From IMG/VR virus record IMGVR_UViG_2162886007_000016, positions 50,311-114,310 of that record: DNA of 64,000 bases; one strand, written 5' to 3'. A model generated the notes under the pieces. That model saw only the letters and a list, made by a program, of their open reading frames with translations. It did no database searches and was not told where the DNA came from. The stretch is from a virus. This document shows positions 1 to 64,000 of the stretch, in pieces. Position numbers and translations under genes: made by a program. The first letter of the stretch is position 1; every line of letters begins with the position of its first letter.

Positions 1-135
1 ATCTTGTCTTCCGAGACCGCCTTGATCTACAAGGAGGCGATGCGTGAAGGCGGGGAGTCGAATGACCTAGCCCGTCGCTATGGCATCAGCGCGTATGAGA
101 TAAACTACATGCGCGCCATCGTAGCCAAGAGTTGA
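1..135 (+). CDS. C-terminal end of an HTH-like protein (partial)
   Basis: Only the last 44 residues lie in the window; the start is upstream. The reading frame is open from base 1 to TGA at 133-135. The segment NDLARRYGIS followed by a second helix looks like a helix-turn-helix of the transposase or terminase-small-subunit type, which would suggest DNA binding. This is inference from a short fragment. The next gene starts 8 bases after the stop, so the two are probably co-transcribed. Confidence 0.5.
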   Translation: MLSSETALIYKEAMREGGESNDLARRYGISAYEINYMRAIVAKS

Positions 136-143
136 GGTCTATC

Positions 144-1004
144 ATGCCCAAGGTCGTTCTTTACCACGCAGAATGCAATGACGGCATCATGGCCGCCGCC
201 GTTGTGTCTTACTTTGAACGTGATCCAACCATCACGTATCATCCCGTGAACTACAAGGTACCCCTGCCTGAGATTCCCAACGGTGCAGAGGTAATCATGG
301 TAGATTTCTGCCATGACGACCTGGGCATGATGCTCAATATCCTCGACACTTGCCAGCACCTGACGGTGATCGACCACCATGCGAAAGCGGTGCCGATTCT
401 TGAAGCGCTGTGCAAGGCCAACGAGGACAAGATCACAGTGGCGTATCACAGCCATGAGTCTGGTGCGTCGGCTACGTGGAAACACTACACGCAGAACCCG
501 ATGCCGAAGGTTGTGGAGCTGGTGCGCAATCACGACCTCCACGTTCACAAGACAATCGAGGACGACTACTTCTTCTACGGCGTGATGACCAAGGAACAGA
601 CCATTGCGTACTGGACCTCGCTCATTCTCGACAACAAGGAAGTGAACAACCTCGTTCTTGCCGGGCGTTCCGTCCACGCTTTCATCAGCAACACGGCAAT
701 CCCGCAGATCACGTCGAAGGCCCGCTTTGCTTCACTGCAAGGCTACATGGTCCCTGTCGTGAACTGCAACCGCGTGCTGCAATCCTTGGTCTTGGACTCG
801 CTGCTGCCGATTCACATGGTGGCTATTGCCTACGAAGACTGGGGCGATGGAAAGCGTAAATGGAGTGTACGATCTGCACCACAAACGAACGGTGTCGCTC
901 AGCGCATTGCTGAGGAGTTCTTTGGCTCTGGCCATGAGAACGCGGCCGGCTTCCTGAGTGATGTGGACTTCCAGCTCCCATACATTTCCACGGATACCGC
1001 ATAA
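144..1004 (+). CDS. DHH/DHHA1-family phosphoesterase
   Basis: A 286-residue protein with the full DHH phosphoesterase pattern: an N-terminal motif YHAECNDG, an aspartate in VDFCHDD, the signature DHH at residues 77-79, then HESGASATW and NHD, and a C-terminal DHHA1-type element GHENAAGF. DHH enzymes use Mn2+ to hydrolyse phosphodiesters in short oligonucleotides or cyclic dinucleotides (NrnA, GdpP, RecJ relatives). At this length it is closer to NrnA-type nanoRNases than to RecJ. The substrate cannot be read from sequence: it could recycle oligonucleotides from degraded host nucleic acid or destroy a signalling nucleotide. The ATG at 144 is chosen; an upstream TTG at 132 is less likely. Its stop overlaps the next start (TAATG), so the pair is coupled. 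Confidence 0.85.
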   Translation: MPKVVLYHAECNDGIMAAAVVSYFERDPTITYHPVNYKVPLPEIPNGAEVIMVDFCHDDLGMMLNILDTCQHLTVIDHHAKAVPILEALCKANEDKITVAYHSHESGASATWKHYTQNPMPKVVELVRNHDLHVHKTIEDDYFFYGVMTKEQTIAYWTSLILDNKEVNNLVLAGRSVHAFISNTAIPQITSKARFASLQGYMVPVVNCNRVLQSLVLDSLLPIHMVAIAYEDWGDGKRKWSVRSAPQTNGVAQRIAEEFFGSGHENAAGFLSDVDFQLPYISTDTA

Positions 1005-2065
1005 TGCTCGAAGCTCTCTCAACCAGCGACTGGCACCTTGACGGGATGAACAAGCACTTCTTGGATGCTGTCCAACGACAGCTCCGAGAGGTGGAGAAAA
1101 TCTACAAGTACGCGCTGTCCAAAGGCATTCAGCACGTCTTCATCCCAGGTGATATCTCCGACACGCCGCACATGCCGGAGTCCACCTACCTGTCGCTGCT
1201 CCTGTTCCTGAAGAAGTACGACGGTATTCTGAACAGCTACTACATCGGCGGCAACCACGATCGCAGTGACTCCACCACGACGTCCTGCGACCTGCTCCAG
1301 TTGTTGTGTGAGCACAAGTTCTTCAAATCGTTCCGTATCTTCCTGAAGCCTGATCAGGATCGGATCGACGGGCAGTTGGTCAACTTCTGCGCATGGCCGT
1401 GTTACGAAACGCTGACCGAGAAGGAAGGCGCGTTGAACTTCGCCCACGTCGAATACAATGGAGCCATCGGTGACAACGGTCGCTCCTTGAAGACCAAGCA
1501 TGAGTTCGCAGCCCACAAGCGCGACTTCACGATCAGTGGCCACATCCACCAGTATCAGCACATCAAGTCCCGCCGTGTTGTGTTCAATGGCAACCCGTTC
1601 CAGAAGAACTTCGGTGAGAGCCTACCGAAGGGATTCATCCACTTCAAGGCCAAGTGCGAAAAGAACGAAATGCAGTTCCGCCATCGGTTCATGGACAACC
1701 AGCCGAACTTCCGACTGGAGACTGTGTTGATTGAATCGCCGGCCGACTTTGCCAAGTTGCGGCAGGACAACAACATCAGGTACAAGCTCCTCATTGCGCC
1801 TGACGTGTTGATCCCGGCCGATCTGCGAATCAACTACCCGAACATCACCGGTGGCTTCTTCAACGCCGAGACCAAGGCCAAGAAGACGGACGATGGGGAG
1901 ATTGTGGAACACGTTGGTGAGGTGGTTGCTCGCCCACGGGTGAAACCTACCCACGGCCTGAAGGATTACTTGGCGGCGGCCGGCCACAACAAGAAGGAAA
2001 TCAAGTATGCCCGGGATTTGGTACGGGATGCCATGAACTCCTTGGGAATCCAAACGGACTCCTAG
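1004..2065 (+). CDS. Mre11/SbcD-like metallophosphoesterase (T4 gp47-type nuclease)
   Basis: A 353-residue calcineurin-like phosphoesterase with all metal-binding motifs visible: D9-W-H11, GD50, GNHD at residues 83-86 and GHIH with H180 and H182. In T4 and in bacteria this type of subunit (gp47, SbcD) pairs with an SMC-like ATPase (gp46, SbcC) to resect DNA ends for recombination-dependent replication. No gp46-like ATPase occurs in this window, so it either lies elsewhere or the enzyme acts alone. The start overlaps the stop of the DHH phosphoesterase gene by one base. The last codon and stop fall inside a series of 11-bp direct repeats. Confidence 0.8.
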   Translation: MLEALSTSDWHLDGMNKHFLDAVQRQLREVEKIYKYALSKGIQHVFIPGDISDTPHMPESTYLSLLLFLKKYDGILNSYYIGGNHDRSDSTTTSCDLLQLLCEHKFFKSFRIFLKPDQDRIDGQLVNFCAWPCYETLTEKEGALNFAHVEYNGAIGDNGRSLKTKHEFAAHKRDFTISGHIHQYQHIKSRRVVFNGNPFQKNFGESLPKGFIHFKAKCEKNEMQFRHRFMDNQPNFRLETVLIESPADFAKLRQDNNIRYKLLIAPDVLIPADLRINYPNITGGFFNAETKAKKTDDGEIVEHVGEVVARPRVKPTHGLKDYLAAAGHNKKEIKYARDLVRDAMNSLGIQTDS

Positions 2066-2101
2066 GAGATTCCTAGGACATTCCAAAAACATTCCTGGGT
2101 T
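2058..2101 (+). repeat. Four tandem 11-bp units, operator-like
   Basis: Four contiguous 11-bp units can be read from 2058: ACTCCTAGGAG, ATTCCTAGGAC, ATTCCAAAAAC and ATTCCTGGGTT. All share A-(C/T)-TCC at the same phase and two contain the palindrome TCCTAGGA. A period of 11 bp is close to one helical turn, so a protein could bind them on one face of the DNA. They overlap the stop of the nuclease gene and lie about 135 bp before the histone-like gene, which is consistent with an operator. This is inference. Confidence 0.45.
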
Positions 2102-2133
2102 TTCTCTGTACGCTCGTCTCTTGCTGTAGATAA

Positions 2134-2142
2134 TGCTAATTT
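2134..2142 (+). promoter_or_regulatory. Candidate phage promoter motif TGCTAATTT
   Basis: TGCTAATTT has the layout of an extended -10 element (TGN followed by a TAATTT hexamer). It lies in the gap upstream of the histone-like gene. The same string recurs near 3287, 27700 and 38691. No convincing -35 box is visible. Confidence 0.4.
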
Positions 2143-2236
2143 TTCTACATCGAGAGACTTGCATACCTTGGCGCTAAGGTTGTGTCCTGCGTCCTCGATG
2201 CAAAATACAACCCTTACCCAGATGGAGATTGCCAAA

Positions 2237-3205
2237 ATGGCAAAGACCCGTGCCGTAAAAGACCCGAAGGCTGGTAAGTTCGCCAAGCCGAAGATGGTCA
2301 AAGTGGACAACAGTCCAGAAGCGAAAGCCAAGGCCAAGAAAGCCAAGCAAGCTCGCCAATCGACCAAAGCCGCCACCAACGCCAAAGCTCGTACCGAGCG
2401 CAAAACCCGTACCCCGGCCGAGCGCCTGGAAGCCGGTGAAAAACGCGCCATCCGCCGCGCTCAGAAAGAAGGCCGCGACCCGCGCGCTGCCGCCAAAGAG
2501 TACCGCGCCTGGTTCAAAAAGCAGCAGTCTCACGGCGCTGCCAAGTCGAAGTCGAAAGAAGCGGTTGGCAAGGCTCGCGAAAAGGCCAAGTCCGCTCGCA
2601 CCGCTCTGTCCGCTGCTGGCAAGCAACTGTCCGCGAAGTACAAGCAAGCTCGCGCTGCTCTGAAAGGCCTGCCGGCTGACAAGCGCAAAGCGAAAGCTGC
2701 TGCCCTGCGCACCAAGTTCGCCGCGGCCAAAGCCAAGCTGGCTACCAAGCGTACCAAGCTGTCGGCTTCGCACAAGAAGACCATCGAGAGCATCAAGTCG
2801 AAGCTGGCGAAAAAGCACCCAGGCGCCAACCCGCACCGTAAGGTGAAGGCTGCTCCTGCTGCTGCCGCTGCTCCAGCGAAAAAGCCTCGCGCCACCAAGG
2901 CTCCGGCCAAGAAAGCCGTAAAAGAAGCCGTTAAGTCGGCTCCGGTGAAGAAGGCAATCAAAGCCGAAGTCAAGAAAGCAGTTAAACCTGCTGCCAAGAC
3001 CGAAGCCAAGAAAGCTGTGAAGGCTCCGGCCAAGAAGGCTACCAAAGCCGCGGCTACCAAAGCCGTTAAAGCTCCTGCCAAGAAAGCGACCAAAGCGGCC
3101 GCCACCAAGGCAGTAAAAGCTCCGGCCAAGAAAGCCGTCAAGACCGCAGCAAAAGCACCAGCCGCGAAGACCTCGACTCGCGCGCGTAAAGTCGCCCGCG
3201 GTTAA
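2237..3205 (+). CDS. Histone H1-like Lys/Ala/Pro-rich DNA-binding protein
   Basis: A 322-residue, extremely basic protein. The first two thirds are rich in Lys, Ala and Arg; the last third consists of imperfect repeats of the AKKAVKAPAKKATKAA type, as in the C-terminal tail of histone H1 and the bacterial AlgP/HctB proteins. Such tails bind and compact DNA without sequence specificity. In a phage this could condense viral DNA, be packaged with it, or coat host DNA. The ATG at 2237 is preferred because GGAG at 2224-2227 is spaced 9 bases from it; in-frame starts upstream (TTG 2159, ATG 2201, ATG 2222) have poorer context. The gene is flanked by its own promoter-like motif and a strong terminator, so it is probably a single-gene unit with separate control. 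Confidence 0.8.
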   Translation: MAKTRAVKDPKAGKFAKPKMVKVDNSPEAKAKAKKAKQARQSTKAATNAKARTERKTRTPAERLEAGEKRAIRRAQKEGRDPRAAAKEYRAWFKKQQSHGAAKSKSKEAVGKAREKAKSARTALSAAGKQLSAKYKQARAALKGLPADKRKAKAAALRTKFAAAKAKLATKRTKLSASHKKTIESIKSKLAKKHPGANPHRKVKAAPAAAAAPAKKPRATKAPAKKAVKEAVKSAPVKKAIKAEVKKAVKPAAKTEAKKAVKAPAKKATKAAATKAVKAPAKKATKAAATKAVKAPAKKAVKTAAKAPAAKTSTRARKVARG

Positions 3206-3230
3206 TTCCCGCGCCGGCTAAGCTACACCA

Positions 3231-3268
3231 AAATACCCGGGTCTCCTAACAGAGGCCTGGGTATTTTC
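3231..3268 (+). terminator. Rho-independent terminator after the histone-like gene
   Basis: AAATACCC at 3231-3238 pairs with GGGTATTT at 3259-3266 around an inner GTCTC/GAGGC pairing, and a T-rich tail follows. It ends the histone-like transcript and is followed 20 bases later by the promoter-like motif of the next operon. Confidence 0.8.
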
Positions 3269-3286
3269 GTTTCTGAGGTCCAAATC

Positions 3287-3295
3287 GCTAATTTA
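3287..3295 (+). promoter_or_regulatory. Candidate phage promoter motif GCTAATTTA
   Basis: GCTAATTTA lies between the terminator at 3231-3268 and the gene starting at 3327. It matches the motif upstream of the tail sheath gene (27701-27709) over all nine bases. Both sites also follow the string TTTTCGTTTC. It is a candidate promoter for the 3327-8864 operon. Confidence 0.45.
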
Positions 3296-3326
3296 TTGTC
3301 ACGAACTAACGTGGCAGAGCATTCCG

Positions 3327-4328
3327 ATGCAACTACAACCAAAGTCAATTGATACCAGCCAGAATGTCGTGGACATTCGTAAGGCTCGAAATGCCAATGA
3401 GCTAATCACTGTCATTGGTCGGATCAATACTGCCTTGCGTGCTCAGCAAACCCTCAACAGCACCGAGCGGACGAAAGTCAAATTCGGCCCGCTGTCGAAG
3501 CTGTATGAAAGCCTCAGTTGGGTGTTGCAGACGCAAGCTGAACTGCAATGCGCCATGTCTATGGTGCAGCATCTGAACGATGCCAAGCGCGAGCGCTGTA
3601 TCTCCGCTATCCGAATTCTCAACGCTGATCTGCTTGACCTAAAGCGGACGCTTATCTCCAGAGTCAACTCGGCTTCACGGCCTCTGATTGGCGAACGCAT
3701 GAATGACCTAGCCAACGTCATTCACGACTTCCTGCGCCCGCTGTGCGAGAAGCTGTATTCGATCCACATGGCAGATCAAGATGCCACTTATGTGGCTTTT
3801 GTCGCCCGTGACGTGCGCGCCAATAGCGGGTTCGTATCGCCTGAGGTCTGCATCAAACTCAAGGAAGAAGACGGCCAGTTCTACGTCTCCCTCCCGTATT
3901 CACCTTTCGTCGAGACAGACAACATCCCAGTGTCGTCGACCAAAGACCTCAACTACTTCCTCAAAGGCACGCTGAACTATCAGTCTGCTGCGGCTCCCAA
4001 GCCCAAGGAAGAGAAACTGCTGCGCATTGAAGGCGTCACCAAAGTCGATATCACGGATTCCCTGAACCTGTGGTTAGACTCGGCCGTTCGTCCAGTCGAT
4101 ATCAGCAATATCCTGCGCGCGGTCCTGCCCTTGATCAAGGTTGCCTTGGCTCAGAAGCCCATGGAGATTCTCCACCGCTTCAACAATGAGCCGGGTAGTA
4201 AGCGCCTGCAGTTCATCATCGCCAAGCGCAAAGTGATTGACCAACGTGCGCTCAATCGCTTGACCAAGATGCTGGCACTGTCGCGCTCCCAAGTAACCCA
4301 AATGAATTCCATACTGGAGAAGCCATGA
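3327..4328 (+). CDS. Unknown protein, first gene of a probable virion operon
   Basis: A 333-residue protein that I do not recognise. The first half is predominantly helical, with heptad-like Leu spacing around residues 20-125; the second half contains shorter strand-like segments. No enzymatic motif, signal peptide or membrane segment is visible. It heads an operon of at least six genes that includes an endolysin, and it overlaps the next gene through ATGA at 4325-4328, so it is translationally coupled. A structural or assembly role is plausible from context only. Confidence 0.6.
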   Translation: MQLQPKSIDTSQNVVDIRKARNANELITVIGRINTALRAQQTLNSTERTKVKFGPLSKLYESLSWVLQTQAELQCAMSMVQHLNDAKRERCISAIRILNADLLDLKRTLISRVNSASRPLIGERMNDLANVIHDFLRPLCEKLYSIHMADQDATYVAFVARDVRANSGFVSPEVCIKLKEEDGQFYVSLPYSPFVETDNIPVSSTKDLNYFLKGTLNYQSAAAPKPKEEKLLRIEGVTKVDITDSLNLWLDSAVRPVDISNILRAVLPLIKVALAQKPMEILHRFNNEPGSKRLQFIIAKRKVIDQRALNRLTKMLALSRSQVTQMNSILEKP

Positions 4329-5377
4329 GCGGCAATGATATTGAAAGCATGAGCGACCAGCAGCTCATTGACTACGCCACCAAGAAGATGCCGAAGTATC
4401 GGCTAATCACCGCGCGTCTGCGCTCCTTCATGAAGTCACTGTTCGGCTTCCGTCGCAACACTGCAACGGCTGCTGGTGACTACAAGATCGACGTGACCGA
4501 AGGCGACGGTATCAAGACTGGCGGTGGCTTGCGTCTGAGTTCGTTCAAGGCACCCAGCTTCACCAAGCTGAAAGCTCACATCGGTGCACTGCAGGACAGC
4601 GACGACATTGACGAGTTGGATCGCATCGTCACCAAGCTGTCGCGCTCCGACAACCCGAACAACTCGCGTGCCGCCAAGGCAATCTTTGCCCAGCACGCCG
4701 CCATGACCGAAGAGTACAACAATGCTCTCGAGGCCGTGGAGAACTTTGCCAACAAGCACATCCCAAGTGAAGTGGCAGAAGAGTTCCAGAAGGCACAAGA
4801 CGCGGTCAACGCTTTCCTGAGCGTGTACGCCGACACCAAGGTTGCTCTCGACCCAATGGTGCTCGTTGGCAGTGAAGACGACCGCATCGACTTCGTCCAG
4901 TATCACGAAGCGACTGAGTACACCGAGTCCAAGCTCTGGATTGTGGTCACCTGCTCGCTCGCTGTCGTCGGCCGCGAATACGTGCTGACCACACACGTCA
5001 ACATCCTCGATCGGTTCCAAGCTCCGTTCAACTATGACGTGGGCGATGCGGTCAAGGATATCAAGAACGACGTGCGCTTCCTGTTCGCGTCCGAAGGTGT
5101 CGTGGCCGTCACAGGTGCTCTTGCGTTCAAGGTCGATGCAACGCGCATCACCAAAGCACTCAAGGCACTGGACTTCGTCAAGGATGTGCAGATCAGCAAG
5201 ACTGCCATCAACGTTTGGGTGAAGTTCAACAAGAAGACGCCTGCGCAGGAGACTGAAATCTTCGCCGTAATCGCGTCCGATGTTGAAGTCCGTCGCAAGC
5301 TGGGTCGTTCCAATCGCTTGCATAGCACCTGGACCGAAGACAAGCACTGGCAGTTCGTGATTACCCAGCGAGGCTAA
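4325..5377 (+). CDS. Unknown protein, probable virion-associated
   Basis: A 350-residue protein of unknown family. Residues 1-45 are basic and helical, residues 80-165 are helix-rich and acidic, and the C-terminal half alternates strands and helices (for example YTESKLWIVVTCSLAVV). No known catalytic motif is visible. It is coupled to the preceding gene by an ATGA overlap and followed after 2 bases by the next start, so it belongs to the same transcript as the endolysin. Function is not assigned. Confidence 0.6.
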   Translation: MSGNDIESMSDQQLIDYATKKMPKYRLITARLRSFMKSLFGFRRNTATAAGDYKIDVTEGDGIKTGGGLRLSSFKAPSFTKLKAHIGALQDSDDIDELDRIVTKLSRSDNPNNSRAAKAIFAQHAAMTEEYNNALEAVENFANKHIPSEVAEEFQKAQDAVNAFLSVYADTKVALDPMVLVGSEDDRIDFVQYHEATEYTESKLWIVVTCSLAVVGREYVLTTHVNILDRFQAPFNYDVGDAVKDIKNDVRFLFASEGVVAVTGALAFKVDATRITKALKALDFVKDVQISKTAINVWVKFNKKTPAQETEIFAVIASDVEVRRKLGRSNRLHSTWTEDKHWQFVITQRG

Positions 5378-5379
5378 TC

Positions 5380-6309
5380 ATGTACCAACATTTCCCTGAC
5401 CCGCTGTCGTTTCGACTGTCAGCATGGCCGTGGGGTGGTTCGTCCTACATCGGGACGTTCAACTACCGCGCCCACAACATCCTGTTCAAGCCCATCCTCG
5501 ACTACCTGAAACAGGAGTTGGAGAAGAGCCCAACGGTGAAGGTTCGTGATACCACGTTCACTCTGGTCAACGTGTTCAGCGGGTTCACGGATATGAGCTA
5601 CGGTCCGATGCTCAAGCCACATGCGCGCGTGCGCAGAGGACCAGTGTCATTCACCTTCGCCATGACGCGCCGCCAACGTGAGTTCGCGCTGCCCCGCCAG
5701 ATCATCTGGAACACAGGCATGACTGCTCTCTGGGGTCCGAACCTGCAAGAAGGTCACGACTACCTGACGATCAACCTGCCGATTGATTTGTGCGTGCAGT
5801 GCAGGCTGAACAACACCCTGCGCCGTCAGCTGGAATGGTTGTACAAGATTTGTGGCGGCTTCACCAAAGCAATTGCGCTGGATCGAAACAGTTTCAGCCT
5901 GCGCAGCGACGACGTGAAGTTGATCCACGACAACCTGTACTTCAAGACCATCCCGCAGATGATGTGGCGTTACCCATGGGAAGACTGGAAGTATGCGCGT
6001 GAGTTCTGGGATCGGGCTCCTGATGTTCTGGAGTTGGACACCAGTGATGAATTCGTGCGCTACTTCCTGACGTACCAGACGAAGTTCTTCAAGAAGATCG
6101 ACGACCCCAATGTCAAGTCCTTCTTTGAGGAAGTCCAGCACATCGTGCGTTCTGGTGTACTGGACATGGTGCAGAAACAACCCACTTCGGTGAGTAGCCT
6201 CGTTGCGCCTTTCGTTTCATCCATGGATCGCCACGACATTGACGCTGGTGTAGCCGTTAACGTTGAGCGCATCGTTCTCGACATTTGCACAGGTAAAGGC
6301 AATGGCTAA
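5380..6309 (+). CDS. Unknown protein, probable virion-associated
   Basis: A 309-residue protein rich in aromatic residues (WPWGGSSYIGTFNY near the N terminus, MMWRYPWEDWKY near residue 195). It has no signal peptide or recognised domain. The aromatic and Pro content and its position between other co-transcribed genes fit a structural protein, but this is inference. Its stop at 6307-6309 overlaps the start of the next gene at 6302 by 8 bases. Confidence 0.6.
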   Translation: MYQHFPDPLSFRLSAWPWGGSSYIGTFNYRAHNILFKPILDYLKQELEKSPTVKVRDTTFTLVNVFSGFTDMSYGPMLKPHARVRRGPVSFTFAMTRRQREFALPRQIIWNTGMTALWGPNLQEGHDYLTINLPIDLCVQCRLNNTLRRQLEWLYKICGGFTKAIALDRNSFSLRSDDVKLIHDNLYFKTIPQMMWRYPWEDWKYAREFWDRAPDVLELDTSDEFVRYFLTYQTKFFKKIDDPNVKSFFEEVQHIVRSGVLDMVQKQPTSVSSLVAPFVSSMDRHDIDAGVAVNVERIVLDICTGKGNG

Positions 6310-7519
6310 CATCCATAAGTGCATGGAGGGCGTCACGCTGCCGATCATCGAGGTTATCCTCGACGAGTTTGAGCAGCCTGTCCATCCAGCAAACGATACG
6401 GCGGGCCCTCTGGTCCGCTTGTACGACACGGACAAGTCGATCATCGCAGAGGTCATTGCGACGGTCGATGCGCGTGAGCCTGGCGCTTGGCGTGCAGACC
6501 TTCCGATCCCGAAGATGGGCCTCACTGACGAAGTGGAGCTCAAAGCTGTCTGGATCATGAAGGGTAACGACGGTGAGTCGTACCGCATCACTCATGGCAT
6601 TCAGGTCAGCCCAGAATCCGAAGAGCGTACTGGCGATATCGTCGTGCTCTACGGTGATGGTTCCAGCTTGAACGTGGCGCTCCCGTTCGCATTCAACAAG
6701 GGTAAGAAGAAGGTCGAAGCAAACCCACGCAAGGGTACGCCAGCACAACCTGCAGTCGCTGGTGATATGCTCACCTTCAGCCTGTATCGCAACAACCAGC
6801 CGCTCATGGTCAACCTGCCTTGGGATGATGCTGGCGTAGCGATGGAGTGCTTCTCCAATCGCACGATGGTGCGCTTGCCGAATGCTGCTGGTCTGCCGAA
6901 GCTGGAGCCGTTGCTGCTGACTGTCGAGCACACGCCGCTCAAAGCGTTCACGCCGACCATGTACACCTTCAAGGTCTGGGTCATCACACCTCAGATTCTC
7001 GTGGGTTGCGCATCGTTGGAGCAGTACATCAACAAGGCCCGCCTGAGCAACGTGATCCCTGAGCTGGACTACACGCAGAGCGACCTGCTGGAATATCTCG
7101 CCCGTGGCCTGAACCTGTTCAACTCGTTCCCGCCACAATTGACGGCCTTCACGGGTACGAACATGCAGGGCCTGATCTTCGACGGCTGGTTGCAGTGCAG
7201 CGCCTACTACGCGCTTGGTGCACAGCTTCAAGCAGAAGGTGCAATGGCGTTCGACTTCTCGGGTCAGACCGTGAGCTTGAACGTGGACCGTACGCCTGCG
7301 ATTGAGTCTGCTCTGGGTCGTATCGAATCTGCCCTCGACAACCATGTGAAGCCTGCCAAGAAGCTGCTCGCCCGCGCTGGCGTCAACTCTGGTGATGGTT
7401 CGCAAGGTGGACAGTTCATCGACGGCAGCCGCCAACTGGGTCGCCTGTCTGTTATCAACGCACCTACCACGAAGTTCGGCTATGGTCGCAACACGTCGTG
7501 GCTGCGCAACGTCACGTAA
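6302..7519 (+). CDS. Unknown protein, probable virion structural protein
   Basis: A 405-residue protein. The N-terminal 160 residues look beta-rich (repeated short strands such as DIVVLYGDGSSLNVALPFAF), the middle contains an aromatic, helical stretch (residues 240-300), and the C terminus is Gly/Ser-rich. No enzyme motif is visible. The ATG at 6302 is preferred over an upstream TTG at 6263: GGTAAAGG precedes it and it overlaps the previous stop. A tail or neck component is possible from the mix of beta-domain and position, without direct evidence. Confidence 0.6.
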   Translation: MANIHKCMEGVTLPIIEVILDEFEQPVHPANDTAGPLVRLYDTDKSIIAEVIATVDAREPGAWRADLPIPKMGLTDEVELKAVWIMKGNDGESYRITHGIQVSPESEERTGDIVVLYGDGSSLNVALPFAFNKGKKKVEANPRKGTPAQPAVAGDMLTFSLYRNNQPLMVNLPWDDAGVAMECFSNRTMVRLPNAAGLPKLEPLLLTVEHTPLKAFTPTMYTFKVWVITPQILVGCASLEQYINKARLSNVIPELDYTQSDLLEYLARGLNLFNSFPPQLTAFTGTNMQGLIFDGWLQCSAYYALGAQLQAEGAMAFDFSGQTVSLNVDRTPAIESALGRIESALDNHVKPAKKLLARAGVNSGDGSQGGQFIDGSRQLGRLSVINAPTTKFGYGRNTSWLRNVT

Positions 7520-7538
7520 TTTCAAGGAGAGACAGCCA

Positions 7539-7988
7539 ATGTCGCAACTCACTCCCAACTTCAAGCTCGCAGAGTTCGAGCGTTCGGATACTGCTACTCA
7601 ACACGGGCTCGACAACACCGTGCCCAAGGCGCTGCTGCCGAACATCCAACGCCTCGCAGAGTTCCTGCAGAAGCTGCGCGATTCCATGCAGTTGAAACGC
7701 ATTGATATCACCTCGGGTTACCGCGGTGATGCACTGAATCGTATGGTTGGCGGTGTCAGTACCTCCAGCCACTCGAAAGCTCTGGCCGCTGATATCCGCG
7801 TGCCGGGCATGACCGTTGAGCAGTTGTACGTGGCTATCCGCGACTCTGATCTGGAATTCGATCAGGTCATTCAAGAGTTCGGTAGCTGGGTACACGTTGG
7901 CCTCGCTGATGCTGGCGTGAAGCCACGTCGGCAGAAGCTGCGTGCAACGAAAAACTCGGCCAATAAAACGGTCTACACCCTCGACTAA
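7539..7988 (+). CDS. M15-family peptidase, probable endolysin
   Basis: A 149-residue protein with the M15A zinc peptidase pattern: SSHSKALAAD with H78 and D85 as metal ligands, and WVHVG with H119 as the third ligand. These enzymes cut D-Ala-containing peptide cross-links in peptidoglycan, either to release progeny or, if in the virion, to open the wall during infection. No signal peptide or membrane anchor is seen, so export would need a holin or delivery within the virion. AAGGAGA at 7524-7530 is ideally spaced from ATG 7539. The gene lies among probable structural genes rather than beside a visible holin. Confidence 0.85.
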   Translation: MSQLTPNFKLAEFERSDTATQHGLDNTVPKALLPNIQRLAEFLQKLRDSMQLKRIDITSGYRGDALNRMVGGVSTSSHSKALAADIRVPGMTVEQLYVAIRDSDLEFDQVIQEFGSWVHVGLADAGVKPRRQKLRATKNSANKTVYTLD

Positions 7989-8000
7989 CGGAGACAGCCA

Positions 8001-8864
8001 ATGTCCACCATGTCCGCACATAAACACGCCCGCAACAATGTCACCGCAGCAATTCGCACTGTCCGCAAAGGCGGCCCTGAACTCAACCTGCGTCGCGCTA
8101 CTGCCTGCGCTGGTAACAAGTTCGCTCGCATCACCGGCACCATCCTGGCTACTGCCAGTGCTACCGATATCGCAGCCGCCGTGCGCAAGCTGAACGGCAA
8201 GCTGTCCCCAATCGAAGGTACCTTCGTCACCGTCGCGTCTGACGGCACCACCAAGACCATCGAAGGTGTTGTTGGTTTGCTGCAAGAGCGCATCGTGCTC
8301 TCCGACGAAAACCGTGACCAGTTCGAGTCCATCGCATCCAACATGTACCTCGATTCCGAGGAGCGTCTCTGGAGCGCGAAGAAGACCGACGCTGGCGAAA
8401 TCCTGATCAAGTCGCACGCCGGCGATGATCTGGAAGTCATGAAGGGTCTGATGCAGTGCGTCGCCTCGTCCACCACCTGGGAACGTGAAACTTCCGTGGC
8501 GACTGCCAACCTCGGCACCGCGCGTAACGAAGTCGAAGGCGGTGACCTGATCACCTACGTCAACCACGACGGCCGCGTCACCATGGGCTTCGCTCTGGCC
8601 TCTGTGTACGAGACCGAAGAATCGACTGCCAGCGTGCTGCTGGTTGTTGACCGTGAAAACGACATGGAGCAGATCGACCGCAACTTGGTCGTTGCCTGCG
8701 TCAAAGCTGCCGATATCGAAGCCGACGAGACTGCCGAGTTCGAGGCCGTGGCTGCTGGTAGCCTGAGCATCGAGCGCATCCGCGAATACTACCGCAAGAT
8801 GTTCATTCGCCGTCCGGAATACTTCGAGAAGTTCTGGGCTCGCTTCACCAGCCACGTTCGTTAA
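8001..8864 (+). CDS. Unknown protein at the end of the endolysin operon
   Basis: A 287-residue protein, acidic in its C-terminal half, that I do not recognise. The N terminus is basic (residues 1-35), then a mixed alpha/beta segment follows, ending in a Tyr/Phe/Arg-rich helix near residues 260-287. GGAGA precedes the ATG by 7 bases, the same leader (GGAGACAGCCA) as the endolysin gene. A strong terminator follows, so it is the last gene of the 3327-8864 transcript. A virion role is inferred only from neighbours. Confidence 0.6.
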   Translation: MSTMSAHKHARNNVTAAIRTVRKGGPELNLRRATACAGNKFARITGTILATASATDIAAAVRKLNGKLSPIEGTFVTVASDGTTKTIEGVVGLLQERIVLSDENRDQFESIASNMYLDSEERLWSAKKTDAGEILIKSHAGDDLEVMKGLMQCVASSTTWERETSVATANLGTARNEVEGGDLITYVNHDGRVTMGFALASVYETEESTASVLLVVDRENDMEQIDRNLVVACVKAADIEADETAEFEAVAAGSLSIERIREYYRKMFIRRPEYFEKFWARFTSHVR

Positions 8865-8886
8865 TCAGTGGCTTCCTAGCGGTCAA

Positions 8887-8912
8887 GGGGAGCCTCCGGG
8901 TTCCCCTTTTTT
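8887..8912 (+). terminator. Rho-independent terminator
   Basis: GGGGAGCC pairs with GGGTTCCCC (one G-T wobble) and is followed by TTTTTT. It ends the 3327-8864 operon. The next gene starts only 6 bases downstream, so its transcript must begin within or read through this element. Confidence 0.85.
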
Positions 8913-8917
8913 AGGTC

Positions 8918-9778
8918 ATGCGTATGCCAAAAAGATCGAAAGACTCTAAATTTGACGTCTCTGGCGACGTGGACGAACGTGGACGCTTTGTAAATCGCGA
9001 CGTTCCAGACGATGCTCGACGTGGCGCCAAGACGGGTAAGAAGAAACGCACCTCGGCTGATGCCAAGAAGGAGCGCGTAGCCAAGCTCGTTGCGGATGTC
9101 GAAGAAGCTCCGAAGAAGAAACGTTCGCACAAGAAGAAAAAGCCTGAGGATGACCTTGACCTCGCCATTGCGGAGAAGCCAAAGCGTTCTCACAAGAAGA
9201 AAAAGGCAGACGGTGAAGCTGTTCCCAAGGAGCCCAAGAAGAAACGGGTACGGGAGAAGAAAATCCGCGCTGTCGATGGCGACGCAACCATGCGCCAAGT
9301 CACCAAGATGGTGAAGCGCAAGGAGAAGCTGGACAAAGAATTCGCAATGGTTCCACTCGACAAGAACACGGATGAGTTTGACTCGCAGTACCGTGAAATG
9401 TTCGAGAACCTGCAGACCATCATCGGCCTCTTTGAGGACAAGATGCTGGACAACCCTAACGGTCGGGACGTGTACGCACTCAGCACGCTGTACTCGCAGA
9501 TGCGAGAGGTGATTGCGGACATCCGTAGTGCGAAAGACGTGAGCCAGCAGATTCTGGAACTGGAGAACCGTGCATACGGCTCCTTCCTGACACTCGTCGG
9601 CCAATCGTTCGTTCACCTGTTCTACCAGATGCACACCAACATCAAGGCCACAGTTAAGAGCCGTGACCAGCAGGAGCAGTTGATCGCCAGCCTCAAAGGA
9701 CTCTGTAAAGACGAGTCAGACAAGATTCAATTGGGCTACCAAGCCATGCTTGAGCGTGTACGGACGGTACTCACATGA
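8918..9778 (+). CDS. Lys-rich N-terminal tail protein, unknown function
   Basis: A 286-residue protein. Residues 1-125 are highly charged and contain repeated basic clusters such as KKRSHKKKK (twice) and KKKRVREKK separated by acidic linkers. Residues 125-286 are helical with amphipathic character. The basic part could bind nucleic acid or act as a flexible packaged tail; the helical part could mediate assembly. The ATG at 8918 immediately follows a terminator and has only a weak Shine-Dalgarno; ATG 8924 is an alternative. The stop overlaps the HNH gene (ATGA), so expression is coupled. Confidence 0.6.
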   Translation: MRMPKRSKDSKFDVSGDVDERGRFVNRDVPDDARRGAKTGKKKRTSADAKKERVAKLVADVEEAPKKKRSHKKKKPEDDLDLAIAEKPKRSHKKKKADGEAVPKEPKKKRVREKKIRAVDGDATMRQVTKMVKRKEKLDKEFAMVPLDKNTDEFDSQYREMFENLQTIIGLFEDKMLDNPNGRDVYALSTLYSQMREVIADIRSAKDVSQQILELENRAYGSFLTLVGQSFVHLFYQMHTNIKATVKSRDQQEQLIASLKGLCKDESDKIQLGYQAMLERVRTVLT

Positions 9779-10149
9779 AGCGGCCTAAGGTCCACAAATC
9801 GAAAGCGCGTATCACCTCGGGGCCGAAGAAAGCCAGCACCGTGGCGAAGATACGTCGCACCAAGGAGCAGTCATATGGTGATCGTTGGACCTGGGCCGCT
9901 ATCTGCGCAGAAGTGAAACGGCGTGCCGGACACAAGTGCCAGAAGTGCAGTCGGCCTGAGTCCGAGTACGGGTTGCAGGTTGACCACATCATCGAGGTGT
10001 CGAAAGGCGGTCAGACTGCCTTCTACAACTTGAGAGCCTTGTGTCCGTACTGCCATGCTGCACGTCCAAGCCACAAAGCTGCCAAGAACCTCATCCTCCA
10101 TGAAGCTAAAAATCGTGAAAGACGTCGAGTTTCCAAAGGACGTAACTGA
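9775..10149 (+). CDS. HNH endonuclease
   Basis: A 124-residue protein with a complete HNH fold signature: zinc ligands C55/C58 and C90/C93, the D70-H71 pair in VDHII, N85 in YNLRALC and H94. The N-terminal 45 residues are basic. HNH enzymes of this size serve as homing endonucleases or as packaging-associated nickases beside terminase. Here it is an in-line operon gene (ATGA with the gene before, overlap with the gene after) with no sign of an intron or of insertion, so a phage function in DNA processing is more likely than a selfish element. That last point is inference. Confidence 0.8.
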   Translation: MKRPKVHKSKARITSGPKKASTVAKIRRTKEQSYGDRWTWAAICAEVKRRAGHKCQKCSRPESEYGLQVDHIIEVSKGGQTAFYNLRALCPYCHAARPSHKAAKNLILHEAKNRERRRVSKGRN

Positions 10150-10783
10150 GGATTATCGTCCTGTTTGGGACGCATTCTTGAACATGAAGGCAGTCTCCCA
10201 ACTTCGAGTGTACTCTAACTCGGACAAGGCTGTTCCAGAGTGCTTCCGAATCCTCATCAACCAGGCAGGTGCACGAACACGGCTCGCGAACAAGGTCACC
10301 GACTTCGTGGACGTGCGTAAGCCATCGGGTTTGTTGCGTGGCTTCCTGCGTAAGACCAACATTCTTGACCACATGCGCGTGCGCTCCCATCAGCAGTCTA
10401 TCTTGCTGTCGGAAGCTGCAAGCATCTGCGCCGCCTTTGAACCCACGTTTGTGGGTACAGTCGTTTTACGGCCGCAGCGTTTCGACCTGAAGTACCTAAT
10501 TCAGCGTACCCAAGGTTTGCTGTACAAGGACATGCCCATTCAACTGATGGCTACCATGCCCAACGGTGACAAGCGCAAGTTTCCAAACCTGAAGACGATG
10601 CGGGAGCGTGACTTCTTCATTGCCTTCGAGTCGCCGGACCTGCGTGTGCTCATGGCACGCACCGAGAAAGACCTGATCATCAAGTATGAAGCGAAGTTTG
10701 GTGTCATTGTGCCTCTTTACCAACGCCTAGACGTTGCTCTAAAAGGACTTTGGCGAAAATCAATGATGGGAGTTTTCGCATGA
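10100..10783 (+). CDS. Unknown protein overlapping the HNH gene
   Basis: A 227-residue basic protein without a recognised domain. The reading frame is open from 10055, but the ATG at 10100 gives the more natural N terminus (MKLKIVKDVEF), overlapping the HNH gene by 50 bases; ATG 10184 would avoid the overlap. None of these has a strong Shine-Dalgarno, so the start is uncertain. The segment around residues 85-115 is rich in Arg/His and the C terminus carries another basic helix. Its stop overlaps the next start (ATGA at 10780). Confidence 0.55.
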   Translation: MKLKIVKDVEFPKDVTEDYRPVWDAFLNMKAVSQLRVYSNSDKAVPECFRILINQAGARTRLANKVTDFVDVRKPSGLLRGFLRKTNILDHMRVRSHQQSILLSEAASICAAFEPTFVGTVVLRPQRFDLKYLIQRTQGLLYKDMPIQLMATMPNGDKRKFPNLKTMRERDFFIAFESPDLRVLMARTEKDLIIKYEAKFGVIVPLYQRLDVALKGLWRKSMMGVFA

Positions 10784-11166
10784 GCGAAGCACTTGATAAA
10801 GTCCAGAAAGCTCTGACGGACTTGGCGGCCGACGCCAAGAGCGCAGACGCAATCAAGATCGTGGACACGCTGAGCAAGGCTCTGGCTACGGCGCAGCAAG
10901 ACCTGCTGTACGAGCGCATGCCTTCCGAGGACAATCTGCCGAGCGATGGTGAAGTCACCGCGTTCAAAAAGCAGGTGTACGACCAGCTGCACAAGGAGCG
11001 GGTCACCGACCTGTTCATCGCCTACGACAGCAAATACTTCGCGAAGTTGAAGCCGATCACTCGGCTGTCCATCGTGCAGGTGCTGATCGTGATTGCAGGC
11101 GAGCAGACGCAGCCAGTGATTCCGTACTGGCAAGCCATCCTCGACTCCCGTGGGCATAAAGCGTGA
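10780..11166 (+). CDS. Small helical protein of unknown function
   Basis: A 128-residue, largely alpha-helical, acidic protein. The start is fixed by an ATGA overlap with the previous gene and by GGGAG at 10768-10772. No motif is recognised. Its stop lies 7 bases before the start of the giant helicase gene, so it could be a partner or assembly factor for that protein. That is only a suggestion from position. Confidence 0.6.
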   Translation: MSEALDKVQKALTDLAADAKSADAIKIVDTLSKALATAQQDLLYERMPSEDNLPSDGEVTAFKKQVYDQLHKERVTDLFIAYDSKYFAKLKPITRLSIVQVLIVIAGEQTQPVIPYWQAILDSRGHKA

Positions 11167-11173
11167 GGTTATC

Positions 11174-14100
11174 ATGGGTTCCACATTTGAATTGAACCGC
11201 ATTTCTGCGGCGATTGACCTCGCGAATGCCCAGCAGGCCGAAGCGAGAGAAGGTGAGTTCCGTAGTGAACTGGCCGAGATGTACAAGGTGCTGGCGTCAA
11301 CCCAAGATTCCGACTTTGAAGCGAACATGGTGTCGCTTTCCAACGTCGGTTCCACGCAGCTTATCAAGTCGCTGCAACCAGTCAGCCTCGAACCGAAGCT
11401 GTACTCGGCCTTCAACGCATTCTTCTTTCGGAAGAGCCGCGCGTCTATCCTGGAGTTGTTCAAAGAACTCTCCGAGGTCACCAACAGCCTGAACGTCCTG
11501 TTCACGTTCATGCGTCGCCTGCTGGAGAATGGCCGCACGCTGTTCGCCATGGAAAGCAACAAGCCTCAGTGGACTGCACGCATTCAGGAAATGGCGGCTG
11601 ACGCTATCCGCTTCCGTGAAATCCTGCAGACCGAAGCTGACGGCTCCAGCCCGCTGACCGCGTCGATGTACTCGCTCATTGGCGCGATGATGGCTGGCAA
11701 CAAGCACTCGGTGACTCCTTCGACCACGTATGCTGGCGGTGTGGACGTCAACCTGCTGCGCTCGACGCACGACTCCATCCTGATGTGCTCGGACCTGGGC
11801 TATGGCGACTACCTGGAATCGAACCGTACCCAGATGGGTTACGACTCGAACAAGCTCCAGTCGTACAGCACCAACACCTCGCTGGCAGTCATCAAGGCCG
11901 CGCGTGGTATCTTGGCTACCCTGTTCGGCGCCAGTGCAGAGTACGCATCGTTCGAGCCGCAGCGCGTCAACCTGCCGCTGTACTTCGACTTCACCGAACT
12001 CCAGTCCATCCTTGAGAAGGAACTGGGTGTTGATCTGGGTGTCAACTTCTTCGACAACATCACCTTCGGTAGCGATGGCAAGACCTTCGCCGAGCGCTTC
12101 TGCCGCCTGACTCTGGTGTTGCACGCGGAGAGCATGGCTGGTGAAGCACTGTCGAAAGAGTACAGCGACCTGCTGGCAACCAACCCGCCAGAAGAGTTGC
12201 TCAACTCGGAGACCCTGCTCAAGAAGCGTGTGCAGGACAACGTCACCGAAGAGGCGTCGCTGCTCAACCGTAAGGTGGGTTCGACTATCACCTTCACCTT
12301 CGACAAGCCGACTGCCGCTTTCATCACGCAGACCGAGAAGTCGGAGCAACTCAACTACACCACCTTCGACAACTGGTTCAGCATCTGGGCTTCCCAGTAC
12401 CTGCGCAAGAAGGGCACGTCTGCCAAGAACGCCCTGACCGACGGCCGGATGAAGATTCGCAACATCCCGCGCTACGTCCTGCCTGTGTCGAAGATGGCTG
12501 CTGTCACCGACGCTCGTAAGGCCAGCGGTATGTCCGTTGAGTCGACCCGTGCGAACGAAGACGGCCTGTACGTTGCACCTGATGGTACCCTGGCCTACCT
12601 GCCGACTGCTGCTGATCGCTCCAAGGTCACTGGCATCCAGGAGTTCGAGCGCCTGGGTAACGAAGTGGGCAAGATCGCTGCGCAGTACGGCATCAGCTCC
12701 AGCCTGTTCAGCGAACCGTACGACAAGCTGGCGCGTTACGGTATCCCGTACAACGTCTATCAGGAAGTGCAGGAGAACTGGAAGAAGCTGATCGGCTTTG
12801 AAGACAGCCTGCTAAGCTACGACTGGGACTACGGTCTCCGTGTGTACGCTTCTGGTCGTCCGGGCATCGTGCGTTGCCGTCAGCAGATCGGTGCAGTGAA
12901 GCCTGATGCGTTGACCATCGCTGACTACCTCGGCTACAACATGGCCAAGGAAGGCGAAGCGCCGATGCAGAAGTCGTTCGCCGACGCATTGGCTCTCATG
13001 ACCCACGCCGATCCGCTGGGTATGGAAAACCCTCCGAGCTTTTACTACGGTAGCTCGGGTGAACCAGGCCGTTTCATCAAGGACAGCCTGTTCCACGACA
13101 TTTTCCTGACGTACTTCTTCCACGCGTACAAGAACGAAGTGCCTGGCCTGCAGGAACTGATTACCAGAGCGTTCAACGACCTGGGCATTCAGAAGCTCGA
13201 CGAGGAAACCCCACGCCGCCAAGACCGTATCTACAAAGGTCTGCTGAGCGAGACGGGTGAAATCAAGGGCGCTGGCCGCAATCAGGACAAGGATATCGAG
13301 CTCCTCCAAGAGCTGATTTCTCGTACCACCGACGCGTGTAGTGGCAAGTCTGGTTCGTGGGTATACAACGACGTGCGTGAGAGCGGTGGTGCCGACATGG
13401 ACTACTTCACCACGAACGAGCAGATCGCGGATCACGAAGACTACTTCGTTCCAGATCGTAGCCCCGCGCATCACTTCGCTCGCCTGTTCAACTTCATCGG
13501 CGGTAACGTCCTCAAGCAGATCCTGGACGGCATCAACTCGCTGACCGTTGAGCAACTCACCTCTGGTGAGAAGTCGATGGTGACCGAAGAGAACATTGCC
13601 GAGGAAGGTCAGACTCCGAAGATGGTCAAGCGCACTGCGCTACGTCCTAACTCGGGCACCATCCTCGACAAGGTCAAGCCGATTGCGATTGTCTTCGGCA
13701 AGTACGCGCAGAACTACGAGGCCATCGAGGCAGAAGCCGAAGAAGGCATCAAGTCGATTGAGCGCGACACTAGCGTCGGTGTGGAAGACATTCACTTCGC
13801 TGGCTCGACCGAAAAGTTCTCCGTGTTCCCACACCAGCTGGACACTCACCGCTTCCTGCGTAAGAAAGAGCCGCCGAAGTTTGCTGTGCTCGACATTGCG
13901 CCCGGTGGCGGTAAGACCTCGATTGGTTTGGGCGACATGGCCTGTATCATCAAGGACCTGCAGTCCATCAACAAGAAGGTCAAGCCACTGGTGCTCTGCC
14001 CAGACGGTCTGATCCTCAACTGGTGTGACGACATGCGCCAGTTCGCTGGTGACACGTGGAACATGATCCCGATCAACGGTGCGATCTTCAACCGTTGGGG

Positions 14101-17100
14101 TGCTGACCGCCTGCAGGAAATCATCGCGACTGCGCCACCGAACACCATCTGCGTTGCAGGCTTCAACTTCCTGCGCAACAACAAGATGTCGGTGGTTATC
14201 GGTAACGCCGTGATCGACGTTGGTACCAACCTGGAGTTCATCAAGGCCTTCAAGTTCAACTACGTCATCATCGACGAAAGCCACAAGCTGAAAGGGCAGA
14301 AGACTGCGAAGCACAAGGTCGTCAAGCAGTTGACCACAGCTTCGTTCATCGACTACCTGCGTATCGCCACCGGTACCCTGATTGCTGACCGTGTCACTGA
14401 CATTGAAGGCCAGGTAGCGCTGTACTCGCCGCACATCTTCCGTAAAGGTGAGCTGGCTGGCTCGAACTTGGCCGAGGCCTTGGAAGAGACACTGACGCTG
14501 GGTGACGATGCTGTCCAGCTGTGGAAGGTGAACACGCCGCAGCGCGCACGGCAACGTCTGTCGCGCTACGCCGCAGTTGTCACCAAGAAGAAGAAAGAGT
14601 GGGCCTTCATGTTGCCTTCTCCGATCGAAGAGTTCCACGCTGTCAAGTTCCATGTGGACACCGATCCAGCTGACGAGCAACGTAAAGGCGAACTGCATCG
14701 CCAACTCTATGACCTTGTTGTTGACGAGTCCGTGGAGGAACTGCAAAAACTCGTGGCCGCCGCCAAGAAGCGTACTCGTTCGGCGGATGAAGACGAAGAT
14801 GACGATGACGACGGCGACGACGGTGAATCGTCCGAAGACGGCGAACGCTCGCAGGACATGGAGCTGGGCGACGAAGACGAACTCGGCATGCTGGACTCCG
14901 AGCTGGTCAAGGCGTACCTGCAACGTATCGAGCGGCTGATTATTGCGCCCGAGCAAGACCCTGCGTTCCCCAAAATCTTCGGTGCGTACGGCATCAAGAA
15001 GTACACCTCGCGTAAGGCGAACGTGATCGCTGGCATCGTCAAAGATCACTTCAATCCGCCTGAGTGGGACCCGGGTGTTATCTACACCGAGTACCAACTC
15101 GTTGCGCGTAAGGGTGACCTGTACCTGGCTCGTAAGCAGGATCAGTCGTCGTACCGTCGTGCGTTGCTGCCTCGCGACACCATGGGCAAACGCCCAGAGG
15201 ACAACAACGATATCTGGAAGAAGGAGCCGCCGGGTAAGGTCATCATCTTCTGCCGCTACACCAACTCGGTGAATGCTGTATACGACGCGCTGCCTGAGAA
15301 GTACAAGGCAATGGCTGTCAAGTTCACGGGTAAGGAAGTGGACAAGTGGGGCAACCTGAACGCCTTCAAGTCTGACCCGAAGGTGAAGATTCTCATTGCG
15401 AACGAAATGGGCATGTCCGAAGGCCACAACCTTCAGATCGCATCGCGCCTGATTCGTGTTGAATCGCCGTGGGGTCCAGGTGAACTCGACCAGTCTGCAT
15501 CGCGTATCTTCCGTCCTGATCCTAAGGGCGCTGCTGAAGGTGAGATTTACCGTGAAGTCGTGTTCCTCGACTGGGTGCTCGCTGACAACACCATGGAAGT
15601 ACCGAAGCAGGCACGTCTGATCGCCAAGGTCTTCAACAAGACCCGCTTCGACGAGGCCGAGAACCCGCTGTACAACGACGTGCTTGGTAAGAACGCGCTG
15701 CCTGAGGTGAGTCTGTCGATCACCAACGTGCTGCAGGAACGTCCTTCCTTGCATGACTTCCAGAAGTACGTGAACAGCTACGCGCAACTCAACGGCATCA
15801 TGCGTGCCGAGTTCCACGAAATGCGCGTGACTCAACCTGCTGAAATGCTGCCTGTTCCTCAGACTCCGGTCATCGAGGGCAGTGCGCAGATCAAGACCCC
15901 GTTCGTGTCCGCACAAAACATCAAGGACCCGAATGGCTGGAAACCGCTGCCGCTGTCGAAGCTGCTGCGCGATCCAGAAGGCCAACCGTACGTTGAGAAC
16001 CCACAGTCGCTCGTCGGTCAGCCGATGATTACTGACATGGGCAACGGCATGGTTGTCTCGGTCAAGGTCCGCTACGTCGGCACTGCGAAAGAAGGCGTGG
16101 TCAACAAGGATCGCCCGATCTCCAGCCTGCAGATCAAGCTCAAGGAAACCGGCGAGCTGGTTACCTTCAACGATATGGGTATTGTCTACGCACCGACTGT
16201 CATCAGCAAGAAGGCAATCGAGCAAAACTTCGCGGTGAGCCTGGCTTATCGTAAAGCGGACATTGCCCGTGCAGAGCGTGCAGCGAAGGATCAGGAACTC
16301 CTGGACCAGAAGGAAGCTGCGAAAGAGGCACGTCGCAACAAGCGTGAGACGCGCCAAGCCAACGTTCGCGTGCGCTCCATTGACGCTGGCGAGAAACGTT
16401 CGCGCAACATCAAGGAAGGCAAGCCTGTCAATCAGGGTGTGAAGTATGACCCTGGCATGAAGATTCCTACGACCGTACGTCGTGAGGATGAGGAGACGGA
16501 AGATACTCCGTTGAAGTTGGCCCCGGCATATTACCACGGCTTCCTGACGCTTGAGACTGACGACTTGGATTACACCAAGGCGTTGAAGAAGTTCAAGTTC
16601 AAGGAAATCGGCGAGTATGCGTTCATCACCGTGAAGCGTCGTGATCAGGCGAACAAGGTGATGGACTACATCGAGGACAACTTCCACCTGAGCGATCAGA
16701 CGATCGACCGACTGGATGCGTTCTTCAAAACGTTCGCTCAAGGTCGCCGTGGTCTGTATCAGATGGAGCTGGCTTCGCAGCATGAGCTGCCGCACTTCTT
16801 CGCCACGCGCAAGCAGATGGTGAAGGATCGCAAAGAAGTCCGCATCTATCCGTTCTTCATGGAAGACAAGGTGATGCTGGTGGTCGACGTTGCTACTTCG
16901 CCGATCATCAAGAAGCACATTGGTAAAGCAATCGAAGGTGCAGCGACCAAATGGCAGTTGTCTCCGGGCGCACTGATGTACTTCCCTGCCAACAAGGCTG
17001 ACTTGAATGCCAAGGTCAAGGAGCTGAAAGCGGCGGGAATCAACATTGCCGAGCCTGACGTGCTCAAGGCAGAGATTGCGGAAATCAAGTTCCGCGCTGC

Positions 17101-17116
17101 CAAGAAACGCAACTAA
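11174..17116 (+). CDS. Giant SNF2-like SF2 helicase (1980 aa)
   Basis: The protein has an N-terminal region of about 870 residues without recognised motifs, then an SF2 ATPase core: Walker A APGGGKT with K914, DESH box with D1034, a helicase C motif IV-like segment near residue 1357 (IIFCRYTNS), and motif VI QSASRIFRP at 1440-1447. An acidic insert of Asp/Glu runs between about residues 1200 and 1235, within the core, as in many SNF2 proteins. The last 500 residues are basic and unrecognised. SNF2-type motors translocate on duplex DNA. At this size it resembles virion-packaged or anti-restriction helicases of large phages; I see no methyltransferase motif to make it a DarB-type fusion. The ATG at 11174 follows GAGGT; an upstream GTG at 11150 is less likely. 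Confidence 0.8.
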   Translation: MGSTFELNRISAAIDLANAQQAEAREGEFRSELAEMYKVLASTQDSDFEANMVSLSNVGSTQLIKSLQPVSLEPKLYSAFNAFFFRKSRASILELFKELSEVTNSLNVLFTFMRRLLENGRTLFAMESNKPQWTARIQEMAADAIRFREILQTEADGSSPLTASMYSLIGAMMAGNKHSVTPSTTYAGGVDVNLLRSTHDSILMCSDLGYGDYLESNRTQMGYDSNKLQSYSTNTSLAVIKAARGILATLFGASAEYASFEPQRVNLPLYFDFTELQSILEKELGVDLGVNFFDNITFGSDGKTFAERFCRLTLVLHAESMAGEALSKEYSDLLATNPPEELLNSETLLKKRVQDNVTEEASLLNRKVGSTITFTFDKPTAAFITQTEKSEQLNYTTFDNWFSIWASQYLRKKGTSAKNALTDGRMKIRNIPRYVLPVSKMAAVTDARKASGMSVESTRANEDGLYVAPDGTLAYLPTAADRSKVTGIQEFERLGNEVGKIAAQYGISSSLFSEPYDKLARYGIPYNVYQEVQENWKKLIGFEDSLLSYDWDYGLRVYASGRPGIVRCRQQIGAVKPDALTIADYLGYNMAKEGEAPMQKSFADALALMTHADPLGMENPPSFYYGSSGEPGRFIKDSLFHDIFLTYFFHAYKNEVPGLQELITRAFNDLGIQKLDEETPRRQDRIYKGLLSETGEIKGAGRNQDKDIELLQELISRTTDACSGKSGSWVYNDVRESGGADMDYFTTNEQIADHEDYFVPDRSPAHHFARLFNFIGGNVLKQILDGINSLTVEQLTSGEKSMVTEENIAEEGQTPKMVKRTALRPNSGTILDKVKPIAIVFGKYAQNYEAIEAEAEEGIKSIERDTSVGVEDIHFAGSTEKFSVFPHQLDTHRFLRKKEPPKFAVLDIAPGGGKTSIGLGDMACIIKDLQSINKKVKPLVLCPDGLILNWCDDMRQFAGDTWNMIPINGAIFNRWGADRLQEIIATAPPNTICVAGFNFLRNNKMSVVIGNAVIDVGTNLEFIKAFKFNYVIIDESHKLKGQKTAKHKVVKQLTTASFIDYLRIATGTLIADRVTDIEGQVALYSPHIFRKGELAGSNLAEALEETLTLGDDAVQLWKVNTPQRARQRLSRYAAVVTKKKKEWAFMLPSPIEEFHAVKFHVDTDPADEQRKGELHRQLYDLVVDESVEELQKLVAAAKKRTRSADEDEDDDDDGDDGESSEDGERSQDMELGDEDELGMLDSELVKAYLQRIERLIIAPEQDPAFPKIFGAYGIKKYTSRKANVIAGIVKDHFNPPEWDPGVIYTEYQLVARKGDLYLARKQDQSSYRRALLPRDTMGKRPEDNNDIWKKEPPGKVIIFCRYTNSVNAVYDALPEKYKAMAVKFTGKEVDKWGNLNAFKSDPKVKILIANEMGMSEGHNLQIASRLIRVESPWGPGELDQSASRIFRPDPKGAAEGEIYREVVFLDWVLADNTMEVPKQARLIAKVFNKTRFDEAENPLYNDVLGKNALPEVSLSITNVLQERPSLHDFQKYVNSYAQLNGIMRAEFHEMRVTQPAEMLPVPQTPVIEGSAQIKTPFVSAQNIKDPNGWKPLPLSKLLRDPEGQPYVENPQSLVGQPMITDMGNGMVVSVKVRYVGTAKEGVVNKDRPISSLQIKLKETGELVTFNDMGIVYAPTVISKKAIEQNFAVSLAYRKADIARAERAAKDQELLDQKEAAKEARRNKRETRQANVRVRSIDAGEKRSRNIKEGKPVNQGVKYDPGMKIPTTVRREDEETEDTPLKLAPAYYHGFLTLETDDLDYTKALKKFKFKEIGEYAFITVKRRDQANKVMDYIEDNFHLSDQTIDRLDAFFKTFAQGRRGLYQMELASQHELPHFFATRKQMVKDRKEVRIYPFFMEDKVMLVVDVATSPIIKKHIGKAIEGAATKWQLSPGALMYFPANKADLNAKVKELKAAGINIAEPDVLKAEIAEIKFRAAKKRN

Positions 17117-17124
17117 CTGAGGAT

Positions 17125-17140
17125 GGGGACTTCGGTCCCC
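17125..17140 (+). terminator. UUCG-capped hairpin after the helicase gene
   Basis: GGGGAC-TTCG-GTCCCC is a perfect hairpin with a stable tetraloop, just after the helicase stop. It lacks a clean T-tract (TGATTCTT follows), so it may be a weak terminator or an RNA-stabilising or processing element. Confidence 0.45.
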
Positions 17141-17160
17141 TGATTCTTGAGGAGAGTGCA

Positions 17161-17670
17161 ATGCAAATCACCAAAGAGAAGATGATGGCGCAGCAGTTGG
17201 TGCTTTTCCATCTCGGCTACTACAAGGGTAACATCGACGGCATCTGGAGCGCCGCCACCATCCAAGCCAAGAAAGACTTCGAGGCCGATGTGTCGTTCCT
17301 GCCTGCGTACCCGAACGGCGGCCTGCCTTTCGGTGAGCGCGACAAGTTGCCGAAGAACTGGGTCTACCAGGCCAAGGGTTTGATCGGCCATCGCTCGCTC
17401 GACGCTGAGAAGGCGAAAGAAATCATGGCAGACCACACCAAGCGCATCGAAGCCTCGCAAGCCCGTGCGCAGGCAGAAGTTGCCAAGACCGCTGGCCAAG
17501 TCCAAACGCCGCAGCCTACTGCCGACGTGAACGACAAGACCACGGTCAAGGAAGAGCGCCTTGTCACCGACAGCCCACAGCGCGAAGACACTGTGCAGTC
17601 GAAGACAGCGCGTGCCCAGGTCCTCGAAACCAACGAGGGTAACCACGACAAGAACAAAAGGAACGGCTAA
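17161..17670 (+). CDS. Peptidoglycan-binding domain protein
   Basis: A 169-residue protein. Residues 10-45 fit the PG_binding_1 pattern, with LGYYKGNIDGIWSAAT followed by a helix ending in FE, as in the three-helix cell-wall-binding domains of hydrolases. The remaining 100 residues are charged, low in complexity and probably disordered or coiled, with no catalytic domain. It may anchor a virion part to the cell wall or assist the M15 endolysin in trans. GAGGAG precedes the ATG at a good distance, and the next gene begins right after the stop. Confidence 0.7.
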   Translation: MQITKEKMMAQQLVLFHLGYYKGNIDGIWSAATIQAKKDFEADVSFLPAYPNGGLPFGERDKLPKNWVYQAKGLIGHRSLDAEKAKEIMADHTKRIEASQARAQAEVAKTAGQVQTPQPTADVNDKTTVKEERLVTDSPQREDTVQSKTARAQVLETNEGNHDKNKRNG

Positions 17671-18174
17671 GTGAAACACCCTGCTGAGTTGACCTATGCA
17701 GCATTCAGACTCCGGGGTGCCACGCGACGTTACCTGTTCTGCCGTACCGACGAGAAGCCTCACTTCGGTGACAACACGTTCGACTTCCTCGGTTATTTTG
17801 GTTTCGGCAGTGGTGAGTTTGGAGGTGAGCACCCACAGCAGTTCGACGGACTGCGCGTCAAGGTGCAAGTCTTCACGGACCCTGAATTCGCTCTGGCCTA
17901 TATCTCGACGCTGATGACTCAGCCGACGGATGGGTTCAGTGGCTTCTTCACCCACGACGGCTACACGTTCCATGTCGTGACCGAGGACGCAGAGGGTGTT
18001 CCACTGACTCACCTGAAAGCGCTCAACTGGCACTACTACACCAACGTTGGCGGCTCCAAGAAACTTGCGCATGACCACATCGTGACCTTGAATCGTCGCC
18101 ATGTGCTGTTCGCAACCTACGAGGAGCAGAGTGCGTTACTCACGCGCTACGCCAAACTCGCTGGAGTTTTCTAG
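17671..18174 (+). CDS. Unknown protein with GTG start
   Basis: A 167-residue protein starting at GTG 17671, directly after the previous stop; AAAGGA about 12 bases upstream serves as ribosome binding site. It contains a Gly/Phe-rich segment near residues 45-60 (FLGYFGFGSGEFGGEHP) and several aromatic clusters. No family is recognised. It ends at a terminator, so it is the last gene of the 8918-18174 group. Confidence 0.55.
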   Translation: MKHPAELTYAAFRLRGATRRYLFCRTDEKPHFGDNTFDFLGYFGFGSGEFGGEHPQQFDGLRVKVQVFTDPEFALAYISTLMTQPTDGFSGFFTHDGYTFHVVTEDAEGVPLTHLKALNWHYYTNVGGSKKLAHDHIVTLNRRHVLFATYEEQSALLTRYAKLAGVF

Positions 18175-18178
18175 CACC

Positions 18179-18203
18179 AAGGCGGCCTTCGGGTCGCCTT
18201 TTT
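18179..18203 (+). terminator. Rho-independent terminator before the DNA polymerase gene
   Basis: AAGGCGGCC-TTCG-GGTCGCCTT forms a stable stem with a TTCG loop and a TTTTT tail. It separates the helicase group from the replication operon. Confidence 0.85.
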
Positions 18204-18251
18204 CTTTGGAACTGTAAACACACCATAGTCTTTGACTAGAGGTCCGTGACA

Positions 18252-21200
18252 ATGCCGAAGTGCGATCACGTCGAGTTGGACTATACATACTCCAAGAAGT
18301 TCCGTAGAGTCGAGAACAACTATGGGTATGTCCGGCTCGCCAAATCATCCAAGAAGAACGCGAAGAGAAAAATCCTGTTCGTGCTCGATTATGTGCCGAC
18401 CGAAGACCTACGCTCTGGTCGGATGCTGTCTGGTGCCACTGGTCAGTTGTTTGACAACCTGATCGCCGTGGTCGAACGCCACTATCACTCTGAGGTCAAA
18501 CTCTCCGAGTGCAACTGGCTGGCTGTGAGCTACAACGCTTTCAAGACTGCTGGCATGCCTGAGCAATTCCGCACAGAAGCCAAGCAGGAGTTTACCGAGC
18601 GCATCAACCACATCATCACCGAGTACAAGCCTGACGTTGTGATGACGTTTGGTATGGACCCACTGCGTGCGCTCAACGGGGAATACATCAGCAAGTTCCG
18701 CGACAAGAAAGGCATTCACTGGGAGCACTTCTACGGTGTGCCAATCAAGACGAAGGCCAAGTCTGGTGGCAAGACACACAAGTACAAGCACGTCAGTTCG
18801 TTCAGCCTGAACACGTTGGTGAGTGCCACAGGTAAGGGTGAGCCGATGTACCTAGCCGGGTACGTGGCGCGCAACATTATGAACGCGCTGTACGGCAAGC
18901 TTCGATACGAAATGCCGAAGCTGGAGTTCAAGACTCGACTGGTTGACTCCATCGAGAAGTTTGACAAGATGATGGAGACTCTGTACGACGCGCCTGTTGT
19001 CGCAATCGACACAGAGACCAAGAACCTGAACCGCATCGTCAACCGATTGCTGACCATTCAGTTTGCAATCGACGAACATGCGGCGTACATCGTTCCAATC
19101 GGCCACAAGGACAGTCCTTGGTTGCCTGAGGAATTGAAGTACATCAAGAAGAAGCTCAAGGCCTACTTCGAGCATCGCAACAAGAACAAGGAGCACATCT
19201 ACGCCAACGCCGTGTTCGACCTGAACAGGATTCGCGTAGACCTTGGCGTCCGCCACTTCAAGAATGCGGTGTGGGACGTGTTTGCAGGTGAGTTTGGTCT
19301 GGACGAGAACATGAAGGTCATGAACTCGTACGGCAACACCTACTACACCTTGTTGAACATCACCATGCAGTACGGGTGCCATGCGTACTACGAGTCGGAC
19401 TTCGGTAAGGACAAGCGTGCCACGATTGAAACCGTGGACTTGGACAAGCCGCTCCTGAACTACTGTGCGCTGGACGTTATCACCCTGATCCACATTCGTC
19501 GCCTGCAGATACAGCGTGCGAAGGACTTTGGCTATCGCAAGTTCAAGTCCATCGTGCGCGAGCAGATCAGCGATATGCTCCACGTGTTCTCCTGTCTGGA
19601 GACCAACGGATGTAAGACGGATATCAACTGGTTGTTCTACCTCAAGTCGAACGACAGTCCGATCATCCAGCATCGCGAGGCAGTCATCAAGGCGTTGGAA
19701 GAAACGGCAGGTGCCGAGAAGACCAACAACCGACTCCAGAAGAATACCGGCGCGCCAGCGAAAGGTATCTGGGGCAAGACCAAGATGAAGATTTTCAACG
19801 TGGCGAAGAAAGCGCACTTGAACATGATGATGTTCGACGTGCTCAAGCTGAAACCAACGTCTGTCGGCAAGAACGGTCAAGGCGCCGTCGACAAGGACTT
19901 CCAGAAGAAGTATGCGGACGTCCCAGAGGTCGCGCTGTATAACGAACTCCAGAAAATCAAGAAAATCTTCAACAGCTACGTCAAGGCGTTCGTGAAGCAA
20001 TGGGGTTCCGACCCTGATATGCGTTTCGACTCCTGCATCCGACCGTTCTTCAACTTTCGTGACGTTGTGACTGGTCGTACCTCTGCGAAGAAGCCGTCGC
20101 TCCACCAGTTGCCAAGTCGAAATGACATTACCGAGTTCATCAAGAAGATGTTCCCGGGACGTGCCGACCTTGGTAAGTTCATCAAGCGATTGTTCATTGC
20201 GGACAAGGGCCGTCTGATCCTCAAGATCGACTATGCGGCTCACGAAGTTCGTGGTTGGTCGATCATCACTGGTGACAAGGAAGTAGCTGACCTGTTCTGG
20301 CACGGCTTGCGTATGCGTAACCAGTACAAGCTGTTCCCGACACCAGAGCTTGCGCACAAGATCGCGATGGAAGGTGACGTCCACCGTATCAACGCCGCGT
20401 ACTTCTTCGGCATGGATATCAACGACGTTGACAAGCCGAAGCGTAACAGCGTTAAGCAGGTTGTCTTCGGTCTGATCTACCAGCAAGGTGTTGAAGGTTC
20501 CGCGAAGTCTACTGGCCAGACAGTCGAGGCGATCAAGGCGCTGATTAAGGCGTTCTTCAAACGCTTCCCAGTTGGTGCTGGTTGGTTCGACAAGATCAAG
20601 AAGAAGGCTGCCGACCAGTTGTTCGTCGAGTCTCCTCTGGGTCGCCGTCGTAACCTGTGGGCATTCCTGATCCCGAAAGATGCCAAGTCGTTTGATGGTG
20701 TGTACGCGGCTACTGGTCGTCGTGCAGTGAACTCGCCGATTCAGGGCATGGGTTCTGACTTCCTCGTGTCCGGTGCTCGCCTGATTGAGCAACTGCGCTG
20801 GAAGCACTTCAAAGAGACCAAGCACTACCCAGACTTCTACATGACCAACTCGGTACACGACTCCCTCGAGTTCTCGGTTGCTTATGAAGACGTGTGGAAT
20901 GCGATCCGTATCATCGAACACGGTCTGACCTACGGTGTGATGGACGTCATGGAGAAACGCCATGGCATGAAGTTCCTCGTACCGCTGGAGATCGACTTCG
21001 AGATCGGTGCCAACATCCGCGACTGTGCTGGTTGGGACTACAGCCTCAAGTCGGCAGACCCTGACTTCCGTGACAACGTTGCGGGCAAGAAGCCAGTGGA
21101 TAAGAAGGGCGAGAAGAAGGAAGACGATGGCAGCATCGAGAACCTGATCTACCAAGCGCTCAAGCAGCAGCGCGACGAGTTCAAGTACGATGTGGACGTC

Positions 21201-21422
21201 GATGCCGTATTCAAGCAAATCATGTCCAAGCAGTATGTCGATATGCCTGACTGGGCGAAGAAGCAAGCCTGGAACACTGGCATGAAGATGGAAGGCATGA
21301 AGAAGGACCCGCGCACTACCGACGAGGTGATCGACAAGAAGAAGTCGAAGTCTCTGATGGAGAAGCTGGTCGCCAAGCCTGCCGATAAGAAAAAGAAGAA
21401 GTCCCTTAAGGAGGCTGCATGA
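18252..21422 (+). CDS. Family A DNA polymerase with 3'-5' exonuclease and UDG-like N terminus
   Basis: A 1056-residue replicative polymerase. The 3'-5' exonuclease has ExoI DTET (D253, E255), ExoII NAVFDLNR and ExoIII YCALD. The polymerase core has motif A KIDYAAHEVRG (D660), motif B RNSVKQVVFGLIY (K735) and motif C VHDS (H869, D870). No 5'-3' exonuclease domain is present. Residues 35-170 resemble a uracil-DNA-glycosylase-like fold (SGATGQLFDNL followed by a PDVVMTFG strand), but the catalytic GEAPG loop is replaced, so this part is probably non-catalytic. The C-terminal 70 residues are Lys-rich, possibly a clamp or DNA contact. The ATG at 18252 has AGAGG 9 bases upstream. The stop overlaps the next gene (ATGA). 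Confidence 0.9.
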   Translation: MPKCDHVELDYTYSKKFRRVENNYGYVRLAKSSKKNAKRKILFVLDYVPTEDLRSGRMLSGATGQLFDNLIAVVERHYHSEVKLSECNWLAVSYNAFKTAGMPEQFRTEAKQEFTERINHIITEYKPDVVMTFGMDPLRALNGEYISKFRDKKGIHWEHFYGVPIKTKAKSGGKTHKYKHVSSFSLNTLVSATGKGEPMYLAGYVARNIMNALYGKLRYEMPKLEFKTRLVDSIEKFDKMMETLYDAPVVAIDTETKNLNRIVNRLLTIQFAIDEHAAYIVPIGHKDSPWLPEELKYIKKKLKAYFEHRNKNKEHIYANAVFDLNRIRVDLGVRHFKNAVWDVFAGEFGLDENMKVMNSYGNTYYTLLNITMQYGCHAYYESDFGKDKRATIETVDLDKPLLNYCALDVITLIHIRRLQIQRAKDFGYRKFKSIVREQISDMLHVFSCLETNGCKTDINWLFYLKSNDSPIIQHREAVIKALEETAGAEKTNNRLQKNTGAPAKGIWGKTKMKIFNVAKKAHLNMMMFDVLKLKPTSVGKNGQGAVDKDFQKKYADVPEVALYNELQKIKKIFNSYVKAFVKQWGSDPDMRFDSCIRPFFNFRDVVTGRTSAKKPSLHQLPSRNDITEFIKKMFPGRADLGKFIKRLFIADKGRLILKIDYAAHEVRGWSIITGDKEVADLFWHGLRMRNQYKLFPTPELAHKIAMEGDVHRINAAYFFGMDINDVDKPKRNSVKQVVFGLIYQQGVEGSAKSTGQTVEAIKALIKAFFKRFPVGAGWFDKIKKKAADQLFVESPLGRRRNLWAFLIPKDAKSFDGVYAATGRRAVNSPIQGMGSDFLVSGARLIEQLRWKHFKETKHYPDFYMTNSVHDSLEFSVAYEDVWNAIRIIEHGLTYGVMDVMEKRHGMKFLVPLEIDFEIGANIRDCAGWDYSLKSADPDFRDNVAGKKPVDKKGEKKEDDGSIENLIYQALKQQRDEFKYDVDVDAVFKQIMSKQYVDMPDWAKKQAWNTGMKMEGMKKDPRTTDEVIDKKKSKSLMEKLVAKPADKKKKKSLKEAA

Positions 21423-21748
21423 TACAACACGCGCTGGAGCTGCTCAATGAGGCAGCAACGCTTGACCCGCGCGTGTTTGACTTGTTTGCTGTCAACACTC
21501 CCATCAGTCCGCTGGTGGGAGCGACAACCGATATCGAAGTGATGATGGTCGGTCCTGACACAGGCATGCTCAATGCGCTCGGACTTATCAACGGGCTGCT
21601 GGCTTCTTCCGGTCAGCGCCTGATCATTCAAACGGAGACAGTCGATGGACATATTCGGCGCTCTTTCTCCTCCGCCGACATACCGGGATTTGCGGATCGA
21701 GGTGAAGTTCAGCGAAGCCTTGATGCACCGGATTCGTCGCTCGGGTGA
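21419..21748 (+). CDS. Small unknown protein in the replication operon
   Basis: A 109-residue protein coupled to the polymerase gene by an ATGA overlap and preceded by AAGGAGG. The first 85 residues look globular (alpha/beta); the last 25 are read in the part that overlaps the next gene and look less ordered. No motif is recognised. The 104-base overlap with the next reading frame is unusual in this compact but otherwise short-overlap genome. Confidence 0.5.
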   Translation: MIQHALELLNEAATLDPRVFDLFAVNTPISPLVGATTDIEVMMVGPDTGMLNALGLINGLLASSGQRLIIQTETVDGHIRRSFSSADIPGFADRGEVQRSLDAPDSSLG

Positions 21749-22031
21749 TCGCACTGCGCAAGACCAGATCGAAAACGGCACCATGCGCGACTGGCAAGCT
21801 CGCTACCAACAGCGATTCAGTGACCTGTGCCAGAGTATGGAACAGGTTGATGTTCTGCGCCACGCCGCCGTGAGTGTAAAGCATATGCTGATGCACCATG
21901 TGCGCGATGCACTGGACGGCCATGATATTTCCGTGGGTATGCAACTCGGCGAAGTCATTATCCTATACGCTGACATTACACCCAAGGGCGTCAAGTGTAC
22001 GACCGTAATGCCTAGCGTGCTGCTACAGTAA
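21645..22031 (+). CDS. Small unknown protein in the replication operon
   Basis: A 128-residue protein starting at ATG 21645 behind CGGAGACAGTCG, inside the previous gene and in a different frame. It is mostly helical, with several His residues (VKHMLMHHVRDALDGHD). It is followed after 8 bases by the clamp-like gene. Function is unknown; position between polymerase and clamp-like genes suggests a replication accessory role. Confidence 0.55.
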   Translation: MDIFGALSPPPTYRDLRIEVKFSEALMHRIRRSGDRTAQDQIENGTMRDWQARYQQRFSDLCQSMEQVDVLRHAAVSVKHMLMHHVRDALDGHDISVGMQLGEVIILYADITPKGVKCTTVMPSVLLQ

Positions 22032-22039
22032 GGACAGGT

Positions 22040-23188
22040 ATGAAAATCTCCCAATCTCCGAATCTGCAATTCGAGGCTCAGGCCAAAGAGTTGCAGCAAG
22101 CGATCCAAAAGGTAGTGAGCATCACGTCCTTCGTGGACTGTCTCGATACCGAGCGACGCCATGCGATGCTGGTCAGTGATGGCAAGGCTTACATCGTAGG
22201 TATTACCCCAGATGCGTTCGCGTGCGTCTGCGTCGGCAAGTCTGCTGGCGGCAAGAACGGCGCGTTCATCTTCGAGCCCGCGAAAGTGCAGGGCCTGATC
22301 AAGAATCGTGACGGCCTGTCGATCAGTGGTGACAAAGCCGAGTTGATCGTGCAAGCGCTCAAGGGCAAGTATCGAGCGACTACCGAACTGCAACTGCTCG
22401 ACGATGCCGACATTGTTCGCCTGAAGGACGTGTTCAATCCGCCGAAGTCCAAGAAGCTCAGCCGTGAAGTTATCAAGGCGATCCGCGAAGGTATCAAAGC
22501 CGCATCGCTCACCAACTTCTACACCGACGACATTATCCTGTCGTTCGTCAAGGTCTCCGAGAAGGGTGTGGTGATCGAGTCCGCAGACAACTTCCACCTG
22601 AGCCAGTACAAGGCGAAAGTGAAGTCGGACGTGACGCTGCGCTTCGCAATTCCAACGCGCACGTTCAACATGCTGGACCGTTTCATCGGCGACAGTGAGC
22701 CGAAGATCAGTCTCAACGGTAGCCAGTTGTGCATCCGTGGTGACGACTACGTTGTGTCGGTACCTGAGATTCAGGAAGACGAGTTCAAGTTCAGCATGGT
22801 GGCCGAGTTCTTGAAGTCGCTGCCAGCGCCGTCCATGACAGTGACGTTCAACCCTGAATCGCTCAAGGCCGTGGACAATATGTTCGCCATCGTCACCGAA
22901 GACACCAAGATGGCAATGCAGTTCAAGGACAAGGGCATCAAGATGAAGATGCTCACCAAGAGCGGCAGCGTCGAGGATGCGTGCAAGGCGCAGATCAAAG
23001 GTGACCCACGTACCATTCACGTCGACCCGCGCATCCTCAAGGACTTGTTCGACAAGATCAAGGACGACGAAGTGCCGATGAACCTGTTCAAGGCGCGCAA
23101 CAAAGGTGCGACCTCGACCTTCTGCATCGTCACTCAGCCCGCTAAGGGTGTGCAGTTGACCCAGCTTGGGACCTTCTATGACGAATGA
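22040..23188 (+). CDS. Sliding-clamp-like protein (DnaN-type, tentative)
   Basis: A 382-residue protein, close to the length of bacterial beta clamps (about 366-380). It reads as three successive alpha/beta segments with alternating short strands and single helices, starting with a KELQQAIQKVVS helix and an AMLVSDGKAYIVGI strand pair as in DnaN domain I. It lies two genes after the polymerase. I see no diagnostic motif, so the assignment rests on length, pattern and context. AGGACAGGT precedes the ATG. If correct, it would tether the polymerase for processive synthesis. Confidence 0.5.
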   Translation: MKISQSPNLQFEAQAKELQQAIQKVVSITSFVDCLDTERRHAMLVSDGKAYIVGITPDAFACVCVGKSAGGKNGAFIFEPAKVQGLIKNRDGLSISGDKAELIVQALKGKYRATTELQLLDDADIVRLKDVFNPPKSKKLSREVIKAIREGIKAASLTNFYTDDIILSFVKVSEKGVVIESADNFHLSQYKAKVKSDVTLRFAIPTRTFNMLDRFIGDSEPKISLNGSQLCIRGDDYVVSVPEIQEDEFKFSMVAEFLKSLPAPSMTVTFNPESLKAVDNMFAIVTEDTKMAMQFKDKGIKMKMLTKSGSVEDACKAQIKGDPRTIHVDPRILKDLFDKIKDDEVPMNLFKARNKGATSTFCIVTQPAKGVQLTQLGTFYDE

Positions 23189-23615
23189 CGTGAGCCTGAT
23201 TTTCAGTCTTGCGGATGAAGTCGAAATCACCAGCAAAAGCATCAACGAGTTTGTCAAGCTGGGCACTGCGCACGATGGCTACCACGCCGCCGTGTTCTTT
23301 CGCCCAGTGGTGCAGACCCTACTTCTGATCGACCACAAGAATCCCGTGGTGCTCAATCGGTTCTGCACCATGTACAACTTCGTCAACCGACGCGGTACCG
23401 TATACGGGCACCTATTTGTGGTCGACGAGTCCAAGCTGGAGATTGTGGACAACCGCATGATCGTCCGTTGCAACGTCAGGGAGAAGTATGACTTCGAGAC
23501 CTTGACCATCAGCAACGACAAAACCAAACTCCTGTTCTTCAAGTCAAGCAGTGGATGCTTGCTGACGCTGATCGCAGGGCAAGAAGATTCAGCCTATCTG
23601 GTGCGGGAGGGTTAA
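23178..23615 (+). CDS. Unknown protein in the replication operon
   Basis: A 145-residue protein beginning at ATG 23178, overlapping the clamp-like gene by 11 bases. It is rich in beta-strand-like segments (for example HAAVFFRPVVQTLLLI and GHLFVVDESKLEIVD), giving the impression of a small beta-barrel or half-clamp domain. No family is recognised. Its stop overlaps the next start (TAATG). Confidence 0.55.
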   Translation: MTNDVSLIFSLADEVEITSKSINEFVKLGTAHDGYHAAVFFRPVVQTLLLIDHKNPVVLNRFCTMYNFVNRRGTVYGHLFVVDESKLEIVDNRMIVRCNVREKYDFETLTISNDKTKLLFFKSSSGCLLTLIAGQEDSAYLVREG

Positions 23616-24151
23616 TGAATAAGGTTGATCTGGAGCACGTTCGGAAACTTGTAAAGCGTGACGAGAAGTACAAACGCTTCCGTGCAGCCGTCGAGAAGAA
23701 CCCAAATCTGAAACTGGCCTTCGATGACCTGCACGACGAACTCAACTCGATGCACAAGATGCGCCTGACGCGCAGCCTGAATCGGAAGAGTAAGCGCTTC
23801 ACCAAAGACGTGATCGACGCAATGACCCACGACACCAGTTGCCGTAGCCGTTGCGCAGAGATTCTCATGTCCTGCTTGGCAATCACCGGTGACTTCCAGG
23901 ACACGCTGAATAATTTGCGTGACTACCTGATGTTGGAGTACGGTGGGCGAATCACCACAGGCCGCAGCTCCAAAGAGGAGAGGCGCCAATTCATGGAGAA
24001 CGTACTGCGTCCGTTCTTCCGTTACATTCACAAGGTCGAGCAGTTGAAAAAGCACGCCGAGTACCTCGTTGAGGATATCGACAAGGCGAGCTACCGCTTC
24101 CGTGATGTTATCGAGGCGATCAAGCTGCTGGGCAAACCAGAGAGTCTGTAA
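23615..24151 (+). CDS. Helical basic unknown protein in the replication operon
   Basis: A 178-residue, Arg/Lys-rich and almost entirely helical protein. It starts at ATG 23615 in a TAATG overlap with GGGAGG upstream and ends in another TAATG overlap with the helicase gene. No recognised motif. Its basic helices could contact DNA or RNA. Position between clamp-like and helicase genes is the only clue to function. Confidence 0.55.
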   Translation: MNKVDLEHVRKLVKRDEKYKRFRAAVEKNPNLKLAFDDLHDELNSMHKMRLTRSLNRKSKRFTKDVIDAMTHDTSCRSRCAEILMSCLAITGDFQDTLNNLRDYLMLEYGGRITTGRSSKEERRQFMENVLRPFFRYIHKVEQLKKHAEYLVEDIDKASYRFRDVIEAIKLLGKPESL

Positions 24152-25752
24152 TGGGCGAAATCATTGTCCGCGAACGGATGTTCGTGCCATCGCATTTGGT
24201 GGACGAGCGTGAAGTAAAGAAGCGCTACATCCATCGGTTCTACGAGGAATCCGCTTGCCGACGCTGTGAAAATCGTCCTGAGCGCCACAATTACATCTGC
24301 AACAAGTGCGAAGCCTACAAGGGCAAATCGGTAACGGTCAACCGTGAAATCAAAGGTGACACCGAGTACTTCGGCTTCCCGTTGGGTGATCGCAAGAACA
24401 TCGCAAAGGTCTTTGGCCTAGATTTGAAGGAGCTCGGCGTTCGTGACCTACGGACCCGGGCTAAACGTCGTTATAACGTCAAGATGGTCGGCTTCAAACC
24501 TTACGACTATCAGGAGCCTGCTATCAAGCTCTTGAAGAAGCACGGATACGGTGTTCTCAAGGCACCACCGCGTTCTGGTAAGACGCCGACCATGCTGTAC
24601 ACTGGCATCACGCAGTACAAGTATCGTATTGCCGTGATTGCTGACCAGAAAGAGTTTCTGGAGCAGTTCGTCGACCACATCACCGAGTTCACCAACCTGC
24701 CTGATCTGCAGGAGAAGTACAAGAAGAAACTCTACGGCTTTGGTAAGAAGCCGCAGGACTTTGAGGACTTCGAGATTATCGTCTGCACCTACCAGACGTT
24801 CCTGAGCGACAAGGGCAAGAAGCTGCTCAAGCTCCTGAACAAGAACTTTGGTCTGGTGTTCATTGACGAGGTGCACAGCTCCGGTGCGAGTGAATATTCC
24901 AAGACCTTGAACGAGCTCCGTCAGCGCATTCGCATTGGTGCAACAGGTACCGATGATCGCAAGGACGGCAAGTACAAGATCGTGGAACAGATCGTCGGGC
25001 CTGTGACTGCACTGATCGAACGTGACCAGTTGCAGGCTCAAGTGTTTGTCCACCCAATGGACTTCGTGAAGACCAAAGCTGCCTATAAGGGTCGTGCAGG
25101 CTTCACCCGTTGCGTGTCGTTCCTGACAAACCACAAGAAGCGCAACCAGTTCATCGTTGACTGGGTGCTCAAGGACTTGGAGAAAGGCCACAACCTGCTG
25201 ATCCCAGTGTATCGCAAAGAGCACGTCTGGGACTTGGTCAAGATGATTAACGACCAGTACGGCAAGAAAGTGGCCGACGGGTTCACCGGCGGTGCGAAGA
25301 ACAAGGCAGACATTACTCGACGCAAAGCCGTACTGGACGATGCGAAGTCTGGTAAGGTGCGCGTGGTAATCGGCATCCGCTCTCTGATGCAGCGTGGTCT
25401 GAACGTGCCTCGTTGGTCGATGATCTACTGCGTCATGCCGATCAACAACAAGCCCAACTGGAAGCAGGAGAGTTCGCGTATCCTGACTCCGTTTGAAGGT
25501 AAGCGTCCACCTGGTATTCGCCTCTTCGTGGACGAGCACATTGGAATGCCGCTTGGTTGCTTTGTGTCAACCTACAAGCAGTGCATGGAATTCAAACACA
25601 AGCCTACGGAAGTAGCCCATGAGCGCGCCATCATACTTATGGACAAACACAACAGTCGAAGGAGTGGGCACGGTGGCGGAGGTGAGCAAGCCTTCATGGA
25701 AGATACCAAAGCCGTCCGTTCCAAGTTTGGAGGAAGACCTTTCGGGTCGTGA
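24151..25752 (+). CDS. UvsW-like SF2 helicase with N-terminal Cys4 motif
   Basis: A 533-residue SF2 helicase: Q-motif-like YDYQEPAIK, Walker A APPRSGKT (K144), DEVH box (D239), motif III-like GATGT and motif VI QESSRIL. T4 UvsW and related RecG/RapA-like motors remodel branched recombination intermediates and R-loops and help switch from origin-dependent to recombination-dependent replication. Unlike a minimal UvsW, it carries C-x2-C...C-x2-C (CRRC and CNKC near residues 36-51), which could bind zinc. The last 40 residues are Gly/His/Arg-rich, in the region shared with the next gene. The start is fixed by a TAATG overlap. Confidence 0.85.
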   Translation: MGEIIVRERMFVPSHLVDEREVKKRYIHRFYEESACRRCENRPERHNYICNKCEAYKGKSVTVNREIKGDTEYFGFPLGDRKNIAKVFGLDLKELGVRDLRTRAKRRYNVKMVGFKPYDYQEPAIKLLKKHGYGVLKAPPRSGKTPTMLYTGITQYKYRIAVIADQKEFLEQFVDHITEFTNLPDLQEKYKKKLYGFGKKPQDFEDFEIIVCTYQTFLSDKGKKLLKLLNKNFGLVFIDEVHSSGASEYSKTLNELRQRIRIGATGTDDRKDGKYKIVEQIVGPVTALIERDQLQAQVFVHPMDFVKTKAAYKGRAGFTRCVSFLTNHKKRNQFIVDWVLKDLEKGHNLLIPVYRKEHVWDLVKMINDQYGKKVADGFTGGAKNKADITRRKAVLDDAKSGKVRVVIGIRSLMQRGLNVPRWSMIYCVMPINNKPNWKQESSRILTPFEGKRPPGIRLFVDEHIGMPLGCFVSTYKQCMEFKHKPTEVAHERAIILMDKHNSRRSGHGGGGEQAFMEDTKAVRSKFGGRPFGS

Positions 25753-26302
25753 GTTCTTCGAGTATCGCTACGGCGGGTTCATGGCCCTAGGTGGTTTGCC
25801 CGCCAAGTTCGATCTTCGTGCTGAACTTTCTGTCCTCAGTGGCTTCATGCAAGAGTGGGCATCGCACACGCGCGTTTGGCAATACATGGTGCGTGATGCA
25901 CTTAGCCGAGCGCGTGATTGCGTGTTCATCTGCGAAACACCTAGTGGCCGGAAGGCACTCGCCACCTATCTCAACGGACACGCACTGACCGTAATGACGT
26001 TGTCCGAATTTGAGCGTACTGTAAACAGACCTGAGATAGTCTACTGCCCTGTGCGTCCTGCTAACATAAACGACGCCAAATTGGATGCGTTGTTGGACGC
26101 ACACGAACTACACGTCATAAGGTCCGAGGACTATGTCCAGAAAAGATTTCTTAAAGAACTTGGACAGCGATCTGCAAGCAGAGCTGCCGCCCTCCAAGCG
26201 AGCTACACCAACGTCCGAATCCGATATCAGGATGGACTTCAAGTTCGACACGCAACGTCAGAACCTCTTGAAGTCGCGCGGCGTCGATGGTCATGCGTTT
26301 AG
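25619..26302 (+). CDS. Unknown protein overlapping both neighbours
   Basis: A 227-residue reading frame starting at ATG 25619, 134 bases inside the helicase gene, and ending 170 bases inside the next gene. An alternative GTG start at 25673 has an ideal AAGGAG 8 bases upstream and shortens the first overlap to 80 bases. The central part (residues 45-165) looks like an ordinary globular protein (CVFICETPSGRKALATYL, a possible Rossmann-like strand-helix). The C-terminal 55 residues, in the overlap, are Arg-rich with several rare CGA codons. I do not recognise the family. Confidence 0.5.
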   Translation: MSAPSYLWTNTTVEGVGTVAEVSKPSWKIPKPSVPSLEEDLSGREFFEYRYGGFMALGGLPAKFDLRAELSVLSGFMQEWASHTRVWQYMVRDALSRARDCVFICETPSGRKALATYLNGHALTVMTLSEFERTVNRPEIVYCPVRPANINDAKLDALLDAHELHVIRSEDYVQKRFLKELGQRSASRAAALQASYTNVRIRYQDGLQVRHATSEPLEVARRRWSCV

Positions 26303-26912
26303 CCTCGCTCGCTCTCCGTTCCAAGTTGAGGAAGCGCTGATAAGGATCAAGCCAGTCGTGCGCAACATCGAGAACCTGGTGAAGAATAACCAGATCGAGT
26401 TGGCACCGAGTTCGATCACGTGGTTACCTGAAGGTTTCGTTCTGCGATCCATCAGCGTGAAGAAGCAGATCAACGGCATCCAGAAGGTGCTGGACAATCC
26501 TCTGCACGGCAACTACACGATGGCAATTGGCAGTTACCCGAGCGACGTGCGCGCCAAGGTGCTTGCAGCCAACTTCATGAACCGTGCGATTGACGCGCAG
26601 ATGAAGGGTGTTCATCGTGGTCGTGCATATCCACTCTGGCACCCGCTCATGGGCAACCAGTGGGATTCACTGCGCGATGCACGCGAACCCGAGAACATGA
26701 GTATGCTGGTCATCACCAACGTTGGTGTTGACAGCAGCCGTACCAAACTGGAGAAGCTGCGGGACTTGCTGGAGAAGTTCAACAACATCCCGAAGATCGT
26801 CGTGGTAAACGGCATCGACCCAGTCACCTTTTTCGCCGAGCGCGTGCGCTTACCTCTCAAATACGCCTTCTACCTCAGTGCTGAGCAGAAGGCCTCGATC
26901 TTGGACATTTAA
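26133..26912 (+). CDS. Unknown replication-operon protein, possibly AAA-like without Walker A
   Basis: A 259-residue protein. Residues 180-255 read as a strand (MLVITNVG), a helix (LEKLRDLLEKFN), a strand (KIVVVNG) and a final helix, a pattern seen around Walker B and sensor regions of DnaC-type helicase loaders. No P-loop is present, so this is only a structural resemblance. ATG 26133 follows CCGAGGA closely; ATG 26232 is a downstream alternative that would reduce the overlap with the previous gene. The stop is directly abutted by the next ATG. Confidence 0.5.
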   Translation: MSRKDFLKNLDSDLQAELPPSKRATPTSESDIRMDFKFDTQRQNLLKSRGVDGHAFSLARSPFQVEEALIRIKPVVRNIENLVKNNQIELAPSSITWLPEGFVLRSISVKKQINGIQKVLDNPLHGNYTMAIGSYPSDVRAKVLAANFMNRAIDAQMKGVHRGRAYPLWHPLMGNQWDSLRDAREPENMSMLVITNVGVDSSRTKLEKLRDLLEKFNNIPKIVVVNGIDPVTFFAERVRLPLKYAFYLSAEQKASILDI

Positions 26913-27662
26913 ATGTTACTAGACGAAATCGACGAAATGGTTGAGCAGATCAACTCTGCCCAACGTGGAATGGAAAGGGTGTATGCCATTTACCTTCCAC
27001 ACTACCCAGTCGAAGCAGCAGTCATCGACGACCTGAACCGAGCCATCACTGCGCAGATGGTGGACGAACAGTCCGCACCTAAGCACGGTACGATCGGCGG
27101 TGCAGTGGTTCCAGTAAGTGGTGTGATCGACCTGAGCCACGAACTCCGTGAAGACGCCGATGCCTTGCGTAAAGAGCTGGAAGCACAGGAGCTGGCACAG
27201 GCCGAGATTGATGAGGCCATGCAGGCACGGATCGAGAAGAATCGGCAGGAGCGTCTGGAGAAGTTTAAGACGGAGAACATCCGTGCGACTTACCGACGCC
27301 TGTGCCAGATGTGCCATCCAGACAAGTGCAAGCGATTCTCCTACACGGAGACTGCCAAGCTGCGCGAAATCCTAAACATGGCCCAGGACGCCTACGCTCG
27401 GAAGGACCCATACGATCTGGAGACCGCCTACATCCGTGCGCTGTACGTTCGGGGTGAAGAGGAGAAACTCTCCAAGGATATGCGCCATGTTGTTGAGGAG
27501 AAGCACCGTAACCTGACGCTGGACATGCAGGCAACTGCCATGCACAAGCTCTACACGGTTCTCCAGTTCCATGTCCAGAAGCGCCAATACGATGCCAAGG
27601 TGGCATTCAAAACATTCGTGGACGACTATATCGTTCGCTTGAAGCAAAAACTCGGGGCCTAG
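26913..27662 (+). CDS. J-domain (DnaJ-like) protein
   Basis: A 249-residue protein with an internal J-domain: a helix II YRRLCQM, the invariant HPD at residues 135-137 (CHPDKCKRF), and helix III REILNMAQDAYA. J-domains stimulate the ATPase of DnaK/Hsp70. It is preceded by a long charged coiled-coil-like helix (residues 85-120) and followed by a helical C-terminal region. In lambda, DnaJ and DnaK release the helicase from its loader at the origin, so a phage J-protein at the end of a replication operon may recruit host DnaK for a comparable step. That role is inference. The stop sits inside the stem of the operon terminator. Confidence 0.75.
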   Translation: MLLDEIDEMVEQINSAQRGMERVYAIYLPHYPVEAAVIDDLNRAITAQMVDEQSAPKHGTIGGAVVPVSGVIDLSHELREDADALRKELEAQELAQAEIDEAMQARIEKNRQERLEKFKTENIRATYRRLCQMCHPDKCKRFSYTETAKLREILNMAQDAYARKDPYDLETAYIRALYVRGEEEKLSKDMRHVVEEKHRNLTLDMQATAMHKLYTVLQFHVQKRQYDAKVAFKTFVDDYIVRLKQKLGA

Positions 27663-27674
27663 TGCCCCGTTTTT
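27653..27674 (+). terminator. Rho-independent terminator of the replication operon
   Basis: CGGGGC-CTAGT-GCCCCG followed by TTTTT; the TAG stop of the J-domain gene is in the loop. It ends the operon that begins with the DNA polymerase. Confidence 0.9.
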
Positions 27675-27699
27675 CGTTTCCGTCAACCTGAATACGGTG

Positions 27700-27709
27700 T
27701 GCTAATTTA
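27700..27709 (+). promoter_or_regulatory. Candidate phage promoter motif TGCTAATTTA
   Basis: TGCTAATTTA lies 26 bases after the T-tract of the replication terminator and 96 bases before the tail sheath ATG, in a 142-base gap that holds no gene. It matches the candidate motif at 3287-3295. Given the sheath gene downstream, it may be a late promoter. Confidence 0.5.
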
Positions 27710-27804
27710 CAGCGTACAATGTCAGTCACGTGGCCAAGTACCATAGACGGTTGTCCTGTGTTTCCATACCAACTATATTCAGAAACTGTTGACGGAGACC
27801 TAAC

Positions 27805-29448
27805 ATGGTCAGTAAAGCAGTGCATCCAAGCGCTGGTGTGTATCCGATCGAAACGGATATGTCCACCCGTGCAACCGCCGCAGCGACTTCGATCGTCGGC
27901 GTCGTAGGTGAAGCGTCCATCGGGCCTGTCGGTGTTATCACCGATGTGTTTGACAACGAAGACCTGCGTTCCAACTTTGGGCAACCCAATGCCCAGAAGT
28001 ACGGCTTCGCGCTGTACTGTGCCGCCCAAGCCTTGGGTCAAACCAAACGCCTGAAGTTCCTGCGGGTCGTCAACAAAGACGCTCTCACCGCCGGTGCATA
28101 CTTCACGGTGGATGACCCAGCGCAGAACATCCCTGAGATTCGGATCACCGTGTTCGACGACGGTGGCAACACTCCTCTGGGCGTGTACGATCCCCTGAAC
28201 AATCTCGGTTTCACCGCCGACATGGCTGGCGTTGAGCGCATCCTTGCGTACTTCGTTGCGTCTAACCCGGGCGAGTGGAACGACCAACTGAGCATCAAGA
28301 TTCGTCCGGCATGCCCGGCAGGTGTTGACCTCAGCGACGAGCGCCACTACGATCCGTACAAGTTCTACGTGGACGTCTACCTGAACTACAAGAATGCCAA
28401 CAGCCGTCCTGTGGAGAGCTTCTACGTCTCCCGGAAATACGAGCTGGACGGCGACGGTAACCAGATGTTCATTGAGGATGCGATCAACCTGTCCTCGAAG
28501 TACATCCGTGTCAAGCACAACTCCTTCTGCGGTCCTGTGAAGATCAAGAAGGAAGCGTTCGAGTTCATCAAAGGTGGTAGCGACGGTACTCGCCCAACTG
28601 ACGCGCAGATCATCGCGGCCTGGGAAGAGTTCGCCGACGCGGAAATCGTGGACGTCAACATCCTGTGCAACGCTGGCTACACCATTCCAGCGATCCAGCG
28701 CAAGATGGTCAGCATTTCCGAGAACCGTGCTGACTGCTTGGCGGTGCTCGACGTACCGGACAAGGAATACGAAGCGGCACGTGCCGTGAACTACTCCGTG
28801 AACACGCTCAACGTGGACAGCAGCTACGCAGCCCTGTACGCGCCGTTCGTGCAAATCCGCGACACGTACAACGACAAGTACATCTTCATTCCGCCGTCTG
28901 GTCATGTGTGCGCTGCGATGGCCTACACCGATCACCAACGTGCGGTGTGGTTCGCCCCTGCTGGTTTGGCCCGCGGCACCATCAAGATCACCGGCATCCG
29001 TACCAAGTACAACCAAGGTGCGCGTGACGCTCTCGATGCTGCCCACATCAACCCGATTCGCAACATCCCGGGTCGTGGCTACGTCATCATGGGCCAGGAG
29101 ACTCTGCAAGCGTTCGCGTCTGCGTTCTCCAACATCAACGTCCGCCGTCTGGTCAACTACGTCAAGAAGTCGATTGCTTCGGCGTGCACCGTTGAGAACT
29201 TCAACCCCAACGACAGCTACACTCGCTTGTCGCTGGTGAACATCTGTGGCGACTTCCTGCGTCCGATCAAACAAGGTCGGGGTCTGTATGAGTTCGAGGC
29301 CGTGTGCGACAGCCGCAACAACGTTGCAGCCGACATTGCCAATGGTGACCTGATGCTGGACGTGTACCTCGATCCAGTAATCCCAGCCAAGCGCGTCCAC
29401 CTCACCTCGCACATCATGCCGACTGGCACGTACTTCGACGAAAACTAA
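27805..29448 (+). CDS. Contractile tail sheath protein
   Basis: A 547-residue protein with the sheath N-terminal pattern: HPSAGVYPIETDMS, then a strand SIVGVVGEASIGPVG and the VFDNEDLRSNFG helix, matching the usual GVYV-E-D...AIVG-A-KGP-N...F-LFG arrangement. The C-terminal 150 residues (NINVRRLVNYVKKSI, then AVCDSRNN) match the conserved sheath core that interlocks neighbouring subunits. It polymerises around the tail tube and contracts on infection. GGAGACC precedes the ATG. It is the first gene after a terminator and promoter-like motif, heading the tail operon. Confidence 0.85.
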   Translation: MVSKAVHPSAGVYPIETDMSTRATAAATSIVGVVGEASIGPVGVITDVFDNEDLRSNFGQPNAQKYGFALYCAAQALGQTKRLKFLRVVNKDALTAGAYFTVDDPAQNIPEIRITVFDDGGNTPLGVYDPLNNLGFTADMAGVERILAYFVASNPGEWNDQLSIKIRPACPAGVDLSDERHYDPYKFYVDVYLNYKNANSRPVESFYVSRKYELDGDGNQMFIEDAINLSSKYIRVKHNSFCGPVKIKKEAFEFIKGGSDGTRPTDAQIIAAWEEFADAEIVDVNILCNAGYTIPAIQRKMVSISENRADCLAVLDVPDKEYEAARAVNYSVNTLNVDSSYAALYAPFVQIRDTYNDKYIFIPPSGHVCAAMAYTDHQRAVWFAPAGLARGTIKITGIRTKYNQGARDALDAAHINPIRNIPGRGYVIMGQETLQAFASAFSNINVRRLVNYVKKSIASACTVENFNPNDSYTRLSLVNICGDFLRPIKQGRGLYEFEAVCDSRNNVAADIANGDLMLDVYLDPVIPAKRVHLTSHIMPTGTYFDEN

Positions 29449-29459
29449 GGGGCATTGCA

Positions 29460-30104
29460 ATGTCTGAAAAACGCCTGGAAACTCTGATTGACGACCTGCA
29501 GAGTGCCGCCAATCTCCAGAACCTGGACGCACTCAACCCAATCGTTGTGCGCCTCTCGCATCCAACCAACCGTACCGTGACCGTGATCGCGTGCGCGCAG
29601 AAAGAGCCAAGCACCCTCGTGCTGCCTCTGAACGTGACTTGGATCGACTTCGACCCGCTGAGCCTGAACTACCGCAAGGCTCTGCGTCGCGTCTCCAAGG
29701 AAGCTGACACGGTCACCGGCCGCGATCACACCTGGGAAATCATCGAGACCTACGACGAGGTGTTCGTCACCCAGTTCTACGATGACGCCGATACCGCGCT
29801 GCTGACCACGCAGAACCCGGTGCCTGCCGCCAGCACTTCGATCCTGGGTGTAGCTCGCCTGTCGTATGCTCCACAGGTATCGAGCAACCCAGTGGTCGTG
29901 GCTGAAGGTGACCCGCGTCTCTCCGATGCCCGTACGCCGAAAGCGCACACCCACGAAGAAGTGCCAGCTACCCAGATCAAGACTGCCAATGGCGTCGTGA
30001 CTGTCTCGGGTAGTGAACAGCCAGTTCCGGGCGCCGCCTTGGTTGCAGATAGCGCGACTACTGCCCGGTGGCGCAAGCTGACCACTTCGGACATCCAGAA
30101 CTGA
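29460..30104 (+). CDS. DPRLSDAR-motif tail protein, short paralogue
   Basis: A 214-residue protein. Residues 1-110 form a domain also present at the N terminus of the next gene product (shared elements LPLNVTWIDFDP and KALRRVSK). Residues 140-165 carry EGDPRLSDARTPKAHTH, a motif common in phage fibre and tail proteins at a junction before the distal part. The C-terminal 45 residues look like a short beta repeat. It may be a base or adaptor for fibres on the tail. The ATG follows AAGGGGC. Confidence 0.65.
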   Translation: MSEKRLETLIDDLQSAANLQNLDALNPIVVRLSHPTNRTVTVIACAQKEPSTLVLPLNVTWIDFDPLSLNYRKALRRVSKEADTVTGRDHTWEIIETYDEVFVTQFYDDADTALLTTQNPVPAASTSILGVARLSYAPQVSSNPVVVAEGDPRLSDARTPKAHTHEEVPATQIKTANGVVTVSGSEQPVPGAALVADSATTARWRKLTTSDIQN

Positions 30105-30117
30105 TCGGAGATCATCT

Positions 30118-33100
30118 ATGCCAACGCCAACACTCGCTGAGTTTGTAGCTCAGACCGTGGCGCTCGCTGACTATCGCAACCTCGCACGGGAGAACCCAAT
30201 TCCCGTGCAGTTGCCACTCGGCAATGGTGAGAACATGATTGTTGTGGTTGCCTTCATGGAGCCCAACAACGTCACCCTGCCGTTCAACGTCAGCTGGATC
30301 GTCGTTGATCCAGACAGCGCTTCCTATGGTAAGGTCCTGCGTCGTACTTCGGCGCTGCCTTCCGTGGGCTTCCGTAACACCTGGCAGGAACTCGACACCT
30401 TCGAGGACCTGATCGCAGAGCAGCAATATTGGGATTTCAGTAGCGGCTTCAACCTCGGTGAAGTAGACGTTCCGCAGGTAGGTGCTGCGACTCTCGACGT
30501 TCGTGGCCTCGTAATCCTGAACCGTGAATATACGCCCGATCAAGACAGCCCTGTGGTTGTCGGCGGTAACGATCCGCGTATGAGCGATGCGCGTGATCCC
30601 CTTCCACACACTCACCCGAAGCTGCCGATCACCATGATTCGCGGCGCAACGGGCGTCAACTCCTGGCTCGCCAAGGTTGGTACCAGCAACACGCCGAAGC
30701 CGGGCGAAGTGCTGACCATCACTGGCCCAGGTGCTAAAGACGGTGAGTGGATCGGTGAGTGGCGTCGCCCAGTCAAGGCTGACCTCGTGTACGACGGTCC
30801 AACCTTCGACGAACTGGAAATTGTTGGCCCAGAAGGCAACACGCTGGACGAGACTGCACCGTTCACCTTCAAGGCGAATGCGAAGTTCAGCGATGGTAGC
30901 GTGCTGAACAACGTGCAAGGTTCGTGGGCTGTCATCGGTAACGGTGCGTACGGCTCCATCAGCAACCAGACTGGTATCTTCCAGTCGCTGGACATTGACG
31001 AGGACCAAGTGCTGCGCATCGAGGTGCGCTGGACTCATCCTGAAAGTGGCCAGCTGCGCGTGAAGTACGTGGATATCACCATCGTCGACAAGACCATCAA
31101 ACTGGTGCTCACCAGCATCGAACTGGTGGGTGTCAACGAGCTGGAAGAGAACTCGATTGCGACCTACTCGGTCATCGCGCACTTCGACGACGGCACCAGC
31201 GCCGGTGTTACTCCAACCACCTTCACCTCGTCCAACCCTGGTGCTGGCGCGTTCAACAACAAGACTGGTGTGCTTGAAGTTGGCGAGCTGACTACCGATC
31301 AGACCACGACCATCGCTGCGACCTACGCTTTCAACGGCGTGACCAAGGACGCGAACCTGACTGTGCGCTGCATCGACACCACCATCTACCCTTCGTCGGC
31401 TGTGATCGTTGGTCCTGCAGAAGTAGACGAAGGCACCTCGACCAACTTCACTCTGCGCGTGACGTTCACCAACGGCACCCAGAAGGACGTTGCAGTCACC
31501 GACTGGCGTTCGAGCGACGAAGAAGCAGGCACCATCAACCCGTCCAGCGGCGTCTTCGAGGCACCGAACAACCTGTTCGAGGACAAGGCTACAACACTGT
31601 CCGCTTCGTACACCCTGGAAGGTCGTACCGTCAACGGCAGCCGTCAGATTCTGGTCAAGGACACCACTGTCTACCCACGTAGCGCAGTGATCCTCGGCTC
31701 GGCGGCAATCAACGAAAACACCGTGACGCAGTACCAGTTCCGTGTTTCGTTCAGCAACGGCACCACCAACGTCGTCACCGTCAGCAACTGGGCTCTGTCC
31801 AATCCTGCTATGGGTACGATCAACAAGAACACCGGTCAGCTGGTTGCAGCTACCGACGTGCAGCAAGACACCAAGGGTAAGGTCTCTGCATCGTACTCCG
31901 CCTTCGGCCAGACTGTAACCGCCGAGCTGGAAGTCACGATCAAGGATATCACCAACTACCCGGTGAGCGCTCGCGTCGTGGGCAACGCACAGATGAACGA
32001 GAACACCACGCAGACCCTGACGTTCGAGGTTACTTACCTCGATGGCACCAAGGTGAACGAGCCAGTGACCAACTGGACCTCGACCAACAGCGGTGCTGCA
32101 ACGATCGGTGCTGCAAACGGTCTGGTGACTGCTGCTGTCAACCTGCAAGCGAACGGTACCACTACTGTGGCCGCGTCGTGGAGCAAGTACGGCCGCACCG
32201 TGACTGCTGACATGCTGCTTACTGTCCGTGATATCACCAACTACCCGGTGAGCGCCGTCATCAACGGCCAGGCTACTATCAACGAAGGCTCGACTGCTGA
32301 CTACACTCTGGCAGTTACCTTTGCTGATGGCACCACTGCGAACCGTTCGGGTAACTGGGCGATCACTGGCGGCAACGGTGCAAGCGTTAACACTTCGGGC
32401 CGCGTAACTGCGCCTGCAAACGTGGACGTCAACACCCCAGCGTCGCTGACCGCGTCGTACACCCTCGATGGCAAGACTGTCACCGCTTCGGCGAAGACTG
32501 TCACCATCATGGACACCACTGTGTACCCAAGCAGTGCGCGCATCCTGGGTCCGAACTCGCTGCCTGAGAACACCAGCCAGACGTATCAGCTGGAAGTGAC
32601 CTTCACCGATGCGACCAAGGCTATCGTGCCAGTCACCAACTGGAAGTCGTCGGTTATCTCGACTGCGACCATCGGTGCCAACACCGGTGTGCTGAACGGT
32701 CTGGACACCACTGGCAACAAGGTGACCAAGATCACTGCGTCGTACACGGCGGCTGGCAAGACTGTAGGTGCCGAGCTGGATGTTACCGTGACTGACTCGA
32801 CCAACTACCCAGTTTCGGCTGCTGTAGAAGGTCCTGACTTCCTCGACGAAGGCGACACTGGCAACTACGTGCTGCGCGTGACGTTCACCGACGGTACCAA
32901 CTCGCTGGTAGGTGTAATCGACTGGGCTTCCTCGAAGACCGCTGTTGGTGTCATCAACCCAACGACTGGTGCACTGGCGACCAACGCAAACCTGAAGGCT
33001 GATGATAGCACCAAGGTAAGCGCGTCGTACACCGCGTCTGGTATCACCGTGAGCGCTGAGAAGAACGTGACTGTCCGCGACAAGACCGTTTATCCAGTGA

Positions 33101-34692
33101 GCGCGATCATCACCGGTGGCGCTGTGGTTGATTCCTTGAAGACCGAGCAGTATGAGCTGCGCGTCACCTTCGAAGACCAGACCACTGTCGTGATGCCAGC
33201 TACCGAGTGGCTGTCGAGCAACACCAGCACTGCGGGTACCATCGACGCGAACGGCCTGTTCACTGCCAAAGAGAACAAGTCGGGTACCAACATAAACACC
33301 ATCCTGACTGGCAAGTACACGCTGGACGGTGTGACGGTTACCGCGACGAAGACCATCGCTGTGCATGACGTGACGAACTACCCAGCGTCCATCGCGATCA
33401 CCGGCCCGAACTCTGTGGATTCGTCCGCTGCGAACGGTGCAGGCAGCGCGCAGTATCTCGCCAAGGTCACGTACCTCGACGGGACCAGCGCTGACGTAGT
33501 TGGTACCTGGGGTGTTGAAGGCACCACGCCGAGCGATCCAATCGGCAGTATCAACGCATCTGGCGTGTTCACTCCGAACCAGAAGCCTGGTGGCACTACC
33601 CGCAACATCACGGTGAAGGTCGCCTACACCGAGTTCGGTCGCACCGTCAACGGCACGAAGTCTGTGTCGCTCGTCGTTGTGCCAGTACCGTCGTCGCTCG
33701 CTATCAACGGTCCAGCTACCGTGAACAGCGATAGCAGCGGTACCTACTCGGCCAAGGTAACCATGACTGACGGCAGCGTCTCTGACGTACTGGCCACCTG
33801 GTCGACAACTGCCAGCTCCACTGTGGCAACTCTGGCGACTGATGGTACGCTGGCTGTCAAGCACCTGAGCGCTGACACTGCAATCCCGCTGCACGCAACT
33901 TACACCGCAGCTGGTATCACCGTAGCCGCCGATAAGACGGTCACTGGTAAGAAAGCAGTCGAGCTGGCCTCGATCACTGTATCGGGTCCGACTCAGTTGG
34001 CATCGGGCGCCACTGGCAAGTACGTGGTAACTGCGAACTTCACTGACTCCTCGACTCAGGATGTGACCAGCACTGCCACCTACAGCACCAGCGTTGCTTC
34101 GGCCGGTTCGTTCTCGCAGTCGACCAAAGGTGATTTCAACGCGGCCAACGTGTCTTCGGATACTGCGACTGTGCTGACCTTCGACTACACCGCAGCTGGC
34201 GTGAGCAAGCAGGCAACTGCGGACCTGACAGTGAAAGCAGCCGTTGTCTCGGGTAACAATCGTCCACGCTTCGGCGTAGCGATGTTCTCCGACACTGACT
34301 TCACTGGCGGCAAGACTGGCACGAACGAGACGTACAACATCCCGTACACTCGCTGGTCTGGCATTCAGGACTTCGCCGACAAGGTGATGACCAACGTTCT
34401 GCCTCTGGGTACCTCGGGCGAGACGTTCACACTCAACATCGGCGATGCGCAGTACGGCTACTTCATGCACTTGAAGTCGAAAGGTACCGCGACATTCACC
34501 GATCAAGCGATCAACGTACCGGGCGGCTTTGGCGGTATTCAGTGGACGCCAGAGGGCGAAGTTGGCGACAACTACGACCCAATCGAAGTCACCTACGATT
34601 GCCACGATGGCAACGGTCCTCAGCAGTGGCTGGTGTACCGTACGGACTGGGATAGCCTGGGTGCGGTCACCTTCAAGGTTACTTACGCTTGA
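30118..34692 (+). CDS. Giant tail adhesin with 12 Ig-like repeats
   Basis: A 1524-residue protein. Residues 1-210 are paralogous to the preceding protein and contain NDPRMSDARDPLPHTH. From about residue 233 to 1374 there are 12 tandem bacterial Ig-like (BIG2-type) repeats of roughly 85-95 residues, most beginning YPxSAxIxGPxxxxE and containing TFTNGT and SASYT strands. The C-terminal 145 residues are a globular domain (GGFGGIQW, then WLVYRTDWD) that recurs in two other proteins here. Ig repeats on virions act as stalks or weak glycan binders that increase contact with the cell surface. No protease or enzyme motif is seen. Confidence 0.8.
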   Translation: MPTPTLAEFVAQTVALADYRNLARENPIPVQLPLGNGENMIVVVAFMEPNNVTLPFNVSWIVVDPDSASYGKVLRRTSALPSVGFRNTWQELDTFEDLIAEQQYWDFSSGFNLGEVDVPQVGAATLDVRGLVILNREYTPDQDSPVVVGGNDPRMSDARDPLPHTHPKLPITMIRGATGVNSWLAKVGTSNTPKPGEVLTITGPGAKDGEWIGEWRRPVKADLVYDGPTFDELEIVGPEGNTLDETAPFTFKANAKFSDGSVLNNVQGSWAVIGNGAYGSISNQTGIFQSLDIDEDQVLRIEVRWTHPESGQLRVKYVDITIVDKTIKLVLTSIELVGVNELEENSIATYSVIAHFDDGTSAGVTPTTFTSSNPGAGAFNNKTGVLEVGELTTDQTTTIAATYAFNGVTKDANLTVRCIDTTIYPSSAVIVGPAEVDEGTSTNFTLRVTFTNGTQKDVAVTDWRSSDEEAGTINPSSGVFEAPNNLFEDKATTLSASYTLEGRTVNGSRQILVKDTTVYPRSAVILGSAAINENTVTQYQFRVSFSNGTTNVVTVSNWALSNPAMGTINKNTGQLVAATDVQQDTKGKVSASYSAFGQTVTAELEVTIKDITNYPVSARVVGNAQMNENTTQTLTFEVTYLDGTKVNEPVTNWTSTNSGAATIGAANGLVTAAVNLQANGTTTVAASWSKYGRTVTADMLLTVRDITNYPVSAVINGQATINEGSTADYTLAVTFADGTTANRSGNWAITGGNGASVNTSGRVTAPANVDVNTPASLTASYTLDGKTVTASAKTVTIMDTTVYPSSARILGPNSLPENTSQTYQLEVTFTDATKAIVPVTNWKSSVISTATIGANTGVLNGLDTTGNKVTKITASYTAAGKTVGAELDVTVTDSTNYPVSAAVEGPDFLDEGDTGNYVLRVTFTDGTNSLVGVIDWASSKTAVGVINPTTGALATNANLKADDSTKVSASYTASGITVSAEKNVTVRDKTVYPVSAIITGGAVVDSLKTEQYELRVTFEDQTTVVMPATEWLSSNTSTAGTIDANGLFTAKENKSGTNINTILTGKYTLDGVTVTATKTIAVHDVTNYPASIAITGPNSVDSSAANGAGSAQYLAKVTYLDGTSADVVGTWGVEGTTPSDPIGSINASGVFTPNQKPGGTTRNITVKVAYTEFGRTVNGTKSVSLVVVPVPSSLAINGPATVNSDSSGTYSAKVTMTDGSVSDVLATWSTTASSTVATLATDGTLAVKHLSADTAIPLHATYTAAGITVAADKTVTGKKAVELASITVSGPTQLASGATGKYVVTANFTDSSTQDVTSTATYSTSVASAGSFSQSTKGDFNAANVSSDTATVLTFDYTAAGVSKQATADLTVKAAVVSGNNRPRFGVAMFSDTDFTGGKTGTNETYNIPYTRWSGIQDFADKVMTNVLPLGTSGETFTLNIGDAQYGYFMHLKSKGTATFTDQAINVPGGFGGIQWTPEGEVGDNYDPIEVTYDCHDGNGPQQWLVYRTDWDSLGAVTFKVTYA

Positions 34693-34710
34693 TAGGTTAA
34701 CCATCACAGG

Positions 34711-34728
34711 AGGGACCTTCGGGTCCCT
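34711..34728 (+). terminator. UUCG-capped hairpin after the adhesin gene
   Basis: AGGGACC-TTCG-GGTCCCT with a short T/C-rich tail (CTTACTT). It resembles the terminators at 8887 and 18179 but with a weaker T-tract, so termination may be partial. Confidence 0.55.
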
Positions 34729-34745
34729 CTTACTTGGAGTTCGCT

Positions 34746-35678
34746 ATGCCACTTTATGCCTCCGGCTTTTTCATCCCTTCGAGTGCGGGTATCCCGTATA
34801 TTCTCGAAGACGTGTATCAGAAAGGTGGCTATCGCTCAGTCGCAACCGTAGCCGAGCGCGATGCCATCAAAACCGCAGCACGAAAGCAGGGTATGCTTGT
34901 CTACGTTCGCGAGGACAACACCCTGTACGAAATCCCAGGTACAACCCTAGCGGGTGCTGATGCCTGGAAGAAGTTTGACGCCCGCAAGTATGTTGGCTTC
35001 GACTTCAAAGCTCCGCTGGCCATCAGCGAAGAATTCGAGGTCTCCATCGACGAACTGCGCCTTGTGCCAGAGATGGAAGGCGTTGAAAAAGGTAAGGTGC
35101 TCGCTGTTGGTGAAAACGGCAGTGAGTGGATCGACGGCCTCCCAGCTGGCGGTAACACAGGTGATGCGATTGTTCGCAACGCCGAAGGTGCTGCTGTATG
35201 GGCAAAGGTCAGTGGCTTGCCATCTACCGAAGGTGTTGACGAAGGCTCTGCGCTTGTTGTTGACGAAGACGGTAATGCCAAGTGGGGCGAAGCTGCAGGC
35301 GGTAAGCGTGCGCGCTCTGAACTCAACTCCACCTACCTGAACGTCGGTCAAGGCGCCAGCGTGCAAAACACCATTCAGGTGCCGAGCCCAACGCTGATGA
35401 TCCTCAAGCTCTCTGTGGATCAGCCCGACATTACTGTCGAGTTGCACAGCAGCCCAACGTACAGCGACACCAACCCGTACACTTTCACCTCCAGTAACCT
35501 CAAGCTGGAAGACGATGGCATCACCACCTTCGAAGATGGTAGTGAAGTTGTCTCGCGTCGCTACGGCTTCTGGTCGGCAAACAGTGGTGGTGACAACAAG
35601 GTGTATGTCCGGATCACCAACGCGGGCCAAGCACACGCCGCAGTTGCGCTCCAGATGACTGTACTTCCGATGGAGTAA
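34746..35678 (+). CDS. Tail fibre-like protein
   Basis: A 310-residue protein. Residues 30-75 contain GGYRSVATVAERDAI followed by GMLVYVREDNTLYEI, a segment commonly found near the attachment end of phage fibres. Residues 110-185 hold three short beta repeats (VLAVGENGSEW, VRNAEGAAVWAK, VVDEDGNAKWGE), and the C-terminal 120 residues form a beta-rich domain. TTGGAG precedes ATG 34746; the TTG at 34734 is a weaker option. Role as a minor fibre or collar component is inferred. Confidence 0.65.
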   Translation: MPLYASGFFIPSSAGIPYILEDVYQKGGYRSVATVAERDAIKTAARKQGMLVYVREDNTLYEIPGTTLAGADAWKKFDARKYVGFDFKAPLAISEEFEVSIDELRLVPEMEGVEKGKVLAVGENGSEWIDGLPAGGNTGDAIVRNAEGAAVWAKVSGLPSTEGVDEGSALVVDEDGNAKWGEAAGGKRARSELNSTYLNVGQGASVQNTIQVPSPTLMILKLSVDQPDITVELHSSPTYSDTNPYTFTSSNLKLEDDGITTFEDGSEVVSRRYGFWSANSGGDNKVYVRITNAGQAHAAVALQMTVLPME

Positions 35679-35682
35679 TGTA

Positions 35683-36873
35683 ATGCAGTGGACAGCCGAA
35701 GCTAAGGTAAAAGACCTGGCGACGCTGACTTGGTACACCTTCGAGGGTGACCGATCAGTCAAGCTCGGCGCCGACAAGGAATTCAACCAGAAGCACCCTC
35801 TCGTGGTGCGTCCGGGCGAGCTGGTCGGCATGAAGCAAGCGACTCGTGGCTCAGGCGCAGGTAACTACCAAGTTGTCCTGGGTCACGCACTGCACGTCCT
35901 CTTCCGTAACGTGCCTGAAGCCCAGATCAACAAGATCATCAAGAAGCTGGTGAAGTACAAAGGCAAAACGCCTGAGCACAACCAGCTTCTCGATGGGCAG
36001 AAGCGCGTGAAGAAGGTGACCATCAGTGACAAGGTCAGCTCCGACAAGCAGACTGACGACCTGTTCAAGCCTACGGGTACGATCAGGGAAAACACCATGT
36101 ATGACCGTGCCAACTATCAGTGGCGCAAAGTCATCCATGCTGGTGCCAAAGTCAAGTCGCTGAAACAGGGTCGTAGCAAGTACACGACCCAGGAAGGTGA
36201 TATCATCGGTCTGCGCTACATGACCAAAGCCCGTGGCGGGTTCGTTATCCTGCCGAACGAGCAGCGTGTCAACATCAGCCACGAGACCTACATGGAGCTT
36301 GTATCTGGTGCACGTATTCTGCCAACGAGCAAACAGCAGAAGGGTTTGGTGATTCTCGCCGATCTGAAAGCTGGTCAGCCCAAGCAGACGCGCATTCGCA
36401 AGCCCAAGGAAACTGCGGTTGCTCCACGTGAAGCTATCGCACCGAAGTCGCCAAGTCGAATCAAGCGCGATATCCACGATGACCTTGTCAGCAATCACGA
36501 CATTGACGACGATGAAATCGAGGACGATGAGGACATCCACGAGATTCCTCTGGACGAGCCTGAAGTGCCGAAGGGTCACCAGCCTAGCCAAGTGCTGAAA
36601 GTTGGTGCCATCGTGCAGTCTGCCAAGCGCCCGAGCAACGAGTTCGTTGTAGTCGATGCCACAAAGCACGAAGGCTACACCGAGTTTGCGCTGTACTCGG
36701 TAGCGAAGAAGGATGTGCGCAAGTTGCGCCTCGCAGACGGCGTCGATATGGCGAACTACAAATCTGTATCGGTGAAAGGCGAAGCCACCAAATCGGAGTT
36801 GGCGGCAGGCAAACGGGCCTTCAATGGAGCTGTAAAGAACAAGAAGTTCACCACCGCATCCATTCACGATTAG
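35683..36873 (+). CDS. Unknown basic protein with acidic patch
   Basis: A 396-residue protein not matching a family that I know. It contains several repeated beta-type segments (residues 35-65, 155-185, 300-330), Lys-rich linkers and a strongly acidic patch near residues 270-300 (DDDEIEDDEDIHE). GGAG is correctly spaced before the ATG. It sits between a fibre gene and the DNA ligase gene. Its charge pattern suggests interaction with nucleic acid or with another charged protein, but this is speculative. Confidence 0.5.
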   Translation: MQWTAEAKVKDLATLTWYTFEGDRSVKLGADKEFNQKHPLVVRPGELVGMKQATRGSGAGNYQVVLGHALHVLFRNVPEAQINKIIKKLVKYKGKTPEHNQLLDGQKRVKKVTISDKVSSDKQTDDLFKPTGTIRENTMYDRANYQWRKVIHAGAKVKSLKQGRSKYTTQEGDIIGLRYMTKARGGFVILPNEQRVNISHETYMELVSGARILPTSKQQKGLVILADLKAGQPKQTRIRKPKETAVAPREAIAPKSPSRIKRDIHDDLVSNHDIDDDEIEDDEDIHEIPLDEPEVPKGHQPSQVLKVGAIVQSAKRPSNEFVVVDATKHEGYTEFALYSVAKKDVRKLRLADGVDMANYKSVSVKGEATKSELAAGKRAFNGAVKNKKFTTASIHD

Positions 36874-36882
36874 TGAGTCCTC

Positions 36883-38811
36883 ATGAACCTCGCGCAGATC
36901 AAACGGAATCCAAGAGCAGCAGCCCAGGGTATGACTCTGGGCGAGTTGCGCAAGCTCCTCCAAAAGTTCGACTACGAGTACCACGACCAGAACAAGCCAA
37001 GCGTAGGCGACAAAGTGTACGACACCCTGCGCGATGTTCACGACGAACGCGCCAAGAAGCCGTATGCTCGCGTCGGCTCCAAATCCACTCATGTAGCGCG
37101 CCGCACTAAGCTGGCCGTTGCCATGGGTAGTCTCAGCAAACTCAAGCCCGGCTCGTCCGGGCTTTTGGCGTTCTTGGAAAAAGGCCCATTCGTTGTCAGC
37201 GACAAGGAAGACGGCATCAGCCTGCAGTTGGTGTATGAAAACCATGTGCTGGTGAAGGCAGTACAGCGCGGTGACGGCAAAATCGGCACTGATTCGTCTG
37301 GAGTAATCCCGGCGCTGAAAGTGCCGCATCGCGTCAAGCCGAAAGACCTGATTGTGCGTGTCGAGTTCACCATGAGTGAGCAGACCTTCAATCGGCATTT
37401 CAACAAGGAGAACGGTGGCGAGTACGACAACCCGCGTAACGGCGCTGGTGGCCTGCTCAACCGTAACCAACCGACGACCGCGATCACCAAGGTCAAGTGC
37501 ATTGCGCACGAAATCATGGCTGGTCCAAATGCTCGCGTTGCACCCTCCAAGCAGTTTGCATACCTCAAAGCTCTGGGCTTCGACGTAGTGCCACACAAGG
37601 TCTACCCGAAACTCAACGAGACCATCCTCACGAATCTCCTGAACATCCGTCGCACTCGCGCCAAGCGTGCAATCGACGGCATCGTGGTTGCACAAGACCG
37701 CTCGTACACCGTTGTCGGCAAGTATCCAACGCACTCCTTCGCCTTCAAGATCAACGATCTGGAAGCTGCTGTGGAAGTACCTGTGCTGGACGTCGAGTTC
37801 AACGAGTCGCGCTATGGTCGCTTGGCACCACGCATCCTGATCAAGCCAACTCGCATTGGCGGCGTCATGGTCGAGCACTTCACTGGGCACAACGGGTTCT
37901 ACATCGAGCACGGTTACACGTCGAAGCTCAAAGGCTCCAAGATTCCATACGAGCCACGCCCGATCAACAAAGGCGCGATCATCCGTTGCGTGCGCTCTGG
38001 TGACGTGATCCCGTACATCGTGGAAGTCGTCAAGGCAGCCAAGAAGCCTGCACAACCAAGTGTCGCGTTCGAGTCTGATGGTGTGCATTACTACGCCACA
38101 GAAGGCGGTGACGACCGTAAAGCCAAGTCGCTGCTCAACTTCTTCACGGCCCTTGAAGTGGATGGGTTGAAGCGTGGTACCATCGACATTCTGATCGACA
38201 ATGGCTTCACCACGATCAAGAAGATCATCAACGCCACGGCAGCCGACTTCGAGGAGATTCCTCGTTTCGGTCACTCCAAAGCCGTGACGCTGGAGCGCAA
38301 CATCCGTAACAGTCTTGCCAAGAATGCAACACTCGCCAAGCTCGGCGCAGGCAGTGTGCTCTTCGGTGATAAGTTCGGTGAGTCTCGCCTGAGTGATCTG
38401 TTCAAAGCCCTCCCAGGTATCGTCTATGCGGACTGGAGTGAGAAGCGCATGATCGAGGAGATTCAGCGCGTCAAGGGCTTCAAGGAATTGGCTGTCACCG
38501 CAGCGAAGGTGATGCCCAAATTCCGCCTGTTCCTGAAGAAGCTGGACGTCAAGGTTGTGCAGCCTAAGCAGACCCGTATCACGGGCCACGCAATGCGTAA
38601 CATGGCTGTCCTGTTCACCTCTGTACGCGATAAAGAACTGGCTGAATGGATCGTGGCGAATGGTGGAAAGATGGCATCCAGTGCCAAATCTGCTAATTTA
38701 CTCATTGTGAAAGACGAGTACGTATCCAACAACAAGACGGAATATGCCAAGGACAACGATATCCCAGTCATGTCCGTCGACAAGTTCAGAACCAAGTACA
38801 AGGTGCCCTAA
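36883..38811 (+). CDS. ligA: NAD-dependent DNA ligase (LigA-type) without zinc finger
   Basis: A 642-residue ligase. The Ia-like N terminus (FDYEYHDQNKPSVGDKVYD) for NMN handling is followed by the adenylation motif KEDG with K108, RGDG, PRNGAGG, and an OB-fold/GDVIPYIVEVV segment. A helix-hairpin-helix region (FEEIPRFGHSKA) and a C-terminal BRCT domain (GGKMASSAKSANLLIVKDE) complete the order. Where other LigA enzymes have four zinc-binding cysteines after the OB-fold, this protein has none (FESDGVHYYATEGGDDRKAK). It seals nicks using NAD+. It lies in the structural region rather than in the replication operon. Confidence 0.85.
   Translation: MNLAQIKRNPRAAAQGMTLGELRKLLQKFDYEYHDQNKPSVGDKVYDTLRDVHDERAKKPYARVGSKSTHVARRTKLAVAMGSLSKLKPGSSGLLAFLEKGPFVVSDKEDGISLQLVYENHVLVKAVQRGDGKIGTDSSGVIPALKVPHRVKPKDLIVRVEFTMSEQTFNRHFNKENGGEYDNPRNGAGGLLNRNQPTTAITKVKCIAHEIMAGPNARVAPSKQFAYLKALGFDVVPHKVYPKLNETILTNLLNIRRTRAKRAIDGIVVAQDRSYTVVGKYPTHSFAFKINDLEAAVEVPVLDVEFNESRYGRLAPRILIKPTRIGGVMVEHFTGHNGFYIEHGYTSKLKGSKIPYEPRPINKGAIIRCVRSGDVIPYIVEVVKAAKKPAQPSVAFESDGVHYYATEGGDDRKAKSLLNFFTALEVDGLKRGTIDILIDNGFTTIKKIINATAADFEEIPRFGHSKAVTLERNIRNSLAKNATLAKLGAGSVLFGDKFGESRLSDLFKALPGIVYADWSEKRMIEEIQRVKGFKELAVTAAKVMPKFRLFLKKLDVKVVQPKQTRITGHAMRNMAVLFTSVRDKELAEWIVANGGKMASSAKSANLLIVKDEYVSNNKTEYAKDNDIPVMSVDKFRTKYKVP
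38691..38700 (+). promoter_or_regulatory. Possible internal promoter motif TGCTAATTTA
   Basis: The same ten bases found upstream of the tail sheath gene occur inside the 3' end of the ligase gene, 111 bases before the first of the four tagged basic proteins. They encode SANL using AAT and TTA in a gene otherwise rich in G/C-ending codons. It could drive the 38811-41993 group; it could also be chance. Confidence 0.3.
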
Positions 38812-39230
38812 TGGCCAAGATTCTCATTGGTGCTGACGATAGCTTCAAGGCCGTTGCGTCCGACGACGATCCGGACTGGAAGACGATTCAGAAGCACCCG
38901 TATTACAAACACGCGACGGAGATTCTCCACTCGGAGGGTCTTCGTCCTAAGGGTGTGCGTGGCTACCCGCGACTCATGGAGTTGCTGAACGGTTACGACA
39001 ACACGCACGACAAGAAGGCTTTGGTCACCACCGACTCGAAAGCCGTCCAGCACTTGAAGCGCGACCTGGCCAGTGGCTTGGAGAAGCTCAAGGTTGCTCG
39101 CGCCCGCCTCGCCAAAATGCCTGACAGTGCCGATGAAGCAGCACACGACGACGCAGCTCGCGAAGTCCGCAACGCTCAGCAGTACGTCGATGGTATCCGC
39201 AAAGGCCTCTCCCGCCTTAAGAAAATCTAA
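38811..39230 (+). CDS. Tagged basic protein 1 (DDSF N-terminal motif)
   Basis: A 139-residue protein with N terminus MAKILIGADDSFKAVA, the first of four consecutive proteins sharing this leader. The rest is helical and basic with a coiled-coil-like C-terminal half (residues 80-139). Here the residue after SF is Lys instead of Glu, so if the leader is cleaved after SFE in the others, this one may be retained or cleaved differently. The start overlaps the ligase stop (TAATG). See the finding on the shared tag. Confidence 0.65.
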   Translation: MAKILIGADDSFKAVASDDDPDWKTIQKHPYYKHATEILHSEGLRPKGVRGYPRLMELLNGYDNTHDKKALVTTDSKAVQHLKRDLASGLEKLKVARARLAKMPDSADEAAHDDAAREVRNAQQYVDGIRKGLSRLKKI

Positions 39231-39240
39231 GGAGTTATTC

Positions 39241-40338
39241 ATGGCACTTCTCACCATTCGCGCCGACGGCTCCTTCGAGGCCCTCGCGATGCAAGATACC
39301 TACGCGTCCAAGATCAAGGCGTTCAAGGCCCTCATCAAGTCTACCCAGACTGGCATCAAAGAGCGCAAAAAGAAAGTCGAGCCGTTGAAGCGTATTGCTG
39401 CGCTCAAGCTGCGCCTGCAGCACGTACCACCAAGCCAGAAAGAATCCATCCGCAGCAAGATCAGCGCTGAGCGTCAGAAGCACTCCCTGTCCACCAAGGA
39501 CACCGTGCTGGGTATGCAGCGTCAGATCACCCGTCTCGAAGGTCAGATCACCAAGCACGAAGACCGTATCGCTCGACTGACTCAACAGGAAGCTGATGCC
39601 AAAGAGCGTGCCAAGGTACGCAAGGCCAAAGAAGCCTTGACACCCAAGCAGCCAAAAGTAAACATCGGCGGTCCCGGCATCGGTGGTGCTGGTGCGAAGA
39701 TTCCACGCACTCCGAAAGATCCTGCTGCCAAGTTCGCGCAGCAGGCCAAGACCGCATCTGGCAAGTTGAAGCACACCATCAAGGTGACTCTCGACAAACA
39801 CGAAGCTCAGGCACTCAAGCCTGCGCCGAAGCCAGCAGTCAAGCCGACCGCGTCGACCGTGAAGCCTACCAAGGTGCTCACTCACAAAGACGACAAGAAC
39901 GCTACCGCGATCAAGAACACCCTGACCAAAATCTACGCGCTCAAGAAAGAGCTGGCGAACGCCACTCCGACCAAGAAGCCACACATGCAAGCCGATCTGG
40001 CGAAGCTGCGCGGTGCGCTGCGTGAATTGCGTAAGGGTGCGACTGCCGAAGGTAAGCCGAAGCTGCCAGCCGAAGTCAACGGTCGCCGCGTCAAGCAAGT
40101 GAAGCCTGTCAAGCCGGTTGCTGTTCCTACTCCGAAGACCAAGAGCATGGGTACCATGCCAGCAGCGCGTGCCAAGCTGGAGCGGATGCTGGAGAAAGCC
40201 AAGGCTGAGGCCAAAGACCTGCGCAAGCGCGTCACCGCAGCCAAAGGTCAGGGTCCGCTGTACGGTAAGCTGAGCATTCAACTGCAAAGCCTGAACGCCA
40301 AGATCGTTCGCCTCGAAGGCAAGATCAAGCAGAAGTAA
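39241..40338 (+). CDS. Tagged basic protein 2 (DGSFE N-terminal motif)
   Basis: A 365-residue, Lys/Ala-rich protein starting MALLTIRADGSFEALA. Two coiled-coil-like regions (residues 20-130 and 290-365) flank a Pro/Lys-rich, probably disordered middle (PKPAVKPTASTVKPTK). The isoelectric point is clearly high. The pattern (short shared leader ending in SFE, then a basic helical body) fits internal head proteins that travel with DNA. AAGGAG is 7 bases before ATG 39241. A weak hairpin follows the gene. Confidence 0.65.
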   Translation: MALLTIRADGSFEALAMQDTYASKIKAFKALIKSTQTGIKERKKKVEPLKRIAALKLRLQHVPPSQKESIRSKISAERQKHSLSTKDTVLGMQRQITRLEGQITKHEDRIARLTQQEADAKERAKVRKAKEALTPKQPKVNIGGPGIGGAGAKIPRTPKDPAAKFAQQAKTASGKLKHTIKVTLDKHEAQALKPAPKPAVKPTASTVKPTKVLTHKDDKNATAIKNTLTKIYALKKELANATPTKKPHMQADLAKLRGALRELRKGATAEGKPKLPAEVNGRRVKQVKPVKPVAVPTPKTKSMGTMPAARAKLERMLEKAKAEAKDLRKRVTAAKGQGPLYGKLSIQLQSLNAKIVRLEGKIKQK

Positions 40339-40347
40339 GACCCAGAT

Positions 40348-40370
40348 AGCGGCTCGCAATGGGCCGCTTT
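40348..40370 (+). terminator. Weak hairpin between tagged proteins 2 and 3
   Basis: AGCGGC pairs with GCCGCT across a 9-base loop and is followed by TTTCC. The stem is short and the T-tract minimal, so it may attenuate rather than stop transcription. Confidence 0.4.
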
Positions 40371-40395
40371 CCATAAGACCAAGGAATAGCACAGC

Positions 40396-41121
40396 ATGGG
40401 CAAGATCATCATTTTCTCGGACGACTCCTTCGAGGCTGTCGCCGCACGTGCACCGAGTTCCATCGGTGAGCACAAGCAGCACGTCACCAATCTCACCAAA
40501 GACTTGAAGATCGCCAAGGATATCAAGAAGCAACGCACTGCCGAAGAAAAGGCACGCAGTCTGCTGGCAAAGCTCAAGCATGCTCCAAAGGTTGCAGGTA
40601 ACATCGCCAAGCGCGACAAGGCAAAACAAGACGTAGCGAATGCCAAAGAGCAAGTGCGTGCGCTCAAAGGCAAACTGTCGAATCAGCGCCACACTGATCC
40701 TGACGAAGTCGCTCAGAAACTGGCACACGCCAAAGAAGCAGCGAAAGCATTTGGTGCCACGGTGCGTACCGCATCAAAAGAACACGCTGCCGGTCGCCAG
40801 GCTCTGCGCAAAGATGTTCTCAAGGATAAAGAAGGCTCCATCAAGACCTTGCAGAAACACATCCGTGCGATGGAGAAAGCGAATCAGGACGGCAAAGGCA
40901 ACGAGGATGATCTGCTCACTCGTATCAGCCGGGCCAAGCGCGACATTCGTGACCTCGAAGCCGGTAAGGCTCCTGCCCTGATTTACAGCGCCCACCTGTT
41001 TGAGAAGAAGAAAGCGACCAAAGCCGCGGGCAAGAAAAAGCCCGGCGTTACCAGCAGCCTGAAGTCCAGCCTCAAGCGCAAAGACGCCATGCGCCGTGCT
41101 CGCGTCGGCTATAATAGCTGA
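40396..41121 (+). CDS. Tagged basic protein 3 (DDSFE N-terminal motif)
   Basis: A 241-residue protein starting MGKIIIFSDDSFEAVAA, then a Lys/Ala/Arg-rich body that is almost wholly helical (residues 20-190), ending in a basic tail (SSLKSSLKRKDAMRRARVG). The first 13 residues are identical to those of the next protein. It is predicted to bind DNA non-specifically by charge. AAGGAA precedes the ATG. Confidence 0.65.
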   Translation: MGKIIIFSDDSFEAVAARAPSSIGEHKQHVTNLTKDLKIAKDIKKQRTAEEKARSLLAKLKHAPKVAGNIAKRDKAKQDVANAKEQVRALKGKLSNQRHTDPDEVAQKLAHAKEAAKAFGATVRTASKEHAAGRQALRKDVLKDKEGSIKTLQKHIRAMEKANQDGKGNEDDLLTRISRAKRDIRDLEAGKAPALIYSAHLFEKKKATKAAGKKKPGVTSSLKSSLKRKDAMRRARVGYNS

Positions 41122-41138
41122 CTCACAAGGAACCAATC

Positions 41139-41993
41139 ATGGGTAAGATCATCATTTTCTCGGACGATTCGTTCGAGTCGGTTTCGGCAGCGAAGCCTAC
41201 GGACCTAAAAGGTCACCAAGAGCGCGTCAAGGAACTCAAACGTGACGTGTCCATTGCGACCAAAATCGCAGGCAAGCAAAGAGCGCTCAAGAAGCAGCAC
41301 GATGCGTGGTTGGTTGTTCGCCAATCCACTGCACATCCGAAGAAGGCCGAGAAGCTCGCTGCACTCAGCACCAAGGTCAAAGCGCTGCGTGCAGATATCA
41401 AGGAGCTTAAGGCGGGCTTGTCCTCTTCTCGCCACGCTGATTTGGACAAGGCACACGCGGCTCTGACCAAAGCCCAGCAGGCGAAAGCTGACCACTCCAA
41501 AAAGCATCTGCCGCGCAATCAGAAGACTCAACGTGCCGGTGATTCGACCAAGGTTAAGCGCAGCGAGACCAAGCACGCCACACCGTCTGTGACCAAAGCT
41601 GCTGGCATCAAGCTCGCGGGTCTGCCTGCAGGCACCAAGCGCAACGTGCAAGCGCTCGCCAAGATGAAAGACCATCACGAAATGGTTGCTGCCGTCGCCG
41701 CAGGCAAGGTAAGTCCAAACGGCATGGGCAACTCGTCTTCCGTACGCGCTGCTGGTCGTATGATCGCGCAGCACCTGTCACCGGCTGAGCTTGCCAAGGT
41801 CCACAAGATCAGCAAGCAACACGAGGCGTCTCTGAGCAAGATTCGCAACGAGGCGGGTTCGCCAGTTCGTGAAGGTAAGCTGAACCAAAAGACCTTGGCC
41901 AAGCTGAATGACTCGGGTCTGTTCAAAACCAAACTCGAAGAGCCGCACAAGGCGATCAACCTGATCAACGGCATTACCGCAGCCAAGCCTTAA
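41139..41993 (+). CDS. Tagged basic protein 4 (DDSFE N-terminal motif)
   Basis: A 284-residue protein starting MGKIIIFSDDSFESVSA, sharing its first 13 residues with the preceding protein while the bodies differ. Residues 25-125 are basic and coiled-coil-like; residues 140-284 look more globular, with small helices and Gly/Ser loops. Sharing of only the leader indicates a functional tag rather than simple duplication. The ATG follows AAGGAACC. Confidence 0.65.
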   Translation: MGKIIIFSDDSFESVSAAKPTDLKGHQERVKELKRDVSIATKIAGKQRALKKQHDAWLVVRQSTAHPKKAEKLAALSTKVKALRADIKELKAGLSSSRHADLDKAHAALTKAQQAKADHSKKHLPRNQKTQRAGDSTKVKRSETKHATPSVTKAAGIKLAGLPAGTKRNVQALAKMKDHHEMVAAVAAGKVSPNGMGNSSSVRAAGRMIAQHLSPAELAKVHKISKQHEASLSKIRNEAGSPVREGKLNQKTLAKLNDSGLFKTKLEEPHKAINLINGITAAKP

Positions 41994-42038
41994 GCCTTAA
42001 CCGCTATCTCCATGAGAAGCTAACCCGGAGTTACCCGA

Positions 42039-43316
42039 ATGAAACTCGCCGTATACGCAATTGCAAAGAACGAAGCCAAGCACGTCGCTCGCTGGTTTGA
42101 AGGCGTCAAGGACGCTGACGAAATCGTCGTGCTGGACACTGGCTCGACAGATGGTACCCAGCAGGCGCTCAAGTCGCTGGGTGTCAAAGTCAGCTCCATG
42201 GCATTTGAACCCTTCCGATTCGACACGGCGCGTAACTCCGCCATGAACCTCGTCAGCATGGATGTGGACTACTGCATGTTCATTGACCTTGACGAGGTCA
42301 TGGAGCCGGGAAGCATTACCAAGATCAAGGAACTGATCTCCAACCGTTCGCACCATATGTACGCGGTGCGTCTGGTCTTCCAATACGATGAAGCGCGCAA
42401 GCCCATCGTCTCCTATCTGCGCGAAGCAATCCACACGCGCCACGGCTTCTACTGGAAGTATCCCGTGCATGAGCTCCTCGCGTGCTACGAGAATTACACG
42501 TACAAGGAACTTCCGATCGACGTATTCCACGAGCCAGACAACGACAAGCCACGTTCGTCCTACCTTGAACTCCTGCAAAAGGGTGTCGAGGAGAATCCAG
42601 ACGACGCACGCATGGTCCAGTATCTCGGCCGTGAGTTCATGTACCAGGGTCAATATTTCGACGCGATCATGTGGCTCAAGAAGCACATCGAAATCGAAAC
42701 CCATGGTCCGTTCCGTTCTGAGTCTGCGCTGTACATCGCCCAGTGCTACTTCGCCATGGATGGTCAACTGGAAGAAGCGCTCAACGAATGCGAAGCGTGG
42801 CACTATCGCGCAATCGCCGAGTTCCCAAGCGCCCGTGAGCCCTTCTGCGCGCTCGCCTTCTTGTACTTCCAGTGTGGCCAATACGAGCCTTGCATTGGCA
42901 TGCTCCGTAACGCCCTGCGCGTCGAGACTCAGCCTCAGGTGAGCATGATCCATCGGGATGAATACTACCAGCACTGGCCGTATCACCTGCTCGCCGTCTG
43001 CTACTTCTCTCTTGGCCAGATGACCCGAGCCAAAGAAAACATTCAACACGCAATGAAGCTGGCGCCCAAGATCGACGGCCGCCTGGCGAACGATATTGCC
43101 ACAATCATGGGATTCCAAAATGCTCCTCGTCAGCCTATCGCTAGCAGCGCCGCAGAAGCGCCTGAACAAGGACGACTTCCTGAGACTGGGGACGTCGGGC
43201 CAGAAGAAGTATCTGGAGAAGTATCCCAAGAGCAAGCACAGGTTCCTGCTCAAGGGCAAGACGATAAAGAAGGGGCACACCGAGCCAGTCAAGCAGCGTC
43301 GCCTGACGCGGACTGA
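42039..43316 (+). CDS. Family 2 glycosyltransferase with TPR-like repeats
   Basis: A 425-residue protein. Residues 1-100 are a GT-A fold: AVYAIAKNEAKHVARW, IVVLDTGSTDGT and the metal-binding DLDE in CMFIDLDEVMEP. From about residue 185 to 355 there are TPR-like helical pairs (YLGREFMYQGQYFDA, AQCYFAMDGQLEEA, FLYFQCGQYEPC). Such enzymes transfer a sugar from a nucleotide-sugar to a protein, glycan or modified DNA base. The acceptor is unknown; the phage may decorate its own virion or host surface. The last 65 residues, read in the 197-base overlap with the next gene, are low-complexity Glu/Gln/Pro and probably not a folded part. CCGGAG precedes the ATG. Confidence 0.8.
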   Translation: MKLAVYAIAKNEAKHVARWFEGVKDADEIVVLDTGSTDGTQQALKSLGVKVSSMAFEPFRFDTARNSAMNLVSMDVDYCMFIDLDEVMEPGSITKIKELISNRSHHMYAVRLVFQYDEARKPIVSYLREAIHTRHGFYWKYPVHELLACYENYTYKELPIDVFHEPDNDKPRSSYLELLQKGVEENPDDARMVQYLGREFMYQGQYFDAIMWLKKHIEIETHGPFRSESALYIAQCYFAMDGQLEEALNECEAWHYRAIAEFPSAREPFCALAFLYFQCGQYEPCIGMLRNALRVETQPQVSMIHRDEYYQHWPYHLLAVCYFSLGQMTRAKENIQHAMKLAPKIDGRLANDIATIMGFQNAPRQPIASSAAEAPEQGRLPETGDVGPEEVSGEVSQEQAQVPAQGQDDKEGAHRASQAASPDAD

Positions 43317-44574
43317 GTACGACGGCCTCAGCGATAAGGCGAAAGCCAAGTACGATGAACGCTACCCAAAGAGCCGTCACAAGCCTCGCTTCAAAGGCGG
43401 CAAGGGTCGCGTGCAGGATACCAAGATCAGCACCAAAGAGTCTCGCAAGGATCGCACCAAGCGCTCCAAGGAGAACATGGCAGAGGTCGATAAGCAGCGC
43501 AAGATTCTCACCGATGACGGCGCTGGCGTTATCAATCGCGAGTCCGTGAAGGCTCTGGAGAACATCAAGCCAGAGCACTTGAAGCGCGGTGCCAACAACA
43601 TCGACGAGAACCGCGACGAGATTCACGACGTGGTCGATGCCAAGGCGAAAGACAAGCCACACCTGTTCGATCGTGGCCTGGGTGCTGTGCGTGACTTGAT
43701 GCAAGGTGACGCGGCATCCACGCATGACGATGACAACCGCAGCGAAGGCGATAAGGAGACTGACCCTGATCGCCAAGCAGTAGACGCTGACGGCCAGCCA
43801 GAGTTCGACGCTGACGGCAAACCCATCACCGAAGGTGACAAGGCCAACGACCCTGAACTCAGCGACGACGCTGATGAGGAAGAAGAGGACGAGGAGGAAG
43901 ACAAGAAGTCCAAGAAGAAAAAGAAGAAGGGCAAGAAGGATAAGAAAGGCGGCAAGGGTCACAAGGACAAGAAGAAACAGCGCGATGGTAAAGCCGTGCT
44001 GGGCTTCGTTGTCAAAGCTGCCATCTTGGGTGCTGGTGTCACGATGCTTGCACTCGGCGCTGGCCCACTGGGGATGATCGTTGCACGCGGCCTGCTCGAT
44101 ACCTGGGAAGACTTTAAAGGCATCGCATCGACCGCGGCTGATGGTAACATGACTCCTGAAGAGCAGAACTACCAGACAGTCAACGAAATCATCACGCAAA
44201 CCCAGAGCTACCTACGCAACATGGATATGGACGACCTGCACGCCCAATCGAAGGAGATGTTCAGCGCCATCGCATCTTCTCACGTGGACGTTTACGGCAC
44301 AGTGTTCAACGCAGCACTGCCGATTGTCGGTGAACGCCCGAAAGGTATTCCCGGCAAGAGCTTCTACGGACACAGTAGCGTGGACCTGAAGACACTCGCA
44401 ACTACCTTCGAGAAGGCATTGAGTTCCCAAGGTATCTTGCGTGAGCGAGACCACGTAACTGACCCAGGTGAAGAGACCTACCTCTTCTACACCTCGGGTC
44501 CTAATCGCACGATTGTTGCGGTTGGAATGAACGAAGACCACGGTCTCTACCACGTATCTTTCCTCAACTGGTGA
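43120..44574 (+). CDS. Charged protein with one hydrophobic segment and YPKSKH repeats
   Basis: A 484-residue protein starting at ATG 43120 inside the glycosyltransferase gene. Residues 20-85 contain two related repeats ending in YLEKYPKSKHRF and YDERYPKSRHKP. A mid region of alternating acidic (EEEEDEEED) and Lys-rich (KKKKKKGKKDKKGGKG) stretches precedes a single hydrophobic segment of about 35 residues (near residues 300-335, FVVKAAILGAGVTMLALGAG). The C-terminal 140 residues are globular. It could be membrane-associated or an ejected internal virion protein whose hydrophobic segment inserts into the cell membrane. Both are inference. Confidence 0.6.
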   Translation: MLLVSLSLAAPQKRLNKDDFLRLGTSGQKKYLEKYPKSKHRFLLKGKTIKKGHTEPVKQRRLTRTEYDGLSDKAKAKYDERYPKSRHKPRFKGGKGRVQDTKISTKESRKDRTKRSKENMAEVDKQRKILTDDGAGVINRESVKALENIKPEHLKRGANNIDENRDEIHDVVDAKAKDKPHLFDRGLGAVRDLMQGDAASTHDDDNRSEGDKETDPDRQAVDADGQPEFDADGKPITEGDKANDPELSDDADEEEEDEEEDKKSKKKKKKGKKDKKGGKGHKDKKKQRDGKAVLGFVVKAAILGAGVTMLALGAGPLGMIVARGLLDTWEDFKGIASTAADGNMTPEEQNYQTVNEIITQTQSYLRNMDMDDLHAQSKEMFSAIASSHVDVYGTVFNAALPIVGERPKGIPGKSFYGHSSVDLKTLATTFEKALSSQGILRERDHVTDPGEETYLFYTSGPNRTIVAVGMNEDHGLYHVSFLNW

Positions 44575-44627
44575 CTCCATGCAAATCATGCTGATCCTCG
44601 CAACTGCCCTCGTTTAACGGAGGCTAT

Positions 44628-44975
44628 ATGGAGCGAATCCGTTACCGCTGCGATAAAGCGGAAATGCGTAAGCCGATCGCGCTGCGCAAGACGTGGCACG
44701 TTCTCCTGGGTGACAAGCAGATCGCAACGATCAGCACTCGGGAAGAACCGTCAACCGATCATAGTCACTCGCTGCGCATCTGGACTGCTAAGGTGCACGG
44801 CGGGGAGTTTGATCCGTTCGACTTCCCGCATGTGGACGAAGATGATGAAGGTGAGAGACTGCGCCCTCACGTCACACTCGCAGGCGGACAGCCGTTTCTC
44901 ATTAACCCACAACCCATGACCATGAAAGAAGCGCGGTCGTGGGTTAAGCACGTAGTCCAAAGGGGCGACCGATGA
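44628..44975 (+). CDS. Unknown small protein
   Basis: A 115-residue protein with an acidic, His-containing middle (FDPFDFPHVDEDDE) and no recognised motif. ACGGAGG is well spaced before the ATG. The stop overlaps the start of the prohead-protease-like gene by ATGA, so the two are coupled. Confidence 0.55.
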   Translation: MERIRYRCDKAEMRKPIALRKTWHVLLGDKQIATISTREEPSTDHSHSLRIWTAKVHGGEFDPFDFPHVDEDDEGERLRPHVTLAGGQPFLINPQPMTMKEARSWVKHVVQRGDR

Positions 44976-45712
44976 CACACATGGTAAGTACCAGCTTCTC
45001 GCTGGGTTTGGCGCCTACGGAAATGCACCGTGTTGCTCAGACCAAGCAAGGCCTTGAGCTGGACGCGCAACAAGCTGGCGGTGACGCTCGCGTTCTAGAC
45101 GCCAACATCTGGCTGAAACAGGCCGCACCGCACTATCGCATCAGTGAGGATATCCGCGACTACATCATCGTGGCGCTGCCCTCCATCGTTACCTCGGTGC
45201 CCAACACCAACGGTGACAGTGCGTCGTTCAAGGAGCTGACCGCGTTCAACCCTGAGTTCGGCCAGATGGCGTATCGTACCTGGGTGGGCAAGCCCACTCA
45301 CGTCGAGCACGACAACAAGGATATCACCAAAGCCAAGGGCGTGATCTTCGACACGTACCTGCGCCCACTGCCGCGCAACCGGAAGTTTGCGAAGCTGGTG
45401 AAACTCATGGGCTTCGACCGCACCAAGGACTCGTACCTGGTGAACAAGCTCCTGAGTGGTGAAATCAACACCTACTCCATGGGCATGTACTACTCGTCCT
45501 ACACCTGCCCAGTCTGTGGCGCACGTGTCGGCAAGGGTATCGGTGCACCATGCGTACATACCCGTCCACGTCGTCCGACCTACCAGCTGCCTGATGGGCG
45601 TCTGGCTTATCGCATGTGCGAAGGCCTGGTGGGCTTTGAAACGTCCGTAGTTCTCGACCCTGCGTATGTAGCTGCGCAGTCCGACGTGATCTGGGACTTG
45701 TCGAAACTCTGA
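44972..45712 (+). CDS. Prohead-protease-like protein (tentative)
   Basis: A 246-residue protein. VEHDNKD (H113), then KGVIFDTYLRP, and later LLSGEINTYSMGMY (S169) follow the order of the catalytic His and Ser motifs in HK97-type and herpesvirus-like capsid maturation proteases (H-D...G-V...a helix ending in G-I/S-x-x-S-x-G). After the Ser it adds a Cys-rich element, CPVCGARVGKG plus later Cys/His, perhaps a zinc site. If correct it would cleave scaffold and tagged proteins during head maturation, which fits the neighbouring SFE-tagged proteins. No third catalytic residue can be assigned. Start is fixed by ATGA. Confidence 0.45.
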   Translation: MTHMVSTSFSLGLAPTEMHRVAQTKQGLELDAQQAGGDARVLDANIWLKQAAPHYRISEDIRDYIIVALPSIVTSVPNTNGDSASFKELTAFNPEFGQMAYRTWVGKPTHVEHDNKDITKAKGVIFDTYLRPLPRNRKFAKLVKLMGFDRTKDSYLVNKLLSGEINTYSMGMYYSSYTCPVCGARVGKGIGAPCVHTRPRRPTYQLPDGRLAYRMCEGLVGFETSVVLDPAYVAAQSDVIWDLSKL

Positions 45713-45749
45713 GGCGACCATGAAACTGACTATCTCACTGAGGCGTGCA

Positions 45750-46139
45750 ATGAAAGTTTTCCTCGGCGGTACCTGTAACGATAGCACATGGCGCGAGCGT
45801 TTGATTCCGATGTTGAACATCGACTTCTTCAACCCTGTGGTCCCCAACTGGACTCCAGAGTGCATGGAGGAGGAACGCCGCCAGCGTGAAATCTGCGACT
45901 ACAACCTGTACGTTATCACTCCAAAGATGACGGGCGTGTTCAGTATCGCAGAAGTCGTGTGCGACAGCATCAAACGCTCCTCCAAGACCGTGTTCTGCGC
46001 CTTGCGCTCGGATGACGGTGCTGAGTTCTCCGAAGCTCAGTGGAAATCGCTGCAACAGGTGCGTCGAATGATCGACGAGCATTGTGCCAAAACGTGCGAT
46101 AGTCTGGAAGACGTGGCCGCATTCCTGAACGGAGTGTAA
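45750..46139 (+). CDS. Nucleoside 2-deoxyribosyltransferase-like protein
   Basis: A 129-residue protein starting MKVFLGGTCNDSTWRERL, with FNPVVPNW, a Glu-rich helix and DYNLYVITPKMTGVFSIAE, the arrangement of the nucleoside 2-deoxyribosyltransferase-like family (Rossmann-like, catalytic Glu in the SIAE helix). Members exchange or hydrolyse N-glycosidic bonds in nucleosides or NAD-like molecules. The start at 45750 matches the usual family N terminus and has GAGG upstream; the in-frame ATG at 45720 adds ten residues and also has GAGG. It may salvage nucleosides or destroy a nucleotide signal; the neighbours do not decide. Confidence 0.65.
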   Translation: MKVFLGGTCNDSTWRERLIPMLNIDFFNPVVPNWTPECMEEERRQREICDYNLYVITPKMTGVFSIAEVVCDSIKRSSKTVFCALRSDDGAEFSEAQWKSLQQVRRMIDEHCAKTCDSLEDVAAFLNGV

Positions 46140-46140
46140 C

Positions 46141-46545
46141 GTGAATCGTCTCGTAGACCAGACAACCTTCTACGTACCGGGAACCATCGGTGGTGGGAAC
46201 TGTGCCGAAGCTGCGTGCGCTACGCTCTTTGGCATCCCGCTCTCCGACGTCCCGCGTTTCTACAACGAAGATGACCCAGAGCCGTCGTATCGCTACTGGC
46301 GTAACTTCGAGAACTTCTGCTTCTCGCAGGGTTATTGGGTGGTGCGTCAAGAACGCGAACGAATCATGGAAGCCACGTATCTGGCTAGTGGTTCGTCGGC
46401 TCGCGGATGCAAGCACATGGTGGTGATGCGGAATGGTGAGTTGTTTCACGACCCGCATCCGTCACGCGCCGGCTTGGAGAAGATCGAGCAAACTTGGCTG
46501 CTGGTGCCCCTTGACCCGATCAACTTCAAAAAGGTCACGGAATGA
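46141..46545 (+). CDS. Papain-like cysteine hydrolase (tentative)
   Basis: A 134-residue protein with GTG start, 1 base after the previous stop. GGGNCAEAACATLFG (C21) followed by GCKHMVV (H92) and ELFHDPHPSRAGL matches small papain-like or C39-like proteins with a GNC-AA...H...DPHPS pattern. Cys21 at the start of a helix and His92 would form the catalytic pair; an Asp in the HDPHPS loop may be the third. The target could be a peptide or isopeptide bond. The stop overlaps the next start (ATGA). Confidence 0.55.
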   Translation: MNRLVDQTTFYVPGTIGGGNCAEAACATLFGIPLSDVPRFYNEDDPEPSYRYWRNFENFCFSQGYWVVRQERERIMEATYLASGSSARGCKHMVVMRNGELFHDPHPSRAGLEKIEQTWLLVPLDPINFKKVTE

Positions 46546-47099
46546 AAATCACCATGAGCATGAAAGCCCACGATGACAATGTGGCAGAGGCTGCCAACAA
46601 GCTGATCTTCGTACCCTACACCGGCACCAATGGGCTGTACTCTGCCGTTGATGTTGTACCAGAGTACGTGGACGCCATCCTGAAACTGGCAGACGAACTG
46701 GAGCTGAGCCCAGACGAACATGCGCTACATTGTACCGTCGTCTACTCCAAAGTGGCTGCTACTGTGCCGCTGCCAGAAGTGCTGGACGTTGTGCAGGCCT
46801 ACAAGGACAACCAGTTCTCGGCGCTGGTCAATGCTGTCGAGTCGTGGGTTGGCCACAACGGCAAGACGTACATCGTCCTGAAGCTGGTGAGTGAGTCCGT
46901 TATCTCGCTCAATGCACGCTGCCAGCAACTGGGTGCCGAGCACACGTTCATCCCGTACAGCCCGCACATTACCCTGAGCGACGAAGTGCCTGTGGACGAC
47001 GCCATGAAGGCACGGATCGAATTCGTCAACAAGCGCCTGGCGCGTAACCCTGTCCAGATCATGCTGAAAAATTTCAGCGTTGGTGATCAGGACGACTGA
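46542..47099 (+). CDS. 2H phosphoesterase, Acb1/LigT-like
   Basis: A 185-residue protein with the two H-x-T motifs that define the 2H phosphoesterase superfamily: LHCTVVY (H63, T65) and PHITLS (H142, T144), 79 residues apart. GLYSAVDVV and a helix before the first motif resemble T4 Acb1, which hydrolyses cyclic oligonucleotide messengers of CBASS defence. LigT-like RNA 2'-5' phosphodiesterases have the same motifs, so the substrate is not certain. It lies in a cluster of small enzyme-like genes and is coupled by ATGA to the preceding gene. Confidence 0.65.
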   Translation: MKITMSMKAHDDNVAEAANKLIFVPYTGTNGLYSAVDVVPEYVDAILKLADELELSPDEHALHCTVVYSKVAATVPLPEVLDVVQAYKDNQFSALVNAVESWVGHNGKTYIVLKLVSESVISLNARCQQLGAEHTFIPYSPHITLSDEVPVDDAMKARIEFVNKRLARNPVQIMLKNFSVGDQDD

Positions 47100-47109
47100 G
47101 GACATTGCC

Positions 47110-47529
47110 ATGAGCATGTTGTGTGCATCACCTTATCGACCACCCAAGCCAGTTATCCCAATCGAGACGCAACTGCCACCTCGCTTCGGCTTGGGTGCTC
47201 TGGAAAGCTACACCAACGAGCAGATGCTGACTCAAGCCCTCAGCGAGGTGCATGAGAACGCACAGCAGTACCCGTCGTTCACTCTACCCGCAGCGCCTGA
47301 CGATGGTTTCTACTACTACATGGCACCTGTCGAGTACGGTGCTGTGACGTTCCGTGATGCTGGTGGACTCGTCGGTGGTTGGGACGGTGCTTCGTGGCCT
47401 CTCGATGACATGGCAGACACTACTGGCCCTGTCGAAGTCATGTACCAGGGTCACAAGTACAACCTGTATCGCACCGACTGGCCTGGTAGTCGTGGCGGCA
47501 CCTTCACAGTGAGCTTTGCAAATGGCTAG
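47110..47529 (+). CDS. Stand-alone GGWDGASWP-domain protein
   Basis: A 139-residue protein. After about 30 Pro-rich residues, the whole remainder is one copy of the domain found in the giant virion proteins: FRDAGGLVGGWDGASWP, GPVEVMYQG, YNLYRTDWPG and a final strand FTVSFANG. It has no signal peptide. It may assemble on the virion as a separate tip or decoration protein, or act as a soluble competitor. GAGGACATT precedes the ATG at 47110. Confidence 0.65.
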   Translation: MSMLCASPYRPPKPVIPIETQLPPRFGLGALESYTNEQMLTQALSEVHENAQQYPSFTLPAAPDDGFYYYMAPVEYGAVTFRDAGGLVGGWDGASWPLDDMADTTGPVEVMYQGHKYNLYRTDWPGSRGGTFTVSFANG

Positions 47530-47749
47530 AATCGACTTTGACCTGAGCGATGGGCGCTATGAGCACAACGGGCAGCGCGTCGATGAACTCGAGGAGCCGT
47601 ACGTCAGACTGCCGAAAGCAAAGGTCAAAGCGCTGCTCAAGGCCAAGCGACGTAATCGCGAAGAAGGGAAAATCTCCGAGACAGATCACACGCCCGGCAA
47701 GGTGCGCGTGACCAAAATCAATTGGATCAGTCGGATGCAACGAACCTGA
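47522..47749 (+). CDS. Small basic unknown protein
   Basis: A 75-residue, Lys/Arg-rich protein starting at ATG 47522, overlapping the previous gene by 8 bases. The stretch LPKAKVKALLKAKRRNRE is an amphipathic basic helix. No family recognised; a nucleic acid contact is possible. The Shine-Dalgarno is weak, so expression probably depends on coupling. Confidence 0.5.
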   Translation: MARIDFDLSDGRYEHNGQRVDELEEPYVRLPKAKVKALLKAKRRNREEGKISETDHTPGKVRVTKINWISRMQRT

Positions 47750-47757
47750 GGTGAGTT

Positions 47758-48102
47758 ATGGAAGCAATCCCCGTAGTACGCCATGACTACCCATGTGCGT
47801 GCGGTAAGCCAGTCCCCTGTTATCAGAACCCACCGTGCACGAACCTTGTGAACGGGCCAGTTGTGTTGCCTGCATTGGGAACGGTACCGATCACCACTGA
47901 GACCATGCTGCTCTCGCAGTTGCTCAAGGAAGGTGGTGTGGTAATTAATGCGACAGCCTGCAGCGCACACGAAGTCGCTGAGGCAAAAGCGGAGGGTCGG
48001 ACGTATCGCGATCCACGTGGTTACACGTTCGTGTTGATGACGCCAGAGTGGTTGGAGCATGTGCGCAAGCTGGAACGCGCCAATGCCGAACTGCTAGAAT
48101 GA
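47758..48102 (+). CDS. Small unknown protein with N-terminal Cys cluster
   Basis: A 114-residue protein with four Cys in the first 27 residues (CACGKPVPCYQNPPC), which could bind a metal, followed by a small alpha/beta segment and a C-terminal helix. It is the last plus-strand gene before a bidirectional terminator and converges with the minus-strand thymidylate synthase operon. Confidence 0.5.
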   Translation: MEAIPVVRHDYPCACGKPVPCYQNPPCTNLVNGPVVLPALGTVPITTETMLLSQLLKEGGVVINATACSAHEVAEAKAEGRTYRDPRGYTFVLMTPEWLEHVRKLERANAELLE

Positions 48103-48140
48103 AAAAAGGCCACTTACTCTCAGGAGCAGGTGGCCTTTTT
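48102..48140. terminator. Bidirectional Rho-independent terminator
   Basis: AAAAAAGGCCAC at 48102-48113 pairs with GTGGCCTTTTT at 48130-48140. A-rich and T-rich flanks allow it to stop transcripts from both the plus-strand genes to its left and the convergent minus-strand operon to its right. Confidence 0.9.
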
Positions 48141-48142
48141 GT

Positions 48143-48835
48143 TTACCGCGCGTCTTTCCCTTCTTCGTTCAGGAACTCGCTGAGACTTCCCACATTTGGC
48201 CGACGCGTTTTGCGTATCCTGCCAGCAGCGAACTTCCCAGGCAACTCCATCCCGCGACTATTCCCACGCACGTCTGCAGGCGGCTCCACGAACAGTGGCT
48301 TGCCAGCAAACTTCGGCGTCTCCTGCGTACTGTTCGGCTCAAGGATCAGTACCTTCTCCAAATCCTCACGCAGCTTCGCATACACCTCGTTGTCCATGAC
48401 GATGTACGCCGTGTCCTTGTCGTGTGCAACGCGGCGCAGCGTATCGAAGTCATACACATGGCCTTCCAGATAGTAGAAGTACCGAGGATACCAGCGCGCT
48501 GTCACGAAGTCCACAGCTTGCGGCTCAGCGATCTTCCACGCGTTCGGGCCCAGCTCATGGATGACGTACTGCGTCTTGGTCGTCTCAGTGACTTCGGTAC
48601 CGTCGCCAACGAAGCCCACTGGGTTCTCCGTCCACTCGATAGCCATCCAGCCACTTTTGCGCTTGCCCTCAGACAGCTTCGCGTCCTTGTCAGTGGTGAC
48701 GATCAACGTGTTCTTGCCGTTGACCTCAAGACCTTTGAACGCATCAGCATGGAACGGATCGTTGCTGCGCTCCCAGTACGCGACGCCAGACCACAACGGC
48801 GGCGGGTTGTTTTCATCGACCAGATAGGTAATCAC
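48143..48835 (-). CDS. Unknown protein, last gene of the minus-strand operon
   Basis: A 230-residue protein read from GTG 48835 in a GTGA overlap with the preceding gene and with a strong GGGGAGG upstream; the TTG start at 48850 is less likely. It is rich in Trp/Tyr and charged residues, and ends in an Arg/Pro-rich tail with a final acidic helix. No domain is recognised. It ends at the bidirectional terminator. Confidence 0.55.
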   Translation of the reverse strand: MITYLVDENNPPPLWSGVAYWERSNDPFHADAFKGLEVNGKNTLIVTTDKDAKLSEGKRKSGWMAIEWTENPVGFVGDGTEVTETTKTQYVIHELGPNAWKIAEPQAVDFVTARWYPRYFYYLEGHVYDFDTLRRVAHDKDTAYIVMDNEVYAKLREDLEKVLILEPNSTQETPKFAGKPLFVEPPADVRGNSRGMELPGKFAAGRIRKTRRPNVGSLSEFLNEEGKDAR

Positions 48836-49089
48836 GACACGCCTCCCCAATAGCCAGGCACCTTCTTGTAGTTGAGAGCCAATGCTTCACTCTCCACGAT
48901 CAAGGCATCGACCTCACCGAACTGCTGCAGGATGAAGTTGTACTGATCCTTACCAGCGTCACGCCCTGGCGCGTAAATCTCCAGACGCTCTTTGATTGGC
49001 AACTCCATCGACGCCCATGACGTGTGCCCGATTGCCATGATTTGCTTCTTCTCATGGCACACTGCAAACACGCGCTCTCCGTCTGCCAT
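48832..49089 (-). CDS. Small unknown protein of the minus-strand operon
   Basis: An 85-residue protein starting at ATG 49089 in a TGATG overlap, with GGAG about 8 bases upstream; GTG 49092 is an alternative. It begins with a strand ERVFAVCHEKKQIMAIGH, looks like a small alpha/beta domain, and is coupled on both sides by short overlaps. Function unknown. Confidence 0.55.
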   Translation of the reverse strand: MADGERVFAVCHEKKQIMAIGHTSWASMELPIKERLEIYAPGRDAGKDQYNFILQQFGEVDALIVESEALALNYKKVPGYWGGVS

Positions 49090-49835
49090 CACAATTCTCC
49101 ATTGAGTTTGACGTAGCCGTTCTCAAAGGCCTCGGCAGGAGACCACGAGGTGTAGCCGTTGTCATAGATCACATAGTAGCCACCAGATGCAGCCGAGTGC
49201 TTGACGTACCAATCACGGCTGATCGCCACCTTCTGCCCACCTTCCAGATTGAGCTCCAGACCACAGTCACCGATCAGGTCGTCAATGCTGATGATCTTGG
49301 CACCCTTGACGATCTTGCGCGACTGGTACTTTGGCAGTGTGAGCTTGGCTGCTTCTGTCCAGATGCGCGTGGCGATGTTGTAGATCACCTCGTCCTCGTA
49401 GATGTACAGCATGGCCATGGTAGTAGGCGGTACGCGAGCGTCCAGATAGATCGGCGCCTTGTTCAGCATGCCCTTGATACGGCTGTCACTGTAGGTCACG
49501 TCCTTGCCTGGGTCGTACAGGTGCGCGATAGCATTTGAGTTTGGTCGCGTGCGCAACTCTTCCAGCGCACTTGCACCCATGAGCCATACCCGCTTCGGCT
49601 GTGTCTCGTGGCTTGGTCCTGGTACGTGACGTGCTACAGGGTTGAACGCCATGATCTTGTAGGTACTGCCGCCGAGGGCCATCTGCACTTCTTGGCTTTC
49701 GTGCTTCTCGTCCTCAAACACAAAGCCCTGGTCGCCCATCTCGGTGAGCGCACGGTGCACCTCTTCGTCCAGCGCGACGTAGCCCCAGCGCAGATAGTTG
49801 TAGTTACCACGAGCGATAAAATGATCGAGAGTCAT
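49089..49835 (-). CDS. Unknown protein of the minus-strand operon
   Basis: A 248-residue protein without a recognised family. Residues 200-245 (WYVKHSAASGGYYVIYDNGYTSW in part, ending SPAEAFENGY) look like a compact beta-rich domain. It overlaps the thymidylate synthase stop by ATGA, so it is translated with it. A metabolic or regulatory role alongside thymidylate synthase is possible but unproven. Confidence 0.55.
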   Translation of the reverse strand: MTLDHFIARGNYNYLRWGYVALDEEVHRALTEMGDQGFVFEDEKHESQEVQMALGGSTYKIMAFNPVARHVPGPSHETQPKRVWLMGASALEELRTRPNSNAIAHLYDPGKDVTYSDSRIKGMLNKAPIYLDARVPPTTMAMLYIYEDEVIYNIATRIWTEAAKLTLPKYQSRKIVKGAKIISIDDLIGDCGLELNLEGGQKVAISRDWYVKHSAASGGYYVIYDNGYTSWSPAEAFENGYVKLNGEL

Positions 49836-50995
49836 ACGGCCACCGGTGCGTTGATTACTTTGCCTGGAACATAGCCGTCGATGGTAATGTCTTCGACCTT
49901 GAAGTCCAGAATGGAGGAGTAGCTGCGGCGTTCAATGATGACGCGCGGCTGGGATGCTTCGTTGATTGGCGTCGCCAGTTGCTCACGCACTTGGTCAACG
50001 TGGTTGCTGTAGACGTGCGCATCGCCGACGGTGTGGAACAGCTTGCCTGCTTTGAGCCCGTAGATCGCGCAGAGCATGTGGGTGAAGATGGAGTAGAACG
50101 CGACGTTGTACGGTACGCCCAGGAACCAGTCACCAGAACGTTGGTAGAGCTTGCAGTGCAGCACCAGCTCGCCAGTCGTATCGCGCTCGATGCCCCACTG
50201 AGCGAGAGTGTGGCAAGGCGGCAGTGCCATGTCTTCCAGATACGCGACGTTCCACGCGCTCAACACATTGCGTCGTGCAGCGCTATCGTCACGCTCCTTG
50301 ATTGCTTTCTCCAGACGCGCGATCTGGTCAATCTCACGGCGAATCATCAGGCGACCATCGTCAGCCGTGCCCATGTGGACAAAGCCGCGCTTGCCGTACT
50401 GCTCCCACGCAGCGTTGCCGTTGTACATGACGCTCGGGTCGATCAAACGCAGGTCTTCCCAGTGACGCCACTGCACACCGTACACAGGGCCCAGGTCACC
50501 GTCGAGAATCTGGTACTGGGGAATGCCGAACTTCTTGAACAGTGCTTCTTGCTGCGCACGGCGATCAGCCTCGTCGAAGCCCGTGATGCCCTTCATTTCG
50601 TCGAACTGGCTGCCCTTGAGCATACGCACGCGCTCGCCTTCTTCGTACATGCGCCCGAAGACTTCGGTACCAGGCTTCACCCAGTTGTTCCAGAAATTGA
50701 CCTTGTTGTCGATCAGGAACTTCAGGCGATTGGAGCCGCTAAGCATCCAGACCAGTTCGACGACTGCCTTGTCCCAGAACACGTTCTTGGTAGAGGGTAG
50801 CATCACGGTAGCGCAGCCGTCGTCCGCCAACAGGTCATATTCGACGTTCACCACACCGAAGCGCGAGTAGGTGCCAGTGCCAGTACGGTCAGCCTTGATG
50901 GCACCGCGTTCGAGCAGGTACTCGGCGACGGTCAGATAGCCATGCTCACCGTTGAGGGCAATTGGCATCATGTTACCGCTGGGAAGTTTGCGCAT
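49832..50995 (-). CDS. thyA: Thymidylate synthase with two insertions
   Basis: A 387-residue ThyA: RTGTGT near the N terminus, GDLGPVYGVQWRHW, the nucleophile C261 in ALPPCHTLAQW, QRSGDWFLGVPYN and HVYSNHVDQV. The Asn in PYN that selects dUMP over dCMP is present. It makes dTMP from dUMP with methylene-tetrahydrofolate. Against about 264 residues in the bacterial enzyme, this one carries an extra roughly 55 residues before GDLGPVYG and about 45 between WRHW and REIDQI. A dUMP hydroxymethylase activity cannot be excluded from sequence. GGAGATACGCG precedes the ATG. Confidence 0.9.
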   Translation of the reverse strand: MRKLPSGNMMPIALNGEHGYLTVAEYLLERGAIKADRTGTGTYSRFGVVNVEYDLLADDGCATVMLPSTKNVFWDKAVVELVWMLSGSNRLKFLIDNKVNFWNNWVKPGTEVFGRMYEEGERVRMLKGSQFDEMKGITGFDEADRRAQQEALFKKFGIPQYQILDGDLGPVYGVQWRHWEDLRLIDPSVMYNGNAAWEQYGKRGFVHMGTADDGRLMIRREIDQIARLEKAIKERDDSAARRNVLSAWNVAYLEDMALPPCHTLAQWGIERDTTGELVLHCKLYQRSGDWFLGVPYNVAFYSIFTHMLCAIYGLKAGKLFHTVGDAHVYSNHVDQVREQLATPINEASQPRVIIERRSYSSILDFKVEDITIDGYVPGKVINAPVAV

Positions 50996-51086
50996 CGCGT
51001 ATCTCCTTTGATTTGGCAGTCGCCATTTTCAGTAGTTCGTTTAACTCGGTGTTGTCCAGAACGTTGTAGCCGCACTTAGCCAGCAT
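50973..51086 (-). CDS. Possible small ORF between HTH gene and thyA
   Basis: A 37-residue frame starting at ATG 51086 within the end of the HTH gene and ending 23 bases inside thyA. It is helical and polar. The same frame is open up to 51194, but that would overlap the HTH gene by 119 bases. No clear Shine-Dalgarno; it may be a translational bridge or not a gene. Confidence 0.3.
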   Translation of the reverse strand: MLAKCGYNVLDNTELNELLKMATAKSKEIRDAQTSQR

Positions 51087-51714
51087 TGAGTGCCGTGTCT
51101 TGTCTGGTAAGCGCTTGAAAATCCCGAGACTCAGCAAGCTCGTTACCGTGCATCCCCAGAGTTTCTTGGATAGCCACTGCAATAGCTTCCGCATTTTCGT
51201 GTACCCATTGTTGACTGATGGCGCCCCAGTTCAGGACGTATAAACGCTCCAGCCGATCGGTGGCAAACTCCACACCCAAGAGCGTGACGCCATCAATGAT
51301 CCTGCCGATGTTCTTTCCAGTTGTCCCAAGCTCCTTCGCCAGTTCTTTCTGGGTGAGCTTGTTCTTGTCCATGACGTACAGCAACCACAGCTTGCGCAGG
51401 AACCCTACCTGAACTCGCTGGAATGGATCGCGTGGGATGATGGCATTGGCACACTGCCGTCGAATGTCCTCGCGAGCAATCTCACCCATGAAGCGCCAAC
51501 GCAGCACGTCACGCATTTCGATACGGACGTTGAGCATGTTGGCGTAGCGTCCAAACTTCCACCACGAGCCTTGGTGCCAATAGGCATCCATGTAGTATTC
51601 ACCCTCTACGGTGTAGTCTTGGACTGCATACCAGCCTTCTTTCTTGGGCTTTCGCTGGCTGCATTCAATCCATGGACGTGGTTTGATGACTTCCTGCAGC
51701 ATGTTCGTGTACAT
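51076..51714 (-). CDS. HTH-domain protein heading the minus-strand operon
   Basis: A 212-residue protein. Residues 15-105 form a Trp/Tyr-rich domain (GWYAVQDYT, YWHQGSWWKFGRYA), possibly ligand binding. Around residues 130-160 there is a helix-turn-helix, LTQKELAKELGTTGKNIGRII, of the type seen in Cro/XRE and sigma-like regulators. It is the first gene of the minus-strand operon and faces the baseplate operon across an 83-base gap, so it may control either. Start at ATG 51714; ATG 51702 is an alternative. Confidence 0.6.
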   Translation of the reverse strand: MYTNMLQEVIKPRPWIECSQRKPKKEGWYAVQDYTVEGEYYMDAYWHQGSWWKFGRYANMLNVRIEMRDVLRWRFMGEIAREDIRRQCANAIIPRDPFQRVQVGFLRKLWLLYVMDKNKLTQKELAKELGTTGKNIGRIIDGVTLLGVEFATDRLERLYVLNWGAISQQWVHENAEAIAVAIQETLGMHGNELAESRDFQALTRQDTALNAG

Positions 51715-51763
51715 CCCTATTAGTGGCAGACATGGTTGGTTTACAGTAATCCCGGTGTTCCTC

Positions 51764-51772
51764 AGTAATTTA
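51764..51772 (+). promoter_or_regulatory. Candidate promoter motif AGTAATTTA (variant)
   Basis: In the 83-base divergent gap, AGTAATTTA matches the GCTAATTTA motif at seven of nine positions and lies 26 bases before the PAAR gene start, similar to the spacing at 3287. TTTACA is present about 20 bases upstream. A regulator bound here could affect both directions. Confidence 0.35.
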
Positions 51773-51797
51773 TCACCAATCGAATATGAGGTGTCCC

Positions 51798-52124
51798 ATG
51801 AGCAATCTTGAACTGGTGTTCGCTCTCAAGGGCCAGCGCAACATTCGTCTCGGCACTGATGCGAGTACGGGTCATGGTTGCTTTGGCCCAACAGTTCCAG
51901 CATCGGCATCCATGACGGTGTTCACCGACCAGATCGCGGAAGTCCGTGTGTCTGACAAGTACGTGCCACACTGCTGCCCATCGAAAGGGTGTCACAGCCC
52001 TGGCGTTATCGTAGGTGCCCGCATCACCTACACGGATCAGTTGGCGACACACCGGAATGGCGATCCATTGAGCTGCGGCGATATGTCGTCCAACGGCTCG
52101 TTCACTACCTACAGTGGTAACTGA
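51798..52124 (+). CDS. PAAR-domain spike tip protein
   Basis: A 108-residue protein with the PAAR pattern: GHGCFGPTVP, a TVFTD strand, then VRVSDKYVPHCCP, GCHSPGVIVGA, and HRNGDPLSCGDMSSNGSFTTYSGN. His and Cys residues coordinate the zinc that forms the sharp apex. PAAR proteins cap the central spike of contractile tails and type VI secretion systems and pierce the outer membrane. GAGGTG places the start at ATG 51798; ATG 51786 is an alternative. Its stop overlaps the next gene. Confidence 0.85.
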   Translation: MSNLELVFALKGQRNIRLGTDASTGHGCFGPTVPASASMTVFTDQIAEVRVSDKYVPHCCPSKGCHSPGVIVGARITYTDQLATHRNGDPLSCGDMSSNGSFTTYSGN

Positions 52125-52528
52125 TGATGGCGGATTACAGAGACAGCCCGATCTATTCCGACATCAACTTGTATGTCGGCACCCACTCCAACAAGGAGCT
52201 GGTGTACAACGAAGACTCCATCAACCAAAACATCTTCCTGATCATCACCACACCCATTCGCTCAAAGTGGTTCCGGATTCGCTACGGGTCGAACATCCCA
52301 GCGTACCTGTTTGAACCCATGGACGATATGACGGCGTCGCGTATCCGTACGGAAATCCGAACGCTGCTCAGTCGTAACGACGAGCTCCGTGTGACGATCA
52401 CGAAGGTCAACGTATACCCGAACTACACCCTGCAAGCGTACGGTGTCGAGGTGTACTACACGGCACCTAACTTGGACGGCAAGCCTGTGCTGTTCCAGTT
52501 TGCCCTCAACAAGCAGAATGCCGCATAG
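52124..52528 (+). CDS. Baseplate wedge protein, gp25-like
   Basis: A 134-residue protein of the gp25/GPW family: DSINQNIFLIITTPIRSKWF, YGSNIPAYLFEP and a helix MTASRIRTEIRTLL followed by strands. In T4, P2 and type VI systems this subunit joins the wedge to the sheath initiation ring. The start is in a TGATG overlap with the PAAR gene, and the next baseplate gene follows at 8 bases, so spike and wedge parts are made together. Confidence 0.85.
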   Translation: MMADYRDSPIYSDINLYVGTHSNKELVYNEDSINQNIFLIITTPIRSKWFRIRYGSNIPAYLFEPMDDMTASRIRTEIRTLLSRNDELRVTITKVNVYPNYTLQAYGVEVYYTAPNLDGKPVLFQFALNKQNAA

Positions 52529-52536
52529 GAACAGTC

Positions 52537-54000
52537 ATGGCTCAACTAGCAATCAGTAAGGTCGTCGTTGACGAACAGGATATCTACAACGAGCTGGCGC
52601 GGCGTCTCGCAGAAAAGGGCACTTGGAAAGACCTGCTGCCCACGAACGTTTCGGCCACGCTGCTCACTCTTGCCTCTGGCGCAACCACAGTCAACCAGCA
52701 CTACATCAACGTGTCCCTGCGTGAGGCCTTCCTCTCGACAGCGGTGCGTGACTCCTCCATCTTCGAAGGTGCTCGCTCTCTCGGTGTGAAGATTGCGCGC
52801 AAGGTCTCGGCTGGCTTGACTTGCTACCTGCAGAACAACCTGCAGTCGGTGAAGTTCATCCCAGCGTATAGCGAGTTCATGAACTCCTCGGAGAAGTATT
52901 TCAACCGTGAGCAATTGATGATCGCTCCTGGCACTGCCATCGAGGACATCCAGCTCTATCAGGGTGAAGTGAAGACCGTAGAGTTTGACGTGGACACGCT
53001 TGACCCAGCAGCCCTCCAGACGTTCGTGCTCTCCACTCCGAACTTCGTAGTCGCCGACATGGATATGCTTGTCTGGACAGAAGACAAGGTCTCTGGTGAA
53101 GCCACTGTCTGGAACTCGACTGACCAAGCGCTGTACGAACTGGGTCCGACTGACAAGGCGTACTACGAGTTCACCACTGGCTCGGGTGACGTTGCGTTCA
53201 TGTTTGGCACTGGCGACTACGGCTCCAAGCTGTCAGCGGGTACTCTGCTCAAGATTCGCTTCGTGGTCACGAAAGGCTCTACGGCCATCGGGATCAGTGG
53301 TGACAGAATCCGCATGACTTCCCAACCCGAGATTTCGGGTTTTACCACTTCCAACGTGGCTGGCGGTGGTGATCAGAAGTCTGCGCTGTACTACAAGCTG
53401 TTCGCGCCTGTGATGTTCCGCTCCAATCGTAAGGCGATCAGCCCAAGCGAAGTGCGCGCCCACATAATGGCTTACCCTGGTGTTGCCGACTGCTCACTGT
53501 TCTTCCAGCGTGACGTTGCACCCAATGATCCCAAGTGGCAGAACGTGTTGCGTGTGTGCATTCTCCCAGACAGCACTGATACCTGGGGTGGCGCCAACCC
53601 GAACCCGAAGTCTGCCGCATGGACTGCCTTCGAGCAGTGGTTGCTCAATCGCTGCCAAGCACTCGCCCAGATGCAGAGCTGGAACCCAGTGAAGATGTAC
53701 GTTGGCGTCAAGGTGTTGCTCGCAGTCAACAAGGATGTGGACATTGATGAAATGCGCATCCTCGTGACCGAGCGTATCCTGAAGCTCTTCCAGCGTAAGC
53801 CCGGTATCTTGGGTCGCCGCCTCTCCAAGTCTGACATTGAAAACGCCTGCCGTCTGCAAGGTGTGGACTACATTGAAATCCTCTCGCCTTCTGAGGAAAT
53901 CATTCCGCCTGATCGCACCATGTATTGCGTGCTCGATGGCAGCCCAGTAGTCAACATCGTGTACACCGAACGTACCGCAGGTATCTCTGGAGCCAACTGA
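52537..54000 (+). CDS. Baseplate wedge protein, gp6/J-like
   Basis: A 487-residue protein. The N-terminal half (TVNQHYINVSLREAFL, SLGVKIARKVSA), a central beta-domain, and the C-terminal segment with a PGVADCSLFF strand and a DIDEMRILVTERILKLF helix follow the J/gp6 family arrangement. It forms the core dimer of each baseplate wedge and contacts gp25 and gp53/gpI-like proteins. TAGGAAC precedes the ATG, and the stop overlaps the next start (TGATG). Confidence 0.75.
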   Translation: MAQLAISKVVVDEQDIYNELARRLAEKGTWKDLLPTNVSATLLTLASGATTVNQHYINVSLREAFLSTAVRDSSIFEGARSLGVKIARKVSAGLTCYLQNNLQSVKFIPAYSEFMNSSEKYFNREQLMIAPGTAIEDIQLYQGEVKTVEFDVDTLDPAALQTFVLSTPNFVVADMDMLVWTEDKVSGEATVWNSTDQALYELGPTDKAYYEFTTGSGDVAFMFGTGDYGSKLSAGTLLKIRFVVTKGSTAIGISGDRIRMTSQPEISGFTTSNVAGGGDQKSALYYKLFAPVMFRSNRKAISPSEVRAHIMAYPGVADCSLFFQRDVAPNDPKWQNVLRVCILPDSTDTWGGANPNPKSAAWTAFEQWLLNRCQALAQMQSWNPVKMYVGVKVLLAVNKDVDIDEMRILVTERILKLFQRKPGILGRRLSKSDIENACRLQGVDYIEILSPSEEIIPPDRTMYCVLDGSPVVNIVYTERTAGISGAN

Positions 54001-57000
54001 TGGACAAGCTCACATTCGAGCGGCTGCAGCCTGAGATTTTCTACGCGCAGCCGTGGATTCAGGACTTCGTGGACGTCTACGCCGAGGTGCTGAACGACCG
54101 CATCCGCTATCCGATCTACCAGCTTGAGACCATCCGTGACATTACCAAGGTCATCGACCCATGGGTAGTGACGCAGACCCTCAAGCAAATCGGCTTCGAC
54201 CTGCCACAGGACTTCATCAAGCACAACATCCCCACGCTCAACCAAGCGATTCCGCAGCTGTCGATCTACGCAGAGCGCTCTGGTACCAATGACTACCCGC
54301 ATACCATTGCGTTCATCCTGGGGCGTTCAGTTGATGCCATTGGCTTGTACACCGAGAACTACCAAGACTTCTACTCGCAAGCCTACGGGCCACTGCAGGT
54401 AGATGGTGGTGACTGGTTCAAGACCACGCACATCGAACTGGGGATACAGTACCTGCCACAGGACTACAAGCTGCTGCTCCCACGTGGGAAGACCATCAAG
54501 GACCGCTTCCTCGAGGCGTTCTATGAGTTCGCCCCATGGAACATCGTGGTAGAGCGATTCTTCTTCAACGTGGACGTGGGTGCCAACCTCCACCTATCTG
54601 GTCGCATCGTCAAGCAGCCCAAGCGCTACATCGACGTGGGCGTTGGTGAAATGCACGTGGAGAACGTGAAGATCGTTGGTCCTAGTGAAGTCTACGAGGG
54701 CAGCGAGCAGGAGTTTGAGTTAATCATCACGCTTGCCAACGGTAGTGAAGGCACACCGGGTACTCCTGACATTCCAGGCACTCCCGGTACACCGTACATT
54801 CCCGAAGTACCATATCAGCCTGCTGTCCCAGCTGTTCCGGGCTCTCCTGAGATTCCGTACCAGCCTGCGAAGCCTGAGGTGCAAGCGCAACCTGCGGTGC
54901 CAGAGATACCGTACCAGCCAGCAGTGCCTGAAGTACCCTATCAGGCAGCCGTTCCAGAAGTGCAGTACAAGCCCGCTGTGCCCGAAGTACCCTATCAGCC
55001 AGCAGTACCACCGCAAGATGCGTATACCCAACAAGGCACGTTCAAGCCTCTCATGGGTGTTGCTGGTTGGAACGCACAGGAAGCCACGATCAGCACCTTC
55101 GCCGAGATTGAGCCGAACTCCGAGTTCAGCATCGACGCGCCGGGTGAGAACGACTACGGCTATGTGTGCTATCCAAAGGCAATGGGCGAAGCACGGTTCA
55201 CCGACAAGGTGTCCAACTTCGAAGGCGGCTGGGATGGTGCATCGTGGCCTGATCAGGACGTAGGTGATGAATACGGGCCTATTGAGATTGAGCGCACAGT
55301 CAATGGTGTGACGCTCACGTGGTACCTGTACCGTACCGACTTCTCGGGCATCGGTTCAGCTACATACGACTTCCAAGTGCCTAACCCGCAGAACGGTAGC
55401 TACTCGATCTATCACGAGGCAGTTCCGGGTAAGCCAGAGGTCCCATATCAGGCAGGCAGCCCTGAAGTGCCGTACCAAGCAGCCAAGCCAGAGGTTCCAT
55501 ATCAGGCCGCTGTTCCAGAAATTCCGTACCAAGCAGGTAAGCCAGCAGTGCCTTATCAGCCTGCGACGCCTGAGATTCCCTATCAGGCTGCTGTGCCTGC
55601 TGTACCCGGTAAGCCAGAAGTTCCATACCAGCCAGCAGTGCCAGCAACGCCAGGCACTCCAGCGATTCCGGGTACTCCTGCTACGCCAGCAGTGGACACC
55701 TACTTCACTCAGACAGTCCGTGTGAAAGGCGTATGGAACAGTAGTCGCACTGGCCTCGTGGGCTTCAATGGTGACTTCGCTTCCTTTGGCAACGTCAGCT
55801 TCGATACCGACGTGGTGATCTATGGCGAGTACGAGGGTATGTCCGCATCCCTGAACGTCAAGGTGAAGAACAGCGCCAGCAACATCAGGACCATCGAGAT
55901 TCAAGGCCCTGACAGTGTCCGTGCGAACGAGTTTGGCACATACCAAGTGGTAGCTCATACCACAGGCGGTGATGAAACCCACGACCTGACGATCACCACG
56001 CGCTCCACACTGGGCTACATGCAGGGCAACAACCTCCATGTGTACCAGATTGACGCTGATGGTGAGGTGATCCTGAGTGCCGAGTGCAAGCTCCCTGATG
56101 GGCAGACGCTCACCGCCGTGAAGAAGGTACAGGCCATCTTCGTGGACCCTGATGTTCACCTTGTTGACCTTGAGATACTCGGCCCTGACAGCTTCTACGA
56201 GAACGAGGTGAAGCAGTACACCCTCGTGGCGCACTACTCGGATGGAACGCACAAGGGCGTACTGGGTGCATGGGATCCCGGCTGTGGCGCCATCTACATC
56301 ACGCCTGATGGTGAGGCGTACATCACCGAGACACTGGCCGAGTTGGACATTACCTTCAAGGCCACGCACCAGTACAAGGGTGTTAAGCTCACGGCAACCA
56401 AGCCTGTCCAGTTCCTCCGCCGGACGGTTAGCGTGGTACATACGGAGATTCTTGGACCAAACCAAGTGGTGGAAAACACCAAGAATCGCTACGTTGTGTC
56501 CGCCCGATTCTCGGATGGTTCTACGGGCATAGTGGATGCAGATTGGACAACAAATCGCTTCTATATTGACGAAAGAGGGTACCTGGAGGTGGGCTCTGTT
56601 GGCTCCACACCGGTCAATCTCCAGTTAAGGGCTCGCGTCAACGGGCGGGATGCCATCAAGCAGATCGTTGCTATCAATACACCGGTGACATTGGACAACA
56701 TCCTTGTCATGGGTCCGGATAACGTCCGGGAAGGCAGCTTGGGCAAGTTCACTGCATACGCGCATTACTCCAATGGCCGTGACGTGGAAATCACTCCCAC
56801 GTGGTCGATTAAGGGTGATCCTGCATGGGCATCCATTGACGTCAACGGGTTGCTGTCGTTCGAGGACCCACTGGTTGGTATCGTGGAGGTTGTTGCTACA
56901 TACCGACTCGGTGGTAAGGCATACGTGCAGAGCAAGCCATTAGTCTTGATTCCGAACACACGGATCATTCAGGGCTTGATTATCAGTGGCCCTAACACGG

Positions 57001-58202
57001 TCATGGAAGGTGCACGGATTGTGCTCACTGGCACCGCCGTGTACTCTGATGGATTGCTTGAGACGGTGAGCCCACAATGGACCGTGCAGTCTGCGGACCC
57101 ATTGAACGATCCAGACCCAATGGCGGACATTGTATCGCCTGGTGTGTTGCAAGGACGTGTAGTCGAGAAGGACACCAAGGTCACGGCGATTGCTCGCTAC
57201 TTCAAGGAGATTGCCGAGTTTGAGGTGACCGTAACGCCACGTATCGTCAACTCGCCTGACAAGCCTGTGAGCAGTCGGATCATTGGACCTGCCGCCTTCT
57301 ATGTCACCGAGCGTGGTTCGTACTCCCATGCGATTGTCTTCGAGGAGTGTGCGAATGAGCTATTGGTGAGTAGTGACTGGACGATTGACGCTGATCCGCT
57401 GGTGGCTGCGATTGATAGTGCTGGCTTCGTCTGGTCCGTGAATGGTAAGTCCACGACTGCCACGATCACCTCGACGTACCAGTGCGGCACCTACACCCTT
57501 GTCGATTCGATGGTCATCAACATCATCGGCGATGAGGACCAGTTGAAGTCGCTGGCCATCTACGGGCCTGAGACAATCAGTGGTGCCAAGCAGGAACTCT
57601 ACACGTCGGAGCTCTTCCGTAATGGTGAGACTGAGACACCGGGCAAAGGGCATCCTGTGCAGCCTGAGTGGAGCATCGTTTCCCCAGATGGTCGCGTAGT
57701 TGTCAACGGTGCTGGTCAGGTGAACGTGATTGACGCCTCCAAAGCGTTCAAGTTTATCCTCAAGGCCACGTACAAGGAAGGGTTCGAGACTGTCACGGCG
57801 ACCAAGGAGATTAGCGTGATTGCTGAGGTAGACAGTACACCGATATACGGCCTTGCAGCCATTGGCGTGCGTAACGACCCTGCGATTGCAGACAAGCTGA
57901 CCAACCATTTGCCTACAATGGCATCTGGCCAGAAGTTTACGCTGACTGCTGGCGCTGGCGAATACATGTACTTCTGCTACCCTGCGACACTCGGCCTGGC
58001 TAAGTTCGTTGACCAAGCTTCCAACTTTGAAGGCGGATTCGACGGAGCGTCCTGGCCTGACGATGGCTCTGTAGGTGAGCAGTACGGTCCAATCACTGTC
58101 GCGCGCACTGATGCGTCTGGCACAACATCCAACTGGTATCTGTATCGCTCCGACTTTGACGGCAACGGCACGATGACCTTCGAAGTAACCTTCGGGAACT
58201 AA
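54000..58202 (+). CDS. Giant baseplate adhesin with Ig-like, PxxP and GGxDGASWP domains
   Basis: A 1400-residue protein. Residues 1-215 resemble a tail protein I or gp53-type baseplate part. An Ig-like domain starts at about 220 (VKIVGPSEVYEGSEQ) but is interrupted near residue 250 by a cassette: a PEVPYQPAV-type repeat (250-343), a GGWDGASWP domain (343-461) and a second PEVPYQ repeat (470-563). It then resumes. Seven further Ig-like domains run from about 624 to 1280, and a C-terminal GGFDGASWP...WYLYRSD domain (1280-1400) ends the protein. It is probably a host-binding arm anchored in the baseplate. The start is in a TGATG overlap. Confidence 0.75.
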   Translation: MDKLTFERLQPEIFYAQPWIQDFVDVYAEVLNDRIRYPIYQLETIRDITKVIDPWVVTQTLKQIGFDLPQDFIKHNIPTLNQAIPQLSIYAERSGTNDYPHTIAFILGRSVDAIGLYTENYQDFYSQAYGPLQVDGGDWFKTTHIELGIQYLPQDYKLLLPRGKTIKDRFLEAFYEFAPWNIVVERFFFNVDVGANLHLSGRIVKQPKRYIDVGVGEMHVENVKIVGPSEVYEGSEQEFELIITLANGSEGTPGTPDIPGTPGTPYIPEVPYQPAVPAVPGSPEIPYQPAKPEVQAQPAVPEIPYQPAVPEVPYQAAVPEVQYKPAVPEVPYQPAVPPQDAYTQQGTFKPLMGVAGWNAQEATISTFAEIEPNSEFSIDAPGENDYGYVCYPKAMGEARFTDKVSNFEGGWDGASWPDQDVGDEYGPIEIERTVNGVTLTWYLYRTDFSGIGSATYDFQVPNPQNGSYSIYHEAVPGKPEVPYQAGSPEVPYQAAKPEVPYQAAVPEIPYQAGKPAVPYQPATPEIPYQAAVPAVPGKPEVPYQPAVPATPGTPAIPGTPATPAVDTYFTQTVRVKGVWNSSRTGLVGFNGDFASFGNVSFDTDVVIYGEYEGMSASLNVKVKNSASNIRTIEIQGPDSVRANEFGTYQVVAHTTGGDETHDLTITTRSTLGYMQGNNLHVYQIDADGEVILSAECKLPDGQTLTAVKKVQAIFVDPDVHLVDLEILGPDSFYENEVKQYTLVAHYSDGTHKGVLGAWDPGCGAIYITPDGEAYITETLAELDITFKATHQYKGVKLTATKPVQFLRRTVSVVHTEILGPNQVVENTKNRYVVSARFSDGSTGIVDADWTTNRFYIDERGYLEVGSVGSTPVNLQLRARVNGRDAIKQIVAINTPVTLDNILVMGPDNVREGSLGKFTAYAHYSNGRDVEITPTWSIKGDPAWASIDVNGLLSFEDPLVGIVEVVATYRLGGKAYVQSKPLVLIPNTRIIQGLIISGPNTVMEGARIVLTGTAVYSDGLLETVSPQWTVQSADPLNDPDPMADIVSPGVLQGRVVEKDTKVTAIARYFKEIAEFEVTVTPRIVNSPDKPVSSRIIGPAAFYVTERGSYSHAIVFEECANELLVSSDWTIDADPLVAAIDSAGFVWSVNGKSTTATITSTYQCGTYTLVDSMVINIIGDEDQLKSLAIYGPETISGAKQELYTSELFRNGETETPGKGHPVQPEWSIVSPDGRVVVNGAGQVNVIDASKAFKFILKATYKEGFETVTATKEISVIAEVDSTPIYGLAAIGVRNDPAIADKLTNHLPTMASGQKFTLTAGAGEYMYFCYPATLGLAKFVDQASNFEGGFDGASWPDDGSVGEQYGPITVARTDASGTTSNWYLYRSDFDGNGTMTFEVTFGN
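54745..55015 (+). repeat. PEVPYQPAV-type coding repeat, first block
   Basis: A degenerate nine-residue unit (PEVPYQPAV) is repeated about ten times. The underlying DNA (variants of GAAGTACCATATCAGCCTGC) is correspondingly repetitive. The unit should form an extended polyproline-like rod. Block 1 precedes the GGWDGASWP domain. Confidence 0.8.
55425..55695 (+). repeat. PEVPYQPAV-type coding repeat, second block
   Basis: The same nine-residue unit recurs about nine times directly after the GGWDGASWP domain, ending with GTP-rich variants (PGTPAIPGTPATPA) like those that begin block 1. The two blocks frame the domain as symmetric linkers and offer a ready path for recombination. Confidence 0.8.
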
Positions 58203-58211
58203 GGAACTACC

Positions 58212-58457
58212 ATGAAAGTAAAAATGACCACCGGCCGTGAAGTGTACAACCCGCACGCCGAAGTACAAGCGCCAGCGCAACACACGGCTGTCGCCAATGG
58301 GAACGCCGAGATTGCTGTCGCGGCTGTCGATAACACCAGCGAAGGCAACTGCCCGAAGTGCCGTAAAGCCATGGGCACAGCGATGATCCCTGCTGGTCAG
58401 GTGTACTACTGCCCGACTTGCCGTGTCTCGACGCCAATCAGCGACTGCGAGGGTTAA
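58212..58457 (+). CDS. Small zinc-ribbon-like protein
   Basis: An 81-residue protein. Its C-terminal 35 residues contain CPKC and CPTC separated by 18 residues, a zinc-ribbon spacing; the N-terminal half is Ala-rich and probably flexible. It lies 9 bases after the giant adhesin gene and 3 bases before the next fibre gene. It could be a small structural linker or a regulator; neither is supported directly. Confidence 0.6.
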   Translation: MKVKMTTGREVYNPHAEVQAPAQHTAVANGNAEIAVAAVDNTSEGNCPKCRKAMGTAMIPAGQVYYCPTCRVSTPISDCEG

Positions 58458-58460
58458 TCC

Positions 58461-60770
58461 ATGAGCGAAGTGCTGATTCTTTCCGACGTTGGCCTACAGG
58501 CGATCAACAACGCGTCGGCAGGCGGCCAGCTCGTTGACGCTACCTTCTTCAAGTTTGGGGACTCTTCGCAGTCCCCGAGCAAGACTGATGCCGTCGACAT
58601 TCTGGGCAACAACCTCTTCGAGGGCACCATCCACCACGTGGAAGTGCTCTCCAAGAACACCGCTCGCTTTGTCTTTGAAATCCCGGGCTACCTGATCAAG
58701 GAAGACACGGAAGTCCGTGAGACCTGCGTATACCTGAGCAGCCGTACGCTGCTTGGGCGCTGTGTCTTCGAGACGCCTTACATCCTGATCAAGGGTGAGA
58801 CGGTTCGCTTCAACTGCCTGCTGGTAACTAGCCGTTGTGACCTGACGACCATCAACGTCACCATTGGCGACTACTCGTCCATTCCATCGACGCCCAACGT
58901 CTTCCGTCTGCAATCGCCTGGAGAAAGCTCGTTCAATGCGGTTACGGTACTGGATGGCACGTATAACTCGGATGGTAGTGCTACTCCTGTTCTGGCTATG
59001 CGTTCTGGTGCAGGTGGTTTCCAGTGGGCATTTAGCGACCATGATCGTATCTTCTTCGGAAAGCCCACGGCTGCCAGCGCTACTGAGATTACTCTCAGCG
59101 GAATCGACCTCGACGATAACGAGATAGTCATTGGCCACGTCGTCCTCGGCAATGGTCAAGGCAAGTCGCGCCGTTACCGTGTGTCGGGTACCAAGCTGGT
59201 TGAAGCTGACTCGCAGCCAGTCACTGGCCTCGATGCCCAATCGACTATCGCTGTATGGCGACGTCGTGGAGGTGCGGGTGGTGCAGGCGGTGCGTGCTCT
59301 TATCCGCCGATCATGGATGGTGTGCCTGCTGACTGGGTACTCGTTCGTGGTTATGACGAATGCCCACGTTGGGCGCCACCCAAGTCGTCTGGTGGGATCA
59401 ATAGCACGCTGTACCGCGCGCCTTCCAAGCTGGTAATGAGCACCATCAACTACACAGGCGATGGTACTGAGGCACGCTATGCCCTTGGCGATCTGGAAAT
59501 CGAGAACGTCAACTACCTGCAGCCAGCGCTCGGTGGTGTAACCCAGCACCGTGATGCGTTTGATATGAGCGGCAACGAGATTGAGTTTGTGGAGGCAATT
59601 GCCGCGCAGATTCCAATTGACCTGCGCCTGTTCACACGTATCCCGTCGAACGGCAGCCGCATGTTGATCAAGGTTGACCATGTGGTGGGTGATGGCAGCA
59701 CGCAGAACTTCAAGATCAGCCAGCCCGTGCAAGACGCCAACTACATCAAGGCGTACATTCGCGGTATCCGGCAGATGCTCACCACGTTCACCTACGATGC
59801 CACAACGCAGGAGGTCAAGTTTGTAGCACCGATCCCTGCTGGCGTTGACGTGGAGTTGCGTAGCTTCCGTATCGAAGACTTCGAGGGTTACAGCACCACC
59901 ATCTCGACCATCGCCACGATCACCAGTGACGACACGTACTTCCTCGAACTGCCGTTCACCCCGCAGTCGGTTGAGTACATCGAGGTATCCCAGTCTGGTG
60001 CGCACATCCATGGCAACCAGTACACTCTGGTAGACAACAAGGTGATCTTCACTGGGCCGATTCGCAAAGGCCTGGGTGTCGAGATTACCCTGTACGACAA
60101 CGCGCCAGCACAGGGTAGCAGCAATACCAACCTTGCTGGCGTAGTTGTGGATGCGGTGCTCACTGGTCGTACCTTGAAGCTCCTGCGTCATGGTGCCAAG
60201 CCGATTGTCCTGCCCGTGCCTGGTGTGTCGCTGATCGCTGGCTCGGGTATCCGTATCAGTGGTTCGCACCCTGTGTACCGGATCGAATCGACCATCAGTG
60301 AGCAACTGACTGATGCCGAGGCCAACTTCAAGTTCACGGATACTCGGAACCAGAAGGACGCCCAAGAGATTCTGTTCACGCACCGCGTCAATCTCTCCAG
60401 TGACGTGATGGTGACTGTCCACGCTGACTTCCAAGCAGCACTCGGCCCTGGCTTCGTCACGGAAGAAGGCTTGGAGATCATGGAGTACGTGGTTGGCTTC
60501 CGTTCGTCCAAGAGTCAGGAGCCTGATTACGGTCGCCAGATTGCTGGTACTGGTACTGCTGGCTTCTCGTCCCTTGGCGGCGACAAGAACGAACGTGCCT
60601 ACTCCAACGCCTCGCTCACTCAGGTCTACGATATTGTGACCAAGAACCACCCAGCGGGCTACATCGACGTTGTGGTGAAGATGCGGGTGAAGAACGCGAA
60701 CGTGAGCCAGTACGGTTCGTTCCTGAACGTCAACGTCAACATCATCGGTACGCCGAAGATTGCCAAATAG
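58461..60770 (+). CDS. Tail fibre protein (collar-fibre type N terminus)
   Basis: A 769-residue protein. The N-terminal 60 residues (ILSDVGLQAINNASAGGQLV followed by FKFGDSSQS) match the attachment region of many tail-collar fibres. The middle (residues 150-560) consists of beta-rich segments with Gly-rich linkers (RRRGGAGGAGGACS), and the C-terminal 180 residues form another domain. It is likely a long or side fibre attached to the baseplate and is followed by a possible fibre-assembly gene. Confidence 0.7.
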   Translation: MSEVLILSDVGLQAINNASAGGQLVDATFFKFGDSSQSPSKTDAVDILGNNLFEGTIHHVEVLSKNTARFVFEIPGYLIKEDTEVRETCVYLSSRTLLGRCVFETPYILIKGETVRFNCLLVTSRCDLTTINVTIGDYSSIPSTPNVFRLQSPGESSFNAVTVLDGTYNSDGSATPVLAMRSGAGGFQWAFSDHDRIFFGKPTAASATEITLSGIDLDDNEIVIGHVVLGNGQGKSRRYRVSGTKLVEADSQPVTGLDAQSTIAVWRRRGGAGGAGGACSYPPIMDGVPADWVLVRGYDECPRWAPPKSSGGINSTLYRAPSKLVMSTINYTGDGTEARYALGDLEIENVNYLQPALGGVTQHRDAFDMSGNEIEFVEAIAAQIPIDLRLFTRIPSNGSRMLIKVDHVVGDGSTQNFKISQPVQDANYIKAYIRGIRQMLTTFTYDATTQEVKFVAPIPAGVDVELRSFRIEDFEGYSTTISTIATITSDDTYFLELPFTPQSVEYIEVSQSGAHIHGNQYTLVDNKVIFTGPIRKGLGVEITLYDNAPAQGSSNTNLAGVVVDAVLTGRTLKLLRHGAKPIVLPVPGVSLIAGSGIRISGSHPVYRIESTISEQLTDAEANFKFTDTRNQKDAQEILFTHRVNLSSDVMVTVHADFQAALGPGFVTEEGLEIMEYVVGFRSSKSQEPDYGRQIAGTGTAGFSSLGGDKNERAYSNASLTQVYDIVTKNHPAGYIDVVVKMRVKNANVSQYGSFLNVNVNIIGTPKIAK

Positions 60771-60777
60771 GTGAGCC

Positions 60778-61239
60778 ATGATCTGCTACGTCATGCCCGA
60801 TGGGAGTTATGGACGCAGCACACAGCCGCCACACGACGCCATTCCCATTGGTGACGACATATACAGGATGCTGGAGGACAACCCTGGCATGCTGGACATT
60901 GAAGTCACCGGTGTGAATGTTCGGATCAGCCCATCGCTTATTTCCTACAAGGCAAAGGCGCTGGAGATTATCCGTACCGAAGTGGGCAAGCTGCTGCCGT
61001 CTGAGCAGCATCTGAACCAACTGCACCGCAGCGTCGCTTGCGAGCAGTCCTGTTTCGATGAGGTCCTTGGCTGGTTAACGGTTGAGGACACGCGCAAGAC
61101 GTTTGCGCAGCTTAACGAACGGCACAACAAGCTGCGATTCATTCAACACGACAGCACCTCCATGGTGGGGCAAGCAACAGCCTGTGAACAGGTTGATACC
61201 ATACTGGAGGCATTGTCGCATACACTAGGTGCACTATGA
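60778..61239 (+). CDS. Possible tail fibre assembly protein
   Basis: A 153-residue protein. Its start, YVMPDGSYG followed by HDAIPIGDDIYRML, resembles the HxxxPIPDxxYxxLL region of tail fibre assembly chaperones, and it lies right behind a fibre gene as such chaperones do. The C-terminal helical part (residues 55-150) has no recognised motif. Coupled to the next gene by ATGA. The assignment is tentative. Confidence 0.45.
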   Translation: MICYVMPDGSYGRSTQPPHDAIPIGDDIYRMLEDNPGMLDIEVTGVNVRISPSLISYKAKALEIIRTEVGKLLPSEQHLNQLHRSVACEQSCFDEVLGWLTVEDTRKTFAQLNERHNKLRFIQHDSTSMVGQATACEQVDTILEALSHTLGAL

Positions 61240-62645
61240 GTGTGAAAGGTGTTTCCGACTCTCCACTCCTTGGGAAGTCTATCCTAGGAGACCAATCCCG
61301 GGTGCCCATCGGTGCGCCTGTGATTACAAACCTCAGGGTGAAGAACTCGAAAGAGATTCAGGCCCTGATGACTGGCCAGACATTGACTGAGCCACAACTC
61401 AACCAGTTCGAGACGTTTGGACAGGATGGCAGGGAAGCCTTCCGCAAAGAGTCCAACAGCATCGACTACCGTGATCGCACGCTGGAGAACGGGCGCCTTA
61501 TCGAGGAGTGGAGCTACGACCCACAAACGGGTTCGCTTGTCCTCGTGCGGAAGAACCAAGAAGAGTACCGCATCTTCAACTTCCTGCGCCAAGACGCTAT
61601 GGGTCGTGGTGCTACAGGTCCTCGTGGTGATCCGGGTAAAGATGGGAAGAACGGACGTCTCGGTCGTGATGGTGCTCAAGGTGCTACCGGTTGCGAAGGT
61701 GAGAAGGGTGATCCGGGTGAGACTGGTAACCCAGGCGTCGAAGGTAATCCCGGCATCATGGGCTTGCAAGGTCCTGACGGTTGTGAGGGTGCATCGGGCG
61801 ATCGTGGTGTCATGGGTCCACAGGGCCGTAACGGGTTTGAAGGTGCTCGTGGTCTCACTGGGCCAAGTTGCGATGAAGAGAACACTGGCGCTCAAGGTGC
61901 ACAGGGTGCCAAGTTCGGTAAGGGTGTTGCCTTTGGCCTAGCCGCTGCCTCTGATCCAGAAGTCGCAATCATGGGCTTGGATGACGATGGTGTCGATGCC
62001 GTTGCACCAACGTGTGGCTGGACTGGTAAGCTGTGCGGTGCAACTACTGCGCCAGCAACGCCTGCTCCTGATACATCAGCGCCAGCTAACCCTGCACCTC
62101 CACCTACTGCATCTGCGCGCATCAGCCTGTGTACGAGCTTTGGTAACCAGAGTCCGAAGAGTTCGTGTGGTGGTACCTCGACTGCGTGGTATGTTGCATG
62201 GGCCAACTTCGATGCTGGTGGCGGTGTACTGGGCCTCTCGGGTCTTCCACTCGCACGGCAAAACACTGCATGGTGGCCAAACAGTGTCGTCATGTGTGGT
62301 ACTCTGGCCGCTGGTGCAGCGTACACCTTCGAGTTGATTACTCCACCGGGCGTTGCCTCCACCTTGTTCCTGAACTGTGCGATCATCAGCCAGACGGACT
62401 ATCCAGGTGGCACCACGCGAGTCACGAAGACACTGGACAAACCCACTGAGGTTCGCCTGCGCTTCCTCAACAACGCAGCGCGCATCCCAACGTGGTGTGC
62501 CCTGAAAATCTACAACGCCTCCACAGGCGAACTGCTGTACTTCACGGGTAAGAATGCCAAGAACGCCGGCCTCAAAGGTGAGTTTGCCTCATCCAAGACT
62601 GACGACAACTGGGCAGGCAACAGCTCCGTGCAGCAGTACCTATAA
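61236..62645 (+). CDS. Collagen-like tail fibre protein 1
   Basis: A 469-residue protein. Residues 1-125 include YDPQTGSLVLVRKNQEEYRI, a strand element also present before the collagen part of the next two proteins. Residues 126-225 are Gly-X-Y repeats (for example GATGPRGDPGKDGKNG) that should form a trimeric triple helix. A Pro/Ala/Thr linker (ATPAPDTSAPANPAPPP) leads to a C-terminal Cys-containing beta domain (residues 290-469) that may be the receptor-binding knob. Confidence 0.75.
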   Translation: MSVKGVSDSPLLGKSILGDQSRVPIGAPVITNLRVKNSKEIQALMTGQTLTEPQLNQFETFGQDGREAFRKESNSIDYRDRTLENGRLIEEWSYDPQTGSLVLVRKNQEEYRIFNFLRQDAMGRGATGPRGDPGKDGKNGRLGRDGAQGATGCEGEKGDPGETGNPGVEGNPGIMGLQGPDGCEGASGDRGVMGPQGRNGFEGARGLTGPSCDEENTGAQGAQGAKFGKGVAFGLAAASDPEVAIMGLDDDGVDAVAPTCGWTGKLCGATTAPATPAPDTSAPANPAPPPTASARISLCTSFGNQSPKSSCGGTSTAWYVAWANFDAGGGVLGLSGLPLARQNTAWWPNSVVMCGTLAAGAAYTFELITPPGVASTLFLNCAIISQTDYPGGTTRVTKTLDKPTEVRLRFLNNAARIPTWCALKIYNASTGELLYFTGKNAKNAGLKGEFASSKTDDNWAGNSSVQQYL

Positions 62646-62654
62646 GGATTCAAC

Positions 62655-63350
62655 ATGACAGGCTTGACTCGAATCCACAGTTCGTTGATCTATGCCCCAG
62701 GTGAATCAGACCAGACCGAAGTAGTGGTTAGGGACGAACACCTTGAGGCCAGTGCGCCGCTTGAGTCGGATATCAGTGAAGTCTCCAGCGGCTACTACGA
62801 TGCCCAGCTGGGTATCCTGACGCTCACCATGAGCAACGGCGATATCGTTCGTATCAATGGCTTTGCCACAGCAGGTAACATCCCTGCTGGCCCCACTGGC
62901 CCTCAGGGCTTGCCGGGTAAAGACGGTCAAGACGGCCGTGATGGTAAGGACGGTGAGAAAGGCGAAGAGGGTTGCCAAGGCCCAGCAGGTCCACAAGGCG
63001 CCACTGGTGCTACCGGCCCTGATGGTCGCGATGGCATGATGGGTCAGCAAGGCGTTCGTGGTTGCCCAGGTCCCAAGGGTGCACCGGGTGAACGCGGACC
63101 CACTGGCCCACAAGGTCCAATCGGCCCCACTGGTCCCAGAGGTGAGCAAGGTCCTACTGGTAAGCCGGGTGCTCCTGGCCCTGCAGGTACCGTGAACATC
63201 GTCGTCTCCACTACTGACCCTGGTAACGTGGGCGCTGGCTGGCTCTGGGTTAACCCAAGCGCCACTGAAACTCCTGCATCGGGTGGCGGCGGTGGCGGCA
63301 CTGTAACGCCTCCTGCGACTGACCCACCCATCGGCACTCCATGGCCATAA
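62655..63350 (+). CDS. Collagen-like tail fibre protein 2
   Basis: A 231-residue protein with the shared pre-collagen element ([20 protein letters not shown]) at about residues 50-70, Gly-X-Y repeats at 78-178 ([19 protein letters not shown]), and a short C-terminal segment with [14 protein letters not shown]. It lacks the large knob of the first protein, so it may be a shorter fibre or need a partner. Confidence 0.75.
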
Positions 63351-63362
63351 CAAGGTGACCTT

Positions 63363-63878
63363 ATGCTGACTCGTGTTCCACTCAAATTGCTCGATGCCAA
63401 AGGTCGCTCTGGTAGTGACGTGCGCTTCGATGGTAACAACGTCGTGGTGGAAGAGGATAGCCTCAACCAGAACGACTACGGCATCACGGCTGGCAACTAC
63501 GACGCCACCTCTGGTACCCTGACGCTCGTCCTGCGCAATGGTGAAAGCCTCCAGCTCTCTGGGTTCACCACTGTCAGCGACATGGGCGTTGGCCAAGCAG
63601 GCCCTACTGGCCCAGCAGGTCAAGATGGCCGTGATGGTCTCAATGGTACTGACGGTGAGAAGGGTGCCACTGGTTGCCAAGGCCCAGCTGGCCCTCCCGG
63701 TCGTCAAGGCCCTCGCGGCGAACAAGGCAACCCAGGGGCTACAGGCCCTAACGGTGCAACTGGACCCACTGGCCCTGATGGCAAGGATGGCGTCGTTCAA
63801 ATCTGGATTCAGACCGCTGACCCAGTGCTGGATGCTGCCGTCCACGTTGTCCCTGGGGCACTGTGGGTCAAGCCATAA
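63363..63878 (+). CDS. Collagen-like tail fibre protein 3
   Basis: A 171-residue protein with the same plan as its neighbour: strand element [20 protein letters not shown], Gly-X-Y repeats (residues 80-140, ending [10 protein letters not shown]) and a terminal [20 protein letters not shown]. The three collagen-like genes are tandem relatives that differ in length of triple helix and end domain. The ATG is 12 bases after the previous stop. Confidence 0.75.
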
Positions 63879-63893
63879 GTTGGAGTTCTACCA

Positions 63894-64000
63894 ATGAGTA
63901 GACTAAGAATCAGGAATGCGGCCAACACCAAGTGGTTGGATATCTGCCAGAGTGAATGGCGGGTGCGCAATCCAAGCAACACAGGCTGGACACGCATCAC
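63894..64000 (+). CDS. N-terminal start of a further fibre-region gene (partial)
   Basis: An open frame from ATG 63894, behind TTGGAG, runs off the window after 35 residues (begins MSRLRIRNAANTKWLD, then WRVRNPSNTGWTRI). Trp and Asn repeats resemble a short distal fibre element. Incomplete, so no function is assigned. Confidence 0.55.
   Translation, partial: MSRLRIRNAANTKWLDICQSEWRVRNPSNTGWTRI

Follow-up and report, generated by a model that had tools for sequence, protein, structure and literature searches.

Unrelated head-block proteins of PaBG-like jumbo phages share a clade-specific N-terminal tag, a probable head-targeting propeptide

Otherwise unrelated proteins encoded in the head-assembly blocks of jumbo phages related to Pseudomonas phage PaBG share a short N-terminal tag, which is probably a propeptide that targets them to the head in the manner of the capsid-targeting sequence (CTS) of T4 and is cut by the head protease. 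We describe it from a window of 64,000 nucleotides, the whole stretch of DNA analyzed, which comprises bases 50311-114310 of the 114 kb record IMGVR_UViG_2162886007_000016. The window virus is a relative of PaBG, a jumbo myovirus of 258 kb: the two DNA ligases are 79% identical, and the genomes are collinear through ligase, tagged genes, glycosyltransferase, gp262, a small protein and head maturation protease. In Lu11, HRDY3, Erwinia Y3, Dickeya JA11 and Yersinia fHe-Yen9-02, this block is followed directly by the genes of an acidic gp82-like protein, of a structural protein of the virion and of the major capsid protein (MCP), and the tagged genes thus sit in a head-assembly module. Gene starts on metagenomic contigs are predicted start codons, and genes of GC-rich genomes were predicted with a codon-scored caller. 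The features of the window are as follows (arrows mark the proposed cut).

2237 to 3205, plus strand: histone-H1-like AK-rich protein, ortholog of PaBG gp191.
35683 to 36873, plus strand: PaBG gp269-like protein, start MQWTAE↓AKV, a possible short leader variant.
36883 to 38811, plus strand: NAD-dependent DNA ligase, without the tag in the window; tag present in loci L064, L066, L071, L072 and L119.
38811 to 39230, plus strand: tagged protein 1, 139 aa, pI 9.4; tag codons 38811-38849, MAKILIGADDSFK↓AVA.
39241 to 40338, plus strand: tagged protein 2, 365 aa, pI 10.7; tag codons 39241-39279, MALLTIRADGSFE↓ALA.
40396 to 41121, plus strand: tagged protein 3, 241 aa, pI 10.3; tag codons 40396-40434, MGKIIIFSDDSFE↓AVA.
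41139 to 41993, plus strand: tagged protein 4, 284 aa, pI 10.4, paralog of protein 3; tag codons 41139-41177, MGKIIIFSDDSFE↓SVS.
43120 to 44574, plus strand: PaBG gp262-like protein, start MLLVSLSLAAPQ, a leader variant of the S/A type.
44972 to 45712, plus strand: predicted head maturation protease, candidate tag remover (phrog_18299, 6e-104; H113 and S169).
46542 to 47099, plus strand: Acb1-like (anti-CBASS) 2H phosphoesterase; probable tag MKITMSMKAHDDNVAE↓AAN at 46542-46589.

Directly after the ligase, the four adjacent N-termini read as an earlier note on this DNA had quoted them, MAKILIGADDSFKAVA, MALLTIRADGSFEALA, MGKIIIFSDDSFEAVA and MGKIIIFSDDSFESVS, and they do share a tag, whose common ending is D-(D/G)-S-F-(E/K) followed by (A/S)-x-(A/S). 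All four proteins are basic, as had also been stated (whole-protein pI 9.4-10.7). The claim that their bodies differ beyond the tag holds between genes 1, 2 and 3/4, which show no detectable kinship, and fails within the last pair, since gene 4 is a paralog of gene 3 (39% over 118 aa, E=1.6e-11). Protein 1 is the ortholog of PaBG gp267 (MAAIKINLAE↓AAN) and protein 2 that of PaBG gp266 (MALIHINADGSFE↓AVA). Searches of PHROGs and Pfam gave no convincing family for any of the four; among annotated phages, gene 3 had no relatives and gene 2 had one in PaBG only. In six-frame scans of the 114 kb record and of G002, a relative of 228 kb, a strict D-[DGN]-S-[FYWLMI]-[EK] start is almost confined to these genes, the sole addition being one DDGSIE ORF present in both; in PaBG, the strict motif starts gp266 and is found at one internal in-frame start. 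A scan of IMG/VR DNA for ATG followed by a DDSFEA-type sequence returned, besides the PaBG group, five small contigs (VTDDTFEAMAARAGKR...), which carry one unrelated conserved protein and were discarded.

Common descent alone, with the four genes as duplicates whose N-termini happen to be conserved, would suit the clear paralogy of genes 3 and 4. It is at odds with the unrelated bodies of genes 1, 2 and 3/4, with the occurrence of the same tag on known enzymes of different folds, and with gene 1 of locus L062, where about 70 residues are inserted between the tag and the conserved body; we regard it as extremely improbable. The start DNA of genes 3 and 4 is, as previously noted, nearly identical over the tag, with 36 of the first 40 bases matching before similarity drops, and this is what an element acting at the DNA or RNA level at the start of the gene (a translation enhancer or a recombination tract) would produce. 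Such an element would also fit a joint change between subgroups that suggests gene conversion: both tags contain FS (TTCTCG) in G000/G001 and RA (CGCGCG) in G002 and four more contigs. Since the two tags changed together while the bodies remained divergent, we read the change as concerted evolution limited to the tag. Yet identical tag peptides are written in different codons in G007 (MKIKISLS), L080 and L063, indicating that selection acts on the peptide, and the motif at the tag end is also found inside the MCP, portal and gp82. The chance that the signal lies in the nucleic acid instead of the peptide is therefore close to nil.

A profile of the head maturation protease gathered 77 loci from public viral contigs, and the tag in these is clade-specific: MxxIRIxxDGTFE↓ATA in L063, MxxIxIxxDGS(F/V)ESL in L062 and MKIxISLSA in L071/G007. 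Leader patterns match 84 of 762 genes in 39 representative loci, where internal positions would predict 5.8. N-termini may show a general bias, so we preferred a within-genome control, which set tag-like starts in head blocks against those in the rest of the genome; its p-values treat genes as independent, and the patterns are partly post hoc. G007 has 14/45 such starts in head blocks versus 1/316 elsewhere (p=4e-13), so that 14 of its 15 tagged genes lie in blocks. The ratios are 9/24 versus 4/272 in G002, a partly independent genome only (p=1.8e-8), 6/24 versus 8/339 in G008, a hold-out and the cleaner test (p=9e-5), and 4/21 versus 4/309 in PaBG (p=7e-4, an optimistic value, as the motif and regexes were built after viewing PaBG and window proteins).

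The tagged genes of head-assembly blocks in the 77 related loci encode basic proteins, DNA ligase, topoisomerase IB and the anti-CBASS enzyme Acb1. In G007, the tag is borne by the DNA ligase (MAKIMISLSSSGK), by two topoisomerase IB proteins (PF01028, 2.5e-14 and 2.3e-25) and by an Acb1-type anti-CBASS enzyme (PF23474, 1.3e-19) whose domain begins at residue 13, directly behind the tag; a NUDIX protein of the same genome has a looser leader-type start, MTKKIKIMVSQSK. The leader is also present on the 561-aa topoisomerase IB of G002 and phage NCTB. Ligases vary in this respect, some relatives having the tag and others, like the window virus, lacking it. Just before its gp82-MCP genes, G002 encodes five more tagged or tag-like proteins, which start MKITFSLKYE↓ALAMS, MHISLSAVQKE↓AVTS, MNQIKWKAE↓ATS, MTIQWKAE↓AAAV and MKITFPIE↓AVANS. 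The earlier description of the tag as one placed on DNA-associated basic proteins thus captures part of the cargo: basic proteins carry it, and so do Acb1 and, in relatives, DNA ligase and topoisomerase IB.

The Acb1-like protein of the window matches the Pfam Acb1 family at 1.6e-16 (60.8 bits against a curated cut-off of 27), shows the paired H-x-T motifs HCT and HIT in the alignment, and matches the Acb1 chains 9q2g and 7t26 of the PDB. Its domain runs from residue 30, preceded by a 29-residue extension that begins MKITMSMK and passes through AE↓AANK. Among relatives, the length of the tag varies while AANKL and the domain stay aligned, and the start is swapped by clade between MKITMSMK..AE↓AAN, MQIKVAMYSAE↓AAN and MKIQISLSA. 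This variable length, together with the insertion in L062, marks the tag as a detachable module. Weaker forms of the leader occur as well: gp269-like proteins start MLMIAE↓AKV in PaBG and MLWYAE↓AKV in L063, and gp191-type proteins conserve V-x-[VM]-D-x-S-P-E↓A-K-A some 20-30 residues into the sequence, which resembles the tag weakly. PaBG gp191 is a virion protein found in several gel bands.

In PaBG, tag-type starts are found on gp266 (MALIHINADGSFE↓AVAA), gp083 (MLIKINLLE↓AVAA; MLIKINLLEAVAA), gp258 (MQIKVAMYSAE↓AAN), gp267 and an unannotated ORF at 55970-56206 (MRIKINLNE↓ALAG). Of these, gp083 corresponds to band 9 on the gel of PaBG virions, identified by mass spectrometry (Evseev et al. 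2020, PMC7412058 Table 1). The masses listed there for gp80, gp81 and gp83 fall consistently about 0.06% under average masses, as expected for monoisotopic values, which confirms the gene assignment of gp083. The orthologs of genes 1 and 2, gp267 and gp266, are absent from the 14 virion bands visible with Coomassie (PMC7412058). DNA ligase and topoisomerase IB are also active in replication, and their presence in the cargo would be compatible with a tag that sorts proteins to a phage nucleus or replication compartment, or to the DNA-packaging machinery, instead of the head. That destination is decidedly unlikely given the position of tagged genes in head blocks and the recovery of gp083 from virions; moreover, PaBG, HRDY3, G002, G007 and G008 yielded no relative of the nuclear shell protein of phiKZ in a search that recovered the phiKZ control.

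The end of the tag recurs in head proteins at large. In PaBG, EA[VTMLI]A[ASGNT] occurs at 12 sites in 4388 aa of head-block proteins and at 5 in 75507 aa elsewhere (p=3.5e-12), a roughly 40-fold enrichment, and shuffled PaBG head proteins contain 0.37 sites on average (maximum 4). As the motif had been chosen after seeing PaBG, G008 was taken as a hold-out, with 10 sites in 7941 aa versus 5 in 79335 aa (p=7.6e-8); the partly independent G002 is enriched at p=4.7e-9. In all three genomes, one site lies in the MCP at residues 74-76, the end of the delta domain (SAREE↓A(V/M/T)AA), and another in the portal arm at residues 42-45 (FE↓ATAG, FE↓ATAN, ME↓ATAG), both conserved inside otherwise divergent stretches; the acidic gp82 has several. 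The PaBG MCP shrinks by ~20% on maturation, and several virion proteins are processed (PMC7412058); a cut after residue 75 is computed to remove 20.0% of its mass. The main text of PMC7412058 names no cut sites, tags or protease for PaBG.

Which residues define the tag end differs from what the earlier note had given for phiKZ. Its S-x-E rule proved too narrow, with relatives showing LLE↓A, LNE↓A, KAE↓A, GFE↓A and REE↓A. At P3, the Ser or Ala of the phiKZ/SPN3US rule is missing from LLE↓A, LNE↓A, GFE↓A and REE↓A in PaBG and from KME↓A in G008; as P3 and P2 vary, the constant part is E↓A-x-A. In the Lu11 and G007 clades, the tag and the MCP junction share [A/S]-x-[A/S]-S and not E↓A; outside the PaBG clade, the MCP junction is xATASS or SAMASS and tags end IALAAS or ISLSS. 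These patterns hint that the tag end and the MCP junction co-vary across clades. A literature search on Lu11, HRDY3 and RSL1 virions yielded no usable cleavage data. As a separate structural observation, residue 13 of the homologous MCP chain 6wkk aligns with PaBG residue 87, and the first residue of 6wkk falls at about PaBG residue 75, a correspondence that we do not count as evidence for the cut.

Targeting to the head need not entail removal: the tag could stay on as a permanent docking strand, with E↓A-x-A only part of the docking signal. Gene 1 fits such a strand, as both the window virus and six close relatives have K in place of E at the proposed cut. Its SFK is kept in close relatives only, more distant orthologs having E, and judged from these comparisons it may be a variant that is not cleaved or is cleaved differently. 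Tags that lack any Glu in several clades (MKIxISLSA) point the same way. Against a strand that is never cut, the motif recurs at the MCP delta junction, in the portal arm and in gp82, none of which is an N-terminal tag, and the PaBG MCP does lose about a fifth of its mass. We consider permanent retention unlikely and favor a propeptide cut by the head protease. The candidate enzyme is encoded 3 kb downstream of the tagged genes; its H113 and S169 are invariant in 36 relatives, and its AlphaFold2 model (pLDDT 87.5), searched against a viral structure library, matches proteins of other phages predicted to be prohead proteases (best named match 1.9e-9). A fold search against the PDB matched no solved structure.

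The earlier proposal of a head-delivery tag is upheld in part, and its core gains strong support from independent lines: unrelated proteins share the tag family-wide, it is largely confined to head blocks, the PaBG virion protein gp083 has it, and its end matches the inferred processing points of MCP and portal. We propose that a beta-strand-like leader (M-x-x-I-x-I) would dock unrelated cargo onto the prohead core, a plausible partner being the gp82 family of very acidic, scaffold-like proteins, whose genes adjoin that of the capsid protein. The head maturation protease would cut where the tag ends, which for the PaBG clade means E↓A-[VTMLI]-A-[ASGNT], and the trimmed cargo, presumably with the four window proteins among it, would stay inside the DNA-filled head and be injected into the next cell.

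This arrangement has a precedent in T4, whose internal proteins are a diverse anti-defense set with only the CTS in common and are packaged into the prohead core (PMC3012670). Like the CTS of IPI-IPIII, the tag described here is a short N-terminal peptide common to otherwise unrelated proteins. Unlike it, the tag has another sequence, apparently a beta-strand-like leader, comes in clade-specific versions that vary together within a genome, and is carried by DNA ligase, topoisomerase IB and Acb1. It is therefore most likely T4-CTS-like by function, with a sequence of its own, and is not to be classed as a T4 CTS by homology. PaBG virion proteolysis, with its processed virion proteins and an MCP shortened by ~20%, belongs to the same phage family (PMC7412058). 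In the jumbo myovirus SPN3US, two proteins start with short propeptides, 20 and 24 residues long, which are cleaved after Glu, according to the sections of PMC10052503 consulted. The likeness to SPN3US/phiKZ lies in the head proteins of a jumbo myovirus, the propeptide precedent being that of SPN3US. As given in those sections, SPN3US needs A-x-E; the constant element here is E↓A-x-A. They also describe no tag common to many unrelated SPN3US or phiKZ proteins, such as is present here.

A broader reading, to which we give even chances, is that one genome-specific N-terminal zip code loads an injected toolkit of DNA-condensing proteins, DNA ligase, topoisomerase IB and Acb1, drifting together with the docking core and the protease specificity while cargo is gained or lost through a tag of 10-20 residues. 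The tag suggests that anti-CBASS and DNA-repair/topology enzymes are pre-loaded in the head. If the toolkit reading is true, Acb1 would be delivered with the DNA, ahead of host CBASS signaling. A short, swappable packaging tag could also have practical use, as the T4 CTS has had. Finally, it would become possible to predict injected virion proteins from their sequences in this large and poorly characterized family of jumbo phages, most of whose head proteins are annotated as 'hypothetical'.

One phage genome of the surveyed family, G007, encodes two topoisomerase IB-like proteins, both of which carry the tag, and a tagged relative is found in the 228 kb genome G002. The function of the family of these proteins, phrog_23460, is listed as unknown.

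L141:12426-14105, G007, topoisomerase IB-like protein, tagged
L141:18615-19577, G007, topoisomerase IB-like protein, tagged
L025:12782-14467, G002, 561-aa relative, tagged

PaBG itself contains a tagged ORF without annotation, with the leader MRIKINLNEALA, that is conserved in G002 at 34471-34713. This ORF was apparently lost from the RefSeq annotation, in which YP_008433415 is missing.

PaBG NC_022096.1 55970-56206, minus strand, in L019, tagged ORF of 78-80 aa

Four genes of the window, the predicted head maturation protease among them, have further notable features.

44972-45712, head maturation protease, with an invariant C-x2-C ... C-x-H (residues 179-196)
45720-46139, nucleoside 2-deoxyribosyltransferase-like protein (PF15891, 4.5e-10)
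46542-47099, Acb1-type anti-CBASS phosphodiesterase, adjoining the protease gene
2237-3205, AK-rich protein resembling histone H1, orthologous to PaBG gp191

The cysteine-histidine stretch of the protease forms a zinc-finger-like insertion. The PF15891 domain begins at residue 11, after a 10-residue extension (MKLTISLRRA) similar to the MKITMSMK that starts the nearby Acb1-like gene, whose product has a tag-like N-terminal extension and whose PaBG counterpart is annotated solely as RNA ligase (LigT-like). The histone-H1-like protein bears a conserved D-x-S-P-E-A-K-A-K close to its N-terminus, and gp191 is a virion component present in several gel bands.

Beside the major capsid protein gene lies gp82, whose ortholog is absent from the window's contig.

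PaBG 52918-54849, gp82, annotated 'ATPase'

Members of the gp82 family are very acidic (610-690 aa, net charge about -60 to -138) and contain repeated E|A-[TVL]-A motifs; in these features they resemble scaffold or core proteins rather than an ATPase.
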